From an uncultured Verrucomicrobiota bacterium (GTDB lineage Bacteria > Verrucomicrobiota > Verrucomicrobiia > Opitutales > Opitutaceae): DNA of 52,155 nucleotides. This document shows, piece by piece, positions 1 to 52,155 of the stretch; position 1 is the first letter of the stretch; each line of letters starts with the position of its first letter. The notes below the pieces were generated by a model that worked only from the letters and a program-made list of their open reading frames with translations, had not been told where the DNA came from and did no database searches. Position numbers and translations under genes: made by a program. Location of the stretch: assembly GCA_913058185.1 (NCBI GenBank), contig CAJXQX010000022.1, positions 1 to 52,155 of the forward strand, read 5' to 3'.

Positions 1-12
1 AAGTCATTAGCT

Positions 13-1806
13 TCACTCGAGCCGCTCAAATGTGAGTAAACGAAACTCCAGGGCCGTCGATCCGGGGATTTCAGGGCAGGTAAGCACCACTTCCGCAGGG
101 CCGGCAGGAAGATTGATCGCGCCCAAACTGAGAGTGCGGAAATTCTTTACGTAGGATTCCTGACGCGGAAAACGATCGTGCTCAGCGCCCAATTCAGGTG
201 GATCCCACGCGTGATCGATCCGGGTGCTGATACGGGCCGATCCGATCTGGAGTTCAAGGCGTGAGCCGACATCTTCGGCGGGGCAGGTGTAGTAAACCTC
301 GACGGCGAATCGTCCGCGGGTCGGGACGTCGATCGCCCAGGTGAGGCGATCGGTGAGCGAGGTCCAACTCCGAACGTAGGAATCGTTGGGGTATTTGTTG
401 GAGCGTTCGAGTGTGCCGTGAAGCGTGGCATCGCGGGCTGGGAGCGGAGTGAATTGGGCACCGGGATACCCGACGGTGATCGCGGGTTTTGAGGACGCTG
501 CTGAAGCGAGAATATTTTCGCGCCATTGCTCGAGATCGGCGCGGAGATCAGCCGCGACGTCCGGAAATTTTTCTGTTACCGCTTGATACTGCAACGGGTC
601 GGTCGCGAGGTCGAATAGCTCCCCTTCATGGTCGATTAACCAGCGGGAGTCGCGGGACGAGAAACGTCCATTCCAGTGGTTGTAGATGCGGCGATTTTGC
701 ACTTCGTCGGAGGGCATCTCCTTGGTCACGGCGGAGGCGAGGCTGAGTCCATCTAAAGGGTTTTTAGGCGAATGGGAAATCCCGGCCAACTCGACCAGCG
801 AAGGAAGTAGGTCGATCGCCCCAGCGATTGATTCCACGTGAGTGCCCGGCTTAATTGCAGCGGGCCAACGCATGAAGAGAGGGGAGCGCACGCCCCCTTC
901 ATCGGTGGAGCCTTTGCGGCCTTTCATGTCTCCGTTCCAACGCGCGCCATTAGGGCCATTGTCGGTGAAATATAGGACAATCGTATTTTCGGCAATTTCG
1001 AGTTGCTCGAGGGCGATGAGGAGACGGCCGACGTTGTGATCAATGTTCTCGACCATCGCGAGGGCGGCACGGGTGTGGTCGGGTTTTTCGCTCTTGGCGA
1101 AGCGATGCTCACGCGGCACTTCACGATCATTCCAGCTTTCCCAGAAGGCGTCGGGAACTTGCATCGGGGAGTGGGGCGTATTGAACGCCAAGTAAGCGAG
1201 GAAGGGTTTGGCTTCGGCGGTGCTTTGGCGGGCGAAGTCTATGGTGTGCGAGGTGATGTCATCGGTCAGGAAACCGGTGCCGGTTACGACGCGACCGTTG
1301 TGGTCCATCATGGCGTCGAAGTAGTTGCCCCAATGGCCGGAGGTGAAGCCATAGAACTCGTCGAAACCACGGGCATTGGGATGGAACGGGCCTTGGCTGC
1401 CGTTGTGCCATTTCCCAAAACTTCCGGTGGCATAGCCGGCGGCTTTGAAAACATCCGCGATGGTTTCCTCTCGCACCGCTAAACGTTCGAGGCCTTCGCT
1501 CACTCCGCGGACTCCCCCTAGAAGGTGATAGCGGCCGGTGAGAAATTCGGCGCGAGTGGGGGCACAAACAGGTTGAACGTAGAAGCGATCAAATTGAGCG
1601 CCGTCGCGGGCGAGTTGATCGAGGTGCGGGGTGTGAATCGACGGGTGGCCGTGAATGCCCATGTCTCCCCAACCTTGGTCGTCGGCGAGCATCACAATGA
1701 TGTTGGGCGGCGAGTCGTCTGCAGCGGAGGAGAGGTGGCTCCATCCCAAAGTCAGGCCTAGCAGGAATACGATACGAGTGAGGCGGAGAGGGGTGGGCCG
1801 GTTCAT
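13..1806 (-). CDS. Exported formylglycine sulfatase with C-terminal beta-rich domain
   Basis: A type I sulfatase (alkaline phosphatase superfamily) that would hydrolyse a sulfate ester on a glycan in the periplasm or outside the cell. I chose the ATG at 1806 because a signal peptide follows at once (LTRIVFLLGLTLGWSHLSSA). The longer frame back to 1923 adds 39 residues that precede this leader. Numbering from this start, the metal-binding DD is at residues 42-43 and the CAPTR motif begins at Cys81, the residue that is oxidised to formylglycine. The catalytic domain ends near residue 430. A tail of about 150 residues follows, rich in beta-type sequence (ending EFRLLTFERLE), and may be a carbohydrate-binding module. 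The gene is divergent from the EamA transporter gene. The substrate cannot be read from the sequence. The family call is secure; the tail function is inference. Confidence 0.95.
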   Translation of the reverse strand: MNRPTPLRLTRIVFLLGLTLGWSHLSSAADDSPPNIIVMLADDQGWGDMGIHGHPSIHTPHLDQLARDGAQFDRFYVQPVCAPTRAEFLTGRYHLLGGVRGVSEGLERLAVREETIADVFKAAGYATGSFGKWHNGSQGPFHPNARGFDEFYGFTSGHWGNYFDAMMDHNGRVVTGTGFLTDDITSHTIDFARQSTAEAKPFLAYLAFNTPHSPMQVPDAFWESWNDREVPREHRFAKSEKPDHTRAALAMVENIDHNVGRLLIALEQLEIAENTIVLYFTDNGPNGARWNGDMKGRKGSTDEGGVRSPLFMRWPAAIKPGTHVESIAGAIDLLPSLVELAGISHSPKNPLDGLSLASAVTKEMPSDEVQNRRIYNHWNGRFSSRDSRWLIDHEGELFDLATDPLQYQAVTEKFPDVAADLRADLEQWRENILASAASSKPAITVGYPGAQFTPLPARDATLHGTLERSNKYPNDSYVRSWTSLTDRLTWAIDVPTRGRFAVEVYYTCPAEDVGSRLELQIGSARISTRIDHAWDPPELGAEHDRFPRQESYVKNFRTLSLGAINLPAGPAEVVLTCPEIPGSTALEFRLLTFERLE

Positions 1807-1855
1807 CAACGACCATGCTGAAACAAGCGGTTCGATTTGAGCGAGGGGAATTGCC

Positions 1856-1868
1856 GAAACCGTTAAAC
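1856..1868. promoter_or_regulatory. Candidate operator GAAACCGTTAAAC between sulfatase and EamA gene
   Basis: The 13-base element GAAACCGTTAAAC lies about 50 bases upstream of the sulfatase start at 1806 and about 105 bases before the EamA start at 1974. A 12/13 match (GAAACCGATAAAC) lies just upstream of the sulfatase starting at 7765. The element also resembles the LacI-type sites near 28750 and 30475. This is motif matching by eye only. Confidence 0.35.
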
Positions 1869-1973
1869 TGAAAACTGGAGTTGGCAGGGTGTCTGGGTGT
1901 GTCCGTTGTAGTCGTTGTGCCAACCTCGAATCTTCATGGGTTCCCTAGTGAACCCTCACCGGGGTTACCGCGG

Positions 1974-2864
1974 ATGGTGGGATGGATCATGATTTGCGCG
2001 GTGTTATGGGGATCGGCCTTTCCGGCGATTAAACATGTCTTCACCCACTGGACGGAAAATGGGACAGAAATCGACTTCGCGATGCGTTCACTTTTCTCGG
2101 GAGTGAGGTTCATGGTCGCGGGGGCAGCTCTGTTGCTTTGGGCGAAGGCTCCCATTCAGGAATGGCGGGCGACGTCGCTGAAATGGGTATTCGGGCTAGC
2201 GGCGAGTCAGACGGTCGGACAATACGTGCTCTTTTATTGGGGACTGGAACTTTCCAATGCTGCCTTGGCTTCGCTGTTGGTGGCGAGCGGGAGTTTTTGG
2301 TGGGTTCTGCTCGCTGCGCGATTTGGTCACAGCGCGCCATTATCGTGGCGGCAGTGGATGGTATTGGGCGCAGGTGCGATGGGGGTCACCTTGGCGGTCT
2401 ATAGCCCTGGCGTCTCGGCGGGTAATCCTCGGTTGGGTGCGATCGCGCTACTGGGAGCGAGTTTCTTCGGCGCCGTGGGGTTGTTGTGCTTTCAGCGGGT
2501 GAAACCTACCATGGGAGCCCGGGCGGGCACCGGGTTTGCCCTTCTGCTGGGAGGAGTGGTTCTCACGGCATTGGGAACGCCAGCAATTATACGCGGAGAC
2601 TTAGGCGCATTCGACGGCTTTGTCGTATCATGGACACTCTGGCTGGCATTTGTGTCAGCCGCCGCGTTTGCGCTTTGGAATCATCTTTCAACCCTGATGT
2701 CGGCCCACCAATTGGCCACATATCGGTTTCTCATCCCGTTGTGTGGAGTATTAGAATCCTTGGTGTTATTAGACGGCGAAGAACTTACGCCATACATGAT
2801 GATGGGCGGAGCCGTGGTGCTCATCGCGATGACCCTCGTGAGTCGAGAGAAGCCGGCGCGATGA
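1974..2864 (+). CDS. EamA/DMT family transporter
   Basis: An inner-membrane drug/metabolite transporter of the EamA type, built from two homologous five-helix repeats. The frame is open from a TTG at 1881. I prefer the ATG at 1974, because the first membrane helix begins immediately after it (MVGWIMICAVLWGSAFPAIK) and the resulting 296 residues is the usual family length. The EamA signature G-S-A-F-P sits in helix 1. About ten hydrophobic segments can be counted. The C-terminus (LVSREKPAR) is short and basic, as is normal. The substrate is unknown for most of this family; amino acids, nucleotides and sugars are all possible. The gene is divergent from the sulfatase and convergent with the SpoIIAA-like gene, so it probably stands alone. 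Confidence 0.88.
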   Translation: MVGWIMICAVLWGSAFPAIKHVFTHWTENGTEIDFAMRSLFSGVRFMVAGAALLLWAKAPIQEWRATSLKWVFGLAASQTVGQYVLFYWGLELSNAALASLLVASGSFWWVLLAARFGHSAPLSWRQWMVLGAGAMGVTLAVYSPGVSAGNPRLGAIALLGASFFGAVGLLCFQRVKPTMGARAGTGFALLLGGVVLTALGTPAIIRGDLGAFDGFVVSWTLWLAFVSAAAFALWNHLSTLMSAHQLATYRFLIPLCGVLESLVLLDGEELTPYMMMGGAVVLIAMTLVSREKPAR

Positions 2865-2889
2865 CTAACCGATCAAGGTAGTCGGTGAA

Positions 2890-3273
2890 CTAGGAGAGAG
2901 GCTCGATGGGACCGGCTTTGGCCCAAGCGATGGCGCCGGCTAGATCGTTGGGGGCGAACGTCATGAACTGACCCACCATGAACTTGGAACCCAGTTGCAT
3001 CGCCCATTTGAACCAAGCCTGAGCGCCAACCACGGCGACGCGGTTGAAATCCTGACGATGTTGTAAACTAAAGCTGGCATCGTCCCACATGGCGCCCAAG
3101 TCCCAGCCTTCGAACATTTCGTCGAGATGGAGGATGATATTCACTTTTCCATGTTTTTCGATGATATCTTCGATGTGCGGTTGGAAGCGGGTTTCATAGT
3201 CAGACGCGCTTAAGATTCCGGTCGCTCGGGCGATCAAGGTTTCGTTTTCTGATTCGGGGCAGATGTCGATCAT
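2890..3273 (-). CDS. SpoIIAA-like (STAS-fold) protein
   Basis: A 127-residue soluble protein of the SpoIIAA-like family (PF11964 type), a STAS-like fold of unknown role that is common in aerobic bacteria. Visible family features are the start MIDI..ESENETLIARATGILSASDYE, the central 'IILHLDEMFEGWDLGAMWDD' segment, and the 'RVAVVGAQAWFKWAMQLGSKF' helix-strand region. There is no signal peptide or membrane segment, so it should be cytoplasmic. It is convergent with the EamA gene (25 bases apart), and no neighbour suggests a partner kinase or sigma factor. A lipid-binding or anti-sigma-antagonist-like role has been proposed for the fold, but none is shown here. Confidence 0.82.
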   Translation of the reverse strand: MIDICPESENETLIARATGILSASDYETRFQPHIEDIIEKHGKVNIILHLDEMFEGWDLGAMWDDASFSLQHRQDFNRVAVVGAQAWFKWAMQLGSKFMVGQFMTFAPNDLAGAIAWAKAGPIEPLS

Positions 3274-3591
3274 GGTCTTATTTCAGTTGGGGTTGCTGGA
3301 TAGGCTCAGATCGCGGGGGGGGCGATCGGGGAAGTGAGCCTTTAGACTAAGCTCACTCAGAGGTAGGCGTATGGGGGGAAATACGTCTGCTTTAGAGAAT
3401 AGCAGGATATTGATATGTTTGGCGGAAGTCGTCAATCGCTGTCGTGGGCCGGAGGAAATCTATGGTGGCCCGGGATTTCGGCGAAGAAAGAGGAGGTTTT
3501 CTCGGGAGGAGATGCTCCATTTTCATGGACCTAATTTGATTTTAACCTGCTAAAGGGTTTGTTAGATCTGATCGACCCCATGTTCCCCGCC
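3274..3591. other. Intergenic stretch without a recognisable gene
   Basis: About 320 bases between the SpoIIAA-like gene and the exported hydratase-like gene. The short open frame at 3371-3553 shows no family, leader or codon pattern that I would trust. The stretch presumably holds the divergent promoters of both flanking genes; I see no clear palindrome in it. Confidence 0.4.
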
Positions 3592-4425
3592 ATGAAAACC
3601 CTCCGACTCGGTATTCTCGTTTTATTGTTAACTGCCCCGCTGATTGGTTCCGCTCAATCGACCGATGAATGGTCGGCAGGGATCCTAAAAGCGATTCAAC
3701 GTAAACAACCCTTTCCGGCGATAGGGGGACAGTCTTTTAGCGCCTCAGAGCGCGAAGCCTATGAGGTTCAAAAAGTAGTGGTGGAGAAGTTGGTCGCGGG
3801 CGGTGACGTCATTGTTGGCCATAAAGCAGGACTGACCAACGAGAGTGCGCAGGCAAAGTTTGACGTGTTCGAGCCCGTGGCAGGTTCACTGTTGAAATCG
3901 AACATGAAGAACACAGCGACGTTTGTGAGTATGCGCCAATTTAAGGGTATGGTCGTTGAGATGGAGATCGGGTTTGAACTTAAATTGTCAATTCGGTCGG
4001 TGCCACGAGACATCGAAGACCTGAAGTCGAAAGTCCGTCAAGTCGTGCCAATCGTGGAATTGCCCAACGTCTATTTTGATCCAGCGGATGAGGTGACCGG
4101 GCTGGATGTGATCGCGAGTAATGTAGCTGCAGCGACCGTGATCAAAGGTCGTCCGAAACCGCTGAGCACAATCGATCTCAATGAGATCGAAGCGACGCTG
4201 ACGTTAAACAAGGAAGTGGTCTCGGAAGGAGTTGGCTCGGATGCGATGGGAGACCAGTGGGAGGCTCTCCTCTGGCTCGTGGAACAACGTCTACGCGATG
4301 GTTATGAAGTGAAACGTAACGACCTGCTGATCACGGGTGCGCTAGGCAAAGTGATCCCGGCCGAAGCCGGTCGCTATGTGGCGGACTTTGGTAAGCTGGG
4401 CCGAGTGACGTTTTCGCTGCGATGA
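3592..4425 (+). CDS. Exported 2-keto-4-pentenoate hydratase (MhpD)-like protein
   Basis: The protein belongs to the MhpD / fumarylacetoacetate-hydrolase-like fold, whose members hydrate or decarboxylate 2-keto acids using a divalent metal. The family pattern is clear: GHKAGLTN followed by AQAKFDVFEPVAGSLL (like GYKIGLTS..D.P..G.L in MhpD), the paired acidic residues of 'VEMEIGFEL', and a third acidic residue in 'VPIVELPN', matching the usual metal ligands. The ATG at 3592 begins a convincing signal peptide (MKTLRLGILVLLLTAPLIGS, then AQS); ATG 3580 and TTG 3559 are alternatives. An exported location is odd, because classical MhpD is a cytoplasmic enzyme of aromatic degradation. No other aromatic-pathway gene is nearby, so I call the fold and not the reaction. 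Confidence 0.8.
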   Translation: MKTLRLGILVLLLTAPLIGSAQSTDEWSAGILKAIQRKQPFPAIGGQSFSASEREAYEVQKVVVEKLVAGGDVIVGHKAGLTNESAQAKFDVFEPVAGSLLKSNMKNTATFVSMRQFKGMVVEMEIGFELKLSIRSVPRDIEDLKSKVRQVVPIVELPNVYFDPADEVTGLDVIASNVAAATVIKGRPKPLSTIDLNEIEATLTLNKEVVSEGVGSDAMGDQWEALLWLVEQRLRDGYEVKRNDLLITGALGKVIPAEAGRYVADFGKLGRVTFSLR

Positions 4426-4550
4426 AGGTTTCGCCGATCAAGTAGATCTGAGGTCTAGTCGGCATCGGATTGCTAACTGGGCTCTTGTTTCAGGCTGCGT
4501 GGCCACACGCGATATTTATCGGTGCGACCCTAGTTTAGATTGGTGGCCCG

Positions 4551-4949
4551 ATGGGAATTATTGTCAGTGTCGTTGTTCTGGCGGCGCTTATTATGCGGAA
4601 GAAATTGTCCGATCCCATGAAGCGAGTGATATTGATTTTCGTATCATACGTCGGATTTGCAGTTATATCGATCTCCGCCGGATTAGGAGTTAATCATATC
4701 AAAGGGCAGCAAATGCGGGCGTATGTTGAAGCGGTTTCGCCGTTAGTTGATCAGCACTTTGAAAAGACCGGGGAATACCCTGCGACCCTCGAACTGATAG
4801 ATGCGCCAGCGCGCCCTTTTGTGTTGGGGAATAGTCTTCGTTATTACGGCAGGGACCAGACTTTCGAATTCGTTTATGTGGATAGCCGATCCCTCATGGG
4901 TGGCGTGCAGTTAACTTCTAAGAATAGAAAATGGACTCACTGGAGTTGA
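4551..4949 (+). CDS. Small membrane protein, unknown
   Basis: A 132-residue protein that I do not recognise. It has two hydrophobic segments near the N-terminus (about residues 2-14 and 24-46: IIVSVVVLAALIM and VILIFVSYVGFAVISISAGLG). A soluble C-terminal region of about 80 residues follows, containing 'LVDQHFEKTGEYPATLELID', which resembles the segment after the helix in type II secretion pseudopilin-like proteins. An in-frame stop lies 13 bases before the ATG at 4551, so the start is well bounded. It lies 125 bases after the MhpD-like gene and is convergent with the epimerase. The gene is probably real because of its ordered topology, but its function is unknown. Confidence 0.6.
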   Translation: MGIIVSVVVLAALIMRKKLSDPMKRVILIFVSYVGFAVISISAGLGVNHIKGQQMRAYVEAVSPLVDQHFEKTGEYPATLELIDAPARPFVLGNSLRYYGRDQTFEFVYVDSRSLMGGVQLTSKNRKWTHWS

Positions 4950-4961
4950 TTCCCCGAGCGT

Positions 4962-5894
4962 CTACCAACCGCGCAGGATATCTAGGTCCCGTTTCATTGT
5001 CGCGTAGACGTCTTGAAGGGGAAGGGTGAGCTCTCGTCTACCCTTGCCGGCGCCACCTAAATCATACTCGTAGTGCAGGCTGATGGGGACGTTGATTTTT
5101 GCGTCATCGACCATCTTGAAGTAGCGCGGGAAATCCACCCAGCCCTCGTCTAGGGGAGTATTGAGCAAATCGGGTAATCCAGTTTTCTCATCCTCGATCC
5201 ATTTGAAGTCTTTGACGACAAGCGATGAGATTTTAGGGGCGGCGATCTCGAACTCGCGTTGCCAAGATGCTCCGCGCTCAGCGACGGCGTGACGGATGTC
5301 GAATTGTATGCCTAATACGGAGGGATCCACATCCTGTAGAATTTGCCAATATTCCCACAACGACGAGCCGATGTGTTTTGCCCCAGCATGGTTTTGAAAT
5401 GCACCGTTGAGGCCGCGTTCCTCGAGTCTCTTCACGAGAGAGGGCAGCGAATGGCGGATCTCTTTGAGTTGATCGGCCGGATGGGTGCCCGGAGTGGGAC
5501 GAAAGTATCCCATGCGCAGGTGTTTGATTCCGGCCTCAGCTATCGCATCGAGGGTCGAGTCGAAGTGCGGATCGTCAGCCGATGCAAAGGCGGTGGTGCA
5601 CATCAGTGGAGGTAAGTTGTGATCGCGCAGCGCCTTTACTGCACGTGGCAGATCGCGCGTGGCGTTAGCAGGTTCAACATGCCCTTTGGGCCGAACGGTG
5701 AGATCGACACCGTCAAAGCCAAGAGCCGCCGCCTGTTTCGCCATCGCGGCATAGTCTAAGAACTGCAAATGCTTGGAGAAGATATGCACCGAACGGCGAT
5801 GAGCACCACCATGATGGGCTGCGCTGAGTGTTTTGGGTAGCATGGCCGCACCCAGGGCGACCGAGGAGTTTTGCAGAAATGTGCGGCGTTTCAT
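4962..5894 (-). CDS. Tat-exported sugar phosphate isomerase/epimerase-like TIM barrel
   Basis: A 310-residue AP-endonuclease-2 / xylose-isomerase-like TIM barrel, the family that includes sugar epimerases, hydroxypyruvate isomerases and 3-keto-sugar enzymes. It starts with a twin-arginine leader (MKRRTFLQNSSVALGAAMLP..LSAAHH), so it should be exported folded. Barrel features include 'AAALGFDGVDLTVRP', 'AEAGIKHLRMGYFRP', 'NGAFQNHAG' (the typical N-H metal region), 'LGIQFDIRHA' and 'SLVVKDFKW'. Its start overlaps the stop of the upstream sulfatase by 4 bases, so the two are translationally coupled and probably act on the same glycan product. The substrate is not determinable. Confidence 0.88.
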   Translation of the reverse strand: MKRRTFLQNSSVALGAAMLPKTLSAAHHGGAHRRSVHIFSKHLQFLDYAAMAKQAAALGFDGVDLTVRPKGHVEPANATRDLPRAVKALRDHNLPPLMCTTAFASADDPHFDSTLDAIAEAGIKHLRMGYFRPTPGTHPADQLKEIRHSLPSLVKRLEERGLNGAFQNHAGAKHIGSSLWEYWQILQDVDPSVLGIQFDIRHAVAERGASWQREFEIAAPKISSLVVKDFKWIEDEKTGLPDLLNTPLDEGWVDFPRYFKMVDDAKINVPISLHYEYDLGGAGKGRRELTLPLQDVYATMKRDLDILRGW

Positions 5895-7765
5895 AATCGG
5901 GCGTCTGTCTTTTTGAGGTCTAGAATGTGAGTGAGTAGATTGGGCACATCGAAAATGTATCCGCGAGCGAGGCCCGTTGTGTCTTCGCCGGGGAAGTCGC
6001 GGATTTTCGGGTGCAAGGATTGAGCCAAGGGCCCTAGGTGGTCGATAACGGTTAGGGCTGCCATTAACTCAAAATGGTTTGATTTTGGCGTAATCCAATC
6101 GGCCAGATGTTCGAGCCCGGCGGAGGCGTCACGATCGTTACCATGACGAACCAGAAGGTCGGCCGCTGCTACACTCACATCCACCGCGGGATCGTTGAGC
6201 AGATTGCGGAGATCAGGCAGATGAGGTGTCACTTCGGACGAAGCACTGATGGTCAAGCCACGAAGGGTCCAGTAACGCACCAGCGAGTCGTTGTCGTGCA
6301 ACTGAGCCTGGATCGTGGCGGGGAGAATGGGGACGCCGCGGGTCGCGCGGCCCGCGATTGGCTGCACCCGACCAAAGTCGTAGTTTCCAGTCTGACGCGC
6401 CCAATCGTAGGGAGATCCCGTGCCGACCCGCCGGTCCATTTCCGCTTCAGGGAGGAACGCGAGATCCACGGTGCTCTCCATGTGTTGGAATAGGGCAGTC
6501 GCCAACCGATCACGGGTGGCGGTGTGTTGAGGGGTCGCGGCAAGATTGTTGATCTCGTGAGGGTCGTACGCGAGATCGTAGAGTTCTTCCGCCGGGCTCG
6601 GGAGCCAGAATGCGGACTGCACGGCATTGGTTTTGCCGGCCTTGAATTGCTCGAACCATATGAGGGTGGTCGGCGTGACCATCTGGTAGCTCACATGCAC
6701 GCCAGCCGGGAATTCAGGACGAAAGTTACGCACGTAAACGTAGCGGCCATCGGTGACAGAGCGGACTGTATCCATACGCTCATCCGTCCGACCGCGAAAG
6801 CCGAACATGTATTTCTGGGGGCGTGTGATGTGTTCGCCGAGAAACGCGTGTCCCTGCATCCACGCGGGAGGTTTTACGCCCACAAGGCTTAAAGCGGTCG
6901 GAGCAAGATCGATGAATCCGACCAAACGATCGGTGCTGCCGCCGGGCATGTAATCGGCGGGGCGCAGGTGGGCGAATTTCTCGGGCACGTAAACAATCAG
7001 AGGCACCCGAAGGCCGCGGTTCTTCGGGTTGCGCTTGTAGCTAGGCATACCCGATCCGTGGTCACCGTAGTAGAAAATAATGGTGTCCTCGGTGATCCCG
7101 GCGGCATCCAAATCAGCGAGGTGTTTGCCAGCGATGGCGTCGGTTTGAGAAACGATGTCGTAGTATTGGGCCCAATCCTGACGGATCGCGGGATCATCTG
7201 GATGAAACGGAGGCAGGGTGACTTGCGCTGGATCGTGAATCGCCTCGTGCGGTCGCGTGCGAATTTTGCTCTCATGACTTACGGTGGCGTTGAAGATCGC
7301 GAAGAAGGGTTTGCCGTCTGGGCGATTGCGCCAGTGCGCTTTGGCGGAAGATTCATCCCAGAGGTCAGCCGGCAGGATGAGGTTGTAGTCTTCCTTCGAA
7401 TTGTTGGTGCAGTAGTAGCCCGCATCTCGGAGGAAGGTGGGGTAGGCGGGTTTACCTGCTGGTGCGGTCACTTTGGACCGCATATTGTGTCCACCGGTGG
7501 ACGGCGGGTAGAGCCCGCTAATGAGAGCGGTCCGAGCCGGGGCACATACCGAGGCGGTCGACCAGGCGAAATCATAGCGCAGACCCCGGGTGGCGAGGGC
7601 GTCGAGATGGGGTGTCGTGGCAAACTCGTCACCGTAGCAACCCATCTCTGGGCCATGATCTTCGCTGGTGATCCAGAGAATGTTAGGCCGATCAACGGCC
7701 GCACAAATCGAAAGATTTAGCGCAAACAGGATGAATGCGAAGATGCTTCTTGAAGGGGTAAACAT
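5891..7765 (-). CDS. Exported sulfatase with C-terminal HEAT-like repeats
   Basis: A type I sulfatase in which Cys74 of the CAPAR motif is the formylglycine precursor. I chose the ATG at 7765, which begins the leader (MFTPSRSIFAFILFALNLSICAA); a longer frame from 7822 adds 19 residues. The N-terminal metal region is atypical, NILWITSEDHGPEMGCYGD, with E-D instead of D-D, as in the heparan N-sulfatase-like group. After the catalytic domain (to about residue 470) come roughly 150 residues with HEAT-like helical repeats ('LHDNDSLVRYWTLRGL', 'LNDPAVDVSVAAADLLVRHG'), probably for protein or glycan contacts. The gene is coupled to the downstream epimerase by a 4-base overlap. Confidence 0.95.
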   Translation of the reverse strand: MFTPSRSIFAFILFALNLSICAAVDRPNILWITSEDHGPEMGCYGDEFATTPHLDALATRGLRYDFAWSTASVCAPARTALISGLYPPSTGGHNMRSKVTAPAGKPAYPTFLRDAGYYCTNNSKEDYNLILPADLWDESSAKAHWRNRPDGKPFFAIFNATVSHESKIRTRPHEAIHDPAQVTLPPFHPDDPAIRQDWAQYYDIVSQTDAIAGKHLADLDAAGITEDTIIFYYGDHGSGMPSYKRNPKNRGLRVPLIVYVPEKFAHLRPADYMPGGSTDRLVGFIDLAPTALSLVGVKPPAWMQGHAFLGEHITRPQKYMFGFRGRTDERMDTVRSVTDGRYVYVRNFRPEFPAGVHVSYQMVTPTTLIWFEQFKAGKTNAVQSAFWLPSPAEELYDLAYDPHEINNLAATPQHTATRDRLATALFQHMESTVDLAFLPEAEMDRRVGTGSPYDWARQTGNYDFGRVQPIAGRATRGVPILPATIQAQLHDNDSLVRYWTLRGLTISASSEVTPHLPDLRNLLNDPAVDVSVAAADLLVRHGNDRDASAGLEHLADWITPKSNHFELMAALTVIDHLGPLAQSLHPKIRDFPGEDTTGLARGYIFDVPNLLTHILDLKKTDARL

Positions 7766-7777
7766 AGGGATGGCGGC

Positions 7778-7790
7778 GAAACCGATAAAC
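7778..7790. promoter_or_regulatory. Candidate operator GAAACCGATAAAC
   Basis: This 13-base element lies 13 bases upstream of the sulfatase ATG at 7765 and matches the element at 1856-1868 in 12 of 13 positions. If it is a binding site, its position close to the start fits repression. It lies inside the longer possible reading frame, so chance conservation cannot be ruled out. Confidence 0.3.
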
Positions 7791-7937
7791 TGGCGGAAAG
7801 TCTTTAAGGAAGAGAAGGTCAAAGCCCGGCGGTTTGTTCAAACTAAAGATCAGTCGGAGGTGATCTGGTAACTAGACTGAGGAATATGCTTGCCAGCACC
7901 ACGCCAGATTCGAGAACGTCCGCCCTCTTCTGGATAT

Positions 7938-8012
7938 GCCCTCATCGTCTAGCGGTTAGGACAGATCCCTCTCACGGATCAGACCGGGGTTCGATTCCCC
8001 GTGAGGGTACCA
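7938..8012 (+). tRNA. tRNA-Glu (anticodon CTC)
   Basis: A complete cloverleaf can be folded. The acceptor strands GCCCTCA (7938-7944) and TGAGGGT (8002-8008) pair with one G-T at the first position. The anticodon stem GATCC/GGATC encloses the loop CTCTCAC, with anticodon CTC at 7971-7973 reading GAG (Glu). The T arm is CGGGG-TTCGATT-CCCCG. The discriminator A is followed by an encoded CCA at 8010-8012. It stands alone between the minus-strand sulfatase and the response regulator. Confidence 0.96.
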
Positions 8013-8410
8013 GCTACATATGGGAGCGAAAAAAAGGGAACGTATAGGGAACAGATTGCCCCCACTTCTCTTGCTTAGCCCGACCAGACGATGCCGCATC
8101 GACACTAAGGCCAGCTCGGAAGTCATCCCAAACTTCAGCGCCGACGCGGCAAGGTTTTGAATACCGACGCTAAGTGAGACGGATCGGGCCGGTTCGATCT
8201 TTCGCCTCCCGTGCTGCCCGGCGTGCTACACTGCTGTACTTCGTTTCCGTCTTATCGTAGAGTGCCTACGCGAATGGAGGGAAGTTGAACGGGTTCCCAG
8301 ACTAACTCTCTCAATGGCTCAGTTTTCGTAACCCCGACCAGTAATCGGAGGCAGGACGGCTAGGGGAAGCGAAGCCCGGAGGGGATTGACGGATACTCTC
8401 GTCTAGGACG
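8013..8410. other. Intergenic stretch after tRNA-Glu
   Basis: About 400 bases between the tRNA and the stop of the response regulator. I translated parts of it by eye looking for an integrase remnant, because tRNA 3' ends are common integration sites, and found none. No duplicated tRNA 3' end was seen in this stretch. A run of seven A's lies about 20 bases after the tRNA. Nothing further is supported. Confidence 0.4.
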
Positions 8411-9082
8411 TCAATTCTTACTGTCGGCAAAGAGTCCTAGCTGGTAGGCCATACTTACGGCGGATGGCGCATTACGGACTTCAAGTTTTTCGTAGATGTG
8501 ACCGACGTGAGAGTCCACCGTGTTGTAGCCAATCTTCAATTTATCGGCGATTTGCTTTTTGACGAAACCATCGGCTAACAGCTTAAGAATTTCCATTTCG
8601 CGCGGGGAAAGTTCGATTTTGATTTCCTGGGTGGGCAGGCGCTTTTTAAGATCTTGAAGGATGAATTTGGCGACATCAGGATCGAGAGAGGCGCCATCGG
8701 AGTTTACCGTGCGAATGCCGGTCAGGATTTCCTGCACCGTAGCGGACTTTAGTAGGTAACCCGTGGCACCGAGGGATATAGCCTTGAGAACGTCCACTTC
8801 TTTATCGGATTGAGTGAGGACGATAATTTTCGACTTGGGCGAATAGTCTTTTATGTAGGGAATTGCCTCAAGGCCCATCATTCCGGCTAAACGGAGATCC
8901 AGGAGGATTATGTCCGGTTGAGGGGTCGATACATCCAGTAGGTAGCGGAGGCCGATTTCACAGGTCGCGAATGAATCGATGAGCCGGAGATCGCTGACAT
9001 CGGTGAGAGCGAGCTTAATCACTTCGCGGTATTCGCGATTGTCTTCAATGATTATGACGCGGGTGAATTCAGAATTTGGCAT
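8411..9082 (-). CDS. NarL/FixJ-type response regulator
   Basis: A two-component transcription factor of 223 residues. The receiver domain (about residues 6-125) has the acidic pair E13/D14, the phosphoacceptor D62 in 'IILLDLRLAGMMG', the switch T90 and the conserved K112. A linker leads to a LuxR-type HTH (about 157-217) with the signature LSPREMEILKLLADGFVKKQIADKL and 'NTVDSHVGHIYEKL'. It follows the histidine kinase gene by 79 bases on the same strand, so the two are almost certainly partners. The divergent neighbour is a TonB-dependent receptor gene, which is the most likely target. Confidence 0.95.
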   Translation of the reverse strand: MPNSEFTRVIIIEDNREYREVIKLALTDVSDLRLIDSFATCEIGLRYLLDVSTPQPDIILLDLRLAGMMGLEAIPYIKDYSPKSKIIVLTQSDKEVDVLKAISLGATGYLLKSATVQEILTGIRTVNSDGASLDPDVAKFILQDLKKRLPTQEIKIELSPREMEILKLLADGFVKKQIADKLKIGYNTVDSHVGHIYEKLEVRNAPSAVSMAYQLGLFADSKN

Positions 9083-9161
9083 GGAAATCTAAGGAAAAGT
9101 TAACGAGAAATTACCGGGCGTTTTGGCGAATCGTAGAAACCCAGAGGAAACTTCGGTCGGA

Positions 9162-11165
9162 TCAAGAACGACCGAGCTTCATATTCAAGATGATTGAGGT
9201 GCCTCCGCCAGAGGAGGGAATCACGGAGAGTTTACCGCCAACTAGCCGGGCTCGGCGTTTTAATGAAGGGGGTTCGGGGTTCGGAGCTTCCTTCGCAATA
9301 CCATCACCATTGTCTGTGATCGTAAGTTCGAGTTGCGACGTGCCCAGCGTGAGTTTTGACCGAACCACGGTCGCATTGGAGTGGCGGAGGATGTTGATCA
9401 ATGCCCCCTTATAAAAAAGGAAAAGATCGATGCGTTTGCGGGGGCGAATTTGTTCGAAACGTTCCTCTCCTTCAATTTCTAGAGAATGATCGAGGTCGGA
9501 CATGAGTCGTCGAGAGATCTGTCTCATCTCGAGCGGGAGATTCTGATAGAGTCCGGGTGTCTCCAGCATATTGGTGCTGTGTTTTACGGCTAGGCTTGTT
9601 CGCCCTACTAAAGCCCGAATTCGCTCTAGATTCTCCCCGGATTTCTCCGGCGAGTGCTTGGATGCCTGAGCGAGGTCGCCGAGAAGAGCAATGGCGTGCA
9701 AGTTTGCACCGAGCTCGTCGTGAAGGTCAGCTGCGATTCTTTCTCTGGTTGTGAAAATGGCGCGTTGTCGTAAGATGCGATCAACGAGGAAAATGATAAT
9801 CGCGAGAACGCCGAGAGTCGAAGCGATGCCGACCCACAGCCGCAGTTTGGCCTTCTGATTTTCGTAGCGATACTGAATCGACTGCTCGATTATGGGGAGC
9901 TGGTATTCTAGGTCGTGACGTCTCGCGAGCTGCGAGATCCAGTTTCGCGCGGTCAGGATTTCACCGAAAATATTGTGTCCGTCGGTGAGACGAGTCAGGG
10001 GGCGATTGGGGTCGTGATTGTCGTAGCTGGCGCTAAACTGTCGGCCTCGGGCGACATTTTGGGTGCCGGAAAACACCTCGATTTCAGCGAAACCAAGTCG
10101 ACTGCCTCGCACGATTTTCCCCGCTCTGGTCCATCCCTCAAACCTGAAGGGCTCAACACACCTCAGGCGCACAAAGCGATACAATTTAGGGTCGAGCCGC
10201 TTCGATACGATGGGGGATATTTGGAAGAGGTTACGGTGCTGGAAATCCCAGAGCGTTTCGGCATCTGAGAAGTTCGGCTGATTGGCACCCTCGAAAACGA
10301 TGTGCGGTGGCACAGCGTAGTTGGGTTGCTGCGCATGAGGAACGGTATCTCCTTGTTCGATCATGTGGATACGCAAAGAGGTTATTCTTGTAGGAGCCTT
10401 GAAATCAATCGTGAGGCTTGGGTGTTCGCCGATATTTATGCCACTGAGGTAGGGGTTACTCTTCTGGCCTTCGGCTGCATCCATGACGTAGGGCAGGAAA
10501 CCATCGACCAGGTTTTGGGAATTGTAGGCTCCGATACCCGTGCTTTGATTTGATGAAGCGGACACTTCTTGATGAAGAGCCACGTTTTCCGAGTCGCTGA
10601 ATATCATGGCTTCGGAAAATTGCATGATATGTCTACCGTCGTGAAATCGAGTGGAAAGGAGGTCCGCTTCGATTCGAATCCAAGAGGCCATAACGCCGTT
10701 GCCTGAAATTAGCAGCGGAGCGATGCGAGGGAGCATTGATGCGTCGGCTTTAACCGAGGCAATAAGATGTTGTTCATCGTTTTCTCGGGTGCCGCCAATT
10801 ATCCGAAATTCCCGAGGGAAGCCATCGTCGCGGTAGCCATTTTCGTTGTCTTGCCAGATGGCGGGAATCAGGGCAATTTCATCGATGGGATAGACTCGAT
10901 CGAGATCGATTTGAACCCACTGCCTGACCCGTTCGTGCTCCTGAGGCAACGTGCGGAAACAGATGGTTCCTACCCCACCGCTAAGGTTGAAGTTGGCGAG
11001 GTGATCCAGTTTGGATTTGGTTTGATCCCGGAGTTGTTCGAGCTGTTCCAGCGAGAGCTGGTTGAGGTCCTTAGGGAAAATATCCGAGCCGATATCGTGG
11101 TCTGAAGGCCATGCGATATTGAATAAAATCAGATACGCGCAAAAGAAAACAGTTCGTCGGATCAT
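9162..11165 (-). CDS. Membrane histidine kinase with lectin-like (F5/8-type) sensor region
   Basis: A sensor kinase of the HisKA_3 / NarX-like class. The ATG at 11165 gives a clear leader (MIRRTVFFCAYLILFNIAWP); a longer frame begins at 11222. Residues of about 45-425 form a large periplasmic region with two discoidin-like segments ('QWVQIDLDRVYPIDEIALIPA' type strands and 'HPSLTIDFKAPTRITSLRIHM'), suggesting glycan sensing. A membrane helix lies at about 441-466. The phosphorylatable His482 sits in 'ADLHDELGANLHAIA'. The ATPase domain has an N-box (N591, H595) and G1 box DNGDG (618-622). The usual G2 segment (G-x-G-L-x-N-M) is replaced by 'PEPPSLKRRARLVGG', so nucleotide binding may be altered. 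The response-regulator gene follows. Confidence 0.9.
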   Translation of the reverse strand: MIRRTVFFCAYLILFNIAWPSDHDIGSDIFPKDLNQLSLEQLEQLRDQTKSKLDHLANFNLSGGVGTICFRTLPQEHERVRQWVQIDLDRVYPIDEIALIPAIWQDNENGYRDDGFPREFRIIGGTRENDEQHLIASVKADASMLPRIAPLLISGNGVMASWIRIEADLLSTRFHDGRHIMQFSEAMIFSDSENVALHQEVSASSNQSTGIGAYNSQNLVDGFLPYVMDAAEGQKSNPYLSGINIGEHPSLTIDFKAPTRITSLRIHMIEQGDTVPHAQQPNYAVPPHIVFEGANQPNFSDAETLWDFQHRNLFQISPIVSKRLDPKLYRFVRLRCVEPFRFEGWTRAGKIVRGSRLGFAEIEVFSGTQNVARGRQFSASYDNHDPNRPLTRLTDGHNIFGEILTARNWISQLARRHDLEYQLPIIEQSIQYRYENQKAKLRLWVGIASTLGVLAIIIFLVDRILRQRAIFTTRERIAADLHDELGANLHAIALLGDLAQASKHSPEKSGENLERIRALVGRTSLAVKHSTNMLETPGLYQNLPLEMRQISRRLMSDLDHSLEIEGEERFEQIRPRKRIDLFLFYKGALINILRHSNATVVRSKLTLGTSQLELTITDNGDGIAKEAPNPEPPSLKRRARLVGGKLSVIPSSGGGTSIILNMKLGRS

Positions 11166-11348
11166 TTGTTGAGGGGAGGGAACTGCGGGGAATCGTCGTC
11201 GTAAGTCGGTGAGGGCGCGCAATGGGTTGATCAGGATACACGTCGAATTGGACTTGAGGATGACTTAGGCAATGGGCCGGTTAGGGGGATGAAGATGACA
11301 ATTGAGGAATGAAGGAGTCAAATCGCACGCTGCGGTGGTGCGGATGGA

Positions 11349-11362
11349 GTGCTCCTGAGCAC
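11349..11362. promoter_or_regulatory. Palindrome GTGCTC-CT-GAGCAC
   Basis: A perfect 6-base inverted repeat with a 2-base centre, about 310 bases upstream of the receptor start and 184 bases from the kinase start. It lies 69 bases centre to centre from a second dyad. This is a plausible transcription-factor site; the factor is unknown. Confidence 0.4.
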
Positions 11363-11415
11363 GAGGGGTAGAAATCCGATGTCTCAAAGAGTGCCTGATG
11401 GAATGGGTTTCACGC

Positions 11416-11433
11416 ATCCCGTGAACACGGGAT
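11416..11433. promoter_or_regulatory. Perfect palindrome ATCCCGTGAACACGGGAT
   Basis: An 8-base perfect inverted repeat (ATCCCGTG / CACGGGAT) with a 2-base centre, followed by an AT-rich stretch (TATTAAATCAA). It lies about 230 bases upstream of the receptor ATG. No T-run follows, so an operator is likelier than a terminator. The neighbouring response regulator is the obvious candidate to bind it, but this is inference. Confidence 0.5.
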
Positions 11434-11661
11434 TATTAAATCAAGGGGCGATGGTATCTTATGATGACGCTGAAAGCATTCTGTTCGCAAGAAATCCTCA
11501 TACCCCAAACCTCTAATTTATCATACTCCAGATATTGTCCGGCGTGTATCGCCGTTTATTCGATCCAACGACTTAGGGCCTCTGCCTTTGATTCGCACCT
11601 ATCCGACCGGTTTCAAGAGAGACCAACTTCAGACCACACCAAACGATCAAACCAAAACTAG

Positions 11662-14600
11662 ATGAAACCCCAAACTCCTAAATTTGTTCTCCCAATCGGA
11701 CGGACACTAGCGCTGTTGATGATTGCGCCATTGATCCCCGTTTTGTTGCCCGCGCAGCAGAGCGCCGCCGACGACAACGTCGACGAAGAAACCACCATCG
11801 AACTCTCTCCCTTTGAAGTCGATGCTAGCCAAGATCAAGGTTACTACTCCGCCCAAACGATGGCTGGCGGCCGCCTTAAGACCAATCTAAAGGACGTGGC
11901 AACTTCAGTACAGGTTGTCACAGCACAGTTCATGGAGGACATTGGCGCTAGCTCTCTCGATGAGGTTCTCGCTTATACAACGGCGACCGAAGCGGTTGGC
12001 TCCATGAGCGACTACCTTCAAGTAGAGGATACAGCGAGCAACGGTGACTTGGACCAATCGAGGGCGAGGCAAGACCCGGACTCGGCTCTTCGGGTGCGTG
12101 GTCTCGCTAGTCCTACGAGAACGACGAACTACTTCGAGTCGGCAATCCCGTTCAACAGATACGCTTCAGGTCGCATCGACATTAACCGTGGCGCGAACTC
12201 GTTTCTCTTTGGGTTGGGATCACCTGGTGGGATCGTGAATACGACCCTCGATCAAGCTAATCTGAATAGAGATTCCGTTAGGATCACCCATCGAATTTCG
12301 ACTGAAAATTTCGAGGACAACTACTCGAACGAAGTTTCGCTAAGCCTTAATAAAGTCCTCATCGAGGATAAGTTGGCTGTGCGAATCGCTGCTTTGGAGA
12401 CAAAAAATGAATTCATGCAGAAGCCTGCATTCAAAGACGAATCAAGGCAATTTATCGCTTTGAAGTTTAAGCCGTTTGCAGAGCGTAACATCAATATAAG
12501 CGCAAACTATGAAACGGGAGATACTACAGGAGTACCGGTAGATCGATTGGGGCCTTTGGAGACGCTGTCCCTTTTTGTCGATGATCCTTATGGCACCGTT
12601 TGGCCCAGCTCCATCGATGGCGCTATACCGAATCGGGCCGGTCGCCGCATTAATGATCCATTCAACGCTATGCGAGATGGCGTGTCTTCAGGCCATGCTG
12701 GTTTGGATGTGAATGGAGCCAGGTTATCGAACACGATTTACAACCAATTTCTCAAGCGGAATGGCTGGGCTTCGGTATTCGACGGTTCGACGGGTCGCAC
12801 GGACGGTCTCCCGGATCTTGGTATTTACACTGGCTGGCGAGGCGGTGTGGGTGATCGCTTCGGGCGGGGAAATTCATATTATAACCCCTTCAACGCTCGT
12901 CGTGCAGGTGGCGCTAACGAATCTGTGTTATCGAACAATTTAAATTATAGCGATCTCCAGACTAATGTGCTTCCCCAATACGTAGGCTTCAACAATCAGG
13001 GGTTGTTGGATTACGATGTATTCGATTTCAGCAGGCATCTCATTTCCGGTTCGATCGATAACCTGAGCACGGAGTTCGACCGTACGATGCTATTTATTGA
13101 TGCGTCTACTGCTGACGGGAATTTCGGAATAGAACTTGCCTATAGTGGCGAGGAATCTTCCCGGACTAGTTTTGTCGCGGTCGGCGCTCCGGAGATCGAT
13201 ATCGATATGAACTACACCAATCCGGCCGGACCAGAAGGAGCCGGAGTGCATCCAGACACGGGTTTGCCTCTGGGGGAGCGTAATCCTAACTTTGGGCGCC
13301 TCTACATCTATGCCCCTTCATCCACTAGGACAGTGAATGCGGACGAACGTGAAGCCATGCGTGCAACGGCATTCGCGAGATATGATTTTGCCGAAAAGTT
13401 TCAAGGAGGCATTTTGTCAAAGCTAGGAAATCACAGCTTGTCCGTCCTTTTTGACGAAGCTGAGGTATCCACGGAACGTTTCGCGGACAGGCCATATGTA
13501 TTTGGAAATAGTCCCGAATTTCACTTGGGCGAACAGGCGACTATCTTCCAACGGGCTTGGTCAGGCATCTTCTATATTTCCGATCCCATTATGCAAGCCT
13601 TCGAGAATCCCAATTTCTCATTGTCCGACTTCCATACGACAGGTTTGCCTGCTAATGCGGTTCTGGATTTCCCAGAAGATTACGAAATCCCATTGAGCTA
13701 TCTCAGTTTTGGCGATCCGCTTGTTGATGAGAGTAGGACTTCAGTGACGGGTGACGAGAGGCCTGCAACCGGCTCTTATACTCCTAGATTTCAGCCCAGT
13801 TCGGGGACCTTAACTAAAACGGAGACCTCTTCCCAGGCCGTGAACTTGCAGAGTTTCTTTCTAGGAGGACATCTCGTTTCCAATTTGGGTTATAGAGAGG
13901 ACCAAGTTACGCTAACTCGCAATAATCAGGCTCCTCGTTATGCCATTCCTGATGCAGACGGAAAACTCCCGGATAATAGAATCTCAGGTGGTGCTGACAT
14001 AGTTAACCTTCCGATCCTCACCCCGGATCTGTTCAGATTGGAGAACGGCACAATCGACAAGCAACCAAAAAGCGACACGTTTGGCTACGGCTTTGTCTTG
14101 AAAGCGCCTGATAGTTGGTTGCCTGAGGGGTTAGGCCTGAGTGCTCACTACGGCTCATCCTCAAACTTCACTCCAAATCCCGGAGCCTTCAACTTCTATG
14201 GCGAGTCTGTGCCGGGCGCCAGCGGAGACACCAAGGATTACGGAATTACTATTAACTTGGGCGGCGACAAGTTGGTGGCACGCATTAACCGCTACGAAGC
14301 CTCGGTAAAGAATGGCCAATTCGGTGGAGTCGGTACCGCTGCTGCGGTTTTCTCGAATGTGCAGACCCGCTTCTATAATTTTATGTATCGAGACATATCG
14401 AGTTGGGATTACGACTTTGATGGTGTGTTTGACGATCCAACCGTCGACCCGGATGGCGACGGTAGAGTCGGTAATGCTACCAATACACTCACGCTCGCCC
14501 AAGCCCATGGTATTTGGAATGCCCTTGATGGCTTCTGGACGGATTTCGCGAAGGAAGTGGGAGAATTTGAGATTGTCCCAGGTACCCTCGGTGCACGAGG

Positions 14601-15378
14601 CCGGGTCCTTTCAAATGCCAACAATTTGGGCGAAGTTTTGTCTGATACGATGGATCAAGATGCGGAAGGAACGGAGCTTTCGTTGACGTGGAACCCAACG
14701 AGGCAACTCCGAATGTCGGTGAGTGCTTCTAAGACGGACGTCCAGCGTGCCAATGTCGCTCCCAATTTCTCTCGGATGTTAGAGGATTGGACCCGGGCGT
14801 TTTCTGAGGTTGAGTTTGGTTCAACCTTTACCGGAAATGGCAATGGCATACTGACAAGAGCATTGGGACCTGTTCCTTGGGGAGGTGGCACATTTGCCGG
14901 CACTCCGTTGCGTGATGGCAGACAAGGTCAGGCTCTATTCAAGGCGCTCGCCTTCGAAGGCACGACCAGTCCAGAGGTGGCGAGGCACAGCTTTCGAGCC
15001 CTGGGTAATTACATGTTTACCGAGGGTCTTCTTAATGGATTCAAAATGGGTGGCGCCTTCCGTTGGACTGATGCTAGGGCAATTGGATACGGCTCTTCGG
15101 TTCTCAATTATTTACCTGATGAGGTGAATGTAGAGGTTCCCGTTGTAGATGTCACTAAACCGTTCTTCAGCAAAGCGGATGGTAAGACGGACGTATGGCT
15201 CGGATACAGCCGGAAGGTGTTCAATGATAAAGCGAGATGGAGTATTCAGATGAACATTCGAAATCTGTTTGCTGATTCTAAACCTATTGTAATCCAACGC
15301 CAACCGGATGGCTCTCCTGGCCGCACTTCGATTCCTTCGCATCGTCAGTTCATCCTTACGAATACGTTAAGTTTCTAA
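11662..15378 (+). CDS. TonB-dependent outer-membrane receptor (Opitutaceae type)
   Basis: A 1238-residue TonB-dependent transporter that would take up glycan fragments through the outer membrane. Residues 1-32 form the signal peptide (TLALLMIAPLIPVLLPAQQ). The mature N-terminus has the TonB-box-like 'ELSPFEVDAS', the plug domain follows (about 60-190, with 'LKDVATSVQVVTAQFMEDIG' and 'LRVRGL'), and then a large beta-barrel ends in a terminal Phe (ILTNTLSF), as expected for BAM-dependent insertion. An acidic stretch near residues 915-945 (DYDFDG...DPDGDG) looks like calcium-binding loops. There is no SusD gene beside it, as is usual for Opitutaceae. It lies divergent from a two-component system and upstream of the GH29 gene. 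Confidence 0.95.
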   Translation: MKPQTPKFVLPIGRTLALLMIAPLIPVLLPAQQSAADDNVDEETTIELSPFEVDASQDQGYYSAQTMAGGRLKTNLKDVATSVQVVTAQFMEDIGASSLDEVLAYTTATEAVGSMSDYLQVEDTASNGDLDQSRARQDPDSALRVRGLASPTRTTNYFESAIPFNRYASGRIDINRGANSFLFGLGSPGGIVNTTLDQANLNRDSVRITHRISTENFEDNYSNEVSLSLNKVLIEDKLAVRIAALETKNEFMQKPAFKDESRQFIALKFKPFAERNINISANYETGDTTGVPVDRLGPLETLSLFVDDPYGTVWPSSIDGAIPNRAGRRINDPFNAMRDGVSSGHAGLDVNGARLSNTIYNQFLKRNGWASVFDGSTGRTDGLPDLGIYTGWRGGVGDRFGRGNSYYNPFNARRAGGANESVLSNNLNYSDLQTNVLPQYVGFNNQGLLDYDVFDFSRHLISGSIDNLSTEFDRTMLFIDASTADGNFGIELAYSGEESSRTSFVAVGAPEIDIDMNYTNPAGPEGAGVHPDTGLPLGERNPNFGRLYIYAPSSTRTVNADEREAMRATAFARYDFAEKFQGGILSKLGNHSLSVLFDEAEVSTERFADRPYVFGNSPEFHLGEQATIFQRAWSGIFYISDPIMQAFENPNFSLSDFHTTGLPANAVLDFPEDYEIPLSYLSFGDPLVDESRTSVTGDERPATGSYTPRFQPSSGTLTKTETSSQAVNLQSFFLGGHLVSNLGYREDQVTLTRNNQAPRYAIPDADGKLPDNRISGGADIVNLPILTPDLFRLENGTIDKQPKSDTFGYGFVLKAPDSWLPEGLGLSAHYGSSSNFTPNPGAFNFYGESVPGASGDTKDYGITINLGGDKLVARINRYEASVKNGQFGGVGTAAAVFSNVQTRFYNFMYRDISSWDYDFDGVFDDPTVDPDGDGRVGNATNTLTLAQAHGIWNALDGFWTDFAKEVGEFEIVPGTLGARGRVLSNANNLGEVLSDTMDQDAEGTELSLTWNPTRQLRMSVSASKTDVQRANVAPNFSRMLEDWTRAFSEVEFGSTFTGNGNGILTRALGPVPWGGGTFAGTPLRDGRQGQALFKALAFEGTTSPEVARHSFRALGNYMFTEGLLNGFKMGGAFRWTDARAIGYGSSVLNYLPDEVNVEVPVVDVTKPFFSKADGKTDVWLGYSRKVFNDKARWSIQMNIRNLFADSKPIVIQRQPDGSPGRTSIPSHRQFILTNTLSF

Positions 15379-15448
15379 GCAACCGTCCTGTCAGTGTCTT
15401 TGACGGAATAGCAGTCGCTATTTGATTTGGCTTTTCTCGATTGATTGG

Positions 15449-15474
15449 CTCCGGGCCGTAAATACGGCCCGGAG
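15449..15474. terminator. Perfect 12-bp hairpin after TonB receptor gene
   Basis: The arms CTCCGGGCCGTA (15449-15460) and TACGGCCCGGAG (15463-15474) are fully complementary around an AA loop, 70 bases after the receptor stop. No T-run follows on the plus strand, so it may be a factor-dependent terminator or an mRNA-stabilising hairpin separating receptor and fucosidase expression. Confidence 0.55.
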
Positions 15475-15611
15475 CTCAATTGTCTACGTCTACGATTACC
15501 ATCAGATGAAACGTCCCACCCAGAACCGGCCGGAGCGGTTGCAGCACTGAGTCATGGCGAAAGCAGTTCGTGGGCGGATGATCCGGTAGGAACTTAAATT
15601 GAAATTTTGAT

Positions 15612-17378
15612 ATGATTCACAAGTTTGTATTTTCGGTCATTCTGACCGTGGGTGTGACGCTAGGTGTCACTGCGCAAACGCGGGAGGAAGCGAGGTGGGG
15701 GAAAGACCGGATGCAGGTTTTGAGTGCGCCCGCCGGAAGTGCCGCGCTTTTTGACGACGGAAACTATGGTATGTTTATCCACTGGGGGTTGTATTCCAGC
15801 CTCGCGGGAAAGTGGGATGGCAAAACGTATTACGGGATTGGCGAATGGATCATGAATCCGCGGGTTGCGGGCATACCCGTGAAGGAATACCAGAAAACCG
15901 CCGCCCAGTTTAATCCCGCCGAATTTGACGCTCGAGCCATCGCGCGTTTGGCGAAATCGGCGGGTATGAAGTGGATCATCATCACTTCAAAACACCACGA
16001 GGGATTCGCGATGTTTGATTCCGCCCATCCGTTCAATATCGTGGATGCAACTCCGTTTAAACGCGACCCCATGCGGGAACTAGCCGAAGCCTGTCGCGAG
16101 TTTGATCTTGGGTTTGGGTTTTACTATTCCCACAACCAAGACTGGACGGCGCCCGGCGGGACCGATGGTCCCACGACCAATCCTGATGGATCAACGGCAA
16201 CCTTTGAGCAGTATTATCGGGAAAAGTGTTTTCCTCAAGTGCAGGAGATCTGTGAGAACTATGGTGAGTTGAATTACATCTGGTTCGATACTCCAGATGG
16301 CATGCCGGAGGAATTCGTGCGGGAGATGGCGGCCTACGTCCGTGAGGCGCAACCTTCAGCCATGTTGTGCAGCCGGATCGGCTACGGGTTGGGGGACTAC
16401 GTCAGCTTGGGCGACATGTCGGTGCCCACGAAAAACGAAACGGGATTGTGGGAGACCTGCGATACCACCAACGACTCGTGGTCGTATGCTTGGTATGATA
16501 ACAATTGGAAGGATGCGAAAAAGATCCTCGGACGCTTAGTCGCCACGGTGGCCCGGGGCGGCACGTATTTGCTCAACATCGGACCGGATGGTCTTGGACG
16601 TGTGCCGAAGGAGGCAGCGATGTATTTGGAGGAGTCTGGTGAGTGGATACAGCGTTATTCGGATGTGGTGTATGGCGCCGGCAGTTCCCCTTGGGGACGC
16701 GCGCTCCCGTGGGGGGATGTGACGATGCAGGATAATACGCTCAATCTAGTGGTTTTCGATTGGCCGCGAGATGGACGTTTGTTGTTGCCCGGACTTACGA
16801 CCCAAATCTCTTCTGCCAATCTGCTGGTATCCGGAAAAGAAGTTCCGATCGAGTGGAGTAGAACGGGAGACTGGGTTGAGCTAACGTTGCCCCATTTGGC
16901 CGCGGAGAAACTTGCTAGTGTGGTGCGAGTGGAGTTGGTCTCCGACTGTGAAGTCGACCAAACGCTGGGAGTGCACCCGAATGCTGGATCGCGTTTAATG
17001 GTGGATTTCGCCGAAGTGCGCAGCGCAAAAACAGAGGAGCAGCGTTGGATGGAAAAGTTTGGCGAGTGGGTTCATGTCAACCAAGTAAGTGACTGGGAAA
17101 CGGATGGAGAAGCGGTGTGGACCGTCGATGTTATGGAACCTGGTTTCTACCACTTGGGACTGAACTACAGTGGAGAGGGTCGATTGGTTTGGCGAATCGA
17201 GACCAACGAAGGTAGTATGATTCAGAACCAGCAAAACTCCTCGCACGTTTACCACGAATACCCGATGGGACAGATCGAATTTAAGACGATTGGAAAACAC
17301 ACCATTCAGGTCTCCTTAGTCGAGGGCGATCCCATGAAGTCCAGTTTGCAATACTTGAGCTTTATGCCGGTCAACTAG
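15612..17378 (+). CDS. Alpha-L-fucosidase, GH29
   Basis: An exported glycoside hydrolase of family GH29 that releases alpha-linked L-fucose by a retaining mechanism. The leader is MIHKFVFSVILTVGVTLGVTAQ. Family landmarks are 'YGMFIHWGLYS' (near residue 55), 'WIIITSKHHEGFAMFDS' (His-His near 128), 'FGFYYSHNQDW', and the nucleophile region 'LNYIWFDTPDG' with Asp226. The catalytic barrel ends near residue 350, and beta-type regions follow to 588, the last resembling a carbohydrate-binding or dispersal module ('YHLGLNYSGEG'). It lies downstream of the TonB receptor on the same strand, separated by a strong hairpin. With the GH27 enzyme and many sulfatases it points to sulfated fucose/galactose glycans. 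Confidence 0.95.
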   Translation: MIHKFVFSVILTVGVTLGVTAQTREEARWGKDRMQVLSAPAGSAALFDDGNYGMFIHWGLYSSLAGKWDGKTYYGIGEWIMNPRVAGIPVKEYQKTAAQFNPAEFDARAIARLAKSAGMKWIIITSKHHEGFAMFDSAHPFNIVDATPFKRDPMRELAEACREFDLGFGFYYSHNQDWTAPGGTDGPTTNPDGSTATFEQYYREKCFPQVQEICENYGELNYIWFDTPDGMPEEFVREMAAYVREAQPSAMLCSRIGYGLGDYVSLGDMSVPTKNETGLWETCDTTNDSWSYAWYDNNWKDAKKILGRLVATVARGGTYLLNIGPDGLGRVPKEAAMYLEESGEWIQRYSDVVYGAGSSPWGRALPWGDVTMQDNTLNLVVFDWPRDGRLLLPGLTTQISSANLLVSGKEVPIEWSRTGDWVELTLPHLAAEKLASVVRVELVSDCEVDQTLGVHPNAGSRLMVDFAEVRSAKTEEQRWMEKFGEWVHVNQVSDWETDGEAVWTVDVMEPGFYHLGLNYSGEGRLVWRIETNEGSMIQNQQNSSHVYHEYPMGQIEFKTIGKHTIQVSLVEGDPMKSSLQYLSFMPVN

Positions 17379-17646
17379 CTCCCATTTGGACGCGGTGCTT
17401 ATCCGAGTTGGCCACCCGACTCGCAGTCATATTTTATAAATCTGTGATATCTCCTAAGCGCCCAAGTCCGCAATTCGAGGAGAATCCCAGTTCCGGTCAG
17501 CCTATGGGGACGTTGCCAGCAGTTTGGCGCGCATGCCCAGATCCAGGCGATCTGTTTTGTGCGCAGTTCCGAAATATTCTCAACTCACGTCCAATGATTG
17601 CGTATGCATTTATGGCACAGCAACCGGGAGGGTGGAGTTGCAGGGT
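17379..17646. other. Intergenic stretch between convergent GH29 and purU
   Basis: About 270 bases between two convergent genes. An open frame at 17408-17677 shows no features of a protein and runs into the end of purU, so I do not call it. I see no strong terminator hairpin. Confidence 0.4.
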
Positions 17647-18510
17647 TCAGTCGAAAACGACGGTTTTGTTTTCGTAGACTAGGATGCGGTTTTCGAGCTG
17701 CCAGCGAACGGCTTGGGAGAGGGTCATCTTCTCCAGATCTCGGCCTTTTTGAATGAAGGCGTCTATGCTGTGTCGGTGAGTCACGTTGGCGACTCCTTGG
17801 TGAATGATGGGGCCTTGGTCTAATTCGGCGGTCACGTAGTGGGCGGTGGCGCCAATTATTTTAACACCTTTGCGGAAGGCTTGATGGTAAGGGCGGGCGC
17901 CGACGAATGCGGGCAAAAATGAGTGATGGATGTTGATGACCGGCTTCGCGAATTTATCGAGAAAATCGGCGGAGATCACCTGCATGTAACGAGCTAGCAC
18001 CACGAGCTCGATATCGTTGTCGCGGAGGAGCGCCAGTTGTTGGGTTTCGGCTTCTGCCTTCGTTTCCTTGGAAACGGAAATGTGATGAAATGGGATGCCG
18101 TAGTGCTCGCTGGAGGCGCGGAGGTCCTCGTGGTTCGAAACGATCAAACTGATGTCGCAGTCGAATTCGCCCGCTTTCCAGCGCAGGATAAGGTCGTGGA
18201 AACAGTGGTCGAATTTGGAAACGAAGAGCGCAATCTTGGGTTTCCGATGTGAAACGGCTACGGTGGATTTCATGCCTAAGGATTCGGCAAACTGATGAAA
18301 GGCCAGAGCGACAGATTCGGAGGGGAGGTCACCCTCGTTGCTCCACTCCACCCGTTGGAAGAAGATGCCTTCTTCCTGATCCCGATGCTGGTCAGCATGA
18401 ATGATGTTCCCGGAATTCTCGAAAATCCAGCCGGAGACTTTTGCGACGATCCCTTTGTGGTCGGGACCGTAGAGTAGAGCTACAAGGTTGTTGGGGGCGT
18501 CAGAAGTCAT
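17647..18510 (-). CDS. purU: Formyltetrahydrofolate deformylase
   Basis: PurU hydrolyses 10-formyltetrahydrofolate to formate and tetrahydrofolate, balancing the one-carbon pool and feeding formate to purine synthesis. The N-terminal ACT domain (about residues 8-85) begins 'LVALLYGPDHKGIVAKVSGW', as in other PurU proteins. The formyltransferase domain follows, with 'ALFVSKFDHCFHDLILRWK', the catalytic 'INIHHSFLPAF' and 'ELDQGPIIHQ' with its Asp, and 'RDLEKMTLSQAVRW'. I chose the ATG at 18510 (287 residues); a frame from 18537 adds nine residues without homology. It is a housekeeping gene that interrupts the glycan genes on the opposite strand and probably has no role in them. Confidence 0.94.
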   Translation of the reverse strand: MTSDAPNNLVALLYGPDHKGIVAKVSGWIFENSGNIIHADQHRDQEEGIFFQRVEWSNEGDLPSESVALAFHQFAESLGMKSTVAVSHRKPKIALFVSKFDHCFHDLILRWKAGEFDCDISLIVSNHEDLRASSEHYGIPFHHISVSKETKAEAETQQLALLRDNDIELVVLARYMQVISADFLDKFAKPVINIHHSFLPAFVGARPYHQAFRKGVKIIGATAHYVTAELDQGPIIHQGVANVTHRHSIDAFIQKGRDLEKMTLSQAVRWQLENRILVYENKTVVFD

Positions 18511-18741
18511 GGCGTTGGTGGAAGAATCAACCAGCATCGGCGGCGAAGCTCAAGGATTGGCCGCGCAAATTTTTAAGAAGCGATCAGAGTGAGAAGGTGA
18601 CGCTGTCACCCGTTCTCCGGCGGAGGGGAGTAAATTTCGCTCATTCCAGACTCCCGTGAACTACCGAGGTGAACGCATCGGCCACGATCCCGTTGATAGA
18701 GAATAAGTATCTTTCATGGTTCTCGAATCCATCCCTATCCC

Positions 18742-19944
18742 ATGAAACTCACTTGTATCCTCTCTGTTTTACTTTCGATTGCGACTGCGCCGTTAATGGC
18801 GGAACAGGCTTCCGCCGGTTCCCCTCATCCTCCGATGGGCTGGAATAGCTGGAATTGGCACGGTAAAAAGCACATCAATGAGACCGTCGTGCGCGAGACG
18901 ATTGATGCAATGGTGTCCAGTGGGTTACGTGACGCAGGTTACCTTAATGTGATCATCGATGGTGGGTGGCGCGGGACTGAGCTGGGCCCAAATGGGGAAC
19001 TCACCGTGAACGTCGAACGATTCCCGGGGGGAATAAAGCCGTTGGCGGATTATGCCCATGCTCACGGTATGAAGCTAGGTCTGCACACGGTGCCGGGCAC
19101 CCACGACTGCGGCGGCGATGCGGTCGGAGGTTACGGACACGAGGAAGTGCACGTCGCACAGTTCGCGGAGTGGGGAATCGATTTTGTAAAATTGGACCGT
19201 TGCGTTTTCAAGGAAGGGGATGGCTGGAACGAGGAACTCATCGAAGAGGTGTACCGTAAGTGGGCTCGGCTCATGGCGAAGAGCGAGCATCCCATGACTC
19301 TAAGTATTAGCGCCTACGAATACCGTGATTGGTATCCGGAGATTGGAGCGATGGCCCGCACGACGTTGGACATTGTGGCTAGGGGCAAAGGTGGAGCGGT
19401 GTTCGAGCGGGAAACCCCGCAACGCAATCACATCAGCGTGATGCAAGTGGCCGATCTAAATAATGCGCATGCGGCTAGTGCAGGTAACGGCTACTGGAAC
19501 GATCCGGATATGTTGGTAACAGGAGAACAAGGCCTGACCGACGCAGAACAAGAAGCGCATTTCGCCCTATGGTGTGTGATGAGTTCCCCGCTGATGCTGG
19601 GTAACGATCCTCGTAGTATGACCGCTTTCGAGCAGGACCTGATTACCAATAAAGTGGCGATCGCCATCAACCAAGACCCTACGGAGCAAGGCAGACGGAT
19701 CGCAAAATCGGGTATGGCGGAGATATGGGTGAAAAACTTGAGCGACAATCAACTCGCCATTTTACTGCTTAACCGCGGCACCGAGCGAATGGAAGATTTC
19801 CAGTTCGATGCCGGAGCGATGCTATCGGGTAGTGAATTTCAAGTGACTGATGTCTTCGGAAAATATTCCACGAATTTCGGAGGTCTTCTCGAAGCGGAAC
19901 TCGGTCCGCGTTCGTCGAAATTTTACTTGGTAGACGGGCGCTGA
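18742..19944 (+). CDS. Alpha-galactosidase, GH27
   Basis: An exported GH27 enzyme that removes terminal alpha-linked D-galactose (or N-acetylgalactosamine) with retention. The leader is MKLTCILSVLLSIATAPLMA. The mature protein opens with the classic 'PPMGWNSWNWHG'. Further landmarks are 'YLNVIIDGGWRG', 'HGMKLGLHTVPGTHDCGG', the nucleophile Asp152 in 'GIDFVKLDRC', the likely acid/base Asp210 in 'ARTTLDIV', and 'GYWNDPDMLVTGEQGLT' with 'SSPLMLGNDPR'. A C-terminal beta domain completes the 400 residues, the normal family length. A REP-like inverted repeat follows its stop. With GH29 it suggests a galactofucan-type substrate, which is inference. Confidence 0.96.
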   Translation: MKLTCILSVLLSIATAPLMAEQASAGSPHPPMGWNSWNWHGKKHINETVVRETIDAMVSSGLRDAGYLNVIIDGGWRGTELGPNGELTVNVERFPGGIKPLADYAHAHGMKLGLHTVPGTHDCGGDAVGGYGHEEVHVAQFAEWGIDFVKLDRCVFKEGDGWNEELIEEVYRKWARLMAKSEHPMTLSISAYEYRDWYPEIGAMARTTLDIVARGKGGAVFERETPQRNHISVMQVADLNNAHAASAGNGYWNDPDMLVTGEQGLTDAEQEAHFALWCVMSSPLMLGNDPRSMTAFEQDLITNKVAIAINQDPTEQGRRIAKSGMAEIWVKNLSDNQLAILLLNRGTERMEDFQFDAGAMLSGSEFQVTDVFGKYSTNFGGLLEAELGPRSSKFYLVDGR

Positions 19945-19966
19945 GGTGGGTTGCGGCAAACAGGTT

Positions 19967-19982
19967 GACGGCCGCGGCCGTC
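19967..19982. repeat. 16-bp perfect palindrome after GH27
   Basis: GACGGCCGCGGCCGTC is its own reverse complement, 23 bases after the GH27 stop. With the larger inverted repeat just downstream it forms an unusually structured, GC-rich trailer that could stop transcription or act as a REP-type element. Confidence 0.6.
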
Positions 19983-20011
19983 CAAGCCCCCCGCCTATTG
20001 CGGACGAAAGA

Positions 20012-20107
20012 TAGGGACGGACCGCTGGGCCGTCCGTGGCGGATTAGTGCGCTTAGGGCTGCGGAAACCGGCAGCTTGAAGCAGGACGGCCCAGCGGTCC
20101 GTCCCTA
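20012..20107. repeat. REP-like element: 24-bp perfect inverted repeat
   Basis: The arm at 20012-20035 (begins TAGGGACGGACCGC) is the exact reverse complement of the arm at 20084-20107 (ends GCGGTCCGTCCCTA). The 48-base spacer contains a smaller hairpin (GCTGC 20058-20062 with GCAGC 20071-20075). I recall similar 'GGACGG...GGGCCGTCC' units scattered in Opitutus-like genomes, which would make this a REP/BIME-type repeat, but only one unit is present in the window. It sits between the convergent GH27 and Gfo/Idh/MocA genes and may also terminate both. Confidence 0.75.
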
Positions 20108-20142
20108 CCTCAGATGAGGATCTTAACGACTAGCGGCTAACC

Positions 20143-21552
20143 TCAGCCGTTTAGGACCCAGCCCTTGCGATATTCTTTGCGCAACAGACGGTTGGCTTCG
20201 GGGCTATTAGTGACCTCCATCTTTTCGGCATTATATTCGAGTTTCTTGCCTACGTCGAAGGCGACAGATCCAAGTAGCAGCTGCTCGATCATGACGCCTG
20301 AATAATCAAAGTTACAGGAGGTTTTGAGATCCGTTTTGCAGGCGTTGGTCCATTCTTCGCCGAAATTGTCCACGGTCTTTTCGGGAATTTCGATCTTACC
20401 GGTATCCAGGTAGGTCAGATCGGCATTCTTGCCGTAGGGAATCACCATCCGGGTGGTGAAGTCGGCAATGATATAACCCTTGTTGCCCTTGAATAAGGCC
20501 CCGTGGCCGATCTTCTCCAAGTCGATGTGCTTGAACGGAGATTTTGGCATATTACCGCCCTGATGCCAGGAGACCCGGATGTCACCCCGCCAGTCATTGG
20601 CCGGATTCATACAGCTTGAGCTCATGCGGGAGGGGGATACGTCTGGATTATAGGCCTCGCCACTGGCTTCAGCGGCGAAGGGGTAATCCGCATCGAGGGG
20701 ATTGAAGGCCAGGTCCATGGTGTGGCTGCCCATGTCGCCGAGTTGCCAGTTGCCAAATTCCCGATACATATTCCAGGACAGGCAATTCGAACCAGTCGGC
20801 CACTTCGACTTGTCTGAATCGAAATAAGATAATTCGTATTTCTTGGTCCGGTGGTTCCACGCGACAAAATACTCCTCGCTGAAGGGCCGCATCTGGGAGG
20901 GGCCGACCCAGAGATCCCAATCGATATACTCGGGAGCAGCGCCGGTTCCCGCCGGATAGCGGGTCTTGTCGTGGGTTCGATTGCCCCAAGCGTGCACGTC
21001 TTGAAGGTCGCCGATGGCACCTTCGTGGATGAGGGCTCGGATGTTATCGAAATTGGAATGAAAGTGGCGCTGGGTGCCGCATTGAGTGGCGAGCTTACCC
21101 TTATTCTTCAGGTAGGTTTCCCGGACCACGCGGGCTTCTTGCACCGTGTTGGCCAGCGGCTTTTCCCCGTAAACGTGCAGTCCACGGTTCATCGCCCAAA
21201 TGGAAATAAAAGCGTGGTGATGGTCTGGGGTGCAGCAGACCACCGCGTCGAGATCTTTTTGGTCCAGACACTTGCGCCAATCCTGGTATCTTTTGGCTTT
21301 AGGAAAATTTTGGCCGGCGGCAGCCAAAGCGTTGGAATTGATGTCGCAGAGCGCTACCACGTTTTCCTTTTCCAACATAGAAAAGTGAGCGGTAGCCCGT
21401 CCCCAGCAGCCAATTAACGCGATGTTGAGTTTGTTCGAAGGGCGGTTGGCCCCGAATAACGTGCCGGTCGGGAGGATCATCAGACCCGCTCCAGCGGTGG
21501 CGGTGCGGGTAAGGAAGTTTCGACGAGAGACGGATACAGCAGGGGTGTTCAT
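20143..21552 (-). CDS. Tat-exported Gfo/Idh/MocA oxidoreductase
   Basis: An NAD(P)-dependent oxidoreductase of the Gfo/Idh/MocA family, which oxidises or epimerises sugars and cyclitols; Tat-exported members usually carry their cofactor across tightly bound. The leader has a twin-arginine motif (SVSRRNFLTRTATAGAGLMI). The Rossmann part shows 'LNIALIGCWGRATAHF', 'ENVVALCDIN', 'DAVVCCTPDHHHA', and the family catalytic 'YGEKPLAN' (near residue 130). The C-terminal domain carries 'GNWQLGDMGSHTMDLAFNPL', typical of the verrucomicrobial/planctomycete clade. It lies 144 bases downstream of the DUF1552 gene on the same strand, probably in one unit with the cytochrome-like gene. Its sugar substrate is unknown. 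Confidence 0.92.
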   Translation of the reverse strand: MNTPAVSVSRRNFLTRTATAGAGLMILPTGTLFGANRPSNKLNIALIGCWGRATAHFSMLEKENVVALCDINSNALAAAGQNFPKAKRYQDWRKCLDQKDLDAVVCCTPDHHHAFISIWAMNRGLHVYGEKPLANTVQEARVVRETYLKNKGKLATQCGTQRHFHSNFDNIRALIHEGAIGDLQDVHAWGNRTHDKTRYPAGTGAAPEYIDWDLWVGPSQMRPFSEEYFVAWNHRTKKYELSYFDSDKSKWPTGSNCLSWNMYREFGNWQLGDMGSHTMDLAFNPLDADYPFAAEASGEAYNPDVSPSRMSSSCMNPANDWRGDIRVSWHQGGNMPKSPFKHIDLEKIGHGALFKGNKGYIIADFTTRMVIPYGKNADLTYLDTGKIEIPEKTVDNFGEEWTNACKTDLKTSCNFDYSGVMIEQLLLGSVAFDVGKKLEYNAEKMEVTNSPEANRLLRKEYRKGWVLNG

Positions 21553-21696
21553 ATCAGAAGGCGATGTTGAGGGGGGGGATTAAGAGGACGTTTTAAAAGC
21601 TGCCGAATTCAACCGCCGAGCTCAGCTGAACGCGACGGTATTTCGCTTAAAATTGAGTATTTTTAGTCTCGAGTTTGTTCAGCCGAAGGGGGGCGT

Positions 21697-23022
21697 TCAA
21701 ACCGCTGGGGTGATATCTAATCCCCGCATGGTCCCTGTGGCGGAGGCGAAAGTATCCGATTCGATGCCCATGCTCTGTAGCATGCTTACAAACAGATTGG
21801 GCAACGGGTAGTTTTGTTTGCGGTCAAATTTTAGATGTTGGCCGTGCTTGATTCGACCACCAGCCAACAGAATGGGCATGTTGCTGGTGGTGTGTTTGTT
21901 GGCGTCGCCGAAGTTGCTGCCATACATGACGAGCGTGTTGTCGAGCAGGGACGACCCATTTTCGTCGGACGATTGCAGCTGATCGAGGAATCCATTTAGC
22001 AGGCTCATGTGCGACTGATCGATCGACTCGAGTTGGGCGAGTTTATCGGGATTCTTCCCGTGATGTGAAAGGTTGTGGTAACCGTCGGATATGTTCTCAC
22101 CGGGCACCGATATAGTGGGGGAGTTATTACTATCCAACAGCAGGGTGATGCAACGGGTGGAATCCGACTCGAATGCCAGATGAGCCATGTGATACATCAG
22201 TCGCGCCTTTTCTAAGTAGGCACTCGGAGACTGCGGATCGATCGGCATGGGCACGTGGGTTTGCGGCTTGGGGGTTCGGTGCCACTCCCGTGCTTTGACC
22301 ATGCGCGTTTCCAAATCGCGCACTGCGGTCTGGTATTGATCCATCCGCTCGCGATCTTCTGCTCCCAGCCGATGGTGAAGGGCGCGCGATTGGTCCGCCA
22401 CAGTGTCCATGATGCTTTCGCCCAGTTCCAGTTTGCGCATCTGACGGGTGACTTCGGTTTCGGATCCCTGAAGGAAAAGCTGACGATAGACGTTGGACGC
22501 TTCGCCTTCGCAAGGGATCAGCACCCCGGATCGTGTCCACGAAAGACTGCGTCGCCCTTGTTTCGGGTTAACTCCCAGCGTGAGAGACGGGAAGCGCGTT
22601 TTATCACCAATCGTTTCGGCGATGTATTGATCGAGAGAAATGGAGTTATGGAACCCACCACTGGCCGGATGGGGCGCGGCGGTTAAGAATGAAACGTCAG
22701 AGGAATGAGACCCGTCGACACCGGGGTGAGATACGCCACTGAAAACTGAAAAATCCTGGCGATGTTTGGCCAAGATTTCGAGGTAGGCCGGAAGTTGAAA
22801 ATCGCGGCCCGCGGCGGTGGGAAAAAAGTGTTCGGTAAGCAACCCGAGATTGTTGCAGATCCCGATCATCCGCTGGGGACGTTGGGTGGTTTGGGCGACT
22901 GGTTTTGCGCCGTGGCCAAAAATGGGTGTCATGGCGTTCAGCAGCGGTAGACCCAAAGCGACGCCCATGCCGCGCAACATTTGTCGCCGACTGATATGGT
23001 TTTCCGAGGTCGAGATATACAT
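21697..23022 (-). CDS. DUF1552 protein (Tat leader)
   Basis: A 441-residue DUF1552 family protein, found mainly in Planctomycetes, Verrucomicrobia and myxobacteria and almost always beside DUF1592-type cytochromes. The N-terminus carries a twin-arginine motif (HISRRQMLRGMGVALGLPLL). Typical family stretches are 'RMIGICNNLGLL', 'FSGVSHPGVDGSHSSDVSFL', 'SISLDQYIAETIG', 'SLTLGV' and 'LLDNTLVMYGSNFGDANKH', which recall the sulfatase / alkaline-phosphatase superfamily end region. Its biochemical role is unknown. It begins 16 bases after the stop of the DUF1592 gene, so the pair is co-transcribed and probably forms a periplasmic complex. Confidence 0.95.
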   Translation of the reverse strand: MYISTSENHISRRQMLRGMGVALGLPLLNAMTPIFGHGAKPVAQTTQRPQRMIGICNNLGLLTEHFFPTAAGRDFQLPAYLEILAKHRQDFSVFSGVSHPGVDGSHSSDVSFLTAAPHPASGGFHNSISLDQYIAETIGDKTRFPSLTLGVNPKQGRRSLSWTRSGVLIPCEGEASNVYRQLFLQGSETEVTRQMRKLELGESIMDTVADQSRALHHRLGAEDRERMDQYQTAVRDLETRMVKAREWHRTPKPQTHVPMPIDPQSPSAYLEKARLMYHMAHLAFESDSTRCITLLLDSNNSPTISVPGENISDGYHNLSHHGKNPDKLAQLESIDQSHMSLLNGFLDQLQSSDENGSSLLDNTLVMYGSNFGDANKHTTSNMPILLAGGRIKHGQHLKFDRKQNYPLPNLFVSMLQSMGIESDTFASATGTMRGLDITPAV

Positions 23023-23038
23023 GGGGGCAGAGAGAGGA

Positions 23039-25654
23039 CTACTTGGTTTTGAAAAGGGTGCTCTGGACGACTTCGAGAATCAAGGACCGGACGCCAAATT
23101 CGGTGTCTTCAGTTCGATCCAGAATCTGTTCAACTTCCTTGCGGTCCGCAAAACTCACCGGTGCGCCAGTGCCATACACGATCAGTTGTTTCACGAGATT
23201 TCGCGCGATGGCTCGATCGTCTTGTAACAAGAGGGTTTTAAATTCGGCGATATCGGCAAAGGCGCCTCGCTCCATGAGCGTGCCACTACTGTCTACGGGT
23301 TGGGCCGAATGGAAGGCGAAGGCATGACCATTTTTCCCGAATCCAGAGATCGGTTCGATTGCCTCATCGACGGCCCGGTAATGCTCCCGCCAACCGCCCA
23401 TGACATCGAAGCTTTCCAGGGCAAATCCGGCGGGGTCGATCTTGATGTGACAGGTGCTGCAAGAGGGGGATTGTTTGTGGAGCTCAAGTTGCTCGCGGAT
23501 GGTGGTGGCGCCACGCGTGTCGGGTTCGATGGCTTCGAGACCGGAAGGTGGCGGTGAAATCTCGATCCCGAGGATTCTTTCCGCGATCCACACGCCGCGT
23601 AGGACCGGCGACGTGGTCGTGCCGTTTGCGGTTACGGTTAGCACACTGGCCTGGGTCAATAGCCCGCCTCTTACCGAGTCTTCCGGCAACGTGACCCGCT
23701 GGAGATCAACTCCGGATACATCAGGGAGTCCGTAGTGTTGGGCGAGCCGTTCGTTGAGGAAGGTGAAATCGGAATCGATGAGATTTCGAACCGGCACGTT
23801 GTGATCGATCAATTCTCGAAAAAATAATCGCGTCTCCCGCAAAGCCGACTCGGTGAGGAGTTCATCGAGATAATAGTCGGTATACAGGCTAGCGTCGGGG
23901 GCGTTTAATTTGATGTCCCGGAGATCCAGCCAACAATCGAGAAAGGCGTGGGTAAATCGATCGGATCGAGGATCGTTAAGCATGCGCTCGGCCTGAGACT
24001 GGAGGTTGTTATTCTGATGCAGCGCGGTTTGGCGCTCGAGTCGTTTGTCGGGTGGACCGTTCCAGAGGAAATAGGCGAGTCGTAAAGCGAGTTCCTGATC
24101 GCTCAAGGGACCGGGCTGCGACTCAAGGTAGAGGGTGTCGGTTGAGCACAGGATGGCGGAGTAGGCCGCGATCATGGCACCGGTGAAAGACTCGCCGAGA
24201 TCTTTCGCGCGATGAAAGATGGCGAGGTAGGGGGCAGCTTCGGAAGGATCCGTCAGTCGCCGATGGGAGGCACGCTGCAGAAAACGCCAAAGTAAACGTT
24301 TGGCGTCTGTCGCGGGGGCTTCGCTCAGCACGTCGATTTGGGAGTCATCTGAGATCTGAAAGGGAAGGGCGTCAAAGAGAGCCTGATAGCTGGGGGGCGG
24401 CCAAGTCTCGTGCAAAGGTCCCTCGACCTCGAGCCAGTTGAAGGCGACTCCTGGCACGCCGGCCTCGGTGGCATTGGGGTTTCCCTTCCAGCCGGGACGC
24501 GTGCGGATGAGTCGAGCGGCATCCGGACGAATGCCTTCTCCTGCTTTCAGGTTGACGAGATGTTCCGTCATGGCCGGGTCAGGCAGCGCGTCGTAGGTTG
24601 CCAGCCAGCGGCTATCATTGCTCGCGGTCAGGGCATAAAGGGTAACGGGCTCGCTACGTTCCGCCCGGTAAGCGAAATTACGATTGGGTCGCCACCAAGC
24701 GGCGTCGCCGTCACTCAGCCCATTGTCAGGTCCTCCACTCATGCCGTTGAGTCCGCCGAGGAACGAGTAGGATTTGAGTCGAATCCGATAGCGACCATCG
24801 ATGGGGCGGGTGACGCGCTTGAAGTCGTATTTTGTGGTGGCGGAATAGGTGCCTGAAAACGTTCCGAGTGCCTCCTCTTCGCGCAGTATCGAATCTGAAT
24901 CGCCGACGGAAATGGGTTCAGTTTTACGAATCACTCCCAGCTGCGGTTTCCCTGAAAGTAGGGGCACCAAGGCACGCGTGGCGGAGTGTTGGAGGCCCTG
25001 CCGATACCACACGTAGGGTAATGTGCCGGGTTCGTCTCGCATGTAGTATTTTTCCGTCGTAGTGGGATGCGCTGCCAAATCAGTCGCGATTCGCAGCGCG
25101 TGATCGGCGGTCTCGAGATACTTGCCCATATGCACGTGGGAGACATCGAGCCGGTTGCCGATTTTTTTGAAGAGATGAGCGGTGCCGTCCTCGGGCAACC
25201 TATCGGCAATTTGCAACCAAGGGGCATCGAGAAGGTGTCGCAGCTTGTTCTCGTATTCGAATCGATTCAGCCGGCGCACCACGGCGCGGCCCTGCTGTTT
25301 GTGTCGCAGTTGATCGGTTGCGTGCATCGGGCTGCCGATACCAGAGAGGAAGTCTTCGAGTTCGGAGGAAGCGGGCCGAGGTTTTGCCTTGGGCGGCATC
25401 TCGCCATGATCGGCGCGATCGTGGATTTTGACCCAGGTTTCAAACACATGGGGATCGGTGAGATCGAAACTCAGCGCTTCCATGTCGAGTTCCCCTTTCA
25501 TCTCCACCGAGTCGTGGCAGTTCAGGCAGTGGTTGTCCAAAAACCCGTAGATCCGTTCGGGAATCTCCTGGGCCGACAGCACGGTTGAGCTTAACGCGCC
25601 AACCAGCGTGAGCCGAACAAAGGAGAAGGAGGGGGAAGGGCGAACTGAGGGCAT
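23039..25654 (-). CDS. DUF1592-type exported c-type cytochrome-like protein
   Basis: An 871-residue exported protein with the planctomycete domain series PSD3 (DUF1587), PSD5 (DUF1595), PSD4 (DUF1592), PSCyt3 (DUF1588) and PSD2 (DUF1585). A leader (residues 1-28) precedes a heme-binding CLNCH at 43-47, and a second CSTCH lies in the C-terminal quarter ('CSTCHIKIDPAGFALESFD'). Domain marks are 'VVRRLNRFEYENKLRHLL', 'ELALRLAYFLWNGPPD', 'RDIKLN', 'FLNERLAQHYGLPDV' and 'GGLLTQASVLTVTANGTTTSPVLRGVWIAERIL'. Two covalent hemes would permit electron transfer in the periplasm. The function is not established for any member that I can name. It is immediately upstream of the DUF1552 gene and downstream of a sulfatase gene. 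Confidence 0.95.
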   Translation of the reverse strand: MPSVRPSPSFSFVRLTLVGALSSTVLSAQEIPERIYGFLDNHCLNCHDSVEMKGELDMEALSFDLTDPHVFETWVKIHDRADHGEMPPKAKPRPASSELEDFLSGIGSPMHATDQLRHKQQGRAVVRRLNRFEYENKLRHLLDAPWLQIADRLPEDGTAHLFKKIGNRLDVSHVHMGKYLETADHALRIATDLAAHPTTTEKYYMRDEPGTLPYVWYRQGLQHSATRALVPLLSGKPQLGVIRKTEPISVGDSDSILREEEALGTFSGTYSATTKYDFKRVTRPIDGRYRIRLKSYSFLGGLNGMSGGPDNGLSDGDAAWWRPNRNFAYRAERSEPVTLYALTASNDSRWLATYDALPDPAMTEHLVNLKAGEGIRPDAARLIRTRPGWKGNPNATEAGVPGVAFNWLEVEGPLHETWPPPSYQALFDALPFQISDDSQIDVLSEAPATDAKRLLWRFLQRASHRRLTDPSEAAPYLAIFHRAKDLGESFTGAMIAAYSAILCSTDTLYLESQPGPLSDQELALRLAYFLWNGPPDKRLERQTALHQNNNLQSQAERMLNDPRSDRFTHAFLDCWLDLRDIKLNAPDASLYTDYYLDELLTESALRETRLFFRELIDHNVPVRNLIDSDFTFLNERLAQHYGLPDVSGVDLQRVTLPEDSVRGGLLTQASVLTVTANGTTTSPVLRGVWIAERILGIEISPPPSGLEAIEPDTRGATTIREQLELHKQSPSCSTCHIKIDPAGFALESFDVMGGWREHYRAVDEAIEPISGFGKNGHAFAFHSAQPVDSSGTLMERGAFADIAEFKTLLLQDDRAIARNLVKQLIVYGTGAPVSFADRKEVEQILDRTEDTEFGVRSLILEVVQSTLFKTK

Positions 25655-25760
25655 CGTCGGGTCCAGACCGGTTAGGTCATGCCGAGGCTAAGGAGCACGA
25701 TGGTCTGGGACAAGAAGAGCTTGGCGGGGCGTCTGTTCTCGAATCGTTGAGAGGGGCTGT

Positions 25761-27269
25761 CTACGTGAGGTATTTTTCGCGCAGCTGCGCGGCGCCGTCG
25801 GCGCGCCCCGTAGTTTCCAAGCGGTCGAGGTAGCGTTTGAAAGCCTCAGTGCTGCCGGGTTCTCCTGGCTTCGTGAGTCGGGCGTGGTGGGGCCCCCCTT
25901 CTTGCATGACTGTCCAGAGCGGATCGGTTACGTCGGAGCTGTGAGTCGCCATTTTTTGCATTTGGGCGTCATGCCAGCGGGCCAACCGCCACGCGCCTTC
26001 CCGGCAAACATCGGGGTTCTGGGGGGCGAGGTCGTTCTGTTCGTGGGGATCGGCTGCGAGATCGTAGAGCATCTCTTGGGGGAAGAGATGGAATCCGTCG
26101 TGGTAGGTGCGCAGGTAGATCCAGTTGTCCCAACGAACGCTGCGTTGGCAAACGTGGGCGCATTGGCTAATTACGACTTCGTCGCGTCCTGTCGCGGGGG
26201 AGTCTTCCCGGAGCGTGGGGGCATAACTTTGGCCGTCCCAAATCGGACACGTTTCACCGTCGAGCATTTCCATAAGAGTCGGGGCAAGATCGAGGTTGTA
26301 ATGAAGCGCCGTGTTTTCGCCGATGCTGCTGCCTGGCCATTTGATGATTAGAGGGATGCGGCAGGTGCCCACATCGGCGGTGCCATGTTCGCCGTAAATC
26401 CCCAACTCACCTTGGTTTTCACCGTGATCCGCTGAAATGATAATGACAGTTTCATCGTAAATGCCGGCTGCCTTCAATTGGGCAACAATCCGTCCGACTT
26501 GATCGTCCACGTAACGAATACCGGTATCATACCCGTCGATCATGCGACGGAGTTCGTCGGATGAGGTGAGGCTCCAAGGATGACGAGGAAAGTCCTGCTC
26601 AGACGTGCTACTCGGCGCGGCGCCATACATGCCCACATCCAATGCGGTGTGAGGTCCGGTCATTTTCTGATGCCGGGCCAAAACGTCAGGTTCCTCGAGC
26701 CACGCGGGCAGGGGATCGTCGGCAAATGGGTTGGGGTAGTTCTCGGGAGCTCGATAGGGGGTATGCGGATCCCAGTAATTGATGTGGAGGAACCAATCAT
26801 CTTTGGCCGCGTTGGTCTGCATCCAACGATCTACGACCGGAGCGACGACTTCGGCAGATTCCATGCCTTCCTGGCCCGTGTTGTGGATCTCGTTGAAGCC
26901 GGCGTAAAACCAGTGAGCGGCATGGCGCTGACCAAACGGTGAAATCATCGCGGTGTGCATCCCCAATTTCTGGAGCTGTCGCGCCAACCCTTGTTCGACG
27001 AACGTGTCGGTGAATCCGCGTGAAGCGCCTTCGTTCTTGGGGTTGGCGGCGGTGCCACCATGGCCAACGACGCCCGTTTGGATTCCGAATCTCCCGCTAT
27101 ACATGGCGGTGCGTGACGGCAAGCAAGGCGCGTCACTCGCGTAACATTGGCGAAACTTCATCGCATGAGCGCTGATCGCATCTATGTTGGGCGATGTATT
27201 TCGGTGGTATCCGTAGCAACCCAGATGATCGGGGCGGCATGAATCGATATCAATGTAGAGAATTCGCAT
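25761..27269 (-). CDS. Sulfatase without signal peptide
   Basis: A 502-residue type I sulfatase. The chain begins directly with the first strand and metal site, MRILYIDIDSCRPDHLGCYG, leaving no room for a leader, so it is expected in the cytoplasm. The formylglycine precursor is Cys49 in CLPSR. Other landmarks are 'HINYWDPHTPYRAPENYPNPF', 'VIIISADHGENQGELGIYGEHGTADVGTCRIPLIIKW' (metal Asp-His and the following pattern), and the C-terminal 'EMLYDLAADPHEQNDLA'. Because maturation by FGE in bacteria occurs in the cytosol, a cytoplasmic enzyme can be active. It lies 106 bases upstream of the DUF1592 gene on the same strand. It would act on an imported sulfated mono- or oligosaccharide. Confidence 0.94.
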   Translation of the reverse strand: MRILYIDIDSCRPDHLGCYGYHRNTSPNIDAISAHAMKFRQCYASDAPCLPSRTAMYSGRFGIQTGVVGHGGTAANPKNEGASRGFTDTFVEQGLARQLQKLGMHTAMISPFGQRHAAHWFYAGFNEIHNTGQEGMESAEVVAPVVDRWMQTNAAKDDWFLHINYWDPHTPYRAPENYPNPFADDPLPAWLEEPDVLARHQKMTGPHTALDVGMYGAAPSSTSEQDFPRHPWSLTSSDELRRMIDGYDTGIRYVDDQVGRIVAQLKAAGIYDETVIIISADHGENQGELGIYGEHGTADVGTCRIPLIIKWPGSSIGENTALHYNLDLAPTLMEMLDGETCPIWDGQSYAPTLREDSPATGRDEVVISQCAHVCQRSVRWDNWIYLRTYHDGFHLFPQEMLYDLAADPHEQNDLAPQNPDVCREGAWRLARWHDAQMQKMATHSSDVTDPLWTVMQEGGPHHARLTKPGEPGSTEAFKRYLDRLETTGRADGAAQLREKYLT

Positions 27270-27368
27270 AGTGCTCGATGGGAGTGCTCGAGGAGAGGGC
27301 GTTGTCTCGTTCTTAAATGAAATCAGAATCGATCGAGACAGACAGGGCTGACCGCCACCCTCATCGAC

Positions 27369-28562
27369 TCAGTTTTTATAAAAATCGGCGGGATTGATTG
27401 TGAGGGTAGACGCCACGGGCGTGCCATTTTCCAATGCAGGAATGAAGGTGAGTTCCGTAATCAGACTCCGGACTGTATCCGGCACGATTTGATTGTTATC
27501 CCGGATTTTTAGTAGCTTCCCCTTCGCATCTAAATCCACCTGGATGGAGAAATTAAATGACTGGTGGTCGCGAGTGGACAAAAGAGAGGGAGGAGCCAAC
27601 GACCATGCCGGCCGAGCAGGAACCGTCTCCCGGCGATGTTCCCCAATATGACTGAGCTGGAGAAACTCCCTCGCCTCGTCGTAGGTGAGCTGGTAATGTT
27701 TCTCGGAGAGATTAGTCGCGATCTCCTCACCGTAGCTGAAGAGGTAAATCTTGGTGTCCTTGACCTCGAATCCGGCGGGGAAACCATCGCGCGAGAATCG
27801 CACCTTGCGGGGTTTGGGTCCGACATTGGTCAGGTGTCGATAGAAGCTCGTATCGCTGATTTTACCGTCCCGTCCGACGCGGATCGAAATGAATACATAA
27901 CACTCCGCCAATGGGGTGGGTGACGAAATGCGGAAGGTTATATCTAGTGAGTCGGGATCGTATCCGCCCGCAGCTCCTAGATCTCCGAATTGAGTCGATT
28001 CCATGAGGGAGTCCATCGCCGACATGCTATCACTGAGCTCTGCCATATTCGTTTCGATCGATGCCATTTCGGCTTCAGCCGGACCGCGAATATCAGGATC
28101 ATCCGAATTAGCGGCCGTACTGATTTCGGAAGCGCGACTCTCTAGCTGGCTTTGGCTGGCCGACATCATACTTTCCTGACCTTGAAGATAACTTTGAGTG
28201 CTCGCTTGATCGGCGAAGTCACGCAATTCCTGAGTGCTAAAGGGGTCTGCTGAAAAATCGGCAATCGTCGCTTTCACAGCGCTTACCTTGGTGATCATGC
28301 GCCAGTGTAATCCGCTGGTTTTACGCAGCGAAATATAGTCCGGAGTGGGCGACTGAATCCGCGCGGAGTCACCACGTATTCGCTCCACGGTGACGAGATC
28401 CTCGCCCTGTTGGATGAAAAGTTCGGCGCCAACGAACAGGTGGTGCTCTCGGAGCTCAGCGATTCGAGAATTTACGGAATGAGGTTCAGCGCTCAGGCTG
28501 CACTGCAGGAGCACGAATACGGAAGCGATTCGAATGAGTGGAAGGAAAGATCGAGCGGACAT
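27369..28562 (-). CDS. Exported protein, unknown, with TonB-C-like end
   Basis: A 397-residue protein that I do not recognise. It has a signal peptide (FLPLIRIASVFVLLQCSLSA). A middle region (about 110-190) is rich in Ser, Gln, Glu, Met and Ala ('SQSQLESRASEISTAANS', 'MASIETNMAELSDSMSAMDS') and probably helical or coiled-coil. The last 70 residues ('FSIQVDLDAKGKLLKIRDNN', 'LITELTFIPALENGTPVASTLTI') follow the pattern of the TonB C-terminal fold, in which a target value is built from 'F.PA..NG.PV'. There is no membrane anchor beyond the leader. It lies between two leaderless sulfatase genes. Its role could be a cell-envelope adaptor, but no function is shown. Confidence 0.75.
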   Translation of the reverse strand: MSARSFLPLIRIASVFVLLQCSLSAEPHSVNSRIAELREHHLFVGAELFIQQGEDLVTVERIRGDSARIQSPTPDYISLRKTSGLHWRMITKVSAVKATIADFSADPFSTQELRDFADQASTQSYLQGQESMMSASQSQLESRASEISTAANSDDPDIRGPAEAEMASIETNMAELSDSMSAMDSLMESTQFGDLGAAGGYDPDSLDITFRISSPTPLAECYVFISIRVGRDGKISDTSFYRHLTNVGPKPRKVRFSRDGFPAGFEVKDTKIYLFSYGEEIATNLSEKHYQLTYDEAREFLQLSHIGEHRRETVPARPAWSLAPPSLLSTRDHQSFNFSIQVDLDAKGKLLKIRDNNQIVPDTVRSLITELTFIPALENGTPVASTLTINPADFYKN

Positions 28563-28871
28563 GTTGCGGTTAGGGGTAGGTCACAGGAGATACTCTGTAT
28601 TTCACTCCGGGAATCTAGGAGAAAGTGAGCCTGACGTAATGATTTCGCTGAATGTGGTGAGTGGATTCGCCAGGAGGGAGAAGCGATTAGTTTGGTATTT
28701 TGGGCGCGAAAGGTGGCGATTTACCTTATTGTAGTTGAACGGTTTAGCATATTGCCGAACGTTTCAGGGGAAGCGTCGTTGCTGAACCGATGGGTTGTTA
28801 GACCTCCTGTCAGTCCACATGTTGCGCCGCAATAGCCCCGTCGTGTCGCTTATTTATTTTTTTACCTGCTC
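28563..28871. promoter_or_regulatory. Divergent control region with clustered LacI-type operator-like sites
   Basis: About 310 bases between the unknown exported protein gene (minus) and a sulfatase gene (plus). Three related sites lie within 60 bases: TTGAACGGTTTAG (28735-28747), CCGAACGTTTCAG (28755-28767) and CTGAACCGATGGG (28782-28794). The first two are 20 bases apart centre to centre, about two helical turns. No protein-coding frame is credible here. Confidence 0.5.
28735..28767. promoter_or_regulatory. Pair of LacI-family operator-like sites
   Basis: TTGAACGGTTTAG and CCGAACGTTTCAG (reverse complement CTGAAACGTTCGG) share the half-site CTGAA with a central CG step, the usual architecture of LacI-family operators. 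The single site before the lacI-type gene at 30471-30483 (CTGAAACGTTTAG) matches both. The regulator encoded at 30529-31602 is the natural candidate. Confidence 0.5.
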
Positions 28872-30389
28872 ATGCCCCGCCAATCCGTCTTCTTTCTGAT
28901 TGATACTCAAGGTGCGAATTGCGTGAGCTGTTACTCGGGCAATCCTGAATTACGGACTCCCAATATCGACCGACTTGCGTCTGAAGGCGTGAGATTTGAT
29001 CGGGCCTATACCTGTTCCCCGGTTTGCGGTCCGGCGCGATCTGCAATTATGACAGGTCTGTATCCGCATGCGAATGGTGTTATGGGTAACGATCAGGCAC
29101 CTCACGCGGATCTGCCTTCCATCGGCCAACGTCTCCGCAAGGAGGGATTTGCCACGGGTTACGTGGGCAAATGGCATCTTGATGGTTCGGATTATTTTGG
29201 CGACGGACGATGCGCAGAGGGGTGGGACCCGGAATGCTGGTTCGATGGTCGCAACTACCTAGATTCATTACCCGATGATCATGCCCGGTCGATTTCCCGT
29301 CTCGTGCACAATGCTGACGATGTAAAAGCAAACGGGATCACCGAGGATTTCACCCATGCTCACCGGATTGCTGATCGTGCTCGAGCATTCATTGAGGCGC
29401 ATCGTGATGAGGATTTCTTCTTGGTCGTATCCATCGACGAACCGCATCACCCATTCATCTGCCCCGAACCGTTTGTAAGTTCATTTGATGATTTCGAGTT
29501 TTCGTTGGGCGCGACCGGAGATGATGATCTTTCGAAGAAACCGCGATCCCAGCAAGAGTGGGCAGCCCACTTTAGCGCCGGGCACGAGAAACTGGAACGC
29601 CGAGAAGGTGGACTGGTTTACAAGAACCCTAATTATTTCGCGTGTAACAGCTACAGTGATTACGAACTCGGTCGAGTGATCGAAGCGATCGATTCACACG
29701 CGCCATCCTCCATGGTGGTCTATACCAGTGACCACGGGGATATGTTCCATCGCCATAAACTGAATGGCAAGGGACCCGCGGCCTATGAGGAAATCAGTCG
29801 CATTCCCTTTATTGTCCGTTGGCCGGAGGGGGCACCCGCCGGGGCGGTATCGGAATCGCCGGTGTCTCACATCGACCTGGTCCCAACGTTTCTGGATTTC
29901 TTTGCGGTCGATCGTCCCCCGTTACTGCATGGGAAGTCGCTCTTACCGCAGTGCAGCGACCCGCAGCACAAGACCAACGATAAGGTGTTCATCGAGTTTA
30001 ATCGCTTCGAACTCGATCACGATGGATTTGGTGGGTTCGCCCCGATCCGGGCGGTGTTCGATGGCCGTTACAAACTCGTGATCAATCTACTCGATAGCGA
30101 TGAGTTCTACGACCTGCAGGAAGATCCTGAAGAAGTGAATAACCAGATTGAAAACGAGGCGCTAGCCGGGATCCGAGATGGATTGCATGACGCCATTCTG
30201 GCGTGGCAAGGCGAGACCCGGGACGCATTTCGCACCACGATTTGGGGCCGGAGAAGTTGGCGCGACATCGAGCAATCGACTTGGGGAGGCCCGACGCGCC
30301 CGCGCCCATTTGACGACAAATATTTCCCCCGCAGTTTGCTCTACGAAACGGGTGCAGTCGTCGACAAATTTGTTTATGAAAAGTGTTAG
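28872..30389 (+). CDS. Sulfatase without signal peptide (LacI-linked)
   Basis: A 505-residue type I sulfatase. It starts MPRQSVFFLIDTQGANCVSCYSG with no leader, so a cytoplasmic location is expected. Cys52 in CGPAR is the formylglycine precursor. Other marks are 'GYVGKWHLDGSDYFGDG', 'VSIDEPHHPFICPEPF', 'MVVYTSDHGDMFHRHKLNGKGPAAYEEISRIPFIVRWP' and 'DEFYDLQEDPEEVNNQI'. The first metal-site pair is D-T (LIDTQGAN) where D-D is common, a pattern shared with several cytosolic-type members. A LacI regulator gene follows 139 bases downstream on the same strand and operator-like sites lie upstream, so expression is probably sugar-induced. Confidence 0.94.
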   Translation: MPRQSVFFLIDTQGANCVSCYSGNPELRTPNIDRLASEGVRFDRAYTCSPVCGPARSAIMTGLYPHANGVMGNDQAPHADLPSIGQRLRKEGFATGYVGKWHLDGSDYFGDGRCAEGWDPECWFDGRNYLDSLPDDHARSISRLVHNADDVKANGITEDFTHAHRIADRARAFIEAHRDEDFFLVVSIDEPHHPFICPEPFVSSFDDFEFSLGATGDDDLSKKPRSQQEWAAHFSAGHEKLERREGGLVYKNPNYFACNSYSDYELGRVIEAIDSHAPSSMVVYTSDHGDMFHRHKLNGKGPAAYEEISRIPFIVRWPEGAPAGAVSESPVSHIDLVPTFLDFFAVDRPPLLHGKSLLPQCSDPQHKTNDKVFIEFNRFELDHDGFGGFAPIRAVFDGRYKLVINLLDSDEFYDLQEDPEEVNNQIENEALAGIRDGLHDAILAWQGETRDAFRTTIWGRRSWRDIEQSTWGGPTRPRPFDDKYFPRSLLYETGAVVDKFVYEKC

Positions 30390-30470
30390 CGTAGGCGATC
30401 ATGGCCATCGAAATACCTCAGTATTTGAGGATGGGGAACAGCGCTTAATGGGATTGCATGATAATGAGTG

Positions 30471-30483
30471 CTGAAACGTTTAG
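30471..30483. promoter_or_regulatory. LacI-type operator-like site CTGAAACGTTTAG
   Basis: The core AAACGTTT is a perfect 8-base palindrome with a central CG step, 46 bases before the start of the LacI-family gene. Its position suggests autoregulation. Related sites lie upstream of the adjacent sulfatase (28735-28794) and of the symporter (33404-33415). Confidence 0.55.
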
Positions 30484-30528
30484 AAGTCCGTTGCATTTTC
30501 GAGGAAATAGTGTCAATTAAAACTGTCT

Positions 30529-31602
30529 ATGGCCAAGAAACGAAGTTCTGCCAGTGTGCGCGCAATTGCTGAGAAAGCAGGATTGTCGTTGGGTGCTGTC
30601 TCGATGGCTATGCGGGACGATCCCTCGATCCCAGAGACGACGCGCAATCGGGTTAAGGCGATCGCCAAGGAACTAGGCTATCGGCGCAACGCCCGGGTAT
30701 CTGAGCTCATGGCTCTGTTGAAGCAACAGTCACTCCGCAATGGTCAGGAAACATTGGCGTTTGTCATTCCGGTGAATCGATCGAAATCCGGGATGGAGCA
30801 ATACATTGATACGTCCCTTAACCATGCCAAGAAGCGCGCCGAAGAGCGGGGCTATAGTTTGGAAGTTTTTGAAATGGATGAGCAGGGGATCACGCCCCAT
30901 CGATTGGAGAAAATCATCGAAGCGCGGGGAATCCGCGCGGCTGTTTTTGGACCTCATCGTGATGTCACCGGAGCGGTGCCAATCAATTCTAGCAAGCTCG
31001 CGATGGTGGCGATTGGTTATTCCGTGGTGGAGCCACCCATGCATCGCGTGGTCATCAATCATTACCGCAATATTCACATGGCGATGGCCCAACTGCTGGC
31101 GCGAGGATATGAGCGAATCGGTTTGTTGATCGAGCCCGAATCAGATGCCCGGGCCAGAGATTTGATCACGGCTGGTTTCTGGGATGTGGGGAGACGTTTG
31201 CCTAAGTCGAATCGGATAGAACCCTACGTCGGTCCGCCCGATCAAAAAGCGGTGGATCGTTGGCGTAGTCGCACCACACCCGATGCGGTCATCGGGTGTG
31301 GTGCGCATTGGCACAAACTGCTTTCAGCCCAAGGTGAACTCGACCCGGAGACACTGGGTTACGTCTATATCGATCACTTCGATCGCGAAGGCTTCAATGT
31401 TGCCGGCATTCAATATCAAAACGGAATGTTGACTGAAGTTGCGGTTGATCAAGTGGTCGCCGCTTTACAGGTGAACGAATTCGGAGTGCCGAAGTATCCC
31501 CGCACGACTACCGTGCCGTGTGCTTGGGTAGACGGTGACTCGGTTCGTCCGCTGATCCGTGAGGTTCAGGAACCACTTTTCTTGGTGCCGACAGCGGAGT
31601 AA
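30529..31602 (+). CDS. LacI-family transcriptional regulator
   Basis: A 357-residue LacI/GalR-family regulator. The N-terminal HTH (about residues 8-30, 'VRAIAEKAGLSLGAVSMAMRD') is followed by the second helix and hinge ('IPETTRNRVKAIAKELGYRRNARVSELMALL'). The periplasmic-binding-like effector domain (about 65-345) contains 'ETLAFVIPVNRSK', 'RGIRAAVFGPH' and 'ARGYERIGLLIEPESDARARD', the usual repeat of the sugar-sensing core. It should bind a sugar and release or hold operators of the type found nearby. It lies between a sulfatase (same strand, upstream) and a sodium symporter gene (convergent), which suggests that it senses the sugar they process. Confidence 0.93.
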   Translation: MAKKRSSASVRAIAEKAGLSLGAVSMAMRDDPSIPETTRNRVKAIAKELGYRRNARVSELMALLKQQSLRNGQETLAFVIPVNRSKSGMEQYIDTSLNHAKKRAEERGYSLEVFEMDEQGITPHRLEKIIEARGIRAAVFGPHRDVTGAVPINSSKLAMVAIGYSVVEPPMHRVVINHYRNIHMAMAQLLARGYERIGLLIEPESDARARDLITAGFWDVGRRLPKSNRIEPYVGPPDQKAVDRWRSRTTPDAVIGCGAHWHKLLSAQGELDPETLGYVYIDHFDREGFNVAGIQYQNGMLTEVAVDQVVAALQVNEFGVPKYPRTTTVPCAWVDGDSVRPLIREVQEPLFLVPTAE

Positions 31603-31650
31603 TAAGTCCCAAAGGATTCGAGAACTGATTACAATGAGCGCGTCGGAACA

Positions 31651-31663
31651 CGGCGTCCCGCCG
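31651..31663. terminator. Possible small hairpin between convergent lacI-type and symporter genes
   Basis: CGGCG (31651-31655) and CGCCG (31659-31663) pair around a TCC loop in the 124-base gap between convergent genes. There is no T-run, so this is only a weak terminator candidate. Confidence 0.25.
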
Positions 31664-31726
31664 CGATAGAAATCAACGAAGGCGAAGTCGGACCATTCCG
31701 GCGACGCACGTCGATTAGGAATCGGG

Positions 31727-33322
31727 TTAGGAACCCAGCACGTGGAGGCTCACGTAAAGGGCCAACGTAATTAAGACCACCGCCCCCGAGATTATTCTGG
31801 CTGGCCGCCATTCTTCGTTATTGGAAGCGAATCCTTCAGCCGCGACAGCGACCTTGGAGTCCGGTTTGATCTTCCCGGCGACGAGCATGAAAATGCAGAG
31901 GAAAGCGAAGTTAAGCGCGGCGAAATGCAACCAGTGCATCGGGGTGCCAAAGAAGGTTTCGCCCATACCCCAGGTGAAGTAGCAATAGGTGGCCATGCCG
32001 CCCAAGAGAGAGATCTTCGCGGCCCACGCGGGAACCGAACGCGAGACCATGGCCATAATGACCACCGCCAGAATCGGGATATTAAAGATGGCTCCCAGTT
32101 TCTTCATCAGCGTGAACAAGCCATCGGGGGCATTGGCGATCACCGGAGCGAGGCACATCGCAAAAATGGCGAGGAACATACCAAAGATCTTGCCGATCAA
32201 AACCACCCGTCGGCCATCAGCTTTGGGGTTGATAATACCCTTATAAATATCGAGACCGAAGAGGGTGGAACAGCTGTGGAGCGCACTGTTGAATGAACTT
32301 AGAATCGCGCCAAACATCACGGCTCCAAAGATGCCAGCGAGAGAAGGAGGAAGCACCTCGGCGACGAGGCGCGGATAGGCCGAATCTCCGTTGCCCAGTT
32401 CGCTACCGAACATTTCGATGGCGATAATGCCGGGGAGGACCAAATAGAGAGGTCCGAGAAGTTTGAGTCCCGCGGCGGCGAGCACACCCTTTTGACCTTC
32501 GGCCAGGGACTTGGCGCCGAAGGTGCGCTGCACGATGGCTTGGTTGGTGCACCAGTAGTAGACGTTGATGAGCAACATTCCGGTGAAGAGGGTGCTGAAT
32601 GGGATAGCAGAATCTGACTCTCCGATCGGGCTGATCTTTTCGGTCTGATTGGTGAGGATGCGATCCAGGCCGTCCCCCATACTGCCGTCGCCCAACGCTA
32701 TAAGGCCGAGGATCGGAATCGCGAGACCACCGATGAGGAGGCCGATGCCATTGATCGTGTCGGAAACCGCGACGGCTTTCAGGCCACCGAAGATAGCGTA
32801 AATCGAACCAACGATGCCGATGGCCCAGACCATGATCCAAATCGAGCCGGTTTCACTCACGCCCAGCAACTCATCAACCTTGAACAGCCCGTTCATTCCG
32901 AGCGCGCCGGAGTAGAGCACGAAGGGGAGGAAATTGAGCACTAGAAAGACTAGAAAAAGTCCGCTTAGAATTTGCCGGGTCTGCGCATCAAATCGCTTTT
33001 CCAGAATCTGAGGCACCGTGGTGATGCCACTATTCCAATAGCGGGGAAGAAAATAGAGTGCCAGAACGACGAGCGCTAGGGCCGCGACGACTTCCCATGC
33101 CATCACGATCGTGCCACTGAGGTAGGCACTGCCGTTGAGCCCGATGAGTTGCTCCGTCGAAAGGTTGGTGAGCATCAACGATCCCGCTACGACAAACCAA
33201 GGGAGGCTCTTGCCCGCGAGGAAGTAATTATCCGCGTCACCGTGATCGTCCTGGCGCGTGCGCCACCAGGAGATGAATCCGACCAATGCCGTGAAAAGAA
33301 TAAATGAGAGGAATGAGATCAT
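31727..33322 (-). CDS. Sodium:solute symporter (SSS/SGLT-like)
   Basis: A 531-residue inner-membrane transporter of the solute:sodium symporter family with about 13-14 helices. Family marks are the early 'DNYFLAGKSLPWFVVAGSLMLTNLSTEQLIGLNGSAY' (like bacterial sodium/galactose transporters), 'GLKAVAVSDTINGIGLLIGG' and 'FGAVMFGAILSSFNSALHSCSTLFGLDIYKG' (helix 8 region with the sodium-site Ser pair). The close match to the vSGLT-like pattern in helix 1 suggests a sugar substrate. It is convergent with the LacI gene, and its promoter region carries a LacI-type site at 33404-33415. It may import the sugar or sugar sulfate handled by the leaderless sulfatase. Confidence 0.93.
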   Translation of the reverse strand: MISFLSFILFTALVGFISWWRTRQDDHGDADNYFLAGKSLPWFVVAGSLMLTNLSTEQLIGLNGSAYLSGTIVMAWEVVAALALVVLALYFLPRYWNSGITTVPQILEKRFDAQTRQILSGLFLVFLVLNFLPFVLYSGALGMNGLFKVDELLGVSETGSIWIMVWAIGIVGSIYAIFGGLKAVAVSDTINGIGLLIGGLAIPILGLIALGDGSMGDGLDRILTNQTEKISPIGESDSAIPFSTLFTGMLLINVYYWCTNQAIVQRTFGAKSLAEGQKGVLAAAGLKLLGPLYLVLPGIIAIEMFGSELGNGDSAYPRLVAEVLPPSLAGIFGAVMFGAILSSFNSALHSCSTLFGLDIYKGIINPKADGRRVVLIGKIFGMFLAIFAMCLAPVIANAPDGLFTLMKKLGAIFNIPILAVVIMAMVSRSVPAWAAKISLLGGMATYCYFTWGMGETFFGTPMHWLHFAALNFAFLCIFMLVAGKIKPDSKVAVAAEGFASNNEEWRPARIISGAVVLITLALYVSLHVLGS

Positions 33323-33403
33323 GGGGTAAAAAAGTAGGGGCTTGCTTCGGGGTGAGCGTCGGAAGGGTCAGGCGGCATCACCCGTGGTGGCAGTTCTTTG
33401 TGG

Positions 33404-33415
33404 TGAAAGCGTTCA
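33404..33415. promoter_or_regulatory. LacI-type operator-like site TGAAAGCGTTCA
   Basis: A dyad-like 12-mer (TGAA at one end, TTCA at the other, central GC/CG), about 85 bases upstream of the symporter start at 33322. It fits the half-site CTGAA seen at the sulfatase and lacI sites. No other convincing element is seen in the 200-base gap. Confidence 0.4.
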
Positions 33416-33524
33416 GTTCGAGTGGGGTGTTTTGCGAGAAATTTCGTGATCGGCTAATTTGGCGATCTTTCATGGATCTGCGCCGGTCGAAAGATGGCTG
33501 AGTGTCGTCGGAGGGTGTATCGTT

Positions 33525-34940
33525 TCATTCCGTCGGTGCTTCGTGACCGTCGAAAGCCAGAGACAGATCGTAGACTTCACCATCACAAACGGGTTCGTGG
33601 GCATCATCCGCGAACTGCTTCATTTTGGTCAGAATTTCAGGATGTTCGGCGGCGAGGTCGTTGAGCTCCTCGATATCGTGGTCGAGGTGGTAGAGTTCCC
33701 ATGCAGCGTCTTTTTTCGGTTGAATGGCTTTCCATTGATCCATCCGCACGGCCCGACTTTTGAAGTCCTCCCAATACAGGTATTTATGGCGGCGCTGCTC
33801 GTGGTTGACGACATCGCGGCCTAAGAGCGTGGGCACCAAGGTGTATCCGTCCGTGTTGGCAGGAGCGGCGATCCCGGCGAATTCAGCCAGGGTAGGCATG
33901 ATGTCCGGGAAATAGCCGAGGTGTTCGGAGACGCGGCCGGGATCAATCCGGCCGGGGTAGCGGACCATGAACGGAATGCGCAAGCCGCCTTCGTAGAAGT
34001 TGCCCTTGCCGCCGCGGAAACGTTCCCCGGTGCGGGGATTTAGATTGGGAGCAAGGAAGCCATGCGGGTAGCGCTCGTTTTGGAAATACGGCTGACCTCC
34101 GTTATCTCCGGACAGGAAAACAATGGTATTATCGTCGATATCCAATTCCTGAAGTAGATCCAAGATTTCGCCGACCTGCCGGTCCGCCATTTCAACCATC
34201 GCGGCATACATCTGCGGATCGTGGGTGCCTTTCTGATTCTCGGCTTTCCAGTCTTTATCTCGATATTTGATCCACGCGGGATCGTCTTCCGGCATACCCC
34301 AGTGGCCGTGGGGCGGGGTCCAGGCGAGATAGGCAAAGAAGGGGCGATCATGGTTATTGCGGATGAACTCCATGCTCTCCTCATGAATGAGATAGTGCGA
34401 AAACGTTTCGCCGTGATGAAGGTCGCCCGTATTTCCCGCGAGAGGCACGCGTTCGCTATTCCGAATCAGGTAGCGAGGATAATAAGTGTGGGCATGCACC
34501 TGATGGTAGTAGCCAAAAAACGTATCAAAACCCTGCCGTTCTGGAACGCCGGACGAGCCGACGTCGCCCAGTCCCCACTTCCCAAAACCGCCGCTGACGT
34601 AGCCGGCCGGTTTAAGCATCTCGGCGATCGTAAAATCCTCGTCGCGGATGGGCGCGGTTCCTTTGTTGCCCCGCACGGTCGTGTGGCCGCTGTGTTGCCC
34701 CGTCATCAATACATTGCGGGTCGGCGCGCAGACGTTGGCGCCGGCGAGAAACTGCGTGAACCGAACGCCCTCATCTGCGATCCGATCCATGTTGGGAGTA
34801 TCCAAAATCCGGTGCTCCATACCGGAAGATTCGAAGTAACCCCATTCGTCCAACATCATGTAGATGATGTTCGGTGGACGGGCTTCGAGTCCTAGTGCGC
34901 CACAGCAGCAGAGCAGAATAGTGGTGATGATCTTTTTCAT
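33525..34940 (-). CDS. Exported sulfatase (esterase-coupled)
   Basis: A 471-residue type I sulfatase with a short leader (MKKIITTILLCCCGALGLEA). Cys71 in CAPTR is the formylglycine precursor. The first metal site reads 'MMLDEWGYFE', with Glu replacing the second Asp. Other marks are 'GGFGKWGLGDVGSSGVP', 'AYLAWTPPHGHW', 'TIVFLSGDNGGQPYF' and 'RGGKGNFYEGGLRIPFMVRYP'. The start overlaps the esterase gene stop by 4 bases, making it the last gene of a long minus-strand run. Whether the cluster of three Cys residues in the leader marks a lipoprotein is unclear; 'CCCGA' is not a clean lipobox. Confidence 0.95.
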   Translation of the reverse strand: MKKIITTILLCCCGALGLEARPPNIIYMMLDEWGYFESSGMEHRILDTPNMDRIADEGVRFTQFLAGANVCAPTRNVLMTGQHSGHTTVRGNKGTAPIRDEDFTIAEMLKPAGYVSGGFGKWGLGDVGSSGVPERQGFDTFFGYYHQVHAHTYYPRYLIRNSERVPLAGNTGDLHHGETFSHYLIHEESMEFIRNNHDRPFFAYLAWTPPHGHWGMPEDDPAWIKYRDKDWKAENQKGTHDPQMYAAMVEMADRQVGEILDLLQELDIDDNTIVFLSGDNGGQPYFQNERYPHGFLAPNLNPRTGERFRGGKGNFYEGGLRIPFMVRYPGRIDPGRVSEHLGYFPDIMPTLAEFAGIAAPANTDGYTLVPTLLGRDVVNHEQRRHKYLYWEDFKSRAVRMDQWKAIQPKKDAAWELYHLDHDIEELNDLAAEHPEILTKMKQFADDAHEPVCDGEVYDLSLAFDGHEAPTE

Positions 34941-35989
34941 TTTTGAGCAGAGAGTTGAGCGGCAGTATCCTGGGCGGCTTTAGTGGGTATGCCCGGTTTT
35001 TGGAGAAATCCGAGATCACGGAACCAGTCGATGAATCGATCGGGCCAGGTGCCGAACGGAATTCTGCCTCGGTCAGTAATGCCTCCGCCATGCCCACCGT
35101 TGCCGTAAAGGTGTAGTTCGATGTTAGGCACTTCGAGGCGCAGCATCGCCATGTAATAGTCGGTTGACCAAATCGTATGACGTTTGCCGCCGTAACTGGC
35201 CGAAGCGATGAAGGCGGGAGGCACGTCGATCGGTATCGGGGCTTTGGGGTTGGCGGTCAGGATGGATGGGCCGGTGTAAAGCAGTCCGACAAAATCGGGT
35301 CGTGAACTAATCCCCGCGAGCGGATCATCGGTGGAGTTGTTTTCCGCATCGAAAGCCGGGTAATTGAGCGCGGTGCCAGTAGCCACTTCGCCGCCGGCGG
35401 AAGAACCGAAGACTCCGATTTTGAGAGGATCGATGCCCCACTCATCGGCGCGACTGCGGACGAGCCGGATGGCTTGAAGTGCATCGTTCACGGCGTCGAC
35501 TTCGGCACTATAGCCGTCATCCCGTAGGCGGTAGCGGAGAATGATTGTCGTGATACCGTAGTTGTAGAAGTAGGGCACCATGTCGGTGCCGGCCGCGGCG
35601 ATACCCAGGTGATTATGGCCTCCTCCCGACATTAGAATAATGGCTGCTCCGGTGCTGAGGTTGCGTTCGACGGGATGAATCTCGATCGAAGGAACATGCA
35701 CGTTCTTGAGACGCTGAATCCGTCCCGGAACTTGTCCGTGCATTTCGTAGATCTCATCTTCGCGAACGCGCGATGCGTTGAGAAATGACGAGTCCGGGGG
35801 GAATACCGGCATCACGATTCCACCGGGTAATAGCGCCTGGGGTTGGTAAGGCTCGTCCGTCGCGACCGCGGGGCCGGGAATCATTTGCGGAGTCGGAGTG
35901 GGGGCCGCGCCGGTGAGCTGGCCGGCGAACAGCATGGTGAGGGTCGCAAGGCCGGAAATTAACCGGTGTGGCGAGAGAACTGGAGACAT
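34937..35989 (-). CDS. Exported alpha/beta-hydrolase, probable carbohydrate esterase
   Basis: A 350-residue exported serine hydrolase of the esterase/lipase type. The leader (SGLATLTMLFAGQLTGAAP) precedes the catalytic fold. The oxyanion region is 'AIILMSGGGHNHLG', the nucleophile elbow G-S-S-A-G puts Ser197 in place ('IGVFGSSAGGEVATG'), and the likely catalytic His is in 'LYGNGGHGGGI'. The pattern is that of BD-FAE or acetyl-xylan-esterase-like enzymes that strip acyl groups from glycans. It sits between DUF1552 (21 bases upstream) and a sulfatase (4-base overlap), so it probably de-acetylates the same sulfated glycan. The acyl group is inferred. Confidence 0.88.
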   Translation of the reverse strand: MSPVLSPHRLISGLATLTMLFAGQLTGAAPTPTPQMIPGPAVATDEPYQPQALLPGGIVMPVFPPDSSFLNASRVREDEIYEMHGQVPGRIQRLKNVHVPSIEIHPVERNLSTGAAIILMSGGGHNHLGIAAAGTDMVPYFYNYGITTIILRYRLRDDGYSAEVDAVNDALQAIRLVRSRADEWGIDPLKIGVFGSSAGGEVATGTALNYPAFDAENNSTDDPLAGISSRPDFVGLLYTGPSILTANPKAPIPIDVPPAFIASASYGGKRHTIWSTDYYMAMLRLEVPNIELHLYGNGGHGGGITDRGRIPFGTWPDRFIDWFRDLGFLQKPGIPTKAAQDTAAQLSAQK

Positions 35990-36010
35990 GGAATACAGAG
36001 GTGTTTCAGG

Positions 36011-37375
36011 TCAGATACTCGATAGTAAACCCGTGGAGTCACCGAGGCGGGGCAGGTTTTGCACACCCATTTTATCTGCGAGACTGAGGAACATGTTGGT
36101 CGCAGGCTGGGATCCACTCTTCACGTAGCGTCCGGGGGTGAGTTGGCCGCCACCGTGGCCGGCCAAAACAAAGGGCAGGTTATCGTGGGAGTGACGGTTG
36201 CCATCGGCGTTTCCGCTGCCGAAAACAATCATCGAGTTGTGCAGCAAGGACTGACCATCGACGTCATTGACCGCATCCAAGCGTTGGAGGAAGCGGGCAA
36301 ATCGTTCGATATACCATCGATCAATACGCGCCACCTTTGCGATGCGATCTTGGCGGTTCTGATGGTGGGTGAGTTCGTGGTGGCCTTCGGGAATTCCAAT
36401 CTCTTCGTGCGAGCGATTGTCGCCATCGTGGGCCGTCATGAGCGTGGCAATACGCGTGGAGTCGGTTAGGAATGCCAAGAGCATCATGTCATACATGATG
36501 TCCATATGTTCGCCATGGGTGAACGGCACCCCGGCTGGAGTGGCGAGATCAGGGTCGGCGGTCGAGCCGAACTGTTCGAGGTTTTCGATGCGTTGTTCTA
36601 CTTCCCGAATGCCAGTGAGATATTGGTCGAGTTTCTCGCGATCGGAATGGCCGAGACGTTCCTGCATCTGACGGGCGTCGGTCATAACGAAATCCAAAAT
36701 CGAGCGATGATTTGCCATACGCCGTTGCGCGTTGGCGGAGCGATCGCCGTGCTCGCCCTCGCCGAAGAGCCGTTCGAATACCCGCCGCGGATTGGCCTCG
36801 GGCGTCATGGGATTAGTCGGACTCTTCCAGGCCAAGTTGTATTGATAGGCGCAGGAATAGCCGGTGTCACAGGTGCCGGTGCGGCGGTTGGTGACACAAC
36901 TCATTTCCAACGATGGAAAGCGAGTGGTGTGTCCGACCTCGCGCGCGATGGCCTGGTCGATGGAAACGCCAGCGCGGATATCGGTTGCGCTCTTTTTGAT
37001 CCGCACGCCGGTGAGGAATACACTATTGCCGCGGGCGTGATCACCGCCGCCATCGGATCCGGGGTTAGCGTTGAGTTGGTCCAGTCCACTGAGGACTTGC
37101 ACGGAGTCGCGCAGCGACGCGAGTGGTTGGAGTGTGTGCTTGAATCGGAAATCGGTCAGGCCGCCTTCGGGCCACCAAAGGTCAGGGATCGCCCCGTTGG
37201 GGAAAAAGACGAAGGCGGTTCGAAGCGGAGCGCCCGTAGCGGTTGTCGCGGCGGCACGCGTGCTGGCGGCGGCCATGAGAGAGTTCGGCACCAACGAGTG
37301 GAAGGCGGGGAGGGCCATGGTGGCCCCGAGGCCTTTTAGGAAATGCCGGCGGTTGAGCGGATTGGTAAGAGGCAT
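36011..37375 (-). CDS. DUF1552 protein, second copy (Tat leader)
   Basis: A 454-residue DUF1552 protein. The N-terminus carries a twin-arginine leader (PLNRRHFLKGLGATMALPAF). Family stretches are 'AFVFFPNGAIPDLWWPEG', 'VLSGLDQLNANPG', 'GDHARGNSVFLTGVRIKK', 'VSIDQAIAREVG', 'SLEMSCVTNRRTGTCDTGYSCAYQYNLAWKSP' and 'LLHNSMIVFGSGNADGNRHSHDNLPFVLAGHGGG'. It starts 4 bases after the DUF1592 stop and ends 21 bases before the esterase start. The paired Cys residues in the 'RRTGTCDTGYSCAYQ' region are an obvious difference from the copy at 21697-23022. The family function is unknown. Confidence 0.95.
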   Translation of the reverse strand: MPLTNPLNRRHFLKGLGATMALPAFHSLVPNSLMAAASTRAAATTATGAPLRTAFVFFPNGAIPDLWWPEGGLTDFRFKHTLQPLASLRDSVQVLSGLDQLNANPGSDGGGDHARGNSVFLTGVRIKKSATDIRAGVSIDQAIAREVGHTTRFPSLEMSCVTNRRTGTCDTGYSCAYQYNLAWKSPTNPMTPEANPRRVFERLFGEGEHGDRSANAQRRMANHRSILDFVMTDARQMQERLGHSDREKLDQYLTGIREVEQRIENLEQFGSTADPDLATPAGVPFTHGEHMDIMYDMMLLAFLTDSTRIATLMTAHDGDNRSHEEIGIPEGHHELTHHQNRQDRIAKVARIDRWYIERFARFLQRLDAVNDVDGQSLLHNSMIVFGSGNADGNRHSHDNLPFVLAGHGGGQLTPGRYVKSGSQPATNMFLSLADKMGVQNLPRLGDSTGLLSSI

Positions 37376-37379
37376 AACT

Positions 37380-39884
37380 TCAGAGGTTGGTGAGATTGGG
37401 GTGACGGGTTTGTTGAAATGGGGCGGATGAAACGATCGCGCGAAAGAGGGCAGAGGGGCGGCCGTCGGACGATTTCAAGGTTTCGACCAAGTGATCGACG
37501 GTCTCGACGTCGTAGTATTCCAAACCACGTCCGAGAGCATAGGTAAGAAGTTTTTCACTGAAACAGTAATAGAAGTCAGAAAGGCGTTCGGTAGCTAGAA
37601 CGTGCTTAAATTCCTGGATCGAGTCAAAGGTCTCTCCAGTCACTAGTTGACCCGCCATGTCGATGGGTTGGTTGAGCTCGGACTCACGCCATCTGCCCAT
37701 GGCGTTGAAGTTCTCCAGCGCGAGTCCTAAGGGATCCATGCGTTCGTGGCAGGATGAGCAAAGTGGGTCCTCTCGATGCATTGCCAGTGTCTCGCGGAGA
37801 CTGAGGGCGGCCAGATCATCGGGATTGGTGATGTCTTCCAGAGCCGGGATGTTCGGAGGTGGAGCGGCTGGCGGTGTCCCCAGGATGTTTTCCAAGATGA
37901 ACACGCCACGTTTCACGGGTGACGTTCGGGTGGGGTTGGAGGTGTAGGCGAGTAACGTGCCCTGCGTCAGGACACCGCCGCGCGGGCTGCCGGCGGGGAG
38001 CTCGACCCGGCGCATGTGCCTTCCTTTCACGTCGGGAATGCCGTAGTGGTTAGCGAGATGCTCGTTGAGGAACGTGTAATTACTATCGATGAGTTCGGCA
38101 ATCGGACGGTCTTTGCGGATCACGTATTCGAAGAACATTTCAGTTTCTTGCCGCATGGGAGTTGTCTCCTGCCGTTTCAACTGTGGCCGTTTTATGTTGT
38201 AAGCGGCCCGCACGATGGCCCGCGTGCGGTCGTAGTCAGCCTGCTGTTCGGCGGTGCGCTGGTTCTCGGGAATTTCTCGCAACTTCGAATATTCTTTTTG
38301 CGCGATGAAAAGCGTGGGATCGGGATTGTCCCGCAGCCAAATATCCAATGAACTGACGTTGACCGATTCGATGTCGCGGGCGTGCAGCCATTGGCCCGCG
38401 AAGTTCTTCATGAAGTTGTCGGAGCGCGGATCCTGCATCATGCGCGCAATCTGTTGTTCTAGGTTCGGGCGCAGCTGATTGTTCTCCGCCAATTCCATTA
38501 ACTCCGCATCGGGCATGGTGGACCAGAGGAAGTAGGATAAACGGGAAGCCAACGAGAAATCGTCAATTTCTGGATGGCGGGTGTCTTGAGTAGAAGCGCT
38601 TCGGATAGCTTCTTCACGAAAAAGAAAACGAGGTGACGCGAGCACCGCAGTCATGGCCTGAGCCATCCCGCTTTCGAAGTTGAAGCCATCTTGAGCGGCA
38701 ACCTCTTCAGCCATATTCACGAGTCGTTTTAGGGTGATCGCATCGACCGGGCGGCGAAACGCACGGGCAGCGAACTTGCTGAGGAGTTGATTTGTATAAG
38801 CGTGCCGCGCTGCGGGGGCTTGAGGCACGTCTCCCGGAAAGAATTGGGCATAATTCTCAGGCCGCACCCAATGTGAACGATCGAAGGGACCTCGAATGGT
38901 GAGGTGATCCACCCGCATTTTAAGACGTTTAATTTTCTCCGGGTCGACGGACACGGGAACGACTTCGAATGAGAACTGATGCTCTCCGGGAACCCAGTCA
39001 TAATCGAACGTGTATTCGAAGATTTTACTCGAGGTGTTTTCGAACTCTTGATCGATCTTTACCTCGTTATCGATCCGGAAGATCAGACGGCATTTGCTAT
39101 AATCGAAACCTTGGAAACTGACAAAACTCTTGGGCGAAATTTTCAGCCCAATTTGATACTTACCGGGGCGATCAACCCCGATTTGCGCGAAGCGGGTTGA
39201 GGCGTCGTAAAATGAAAGTTGGAGGTATTCGTCCGAGCGATCGGCTGCGTTGGGTGCCGGGGAAAACAGCTTGGCTAATTTTTCACCTTCGAGTTTTCGC
39301 TCGGGCATGATCCAAGGCTCAAGCGGCACGGCCTGGCCGACGATGTTGATGGCGGCATCGAAGTATTTTTCTAACAGCATGGGCGAAAGCGTCAGGATCT
39401 CGCCGATGTTATCAAAACCCTCGCCGGTGTTGTCGGGCGGGAAGGCGTCGCGGGTATCGAAGTTAACGCCCATCAGATCGTATATCGTATTCTGATATTC
39501 GATTCGATTGAGCCGTTGCACCGTGAGTTGGCCCGGATCGGGATTCGCGGGATCGATGCCGAAAGGCCCCGTCTTGATCCAAGTTCGTAAATTCTTCCGG
39601 TCTTCATCGGACGGGAGGGCCTCTTCTCGAGGCGGCATGATGTGGCTGCGCGTGTTGCGTAGGACCCGAAGCCACAGGTCAGTATCCGCAATGGTTTCAG
39701 CAGTGAATTCGTCGAGCGTGACACCGCCTTCGTTGGTGCCTAGTCCGTGGCAGTCATAGCAGAACTCGTCTAGGATCGGTTCAACGTCCGAGCGGAACGA
39801 AGCCATGATGTCCGCCGTTGCATGCAGGGGAAGGGATCCTGCGAACAGGCCTATCGTTAGCAGCACTGGACGATGTCGCTTCAC
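37380..39884 (-). CDS. DUF1592-type exported c-type cytochrome-like protein, second copy
   Basis: An 834-residue member of the same family as the protein at 23039-25654, with the DUF1587-DUF1595-DUF1592-DUF1588-DUF1585 series. The leader is about residues 1-24. The first heme motif is CYDCH at 42-46, and a second CSSCH lies near the C-terminus ('CSSCHERMDPLGLALENFN'). Between 290 and 330 a beta-rich stretch ('FSFEVVPVSVDPEKIKRLKMRVDHLTIRGPF') may be a lectin-like insert. Other marks are 'TVQRLNRIEYQNTIYDLMGV', 'SLASRLSYFLWSTMPDAE' and 'GGVLTQGTLLAYTSNPTRTSPVKRGVFILENIL'. The start overlaps the stop of the upstream sulfatase by 4 bases, tying it to glycan desulfation. Confidence 0.95.
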   Translation of the reverse strand: MKRHRPVLLTIGLFAGSLPLHATADIMASFRSDVEPILDEFCYDCHGLGTNEGGVTLDEFTAETIADTDLWLRVLRNTRSHIMPPREEALPSDEDRKNLRTWIKTGPFGIDPANPDPGQLTVQRLNRIEYQNTIYDLMGVNFDTRDAFPPDNTGEGFDNIGEILTLSPMLLEKYFDAAINIVGQAVPLEPWIMPERKLEGEKLAKLFSPAPNAADRSDEYLQLSFYDASTRFAQIGVDRPGKYQIGLKISPKSFVSFQGFDYSKCRLIFRIDNEVKIDQEFENTSSKIFEYTFDYDWVPGEHQFSFEVVPVSVDPEKIKRLKMRVDHLTIRGPFDRSHWVRPENYAQFFPGDVPQAPAARHAYTNQLLSKFAARAFRRPVDAITLKRLVNMAEEVAAQDGFNFESGMAQAMTAVLASPRFLFREEAIRSASTQDTRHPEIDDFSLASRLSYFLWSTMPDAELMELAENNQLRPNLEQQIARMMQDPRSDNFMKNFAGQWLHARDIESVNVSSLDIWLRDNPDPTLFIAQKEYSKLREIPENQRTAEQQADYDRTRAIVRAAYNIKRPQLKRQETTPMRQETEMFFEYVIRKDRPIAELIDSNYTFLNEHLANHYGIPDVKGRHMRRVELPAGSPRGGVLTQGTLLAYTSNPTRTSPVKRGVFILENILGTPPAAPPPNIPALEDITNPDDLAALSLRETLAMHREDPLCSSCHERMDPLGLALENFNAMGRWRESELNQPIDMAGQLVTGETFDSIQEFKHVLATERLSDFYYCFSEKLLTYALGRGLEYYDVETVDHLVETLKSSDGRPSALFRAIVSSAPFQQTRHPNLTNL

Positions 39885-41329
39885 GGATCAGATTTTTCCG
39901 GGGAACTGGTCGTGACGTGTGGACGCCACTCGTTGGTGGGCTCGTAAGCACTGGAACCGTAATCCTGCCCCGCATGACTGAGTTGAACCTCGGCGAAGAA
40001 CGCGACGAGTTCGTGTTTCATGGCCGCAGCGAGTTGCGGATGAGCTGCTGCGAGGTTTTCGCTTTCATCTCGATCTTGGGAGAGATCATAAAGTTCCCCG
40101 GCAGGTAGGAGGAACTTGAAATTGTCCTTCACTAAAGATGAGATATTACCTTGGTAGCGAAAGGGGATAGCACGGTAGCGAGCTTTGGTTTGGCCTCGCA
40201 GAATCGGTCTGATATCTTCGCCGTCGAGAGCCCGTTCATCAGGCATAGTGTAGCCGACGATTTCGCGCACGGTGGAGAAATAATCCAAGGTCGACAGGGG
40301 CGTGTCTGAGGCGGATCCCGCTGAAATGTGGCCGGGCCACACCGCGAATGCTGGCACCCGCACCCCACCGTCGTAGAGCGCGCGTTTACGACCGCGCAGA
40401 CCATCGGTGGTGCCGACCCGACGATTAGCTGCTACTTTGCCTTCGGGCCCGTTGTCGGAGCAGAAAAAGATTAAGGTGTTCTTCAATACCCCGGCATCTT
40501 CCAGGGTCGTTACGATTCGTCCAACCTGTTCGTCCAACTCTGTAATACAGCCGTAGAAATGAGCGGCTTCGCCATGACCTTCGTATCGGGCGAGGTATTC
40601 GGGACCGGCCTCTATGTTTTCATGGGGGGCGTGAAACCAAACCACGGCGAGGAAGGGGTTTTCATCGGAGGCGGCTTGATTGATGAATGGCACGGCCCGG
40701 TCGACGACGACTCGGGCGGCTCCACCCAAAAGACTCGGATCGTTGCCATCGAGGGCGACACCATCGGCGTAAAAGGGGTTGTCTTTTGCCCGAGGACCAA
40801 CGCCAGGGTTCCAAGTGGTGACGGCCGATTCGGTTACGAACGATGTGTCATAGTCGCGCTCCCAAGGCGGTGAATAATTTAGATCGGGACGACGTTTGGG
40901 ACCCTTTGCGGTCATGGTCCGACTGAGCGTGCCGAGATGCCATTTCCCAAAGTGCCCCGTGGTGTAGCCCTGAGCTTTGAGCATGCGCGCCATCGTAATT
41001 TCCTGCGCCGGCAGATGACCGGCGTTAGCGTTAAACACGCCAAAACGATCGTGATGCCGACCGGTCAGGGCCGTGCCACGGGTAGGGGAACACACCGAGT
41101 TTCCCGCATAGAAATGGGTCAACGTCATCCCACGCTTAGACAGCGCGTCGAGATGCGGGGTCTGAATGATCGTGTTGCCGTTGAAGCCGGTGTCCCCGTA
41201 GCCGAGATCATCGGCCATGATCAGGATAATGTTGGGACGTTCGGGGGTGGTGGCGCCCGTCAGGGTTGAGCTTAGCGACAGGCTAAGTCCGAGAACCGTT
41301 AGACGAATTCCGAGGGTGAATCGATCCAT
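39881..41329 (-). CDS. Exported sulfatase (cytochrome-coupled)
   Basis: A 482-residue type I sulfatase with a leader (MDRFTLGIRLTVLGLSLSLS...). The first metal site is D40-D41 in 'ILIMADDLGYGDTG', and Cys80 in CSPTR is the formylglycine precursor. Further marks are 'GHFGKWHLGTLSRTM', 'VVWFHAPHENIEAGPEYLARY', 'LIFFCSDNGPEGK' and 'YDGGVRVPAFAVWPGHI', the usual order for arylsulfatase-like members. The stop overlaps the start of the DUF1592 cytochrome gene by 4 bases, and the upstream sulfatase ends 24 bases before it. The substrate is unknown; the tight overlap suggests that its product matters for the cytochrome pair. Confidence 0.96.
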   Translation of the reverse strand: MDRFTLGIRLTVLGLSLSLSSTLTGATTPERPNIILIMADDLGYGDTGFNGNTIIQTPHLDALSKRGMTLTHFYAGNSVCSPTRGTALTGRHHDRFGVFNANAGHLPAQEITMARMLKAQGYTTGHFGKWHLGTLSRTMTAKGPKRRPDLNYSPPWERDYDTSFVTESAVTTWNPGVGPRAKDNPFYADGVALDGNDPSLLGGAARVVVDRAVPFINQAASDENPFLAVVWFHAPHENIEAGPEYLARYEGHGEAAHFYGCITELDEQVGRIVTTLEDAGVLKNTLIFFCSDNGPEGKVAANRRVGTTDGLRGRKRALYDGGVRVPAFAVWPGHISAGSASDTPLSTLDYFSTVREIVGYTMPDERALDGEDIRPILRGQTKARYRAIPFRYQGNISSLVKDNFKFLLPAGELYDLSQDRDESENLAAAHPQLAAAMKHELVAFFAEVQLSHAGQDYGSSAYEPTNEWRPHVTTSSPEKSDP

Positions 41330-41353
41330 GGGGAGGGGAGGGTTGATGTTAGC

Positions 41354-42856
41354 TTAGCGGAACTGATCGTATTCAGGATTCACCTTTGCCTTGGAGAATA
41401 TCTCTTTCGAAATCCACAGATCGTAGGTGGCCTCGAGCTGGACGGCAGCCTCCTGCTGTTGGCCTTGATCGCCCGTTTCTTGAATCCAGGTGTCCAAGAT
41501 AGCGCGGTGACGCACGAGTTCGGTTTTGAATGCGACGTCATTGGCAAGATTGTGAATTTGGTGAGGATCGGTCGCGAGGTCGTATAACTCTTCCGCGGGG
41601 CGAGGGCCAAACCAGTGTTCGTCGAGGTAGGGCGAGAGTTTGCCCGCTTGGTGGAGTTTTTTCAGGTCGGCGACTGTGGGATGATTATCGCGGTATTGAG
41701 CCTGCAGCATAGCTCGGTCGAGGTAGCCGTTACGAATATAGCGGTATTCATCTGTGCGCACGGTGCGAATCTGGTCGATGGTGTAGTCGCAGCGATCGCG
41801 GGCGGAGATCATGTAAGATCTTTCCTGATACGAGTCGGCAAATAGATCCTGTCCATCCAAGTAGTCAGGCATGGCCGCGCCACCGAGGGAGAGTGTGGTG
41901 GCCGTGATGTCCAAAGCCGAAACGAGTTCGTCGCGAACCACCGAACTACCGATGGCAGGGTGGTTGCCTTTGACCATGAGCGGAATGTGCACGCCACCTT
42001 CGTAGCAGAACTGTTTGTGGCGGAGGGACTGGTTGTTGCCGTGGTCACTAAAGAAAAAGACGATGGTGTTTTCCATTTCCCCGTCGGCTTCGAGCTGATC
42101 GAGGATGGTTTGCACGCGAGCGTCAGCTCCGCGAACGGCATTGTAATGTTGAGTCCATGCCTTGCGGTGGTTGGGGGTCTCCGGGAAGTAAGGCGGTAAC
42201 GGCACGTCGTTGTCGGCGAGTTCTTCGCCTTCACGCACCCACTTGCTGTTGGCCTTACCGCCTTTGATTTCGATCTGACCGAACCAAGGCTGATCCTTAT
42301 CCGGGCGGGACTTCCAGGTCTGCCGGGTGATGGAGAGGTTGTGTTTTGCGTGGTTGCCCTGCCAACCGTTCATGCCGGGGACGTAGTCGTCTCTGTTGCC
42401 GGTTGAGTAAAGGTCACCTCGATCGTAGTGGAAATTGTAGTCATCCTTGCCGCTATTGAAGGTGTAGTAGCCGGCAGCCCGCATGAGTTCGGGCAATGTT
42501 TCCATGCCCTCAGGGAGATGGATGCGCAGCTCTTCGGGGACGACTTCGCCGTCGGTGGTGCGGCTGGAGCGATGTTGATGCGTGCCGGTGGTGGTCTGCA
42601 TGACACCGGTGATGATGGCGGAGCGACTGGCCGAGCAGACGGGGGCGGTGGCGAAGGCGCGGGTGAATAGCACGCCCTGAGCCGCGAATTTATCAATCGT
42701 CGGCGTGTGGCCGGCATTGATGGGGTCGCCGTAGCAACCCATGTAAGGGGAAAGGTCTTCGGAGAATATCCAGAGAATGTTGGGACGACGCATATCGGTG
42801 GCAGCAGCAGCGCTGAGCGAGATTACACCAAGCAGAAGAAGGCGGAGGAAGGTCAT
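41354..42856 (-). CDS. Exported sulfatase with CSASR motif
   Basis: A type I sulfatase of the heparan N-sulfatase-like group. I chose the ATG at 42856, which begins the leader (MTFLRLLLLGVISLSAAAA); a frame from 42901 adds 15 residues. The first metal site is 'ILWIFSEDLSPYMGCYGD' (E-D in place of D-D). Cys74 in CSASR is the formylglycine precursor, with Ala instead of the usual Pro at +2. Other marks are 'TFNSGKDDYNFHYD', 'TIVFFFSDHGNNQSLRHKQFCYEGGVHIPLMVKG' and 'AEELYDLATDPHQIHNLA'. It is the upstream sulfatase of the long minus-strand run and lies 125 bases after the stop of a symporter gene that may share its transcript. Confidence 0.95.
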   Translation of the reverse strand: MTFLRLLLLGVISLSAAAATDMRRPNILWIFSEDLSPYMGCYGDPINAGHTPTIDKFAAQGVLFTRAFATAPVCSASRSAIITGVMQTTTGTHQHRSSRTTDGEVVPEELRIHLPEGMETLPELMRAAGYYTFNSGKDDYNFHYDRGDLYSTGNRDDYVPGMNGWQGNHAKHNLSITRQTWKSRPDKDQPWFGQIEIKGGKANSKWVREGEELADNDVPLPPYFPETPNHRKAWTQHYNAVRGADARVQTILDQLEADGEMENTIVFFFSDHGNNQSLRHKQFCYEGGVHIPLMVKGNHPAIGSSVVRDELVSALDITATTLSLGGAAMPDYLDGQDLFADSYQERSYMISARDRCDYTIDQIRTVRTDEYRYIRNGYLDRAMLQAQYRDNHPTVADLKKLHQAGKLSPYLDEHWFGPRPAEELYDLATDPHQIHNLANDVAFKTELVRHRAILDTWIQETGDQGQQQEAAVQLEATYDLWISKEIFSKAKVNPEYDQFR

Positions 42857-42981
42857 GAGGTGTAGTAAGTTTAGGGCTAACAGGTCAGGGTTTAGCGACA
42901 CGCGCAGAAAGGCACGAGGATCGAAATACCTTTTCGAGCAAAAGCATACTGAATTCTACGACCTAAGGCCGGAAAATTATG

Positions 42982-44691
42982 CTAGTGAGTGCGTTTGACC
43001 GCCCAGGTGATACCAGCGGCAATGCCCAGCAGAATGATCGAAAACCCCGCGAGGGTTTTCGAGTCAGATGAAGTGAAGATCGCCAGTCCGCCCATCACCG
43101 TAGCAATTATGCCCAAGGTGATCGCGACCATGACTGCTGGCAGCGTTGAGGACTCGCGGGCGGGTTGCTCGTGGAAATTGCGGGCCGACTCTTCGATCCG
43201 GTCCCAGCCCGGGTGTTGATTTTTGGACAAAACCTCGAGGAAGATCAGCACAAAGAATGGAACGAGGATGCCGGCACAAAGATCGGCGACCCGGCGGTTG
43301 TCTGCTACCCAATCGCAGAGAGAGCTCAGGAAACTCACGTCCACCAGGAATCCATGGGTGGAGAAGCCAAATTTCACCACGAGAGCGGAGAGAAAACCAA
43401 CAATCGCAGTCGTCCAGACCGCGCTCATTCCGATCTTGCGAGAGAACAGTCCCCAGATTGTCGGCAATACCAGCGGGCCCGTGATCAAGGTCGTGATATC
43501 CAGGATGAAACGGGTGTATCCGTAACGGGGGATGAGCAACGAACTGGCCACGACAACGCAGCCCAAAATGACTGTGACAATACGCCCAACCCTCACGACC
43601 TGCGCATCGGCGGCGGTGCGGTTGATGAAGCGTTGATAGACCTCGGTGGTGAACGCTCCGGCAAACACGTTGAGTTGAGTGGTCGCCATACTCGCGGTGG
43701 CCGAAGCCATGGCGGCGATCATAAGTCCGAGCATGCCGGGTGGGAGCACCGCTTGGCAGGCGAGAATGTAGGCCTGTTCGTGGTCGGCGTCAGGATTGAT
43801 CACGCGATAGACGAGTGGCGGGATCATCCAAAATAATGGACTGATCAAATACATCGCCCCGAAAATATAGGCGGCCTTTTTGGCGTCGCGCGAGGTGGGC
43901 ACGCAGGTGAAACGCTGCACGAAGGCCCACTCGCCACCGATCTTGAAGAAATGAATAATGATCCAGCCCGTTAGGAACCATCCGGTAAAATCGTCCGCGA
44001 CCATTGACGTGAAGCCCTCTGGAGTTTGATCGATGAAAGCGTTCCAACCGCCGACCTGAGCCAAAATCAATGGAACGACGAATAGCACCGAGACCACGAG
44101 GATCACGAACTGGAGCACGTCGGTCATGAGCACCGCCCACAGTCCGCCGGCGAAGGTGATCGCGATCACAATCAGACAGAGGATGATGGAGGTCAGCGGA
44201 ACGGAGAGATGCCCGGTCGCGGCGTCGGCCAGCAGATGACCATCCGAGAGGGGGGTGAGGGCCGCGACGATCATGGAAAGCGCGTAGATGGCACCGCCCA
44301 GCGAACCAATATTTACGGCACCTTGGAACCACGTGTAGAATTGCACCACCGCCCCACCGAAGCGAAGTTGTAGAAACTCAGCGGCGGAACTGACGCCCAT
44401 CGCTCGCCACCTTCCGGCCACAAACCAGCCAACAAACAAAGCCGCCACGCCGTAGCACATGTTGATGGCGACGGCGACGAAACCGTAGCGGTAGGCGATG
44501 CCCCCCCACACCACGAAGGTTCCGGCCGAGAACATCGTCATAAAACCCGACAATCCGGAGACCCACCACGGCGACTGACCGCCCGCGGCGAACATATCGG
44601 AGGACGACTTCATTCGCCCGGCGAAAACCATGCCGGCGGCGACGATGCCGACGAGGTAGATAACGATGACAAAGTAATCGACGGATTGCAT
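42982..44691 (-). CDS. Sodium:solute symporter, second copy
   Basis: A 569-residue SSS-family transporter with about 13-14 membrane helices. Family marks are the N-terminal 'YFVIVIYLVGIVAAGMVFAGR', the 'DMFAAGGQSPWWVSGLSGFMTMFSAGTFVVWGG' region, 'FAGGLWAVLMTDVLQFVILVVSV' (helix 6), and 'MLGLMIAAMASATASMATTQLNVFAGAFTTEVYQRF' (helix 8 with the sodium-site Ser/Thr). It has an extended polar segment near the C-terminus. It differs clearly from the copy at 31727-33322, so the two should carry different solutes. The gene starts the minus-strand run that continues with sulfatases, cytochrome, DUF1552 and esterase, and is divergent from a sulfatase pair. Confidence 0.93.
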   Translation of the reverse strand: MQSVDYFVIVIYLVGIVAAGMVFAGRMKSSSDMFAAGGQSPWWVSGLSGFMTMFSAGTFVVWGGIAYRYGFVAVAINMCYGVAALFVGWFVAGRWRAMGVSSAAEFLQLRFGGAVVQFYTWFQGAVNIGSLGGAIYALSMIVAALTPLSDGHLLADAATGHLSVPLTSIILCLIVIAITFAGGLWAVLMTDVLQFVILVVSVLFVVPLILAQVGGWNAFIDQTPEGFTSMVADDFTGWFLTGWIIIHFFKIGGEWAFVQRFTCVPTSRDAKKAAYIFGAMYLISPLFWMIPPLVYRVINPDADHEQAYILACQAVLPPGMLGLMIAAMASATASMATTQLNVFAGAFTTEVYQRFINRTAADAQVVRVGRIVTVILGCVVVASSLLIPRYGYTRFILDITTLITGPLVLPTIWGLFSRKIGMSAVWTTAIVGFLSALVVKFGFSTHGFLVDVSFLSSLCDWVADNRRVADLCAGILVPFFVLIFLEVLSKNQHPGWDRIEESARNFHEQPARESSTLPAVMVAITLGIIATVMGGLAIFTSSDSKTLAGFSIILLGIAAGITWAVKRTH

Positions 44692-44989
44692 GGGGTAGGG
44701 AGGAGGGAGAGCCGAAATACAGTGGACGTAAACGGTTGAGTTGAGCGACGAAGGTTAACCGTTGAGTTGACTGACCTAGGTCGGGAGGCCTTCCACTATT
44801 ATCGGATGTTGGGAGCTTATCTTAAAATCCTAACGGATATCTTTTCACTCGCGGCGGAGCTAACATCTCGAATCAGCGAACGCTATAGTAGAAAGAGACG
44901 GGAACCCTTGGCGGATCTACGTGATTCTGCCGGACTCAAAGCGGCCAAGGATTCGCCCGTTTAATAAACCACTCTACCTCAATTTCCCT
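44692..44989. promoter_or_regulatory. Divergent control region between symporter/sulfatase gene runs
   Basis: About 300 bases serve a minus-strand run (44691 to 33525) and a plus-strand pair (44990 to 48258). A 17-base direct repeat at 44728-44744 and 44754-44770 lies close to the symporter start. No credible coding frame is present: the short open frame at 44767-44964 overlaps a possible upstream extension of the sulfatase and has no features. Confidence 0.6.
44728..44770. repeat. Tandem operator-like direct repeat GTAAACGGTTGAGTTGA
   Basis: Copies at 44728-44744 (GTAAACGGTTGAGTTGA) and 44754-44770 (GTTAACCGTTGAGTTGA) match in 15 of 17 bases and are 26 bases apart, about 2.5 helical turns. 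The AAACGGTT core resembles the LacI-type sites near 28740 and 30475. The location, 37 to 80 bases upstream of the symporter start, fits a regulator site controlling the divergent operons. Confidence 0.5.
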
Positions 44990-46516
44990 ATGCGTCCCGT
45001 TTTCCTTAGAATCTTAGTCATGCTCCTCACTTTTGGTGGCGTGCTCTCCAGTATCTCATCGGCAGCCGCAGAGCAGGCGCGTCCCAATATCATTTGGCTC
45101 ATGGCTGAAGATATGGGGCTGGATCTAGAGTGTTACGGCATGGCCGGAGTGCAGACTCCCAATCTGAATCGTCTTGCTCAAGAGGGGGCGCTATTCACGC
45201 GGGCTTATGCTTCGAACCCAATCTGTTCACCCAATCGATCAGCCATGATGGTGGGCGTGAACCAAAACGTGATCAACGCGCAGCACCACCGGAGCAATCG
45301 TGACGTGCCGCTGATGGCTCCCTATAAGCCCATCACTTATTGGTTACGGGAGGCAGGTTATACGGCATTGCTGGGGCATTCAACCGTGCTGGAGAAGGGC
45401 ACTAAGATTGACTGCAATTTCAAGACTCAGACGACTGGCCCGTATGACGGAGTCACTCAGTTCGGGATCTTTCATGCGCGCGAAGATTTCTCCGCTGCCC
45501 AACAGCCCTTCTTCAGCCAGATCCAACTCAAAGTGACTCATCGCGGGGATTGGTGGAAAGGGGTTCGGGAAGCGTCTGCGGATCCAGTTAAACTGGCCGA
45601 CGTCGAGTTGCCGCCATTCTTTGCCGACACGCCGGAGATTCGCTATGACTGGGCGACGTATTTGGATACGGTGGAGTATATGGATGCAGAAGTCGGCGTT
45701 CTCATGGATGACCTGAAAGCTCAAGGACTGGCGGACAATACGATCATCATCTTTATTGCCGACAATGGTCGCTGTAATCTGCGCGGGAAGGGTTACCTGC
45801 ATGAGAGCGGCGTGCACGTGCCCATGATTGTTTGGGCTCCGGGGCTGATTGAAGCCGGCACGGTAGTGGAGGAGTTGGTTACCACGACCGATATATCGCG
45901 CACGGTGTTGGAACTAGCGGGGGCGCATCAGCCGGACTATCTCACGGGACAGTCTTTTCTCCGCGTGGCCGAATCGCCCAATCATGAGTATGTGCGCACT
46001 GCCCGTGACATTTGGGATGAAATCGACGAGTGCTCCCGCGGTATCACGACCAAAGAATTTTCCTACATCCGCAACTACATGCCCGAAGTTCCTTGGGCGA
46101 CTGATCAGGCTTACCTCGAAATCAACCGACCCGCGCTGCATGTGATGCGTCGTTTGAAAGAACAGCGTGAACTCACCCATGCGGGCATGACGTTTTTCGC
46201 CGACCGCAAACCAGTGGAGGAACTCTATGATTTACGTAATGATCCGGACCAAATGGTGAACTTGGCTGATGATTCCCGTTACAGGGATGCGCTCCACGAT
46301 ATGCGTAATCGCGAACGCCAGTGGCAGGCCGAAAATCGCGACTTTGGGTTGATGGATCTGGGGCGACGAAGTCCGGATCAAGGCATGGGCGCTCAGCTCG
46401 TTCGCGAAGGCGTGAAACAGCAGGCTCCCGAGCTGTGGGAGCGTCTGGAAAGTGGTGAACTGATGGCCACTCAAGCTTGGAAGAAATACATTCTAAAAAC
46501 GTCTAAATCGAAATGA
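44990..46516 (+). CDS. Exported sulfatase with CSPNR motif
   Basis: A 508-residue type I sulfatase. The ATG at 44990 begins a leader (MRPVFLRILVMLLTFGGVLS...); a frame from 44921 adds 23 residues. The metal site is 'IIWLMAEDMGLDLECYG' (E-D), and Cys79 in CSPNR is the formylglycine precursor. Other marks are 'LGHSTVLEKGTKIDCNF', 'TIIIFIADNGRCNLRGKGYLHESGVHVPMIVWAPG' and 'EELYDLRNDPDQMVNLADD', matching the heparan N-sulfatase-like group. Its stop overlaps the next sulfatase by 4 bases, so the two are coupled. It is divergent from the symporter run. The substrate is unknown. Confidence 0.95.
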   Translation: MRPVFLRILVMLLTFGGVLSSISSAAAEQARPNIIWLMAEDMGLDLECYGMAGVQTPNLNRLAQEGALFTRAYASNPICSPNRSAMMVGVNQNVINAQHHRSNRDVPLMAPYKPITYWLREAGYTALLGHSTVLEKGTKIDCNFKTQTTGPYDGVTQFGIFHAREDFSAAQQPFFSQIQLKVTHRGDWWKGVREASADPVKLADVELPPFFADTPEIRYDWATYLDTVEYMDAEVGVLMDDLKAQGLADNTIIIFIADNGRCNLRGKGYLHESGVHVPMIVWAPGLIEAGTVVEELVTTTDISRTVLELAGAHQPDYLTGQSFLRVAESPNHEYVRTARDIWDEIDECSRGITTKEFSYIRNYMPEVPWATDQAYLEINRPALHVMRRLKEQRELTHAGMTFFADRKPVEELYDLRNDPDQMVNLADDSRYRDALHDMRNRERQWQAENRDFGLMDLGRRSPDQGMGAQLVREGVKQQAPELWERLESGELMATQAWKKYILKTSKSK

Positions 46517-48258
46517 ATACGTCCCGTTCCAGCCTCGCGTTTACGATCTTCATTGCCGTGCTGACGGCCTTGCCTCTGGGCGCGGCCCAGCAGGAGCAGC
46601 CGAACATCGTGCTCTTCTTCGTCGATGACATGGGTTGGTCCGATCTCGGCTATCGGAATCCCATCTTTGAATCACCGAACATCGATGCTTTGGCGGAGGA
46701 GTCAGTCGATTATCTGCAGGCCTACATAGCCACGCCAACTTGCAGCCCGAGCCGCGCGACGCTCTTGACTGGGCAGCATCCGGCGCGGCTGCGTATGGTG
46801 CGTCATATTCCTAAAGATGAGGCAAATGGTTTCGATAAGTATGCGCGCACGGAAAAAGAGTTTAATCTGCTCAAAACGGATCCGGCGCAATTCCCCAGTC
46901 GCAATTGGGTGCCGCTGGAAAATGTGACTTATGCCGAAGCGTTAAGTGATCTGGGTTACTACAATCTCTTCGCGGGTAAGTGGCATCTCGGGCACGAACC
47001 TTATCATCCGATTGAACAAGGATTTGATCGGCAAATTGGCACCAGTAATGCGGGGCATCCAAGTTCGTATTATCCGGAGTATTTTAAAAATTCGGATGTG
47101 CTGCAGGATGAGACCGAACGCTATCTCACCGATTTGTTAACGGACGAAACGGTGGGGTTTATCGAAGACTACGATCGCGACCAGCCCTTCATGATTTCGA
47201 TGTGGTATTACAACGTGCACGGACCGCATCAGGGTCGGGAGGACTACGTGAAGCACTTTGAAGCCAAAGGAATGACGGGGCTCTATGCCAACTATGCCGC
47301 CATGGTTAAATCGGTCGACGACTCCGTGGGGCGGGTCCGTGCGGCGCTCAGTGGCAAAGGAATCGAACGTGAGACGATTATCATCTTCTTGTCCGATCAA
47401 GGCGGGTATTTTGAGAATCCACCGTTTCATGGCGGGAAGCGTTCTGATACCCTTTACGAAGGTGGCGCACGCGTGCCGTTTATGATTAATTGGCCCGGAG
47501 TGACGGCGTCGCACGTGAAGCAGGAGAGCATTGTGCAATCAACGGATTTGTTTCCTACTCTAGTGGAGATTGCCGGAGGTGACGCGTCTGATTATGACAA
47601 TCTCGATGGCATCTCACTCGTGCCGACGTTGCGCGGTCAGAAAACATGGACCCGGCCCGAAGCTATCTTTGGCTACCGTGCCTATGAGGACCTATATGCT
47701 TCGGTTCGTGAGGGCGACTGGAAGCTACTCGCTTATCGCAGCGGCACTACGAAATTGTATAATATCAAGGACGATATCGGCGAACGAAATGATGTCACTT
47801 GGGATGATCGGGAAACCCGCCTGAAGCATTCGTTATTGGTTGATGCCCTGGTCGATTTTGAACTGAGGATGGGCGTATACGATTTTTCCGGCGTGGATGA
47901 TCTTCCTCTACTCACGAGCTATTATACGCGTCAGAGGTTAGCCGCAGCTGCGCTTACCGCGGAGCAGGATACTCAGTTAGCTAAAATGGATCGAACTCTC
48001 GGTCGTGAGATTCGTGAGACTCGGATTCAGCATGGCATTGATCTTAATACGATTCACCGCCGCGACCACGAAACATCCCGCTTACGAGCCGAGGGGGTAA
48101 AAGGCGCTGCACTACTGGAAGGTATGATAGCCTCGGCGGACCTCACCGCGCAGCAAGGTGACGGCTTTCGTGCCATTGTGAAACGCCAAGCCAAATACCA
48201 AGTGGATGTGCGTGCATTGCTCACTTTGGAGCAGCGTAAACTGATAGCTCGGAACTAG
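46513..48258 (+). CDS. Exported sulfatase with C-terminal LTxxQ-repeat tail
   Basis: A 581-residue type I sulfatase with a leader (SSLAFTIFIAVLTALPLGAA). The metal site is 'VLFFVDDMGWSDLGY' (D38-D39), and Cys77 in CSPSR is the formylglycine precursor. Other marks are 'FAGKWHLGHEPYHPIEQGF' and 'TIIIFLSDQGGYFENPPFHGGKRSDTLYEGGARVPFMINWPG'. The normal catalytic domain ends near residue 470. About 110 residues follow with three LTxxQ-type motifs (LTAEQ 481, LTAQQ 544, LTLEQ 570) in a charged helical context, the pattern of Spy/CpxP-like periplasmic proteins. I know of no role for such a tail on a sulfatase. It is coupled to the upstream sulfatase by a 4-base overlap. Confidence 0.94.
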   Translation: MNTSRSSLAFTIFIAVLTALPLGAAQQEQPNIVLFFVDDMGWSDLGYRNPIFESPNIDALAEESVDYLQAYIATPTCSPSRATLLTGQHPARLRMVRHIPKDEANGFDKYARTEKEFNLLKTDPAQFPSRNWVPLENVTYAEALSDLGYYNLFAGKWHLGHEPYHPIEQGFDRQIGTSNAGHPSSYYPEYFKNSDVLQDETERYLTDLLTDETVGFIEDYDRDQPFMISMWYYNVHGPHQGREDYVKHFEAKGMTGLYANYAAMVKSVDDSVGRVRAALSGKGIERETIIIFLSDQGGYFENPPFHGGKRSDTLYEGGARVPFMINWPGVTASHVKQESIVQSTDLFPTLVEIAGGDASDYDNLDGISLVPTLRGQKTWTRPEAIFGYRAYEDLYASVREGDWKLLAYRSGTTKLYNIKDDIGERNDVTWDDRETRLKHSLLVDALVDFELRMGVYDFSGVDDLPLLTSYYTRQRLAAAALTAEQDTQLAKMDRTLGREIRETRIQHGIDLNTIHRRDHETSRLRAEGVKGAALLEGMIASADLTAQQGDGFRAIVKRQAKYQVDVRALLTLEQRKLIARN

Positions 48259-48314
48259 CAGGTTTTTCGAGTTAGGCACGCACCTCGAAGACGACCTCCG
48301 GACGGGTGATCCGA

Positions 48315-49760
48315 TCAGTATTTCTGCTTGAAGGGGTGAACCACGTTTTCGTCTGGTGCCCGGAAAACATAGCTCTGCCAAGCCGCCTGGCGGGCTTTCC
48401 AACCTTCGAGTGATCTCGTGGGATAGGTGTCGGGGCGACCGCCGTAACGGAACTCATCGGATACGCCCTCGTCGCGGATAAATTCCCTCCAGTCGTTCAG
48501 GCGGGTCAGTAGGTCAGTTTTGACCGCGGCCAGAGCGGAGGAATCAGCCAAGTTCTCCAATTCGTGCGGATCTTCCGCTAAATCGTAGAGCTCGAATTCC
48601 GGTTTGGAGGTCGCAAAGAATTTGGCCTGATCCGCGTTTAATTTTCCTTCGAGGAAGAGCACACTCATCTCGGCCAACATGGGATAATTGTCTTCCTTGT
48701 AGCCGCTGTATTGGAGCCAGGCGCGCTCGGGCATGAGATTGTGAATCAGTTTGTAGCGATGTCCGCGAACGGTGCGGCTCGCGTCGTGCGTAAGTCCCAT
48801 CCGACCGCGAGCGGCGAAGATGTGGTCGCGGTTTTTGATTTCCTCGGACCAGAGGTTTTTGCCATGGAGTTCGTAGGGCGGTGTCACCTGGGCCGCGTCG
48901 AGAATCGTCGCGGTGACGTCGATCATTTGCACGAGTTCGGAGCGAACCTGACCCGGTTTTACCTGATCGGGCCAGTTTACGATGAGGGGGACTTGGAGGC
49001 CTGGCTCGTAGAGGAACTGTTTCCCGCGGATGTGGCAGCGACCGTTGTCGCCAATTAGAAAAATGACGGTGTTATCGCTCAGTCCTTCGTCTTCGAGTCG
49101 TTGGACAAGGGCACCGACTTCGCGGTCACAAATCTGCATTTGTTCCAAACCGTTGGCCCAGTCCCGACGGTTGAGCGGCGTGTCGGTGTAATAGGGTGGC
49201 AATTCGATGTCAGCGGGGTCGATCGGATTGATGGGGTCACGACTCCACGGGCGATGCGTGCCGGTCAAGGTGATCTGAGCGAAGAAGGGTTGGCCATTGG
49301 CCCGTTCGTTCCAATCGGCCCCCATGAAACCGAGATCGGCGTCAAAATTATGGTGCGTCTTCTCCGATATCATCAGTGCGGTGAAGTAACCGGCATCTCG
49401 GAGCAAAACGGGAAACGGTTTGATTCCGTAAGGCAGAGGTTTGCGGTCGTCGCCTTTCGTGTCGTGTTGATGCCCGCCCACATAGTTCTGGTGGAATCCG
49501 GTGATCATGGCGGATCGAGAGGAGGAACAAACGGGTGCCGTGCAGAAGGCATTGAGATACATCTCGCCCGAGGCGGCGAGGCGGTCGACGTGAGGGGTTT
49601 CGATTCCTTTGGTGCCGTAGCAACCAAGATCCGGGCTCCAGTCTTCCAGCATGAGCCAGATGATATTGGGACGCTCGGAGGCGGCCGACGAAGCAGCGGT
49701 GAGCATACTCGTCGCAAATGCGAAGGCGACGATACTCAGGGGTAGAGGACGAAATCTCAT
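48315..49760 (-). CDS. Exported sulfatase with CSSSR motif
   Basis: A 481-residue type I sulfatase with a leader (LPLSIVAFAFATSMLTAASSAA). The metal site is 'IIWLMLEDWSPDLGCYG' (E-D). Cys78 in CSSSR is the formylglycine precursor; Ser at +2 instead of Pro is a departure from C-x-P/A-x-R. Other marks are 'TVIFLIGDNGRCHIRGKQFLYEPGLQVPLIVNWP' and 'EFELYDLAEDPHELENLADS'. It belongs to the heparan N-sulfatase-like group with the proteins at 41354-42856 and 44990-46516. It is convergent with the LTxxQ-tailed sulfatase and divergent from the DUF1080 gene (153 bases). Confidence 0.95.
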   Translation of the reverse strand: MRFRPLPLSIVAFAFATSMLTAASSAASERPNIIWLMLEDWSPDLGCYGTKGIETPHVDRLAASGEMYLNAFCTAPVCSSSRSAMITGFHQNYVGGHQHDTKGDDRKPLPYGIKPFPVLLRDAGYFTALMISEKTHHNFDADLGFMGADWNERANGQPFFAQITLTGTHRPWSRDPINPIDPADIELPPYYTDTPLNRRDWANGLEQMQICDREVGALVQRLEDEGLSDNTVIFLIGDNGRCHIRGKQFLYEPGLQVPLIVNWPDQVKPGQVRSELVQMIDVTATILDAAQVTPPYELHGKNLWSEEIKNRDHIFAARGRMGLTHDASRTVRGHRYKLIHNLMPERAWLQYSGYKEDNYPMLAEMSVLFLEGKLNADQAKFFATSKPEFELYDLAEDPHELENLADSSALAAVKTDLLTRLNDWREFIRDEGVSDEFRYGGRPDTYPTRSLEGWKARQAAWQSYVFRAPDENVVHPFKQKY

Positions 49761-49913
49761 TGCCCGCGAAAGGACCGAACTGAGGGTGATTACACGAGAT
49801 GATTATTGGTCAATGGTTGAGTGGGCGCGTGTTTGTCAGGACAAATTACGTTAATTCGGCCAGCGACCGGATTCTGATCGAAAACCATCTCTGGCCGTTT
49901 ATTGCTAGGGTCT

Positions 49914-50690
49914 ATGATACGTCGTTTGTTTCTACCCTTCGCAATTCTGAGTTTAGCCACATCGAGTTTGGCAGGTGGAGAATGGGCCCCCATTTTCAAC
50001 GGTAAGAATTTGGACGGTTGGGTCCCCAAGATAACGAAACATGAGGTTGGGGTGAATGTGCACGATACGTTTCGGGTCGAGGACGGGATTCTCAAGGTGT
50101 CCTACGAGAACTATGGGGAGTTCGACGGACGGTTCGGTCACCTGTATTCAGAGAAGTCTTATTCGCATTACCTGCTGCGGATGGAATATCGTTTCGAGGG
50201 TGAGATGATGCCCGATGCTCCGCATTACGTGAATCTGAACAGCGGCTTCATGGTGCACGCGCAACCAGCGCATGAAATGAAGCTCAACCAGAATTTCCCG
50301 GTCAGTGTAGAGTTCCAATTTTTGGCGGACGAGGGCAAAGGGCCCCGTCAGACCGGTAATGTTTGCACGCCGGGAACGTTGATCGAAATCGATGGTGAGA
50401 CGATCACTCAGCACATCGTAAAATCGTCGGCCCCTACATTTCCCGCGGGCGAGTGGATCTCCGTCGAAATCGAAGTGCGAGGCGGTGAGTCGATCGTTCA
50501 CCGGGTGAACGGTGAGGATGTGCTGCGATTCGAAAAACCTTCGCTGGATCCGAATGACGAGAAATTCGGCGCGCAGGACTTGATCAAAGCCGGCAAACCT
50601 CTGCTGATCGAATCAGGGCACATTGCCTTGCAGGCTGAGGGCCAAGGCGTGTGGTTTCGTAATATTGAACTCAAGCAGCTCGAACCTTAA
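49914..50690 (+). CDS. Exported DUF1080 protein (3-keto-glycoside hydrolase-like)
   Basis: A 258-residue DUF1080 family protein; related proteins are lectin-fold enzymes or glycan binders, and some have been described as 3-keto-disaccharide hydrolases. The ATG at 49914 begins the leader (MIRRLFLPFAILSLATSSLA); a TTG at 49902 is in frame. Family marks are 'WAPIFNGKNLDGWVPKI', 'FRVEDGILKVSYENYGEF', 'SHYLLRMEYRFEGE', the mid-section 'YVNLNSGFMVHAQPAHEMKL', and the ending 'GHIALQAEGQGVWFRNIELKQL'. If the 3-keto-glycoside role applies, it would pair naturally with the Tat oxidoreductase at 20143-21552. It is divergent from the CSSSR sulfatase. Confidence 0.92.
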   Translation: MIRRLFLPFAILSLATSSLAGGEWAPIFNGKNLDGWVPKITKHEVGVNVHDTFRVEDGILKVSYENYGEFDGRFGHLYSEKSYSHYLLRMEYRFEGEMMPDAPHYVNLNSGFMVHAQPAHEMKLNQNFPVSVEFQFLADEGKGPRQTGNVCTPGTLIEIDGETITQHIVKSSAPTFPAGEWISVEIEVRGGESIVHRVNGEDVLRFEKPSLDPNDEKFGAQDLIKAGKPLLIESGHIALQAEGQGVWFRNIELKQLEP

Positions 50691-50780
50691 GGGAGTGTCC
50701 TTTGCGCATTCGGATATGCGAAAAATTAATTCGCGACTCTCGTTGGGTGCCGCGAATTGCTAGGTTTCGAATAGTTTTAT

Positions 50781-50999
50781 ATGACTAATCCCCCTTTAAA
50801 ATCCTCTCTCATGGCTCTGGCCTCCTTCGTTGGGCTTTCCTCACTCGCAGCAGAGACCGTTGAACTGAAACTGGAATTTCCTCCGCCTCTCGTAATCAGC
50901 ACACCTGCTCCGATCAAGGTTCCACATTTGGAGCAACCCGGCAGGAAACCGCCGAAGATCATGGTGCCCGCCGACGTCACCAATGTCGCGGAACGTAGC
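50781..50999 (+). pseudogene. Truncated gene of an exported PVC-type protein
   Basis: The first 73 codons read as a signal peptide (SLMALASFVGLSSLAAETV) and then a conserved-looking opening ('VELKLEFPPPLVISTPAPIK', 'VPHLEQPGRKPPKIMVPADV'). I recall this opening from a widespread family in Planctomycetes and Verrucomicrobia that continues into a discoidin (F5/8) domain. Here the match stops near residue 73 (about 50999), and the frame runs on into sequence that reads well only on the other strand, ending at 51227. I infer a gene cut by insertion. The family recollection needs confirmation. Confidence 0.6.
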
Positions 51000-51347
51000 C
51001 TTCAATTTTCCGCTCTCCATTCTCTCCCTCACCTCCTCAATGATGTCTTCCTCAAGAGAATGCAGGTTAAGGAACAGTTGCTTGCTCAGTCTCGCTCCAA
51101 CCTCGGTCCATTGGCCAAGATGATCGGCATATTCCATCAGGGTGTGTTTAATCGTCTTATGGCAAAACCCGTACTTCTTAACCATCTGGGATTGGCTAAC
51201 TCCGAGGCAGAACAAGTAGAGGATTAAACCCACTTTCTCAGGGTTCATCCTAGACAGGCTCTTAACGCCCTCCGCCTGCTTCTTGCTCGCAAATTCATGT
51301 ACCGCCTCAGCGATACTCTCCTTTAGTTCTGGGGCTTCCATCATCAT
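50841..51347 (-). pseudogene. C-terminally truncated HTH protein (inserted element)
   Basis: An open frame of 168 codons. Residues 1 to about 115 look like a real protein: an acidic/basic helical start, then a helix-turn-helix-like stretch 'LYLFCLGVSQSQMVKKYGFCHKTIKHTL', and charged helices 'LEEDIIEEVRERMESGKLKA'. This resembles small phage terminase-like or transposon DNA-binding subunits, but I cannot assign a family. The remaining 50 residues (below about 51000) are antisense to the broken gene at 50781, so the natural C-terminus appears to be lost. The protein may be non-functional. Confidence 0.5.
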
Positions 51348-51458
51348 GGTTTATTATACCATCCAAATCGGGTGATTGCCCTTAGAAACCCATCTACCGA
51401 TGAGAAAAAATTAAGGAAATTGCTTCACCTTCATTCTACAGTATGGCAATCCAACAGC

Positions 51459-51902
51459 ATGCGATTAATTGTTCTACTGGTAATTCTTTTCTCTGGATGT
51501 GCAGAAAAGTCACAAACGACCTACAACGAAGATGAAATCATTTTTGTTGTGGAACTAAAGCCCGTCAGCGGCAAAAACTCAGAGGATATTACAAACTTCT
51601 CCAAGGTTTACACAGATGCCATCGACAACAATGAGCCCCAGTCACTTGGATGGGGTTTTTATGAATCTGAGGGTAAGATTACTCTCATTGAGCGCTACCA
51701 GAGTTCGGATGCCGTTTTAACTCACGTCCAGAATGTCTCAGAGGGAGGTAAATTAGAGGGCCTTTTCGGCGAGTTTTTAGGATACTTTGAAATTGCAAAG
51801 ATAGAAATTTTTGGGACTGCCTCGCCAGAACTAAAAGCGGTTCTCAAGTCGATGGACATGCCCGCTTTTTACAGATCATCGATGGCAAGTTTCAGTCGGT
51901 AG
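51459..51902 (+). CDS. Lipoprotein with ABM-like domain
   Basis: A 147-residue protein. The ATG at 51459 begins a lipoprotein leader (MRLIVLLVILFSGCAEKSQ; the lipidated Cys would be residue 14); a frame from 51372 adds 29 residues without leader character. The body ('EIIFVVELKPVSGKNSEDITNF', 'SLGWGFYESEGKITLIERYQSSDAVLTHVQNV') has the order of strands and helix of the antibiotic-biosynthesis-monooxygenase-like (dimeric alpha/beta) fold. The gene is visibly AT-richer than the rest of the window, which suggests transfer with the adjacent HTH fragment. The function is unknown. Confidence 0.7.
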   Translation: MRLIVLLVILFSGCAEKSQTTYNEDEIIFVVELKPVSGKNSEDITNFSKVYTDAIDNNEPQSLGWGFYESEGKITLIERYQSSDAVLTHVQNVSEGGKLEGLFGEFLGYFEIAKIEIFGTASPELKAVLKSMDMPAFYRSSMASFSR

Positions 51903-52155
51903 AAATAAAAAAAGAAGCAGCTCTGCCGAACTGCCCCTTTGATTCGCCCCTCCGACATCGCTATACAGGTTAACGCCGAGTGAACTTACTTAAGTGTGTC
52001 GGAACTGGTCGGGTTACCCAAACTGGTCCACCTAAACAGTTAGTCTGGATGGGTTGATGTAGTGGTTGAGGGTGTAGAGTAAGTCAAGGGATGGGCGGAA
52101 GGAGGCCGGAGGCCGACTGGAGCCCTTCCCTTGAGTGGAGGATTCTGCTTCGAGC
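51903..52155. other. Unresolved right edge, possible insertion-element end
   Basis: About 250 bases after the lipoprotein gene. An A-run followed by AAGCAG...CTGCCCCTT (51909-51942) could form a weak hairpin. Read on the minus strand, an open frame from the window edge ends at a stop near 52038 ('RPSLDLLYTLNHYINPSRLTV'), followed by a short non-coding trailer. This would fit the 3' end of a transposase-like gene running off the window, but I cannot assign a family. Confidence 0.3.

Follow-up and report, generated by a model that had tools for sequence, protein, structure and literature searches.

The DUF1592-type cytochrome and the DUF1552 protein that are encoded side by side in this stretch of DNA may form a cognate periplasmic redox module that acts on glycans and is deployed here with sulfatases. 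We put this reading forward tentatively, as one that is quite possible, and we infer the substrate, the direction of the electrons and the catalysis. New in this analysis are the predicted fold and the conserved residues of DUF1552, its homology to DUF1501, the carbohydrate-binding-module-like (CBM-like) domain of the cytochrome, and the co-divergence of the pair. The window is the whole 52,155-nt stretch that was analyzed (contig CAJXQX010000022.1, assembly GCA_913058185.1), and all gene coordinates refer to it.

Layout and setting of the seven-gene run

The first seven entries below make up the run, and the last two are further genes of the window. The second DUF1592-DUF1552 pair is an addition to the preliminary description.

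42982..44691, minus strand: SSF-family sodium/solute symporter, first gene (569 aa; PF00474)
41354..42901, minus strand: sulfatase with CSASR motif and signal-like N terminus (515 aa; PF00884)
39881..41329, minus strand: sulfatase with CSPTR motif (482 aa; PF00884), 4-base overlap with the cytochrome gene
37380..39884, minus strand: DUF1592-type (PSCyt3) c-type cytochrome protein with two heme motifs (834 aa; Pfam domains)
36011..37375, minus strand: DUF1552 (HXXSHH) protein with Tat-type N terminus (454 aa; PF07586)
34937..35989, minus strand: BD-FAE-type alpha/beta-hydrolase esterase with signal-like N terminus (350 aa; PF20434, PF07859)
33525..34940, minus strand: sulfatase with CAPTR motif (471 aa; PF00884), 4-base overlap with the esterase gene
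31727..33322, minus strand: second SSF symporter (PF00474; NCBIfam NF007790 above cut-off), 202 bp downstream of the run
21697..25654, minus strand: second DUF1592-DUF1552 pair of the window, with a sulfatase (25761-27269) 106 bp upstream

The ORF coordinates and Pfam matches bear out the seven minus-strand genes, their families and the gaps of 24, -4, 4, 21 and -4 bases that had been reported earlier; across the whole run the inter-gene gaps are, in order, 80, 24, -4, 4, 21 and -4. Genes were called as the longest ORF from the farthest start (at least 100 aa, with profile matches given priority), and because the caller takes the farthest start, the gene overlaps are upper bounds. Each of the three flanking sulfatases has a Sulfatase domain and a C-x-P/A-x-R motif, and the motif check confirmed the CSASR, CSPTR and CAPTR forms. 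The esterase of the run resembles pectin and xylan acetylesterases below the cut-off. The glycan genes of the window include GH29, GH27, a TonB plug, a 3-keto-disaccharide hydrolase and 10 sulfatases. A gene resembling a glycoside 3-dehydrogenase (below the family cut-off) adjoins the second pair.

The layout and the gene families support the earlier proposal of one operon-like run in a sulfated-glycan setting. Judged from the sequence, the seven genes are an operon-like stretch within a sulfatase-rich glycan locus, and the second SSF symporter may be part of the same unit. The idea that the run is unusually tight was rejected, as its spacing is ordinary for the genome: same-strand gaps of 25 bp or less occur at 90 of 326 control junctions (206 same-strand and 120 opposite-strand), and the longest run of such junctions in the 400-kb control sequence comprised 6 junctions. 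Promoter and terminator scans gave counts near chance (7 against 6.6 expected, and 17 against 12.1, respectively) and were uninformative on the transcript.

The cytochrome and its DUF1552 partner

Each of the 12 PSCyt3 genes in this genome stands next to a DUF1552 gene, and in the window pair the two lie on the same strand with a 4-base gap. Among 57 sampled genomes of the class, the two families are each found above the cut-off in the same 8, this genome included, a distribution that does not fit the earlier statement that DUF1592/DUF1552 pairs are abundant in PVC bacteria. The pairwise distances of the cytochromes and of their DUF1552 partners are correlated with r 0.953 over 109 pairs (maximum 0.23 in 1000 permutations), a mirror-tree value that includes shared species relatedness, and with r 0.86 within the 12 pairs of this genome alone, where joint duplication of both genes would also give rise to a correlation. 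Of the 109 pairs, this genome contributes 12, relatives 39 and named contigs 58; pairs with a DUF1552 below 380 aa or a cytochrome below 600 aa had been dropped. The features of the two window proteins are as follows.

39747..39761, minus strand: heme motif 1 of the cytochrome, CYDCH (residues 42-46), from a motif search
37746..37760, minus strand: heme motif 2 of the cytochrome, CSSCH (residues 709-713), kept in 108 of 109 sequences
38877..39311, minus strand: CBM-like beta sandwich of the cytochrome (residues 192-336), from Foldseek on the predicted model
37037..37039, minus strand: His113 of DUF1552, aligned with the catalytic Cys of sulfatases under a permissive hhalign setting
36365..36382, minus strand: HHELTH of DUF1552, the family's HXXSHH motif (His333, His337), conserved in 108 of 109 and 109 of 109
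36191..36193, minus strand: His395 of DUF1552, conserved in 108 of 109

The 834-aa cytochrome protein contains PSCyt1, DUF1587, DUF1595, DUF1592, DUF1588 and DUF1585, all over the Pfam cut-offs, and its N terminus is signal-like. Two CXXCH motifs mark it as a c-type cytochrome with predicted heme, and its export with two heme motifs is supported by these sequence features. Exactly two CXXCH motifs are found in 103 of the 109 cytochrome proteins, three in 3 and one in 3. C42, C45, H46 and M83 are conserved in 107 of 109 rows, the remaining 2 being gapped, and the invariant Met83 is likely the second ligand of heme motif 1. Tyr614 and His703 of the cytochrome protein are nearly invariant as well. 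The N-terminal domain shows weak kinship to bc1 cytochrome c (E 0.005). Against the sequences of solved structures, the protein gave weak cytochrome c matches only (3 at E up to 10, with an X183 entry recognized in none of them), and the subfamily cytochrome profile gave no match at E up to 1.

The structure model of the cytochrome protein has a pLDDT of 90.5; it used 50 complete ORFs of 780-960 aa, from loci with 77 PSCyt3 genes, and the window's own. For residues 192-336, the best Foldseek match was 7ehg (8.8e-05), CBM35, CBM36 and CBM6 entries were also matched, and structure comparison gave a Z of 10.1 with 119 residues aligned at an rmsd of 3.3. This domain is CBM-like by predicted fold and may bind glycans, although the jelly-roll fold is widespread and proteins other than CBMs score equally high. 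The CBM-like domain fills the Foldseek and VIA match lists, in which the helical core with heme motif 2 has no match to a known fold.

The structure model of the DUF1552 protein (pLDDT 85.1) was made with 51 hand-picked loci of 80 and the window's own, with L091 (stop codon) and L089 excluded. Its best Foldseek E value was a modest 1.2e-05, and its top Z was 17.2, with 242 residues aligned at an rmsd of 3.4. The best 50 structural matches are entries that, as far as they could be identified, belong to the alkaline-phosphatase superfamily. By sequence, comparison of DUF1552 with a profile of 50 sulfatases in hhalign gave E 9e-05 at a probability of 59%, with confidence solely over residues 353-439; the alignment in global mode was meaningless. 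Matches to the sequences of solved structures were weak and unrelated-looking (best E 0.15). DUF1552 is thus predicted to have the alkaline-phosphatase/sulfatase fold, and it shares with the S1 sulfatases this predicted fold and a weak profile similarity. The preliminary description had missed that DUF1552 itself has a sulfatase-like predicted fold.

Unlike the S1 sulfatases, DUF1552 lacks the catalytic Cys and the metal Asp at the aligned positions. In the permissive alignment, the Cys position, where the C-x-P/A-x-R formylglycine motif of sulfatases begins, is occupied by His113 or its counterpart in 108 of 109 sequences. In 20 of 109, the window copy not among them, the letters of that motif do appear at another place, around residues 136-244. 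At the metal position of the S-D-N/H-G motif, which falls within the confident part of the alignment, Asp is present in 0 of 109 DUF1552 sequences (Glu in 1) versus 49 of 50 sulfatases. The DD pair on the first strand of sulfatases is also replaced, mostly by PN. A Tat-like RR motif is present in 104 of 109 DUF1552 proteins.

DUF1501, which stands beside the PSCyt2 (DUF1549-DUF1553) cytochromes, is homologous to DUF1552 (hhalign E 2.5e-15, probability 98.5%) and resembles it in its Tat-type N terminus and its cytochrome neighbor. By coordinates in this genome, 13 of 14 PSCyt2 matches have a DUF1501 match at a distance of no more than about 5 kb. His113 and His395 of DUF1552 align with the NH and GRDH of DUF1501 (patterns found in 9 of 13 and 12 of 13, respectively). 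DUF1501 differs in having GEFGRT (11 of 13) and WDxH (13 of 13) where DUF1552 has GSG and HXXSHH, the latter aligning one residue off WDxH. The alignment of DUF1501 with sulfatases places the sulfatase Cys on another DUF1501 stretch than the match of Cys to His113 implies.

The predicted alkaline-phosphatase fold would also suit an active hydrolase of that superfamily whose nucleophile is unusual and whose substrate could be, for example, a phosphate, phosphonate or sulfate ester; the cytochrome would then have a separate or regulatory role. The acidic residue that GEFGRT of the homologous DUF1501 places near the metal position (11 of 13) is consistent with this idea, and a shifted metal ligand is conceivable because Asp391, three residues past the aligned position, is found in 77 of 109 DUF1552 proteins. 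However, the loss of the aligned metal Asp in all 109 sequences, together with the replacement of the DD pair, argues against it, and it leaves the strict coupling to a protein with two heme motifs unexplained, so that we regard it as quite improbable.

Sulfatases and esterases beside the pair

The preliminary description linked the pair to sulfatases, and this link was found in this genome but not in relatives or in the closest subfamily. In this genome, 5 of 12 pairs have a sulfatase as immediate neighbor, versus 5 of 58 among the control gene pairs (p 0.010), and a sulfatase lies within 5 kb of 7 of 12 pairs versus 14 of 58 controls (p 0.025). When the comparison is made with genes elsewhere in the same loci, the enrichment is not significant (5 of 23 versus 9 of 71, p 0.23). 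Sulfatases occupy 2 of the 78 flank slots counted in relatives and 1 of the 116 counted in the closest subfamily, which does not exceed background (p 0.74 and 0.76, respectively); five of the 72 subfamily pairs are tandem-array artefacts, for which this count is corrected, and it drops L080 (identical to L062), leaving 65 pairs. Within 100 bp on the same strand, a sulfatase accompanies 1 of the 12 pairs of this genome, 2 of 42 pairs from relatives and 0 of 72 from the subfamily. The sulfatase profiles for the neighbor counts, like those for esterases, were built in this analysis.

These counts bear on a reading in which sulfated-glycan breakdown includes the pair as a dedicated step, one that acts solely with sulfatases. 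The 4-base sulfatase overlap in the run and the adjacency in this genome speak for such a step, as do the 9 of 42 pairs from relatives that have a sulfatase within 5 kb, the published sulfatase neighborhood (PMC5615132), and a median of 19.5 sulfatases in the 8 genomes with the pair (this genome included) versus 5 in the 49 without it (p 0.044; values near 33 stand for at least 33). Yet one relative has 13 DUF1552 matches with 2 sulfatase matches, another has at least 81 sulfatase matches with one DUF1552, and in the tree no sulfatase adjoins either of the two closest relatives of the window copy (there is one at 5.6 kb from L078). Together with the flank slots and the comparison within loci, these cases make a dedicated sulfatase step decidedly unlikely, and sulfatases were rejected as the general partner of the pair.

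Esterases are more regular neighbors of the pair than sulfatases, at about 18 of 68 adjacent genes. Because the esterase profiles were seeded with flanking genes, the unbiased test is a Pfam scan, run on 68 flanking genes and on 68 from the background. Genes with a sulfatase, DUF1552 or PSCyt3 label had been excluded, as had those shorter than about 200 aa. PF00756 was found in 11 of 68 flanking genes and BD-FAE in 7 of 68, and the figure of about 18 is their sum, assuming no overlap. Neither family is among the 25 background families listed of 121, which include one tannase/feruloyl esterase; isolated occurrences may lie in the unlisted remainder. Six PF00756-type neighbors (at L028, L034, L036, L037, L062 and L072) belong to a single genus and seem to represent one inherited locus.

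Relation to known redox proteins and a proposed role

As of 2017, the function of planctomycete-type cytochromes was described as entirely obscure (PMC5615132). Some PVC genomes contain many of them: two such domains are described as present in 41 copies each in Rhodopirellula baltica. In freshwater Verrucomicrobia, PSCyt3 genes have a fixed neighbor of unknown family, which we infer to be DUF1552, with sulfatases nearby in some genomes and a suggested role in carbohydrate use (He et al. 2017, PMC5615132). The parts of that paper drawn on here already contain the fixed neighbor, the sulfatase neighborhood and the carbohydrate idea, and the earlier suggestion of an undescribed system is not supported; the present analysis adds to that text the predicted fold of the partner, its conserved residues and the co-divergence.

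The window cytochrome is similar to Cbp2D of Cellvibrio japonicus and to TERTU_2913/3803 of Teredinibacter, which are described as X183-X132 redox proteins (PMC8981238, PMC10916295, PMC12542752): DUF1587 has a class I cytochrome domain on one side and a second CxxCH domain on the other, as in the published architecture. These proteins are linked to carbohydrate-binding or jelly-roll modules, as the window protein has a CBM-like domain, and a CBM2 or YceI domain was not found in it by Pfam. The window cytochrome has a DUF1552 partner, of which the excerpted descriptions of X183-X132 proteins make no mention. Cbp2D, with its cytochrome domains and DUF1587, is reported to be important for growth on cellulose (PMC8981238; PMC12542752). 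Its X183 domain reduces LPMOs (PMC8981238), while the Teredinibacter X183 domains did not donate electrons to its LPMO (PMC10916295).

The activity of the Cbp2D X183 domain raises the alternative that the pair donates electrons to, or is a scaffold for, another oxidative enzyme elsewhere, such as a copper monooxygenase or a sugar dehydrogenase of the 3-keto-glycoside type, with DUF1552 as a catalytically dead binding partner. This would agree with the missing sulfatase Cys and metal Asp, with the dehydrogenase-like gene by the second pair and with the 3-keto-disaccharide hydrolase gene of the window. On the other hand, the conservation of His113, His333, His337 and His395, each found in 108 or 109 of 109 sequences, is unlike that of a dead scaffold, and two of these residues match DUF1501 motifs. 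In the flanks, no LPMO is among the 25 commonest families listed, and Gfo/Idh/MocA dehydrogenase and 3-keto-disaccharide hydrolase each occur in 2 of 68. We consider the donor or scaffold role unlikely.

In the preferred reading, that of a cognate redox module, the run would be an operon-like part of a sulfated-glycan utilization locus of an Opitutaceae-type bacterium. The cytochrome and DUF1552 would form a cognate periplasmic unit, in which DUF1552, as a Tat protein, would carry a folded-in metal or other cofactor and act on glycan fragments held near the cytochrome. The two hemes would hand electrons on to the respiratory chain or deliver them to the site. The sulfatases and the esterase of this operon would remove sulfate and acyl groups from those fragments, and the symporters would import the products. 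The module would be general-purpose, placed beside sulfatases here without requiring them.

More broadly, DUF1552 and DUF1501 could be one superfamily of repurposed sulfatase-fold proteins, with the nucleophile position changed to His, the DUF1552 metal site rebuilt around the invariant histidines, and each family locked to its own multi-domain heme-c protein. This would be an undescribed class of periplasmic sugar oxidoreductase, with about 25 variants in this genome beside different hydrolases (esterases, sulfatases) for different glycans, an extension that we hold to be somewhat unlikely. The sulfatase-centered reading is corrected, since esterases adjoin the pair more regularly. With a predicted fold, candidate residues for mutagenesis, a constant partner and the connection to the redox proteins of Cellvibrio and Teredinibacter, the question of what the pair does becomes answerable with a few purified proteins.

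The seven-gene run and its setting

ORF and Pfam analyses bore out the preliminary description of seven consecutive minus-strand genes (44691-33525: symporter, two sulfatases, DUF1592-type cytochrome, DUF1552 protein, esterase and sulfatase), including their families and the spacings of 24, -4, 4, 21 and -4 bases within the last six; the first gap, from the symporter to the first sulfatase, is 80 bp. The close spacing stood, but it is not unusual in the source genome (4.09 Mb in 159 contigs, the window being one of them), where 90 of 326 control junctions joined genes on one strand no more than 25 bp apart, and up to six such junctions followed one another in a control run. A second symporter, 202 bp downstream, may belong to the run. 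The ten sulfatases of the window, together with a GH29 fucosidase, a GH27 galactosidase, a TonB plug protein and a 3-keto-disaccharide hydrolase, form a setting that fits a sulfated glycan, with fucose or galactose as candidate sugars.

37380-39884, minus strand, PSCyt3 (DUF1592-type) cytochrome gene of the run
36011-37375, minus strand, DUF1552 (HXXSHH) gene of the run
44692-44920, divergent stretch separating the run from a plus-strand two-sulfatase run; possibly a shared control region
25654-21697, second DUF1592-DUF1552 pair
20143-21552, protein like a BT_2158-type glycoside 3-dehydrogenase (269 bits against a cut-off of 750), adjoining the second pair
49902-50690, 3-keto-disaccharide hydrolase

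With the last two genes, a 3-keto-glycoside pathway is possible in this locus.

The DUF1592-DUF1552 pair

The DUF1592-DUF1552 pair is real and tight. All 12 PSCyt3 matches of the source genome are adjacent to a DUF1552 gene on the same strand, with each gene order in six (DUF1552 gave 13 matches, one truncated by a contig end); by our own ORF starts, 7 of the 12 pairs overlap and 10 are no more than 20 bp apart. Among 57 genomes of the class, DUF1552 was found in eight and PSCyt3 exceeded the cut-off in exactly those eight, with one extra match below it. Across 109 pairs (12 from the source genome, 39 from relatives and 58 from named contigs), distances between DUF1552 proteins followed those between their cytochrome partners (r 0.953; maximum of 1000 permutations, 0.23). 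The same correlation held within the 12 pairs of the source genome (r 0.86), where it is not due to species history; joint duplication could be the cause.

Several variant arrangements were observed. At least four pairs form a head-to-tail tandem array in an Opitutaceae MAG (L132, 1273-17348), and three pairs lie close to one another at locus L090. At L040 of a relative (G006), DUF1552 is split in two with a stop and accompanied by a short cytochrome fragment, which is either a decaying copy or an assembly error. A long gene directly follows DUF1552 at L022 (7759-9240), L063 (5815-7296) and L073 (3-1073), with a 4-base overlap in two of the three; these pairs are a separate subfamily common to three genomes of the genus. 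The gene at L022 encodes an ankyrin-repeat protein, a type that accounts for three of 68 flanking genes. In a Phycisphaerales MAG (L110, 9423-11033), a PAP2/vanadium-chloroperoxidase-like gene lies 51 bp past DUF1552.

Neighbouring sulfatases and esterases

According to PMC5615132, PSCyt2 and PSCyt3 genes usually adjoin two different unknown families, sulfatases are often near them in some genomes, and a carbohydrate role is proposed. The sulfatase linkage put forward in the preliminary description held in the source genome against control gene pairs, but it fell to background in the relatives and in the closest subfamily. In the source genome, a sulfatase was the immediate neighbor of 5/12 pairs versus 5/58 controls (p 0.010) and lay within 5 kb of 7/12 versus 14/58 (p 0.025), the controls being 58 close gene pairs from 20 other stretches. 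Against same-locus genes at least four genes off, the difference was not significant (5/23 slots versus 9/71, p 0.23). This genome is very sulfatase-rich, with at least 151 matches (150/192 candidates scored). Sulfatases filled 2/78 flank slots, the positions immediately beside a pair, in the relatives (42 pairs) and 1/116 in the closest subfamily (65 pairs), no more than background in either set. Within 5 kb, a sulfatase was present for 9/42 and 1/72 pairs. A same-strand sulfatase lay no more than 100 bp from 1/12 pairs in the source genome, 2/42 in relatives and 0/72 in the subfamily; the single source-genome case is the pair of the run itself. DUF1552 and sulfatases had 13 and 2 matches, respectively, in one same-family genome, and 1 and at least 81 in one of the same genus. 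A tree of DUF1552 placed the window copy with Opitutaceae copies L078 and L079, neither of which has an adjoining sulfatase (L078 has one 5.6 kb off). From the neighbor counts, genome counts and tree, the position of the pair next to sulfatases looks like a local arrangement.

Sulfatases as the general partner of the pair were rejected on these neighbor and genome counts and the tree. The same counts weigh against a strictly sulfatase-linked step, which we consider quite improbable even though genomes with the pair hold more sulfatases (median 19.5, n=8 including the source, versus 5, n=49; p 0.044; values near 33 in these counts mean at least 33).

Esterases are a commoner neighbor. Among 68 same-strand genes that adjoin a pair at up to 150 bp, taking the source genome, relatives and subfamily together and excluding those labelled sulfatase, DUF1552 or PSCyt3 or shorter than about 200 aa, Pfam placed 11 in PF00756 and 7 in BD-FAE. 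Neither was among the 25 families listed for 68 background genes, which included one tannase. Profiles built in this analysis, and seeded in part with the same flanking genes, detected 18 esterases in flank slots (3/23 source genome, 8/78 relatives, 7/116 subfamily; background 0/71, 2/216 and 2/358). All 18 were on the strand of the pair, 13 downstream and 5 upstream, and in the run the esterase gene directly follows DUF1552. Six PF00756 cases look like a single inherited locus of a genus.

Predicted folds and a parallel system

The window cytochrome contains two CXXCH motifs, as do 103/109 relatives; Met83 is kept in 107/109 proteins (the remaining two are gapped), His703 in 106 and Tyr614 in 105. 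At profile level, the N-terminal domain is weakly related to bc1 cytochrome c (E 0.005); the MP motif containing Met83 is aligned in that match, which makes a His/Met heme likely. In the predicted model (pLDDT 90.5), residues 192-336 form a beta sandwich, with CBM35, CBM36 and CBM6 among its best Foldseek matches (best E 8.8e-05; Z 10.1); since jelly rolls of non-CBM proteins score equally, sugar binding by this sandwich is putative. As described in PMC8981238, PMC12542752 and PMC10916295, Cellvibrio and Teredinibacter have cytochrome proteins with a DUF1587-labelled domain (DUF1687 in one figure legend), loss of Cbp2D impairs growth on cellulose, and the Cbp2D X183 domain is able to reduce LPMOs whereas Teredinibacter X183 domains are not.

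A Tat-type RR motif was present in 104/109 DUF1552 proteins. For the DUF1552 model (pLDDT 85.1, low over residues 1-40), the 50 VIA matches listed were nucleotide pyrophosphatases, sulfatases, phosphatases and phosphonate hydrolases (best Z 17.2, rmsd 3.4, 242 aligned), along with a few of uninformative title that we take to belong to the same superfamily. Foldseek gave less support, with 4 matches up to E 0.001 (best 1.2e-05), and aligning the 109 DUF1552 sequences to 50 sulfatases with hhalign gave E 9e-05 and 59% probability. By default, residues 353-439 were aligned, with Gly388 opposite the sulfatase metal Asp; a permissive alignment spanning both proteins placed His113 opposite the catalytic Cys and Pro59-Asn60 opposite the DD pair. 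The predicted order of secondary structure (strand 52-57, helix 83-91, strand 92-99, helix from 113) would suit this placement of His113, by our own reading of the sulfatase fold. The sulfatases keep the Cys in 50/50 and the Asp in 49/50; DUF1552 keeps His113 in 108/109 and has Asp at position 388 in 0/109 (Glu in one). From these fold matches and aligned replacements, DUF1552 very likely adopts the sulfatase fold without functioning as a formylglycine sulfatase. A hydrolase reading of the pair appears very improbable. His333, His337, His395 and Asp140 are each kept in 108 to 109 of 109 proteins. It seems unlikely that the pair serves as an accessory electron donor in which DUF1552 is catalytically dead. 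A bare C-x-P/A-x-R pattern occurs elsewhere in 20/109 proteins and is absent from the window copy; at L028 (9756-11162) and in its relatives, it sits in a Cys-rich loop (residues about 157-176) off the aligned catalytic position, by chance or as a second site.

DUF1501, which we take to belong to the Pfam alkaline phosphatase clan, gave 13 near-full-length matches in the source genome, and 13 of 14 PSCyt2 matches lie near one by coordinates. One stretch (contig C3, 7370-22752) combines, inside about 16 kb, a DUF1552-PSCyt3 pair with two DUF1501-PSCyt2 pairs. By hhalign, DUF1501 is homologous to DUF1552 (E 2.5e-15, 98.5% probability) and related to sulfatases (E 1.6e-08, 95.5%). His113 and His395 fell opposite the DUF1501 motifs NH and GRDH, patterns found in 9/13 and 12/13 of its members, while HXXSHH was one residue out of register with WDxH. 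The DUF1501-sulfatase alignment places the sulfatase Cys on another stretch, which counts against a simple Cys-to-His story. PSCyt2 and PSCyt3 are alignable as well (E 1.2e-11, 97.4%), the similarity being clearest in the N-terminal cytochrome domain. A literature search covering few subscription journals found nothing joining DUF1592 with DUF1552 or DUF1501 with "alkaline phosphatase superfamily", and nothing on the DUF1552 fold among the matches listed for its Pfam names and accessions.

From these alignments, we read DUF1501-PSCyt2 and DUF1552-PSCyt3 as probable versions of a single two-component design. The cytochrome and DUF1552 would form a complex, DUF1552 may carry a cofactor, and electrons would flow through the module, with a glycan as the presumed substrate. 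That the pair is a cognate glycan-redox module is plausible, and we hold this reading tentatively.
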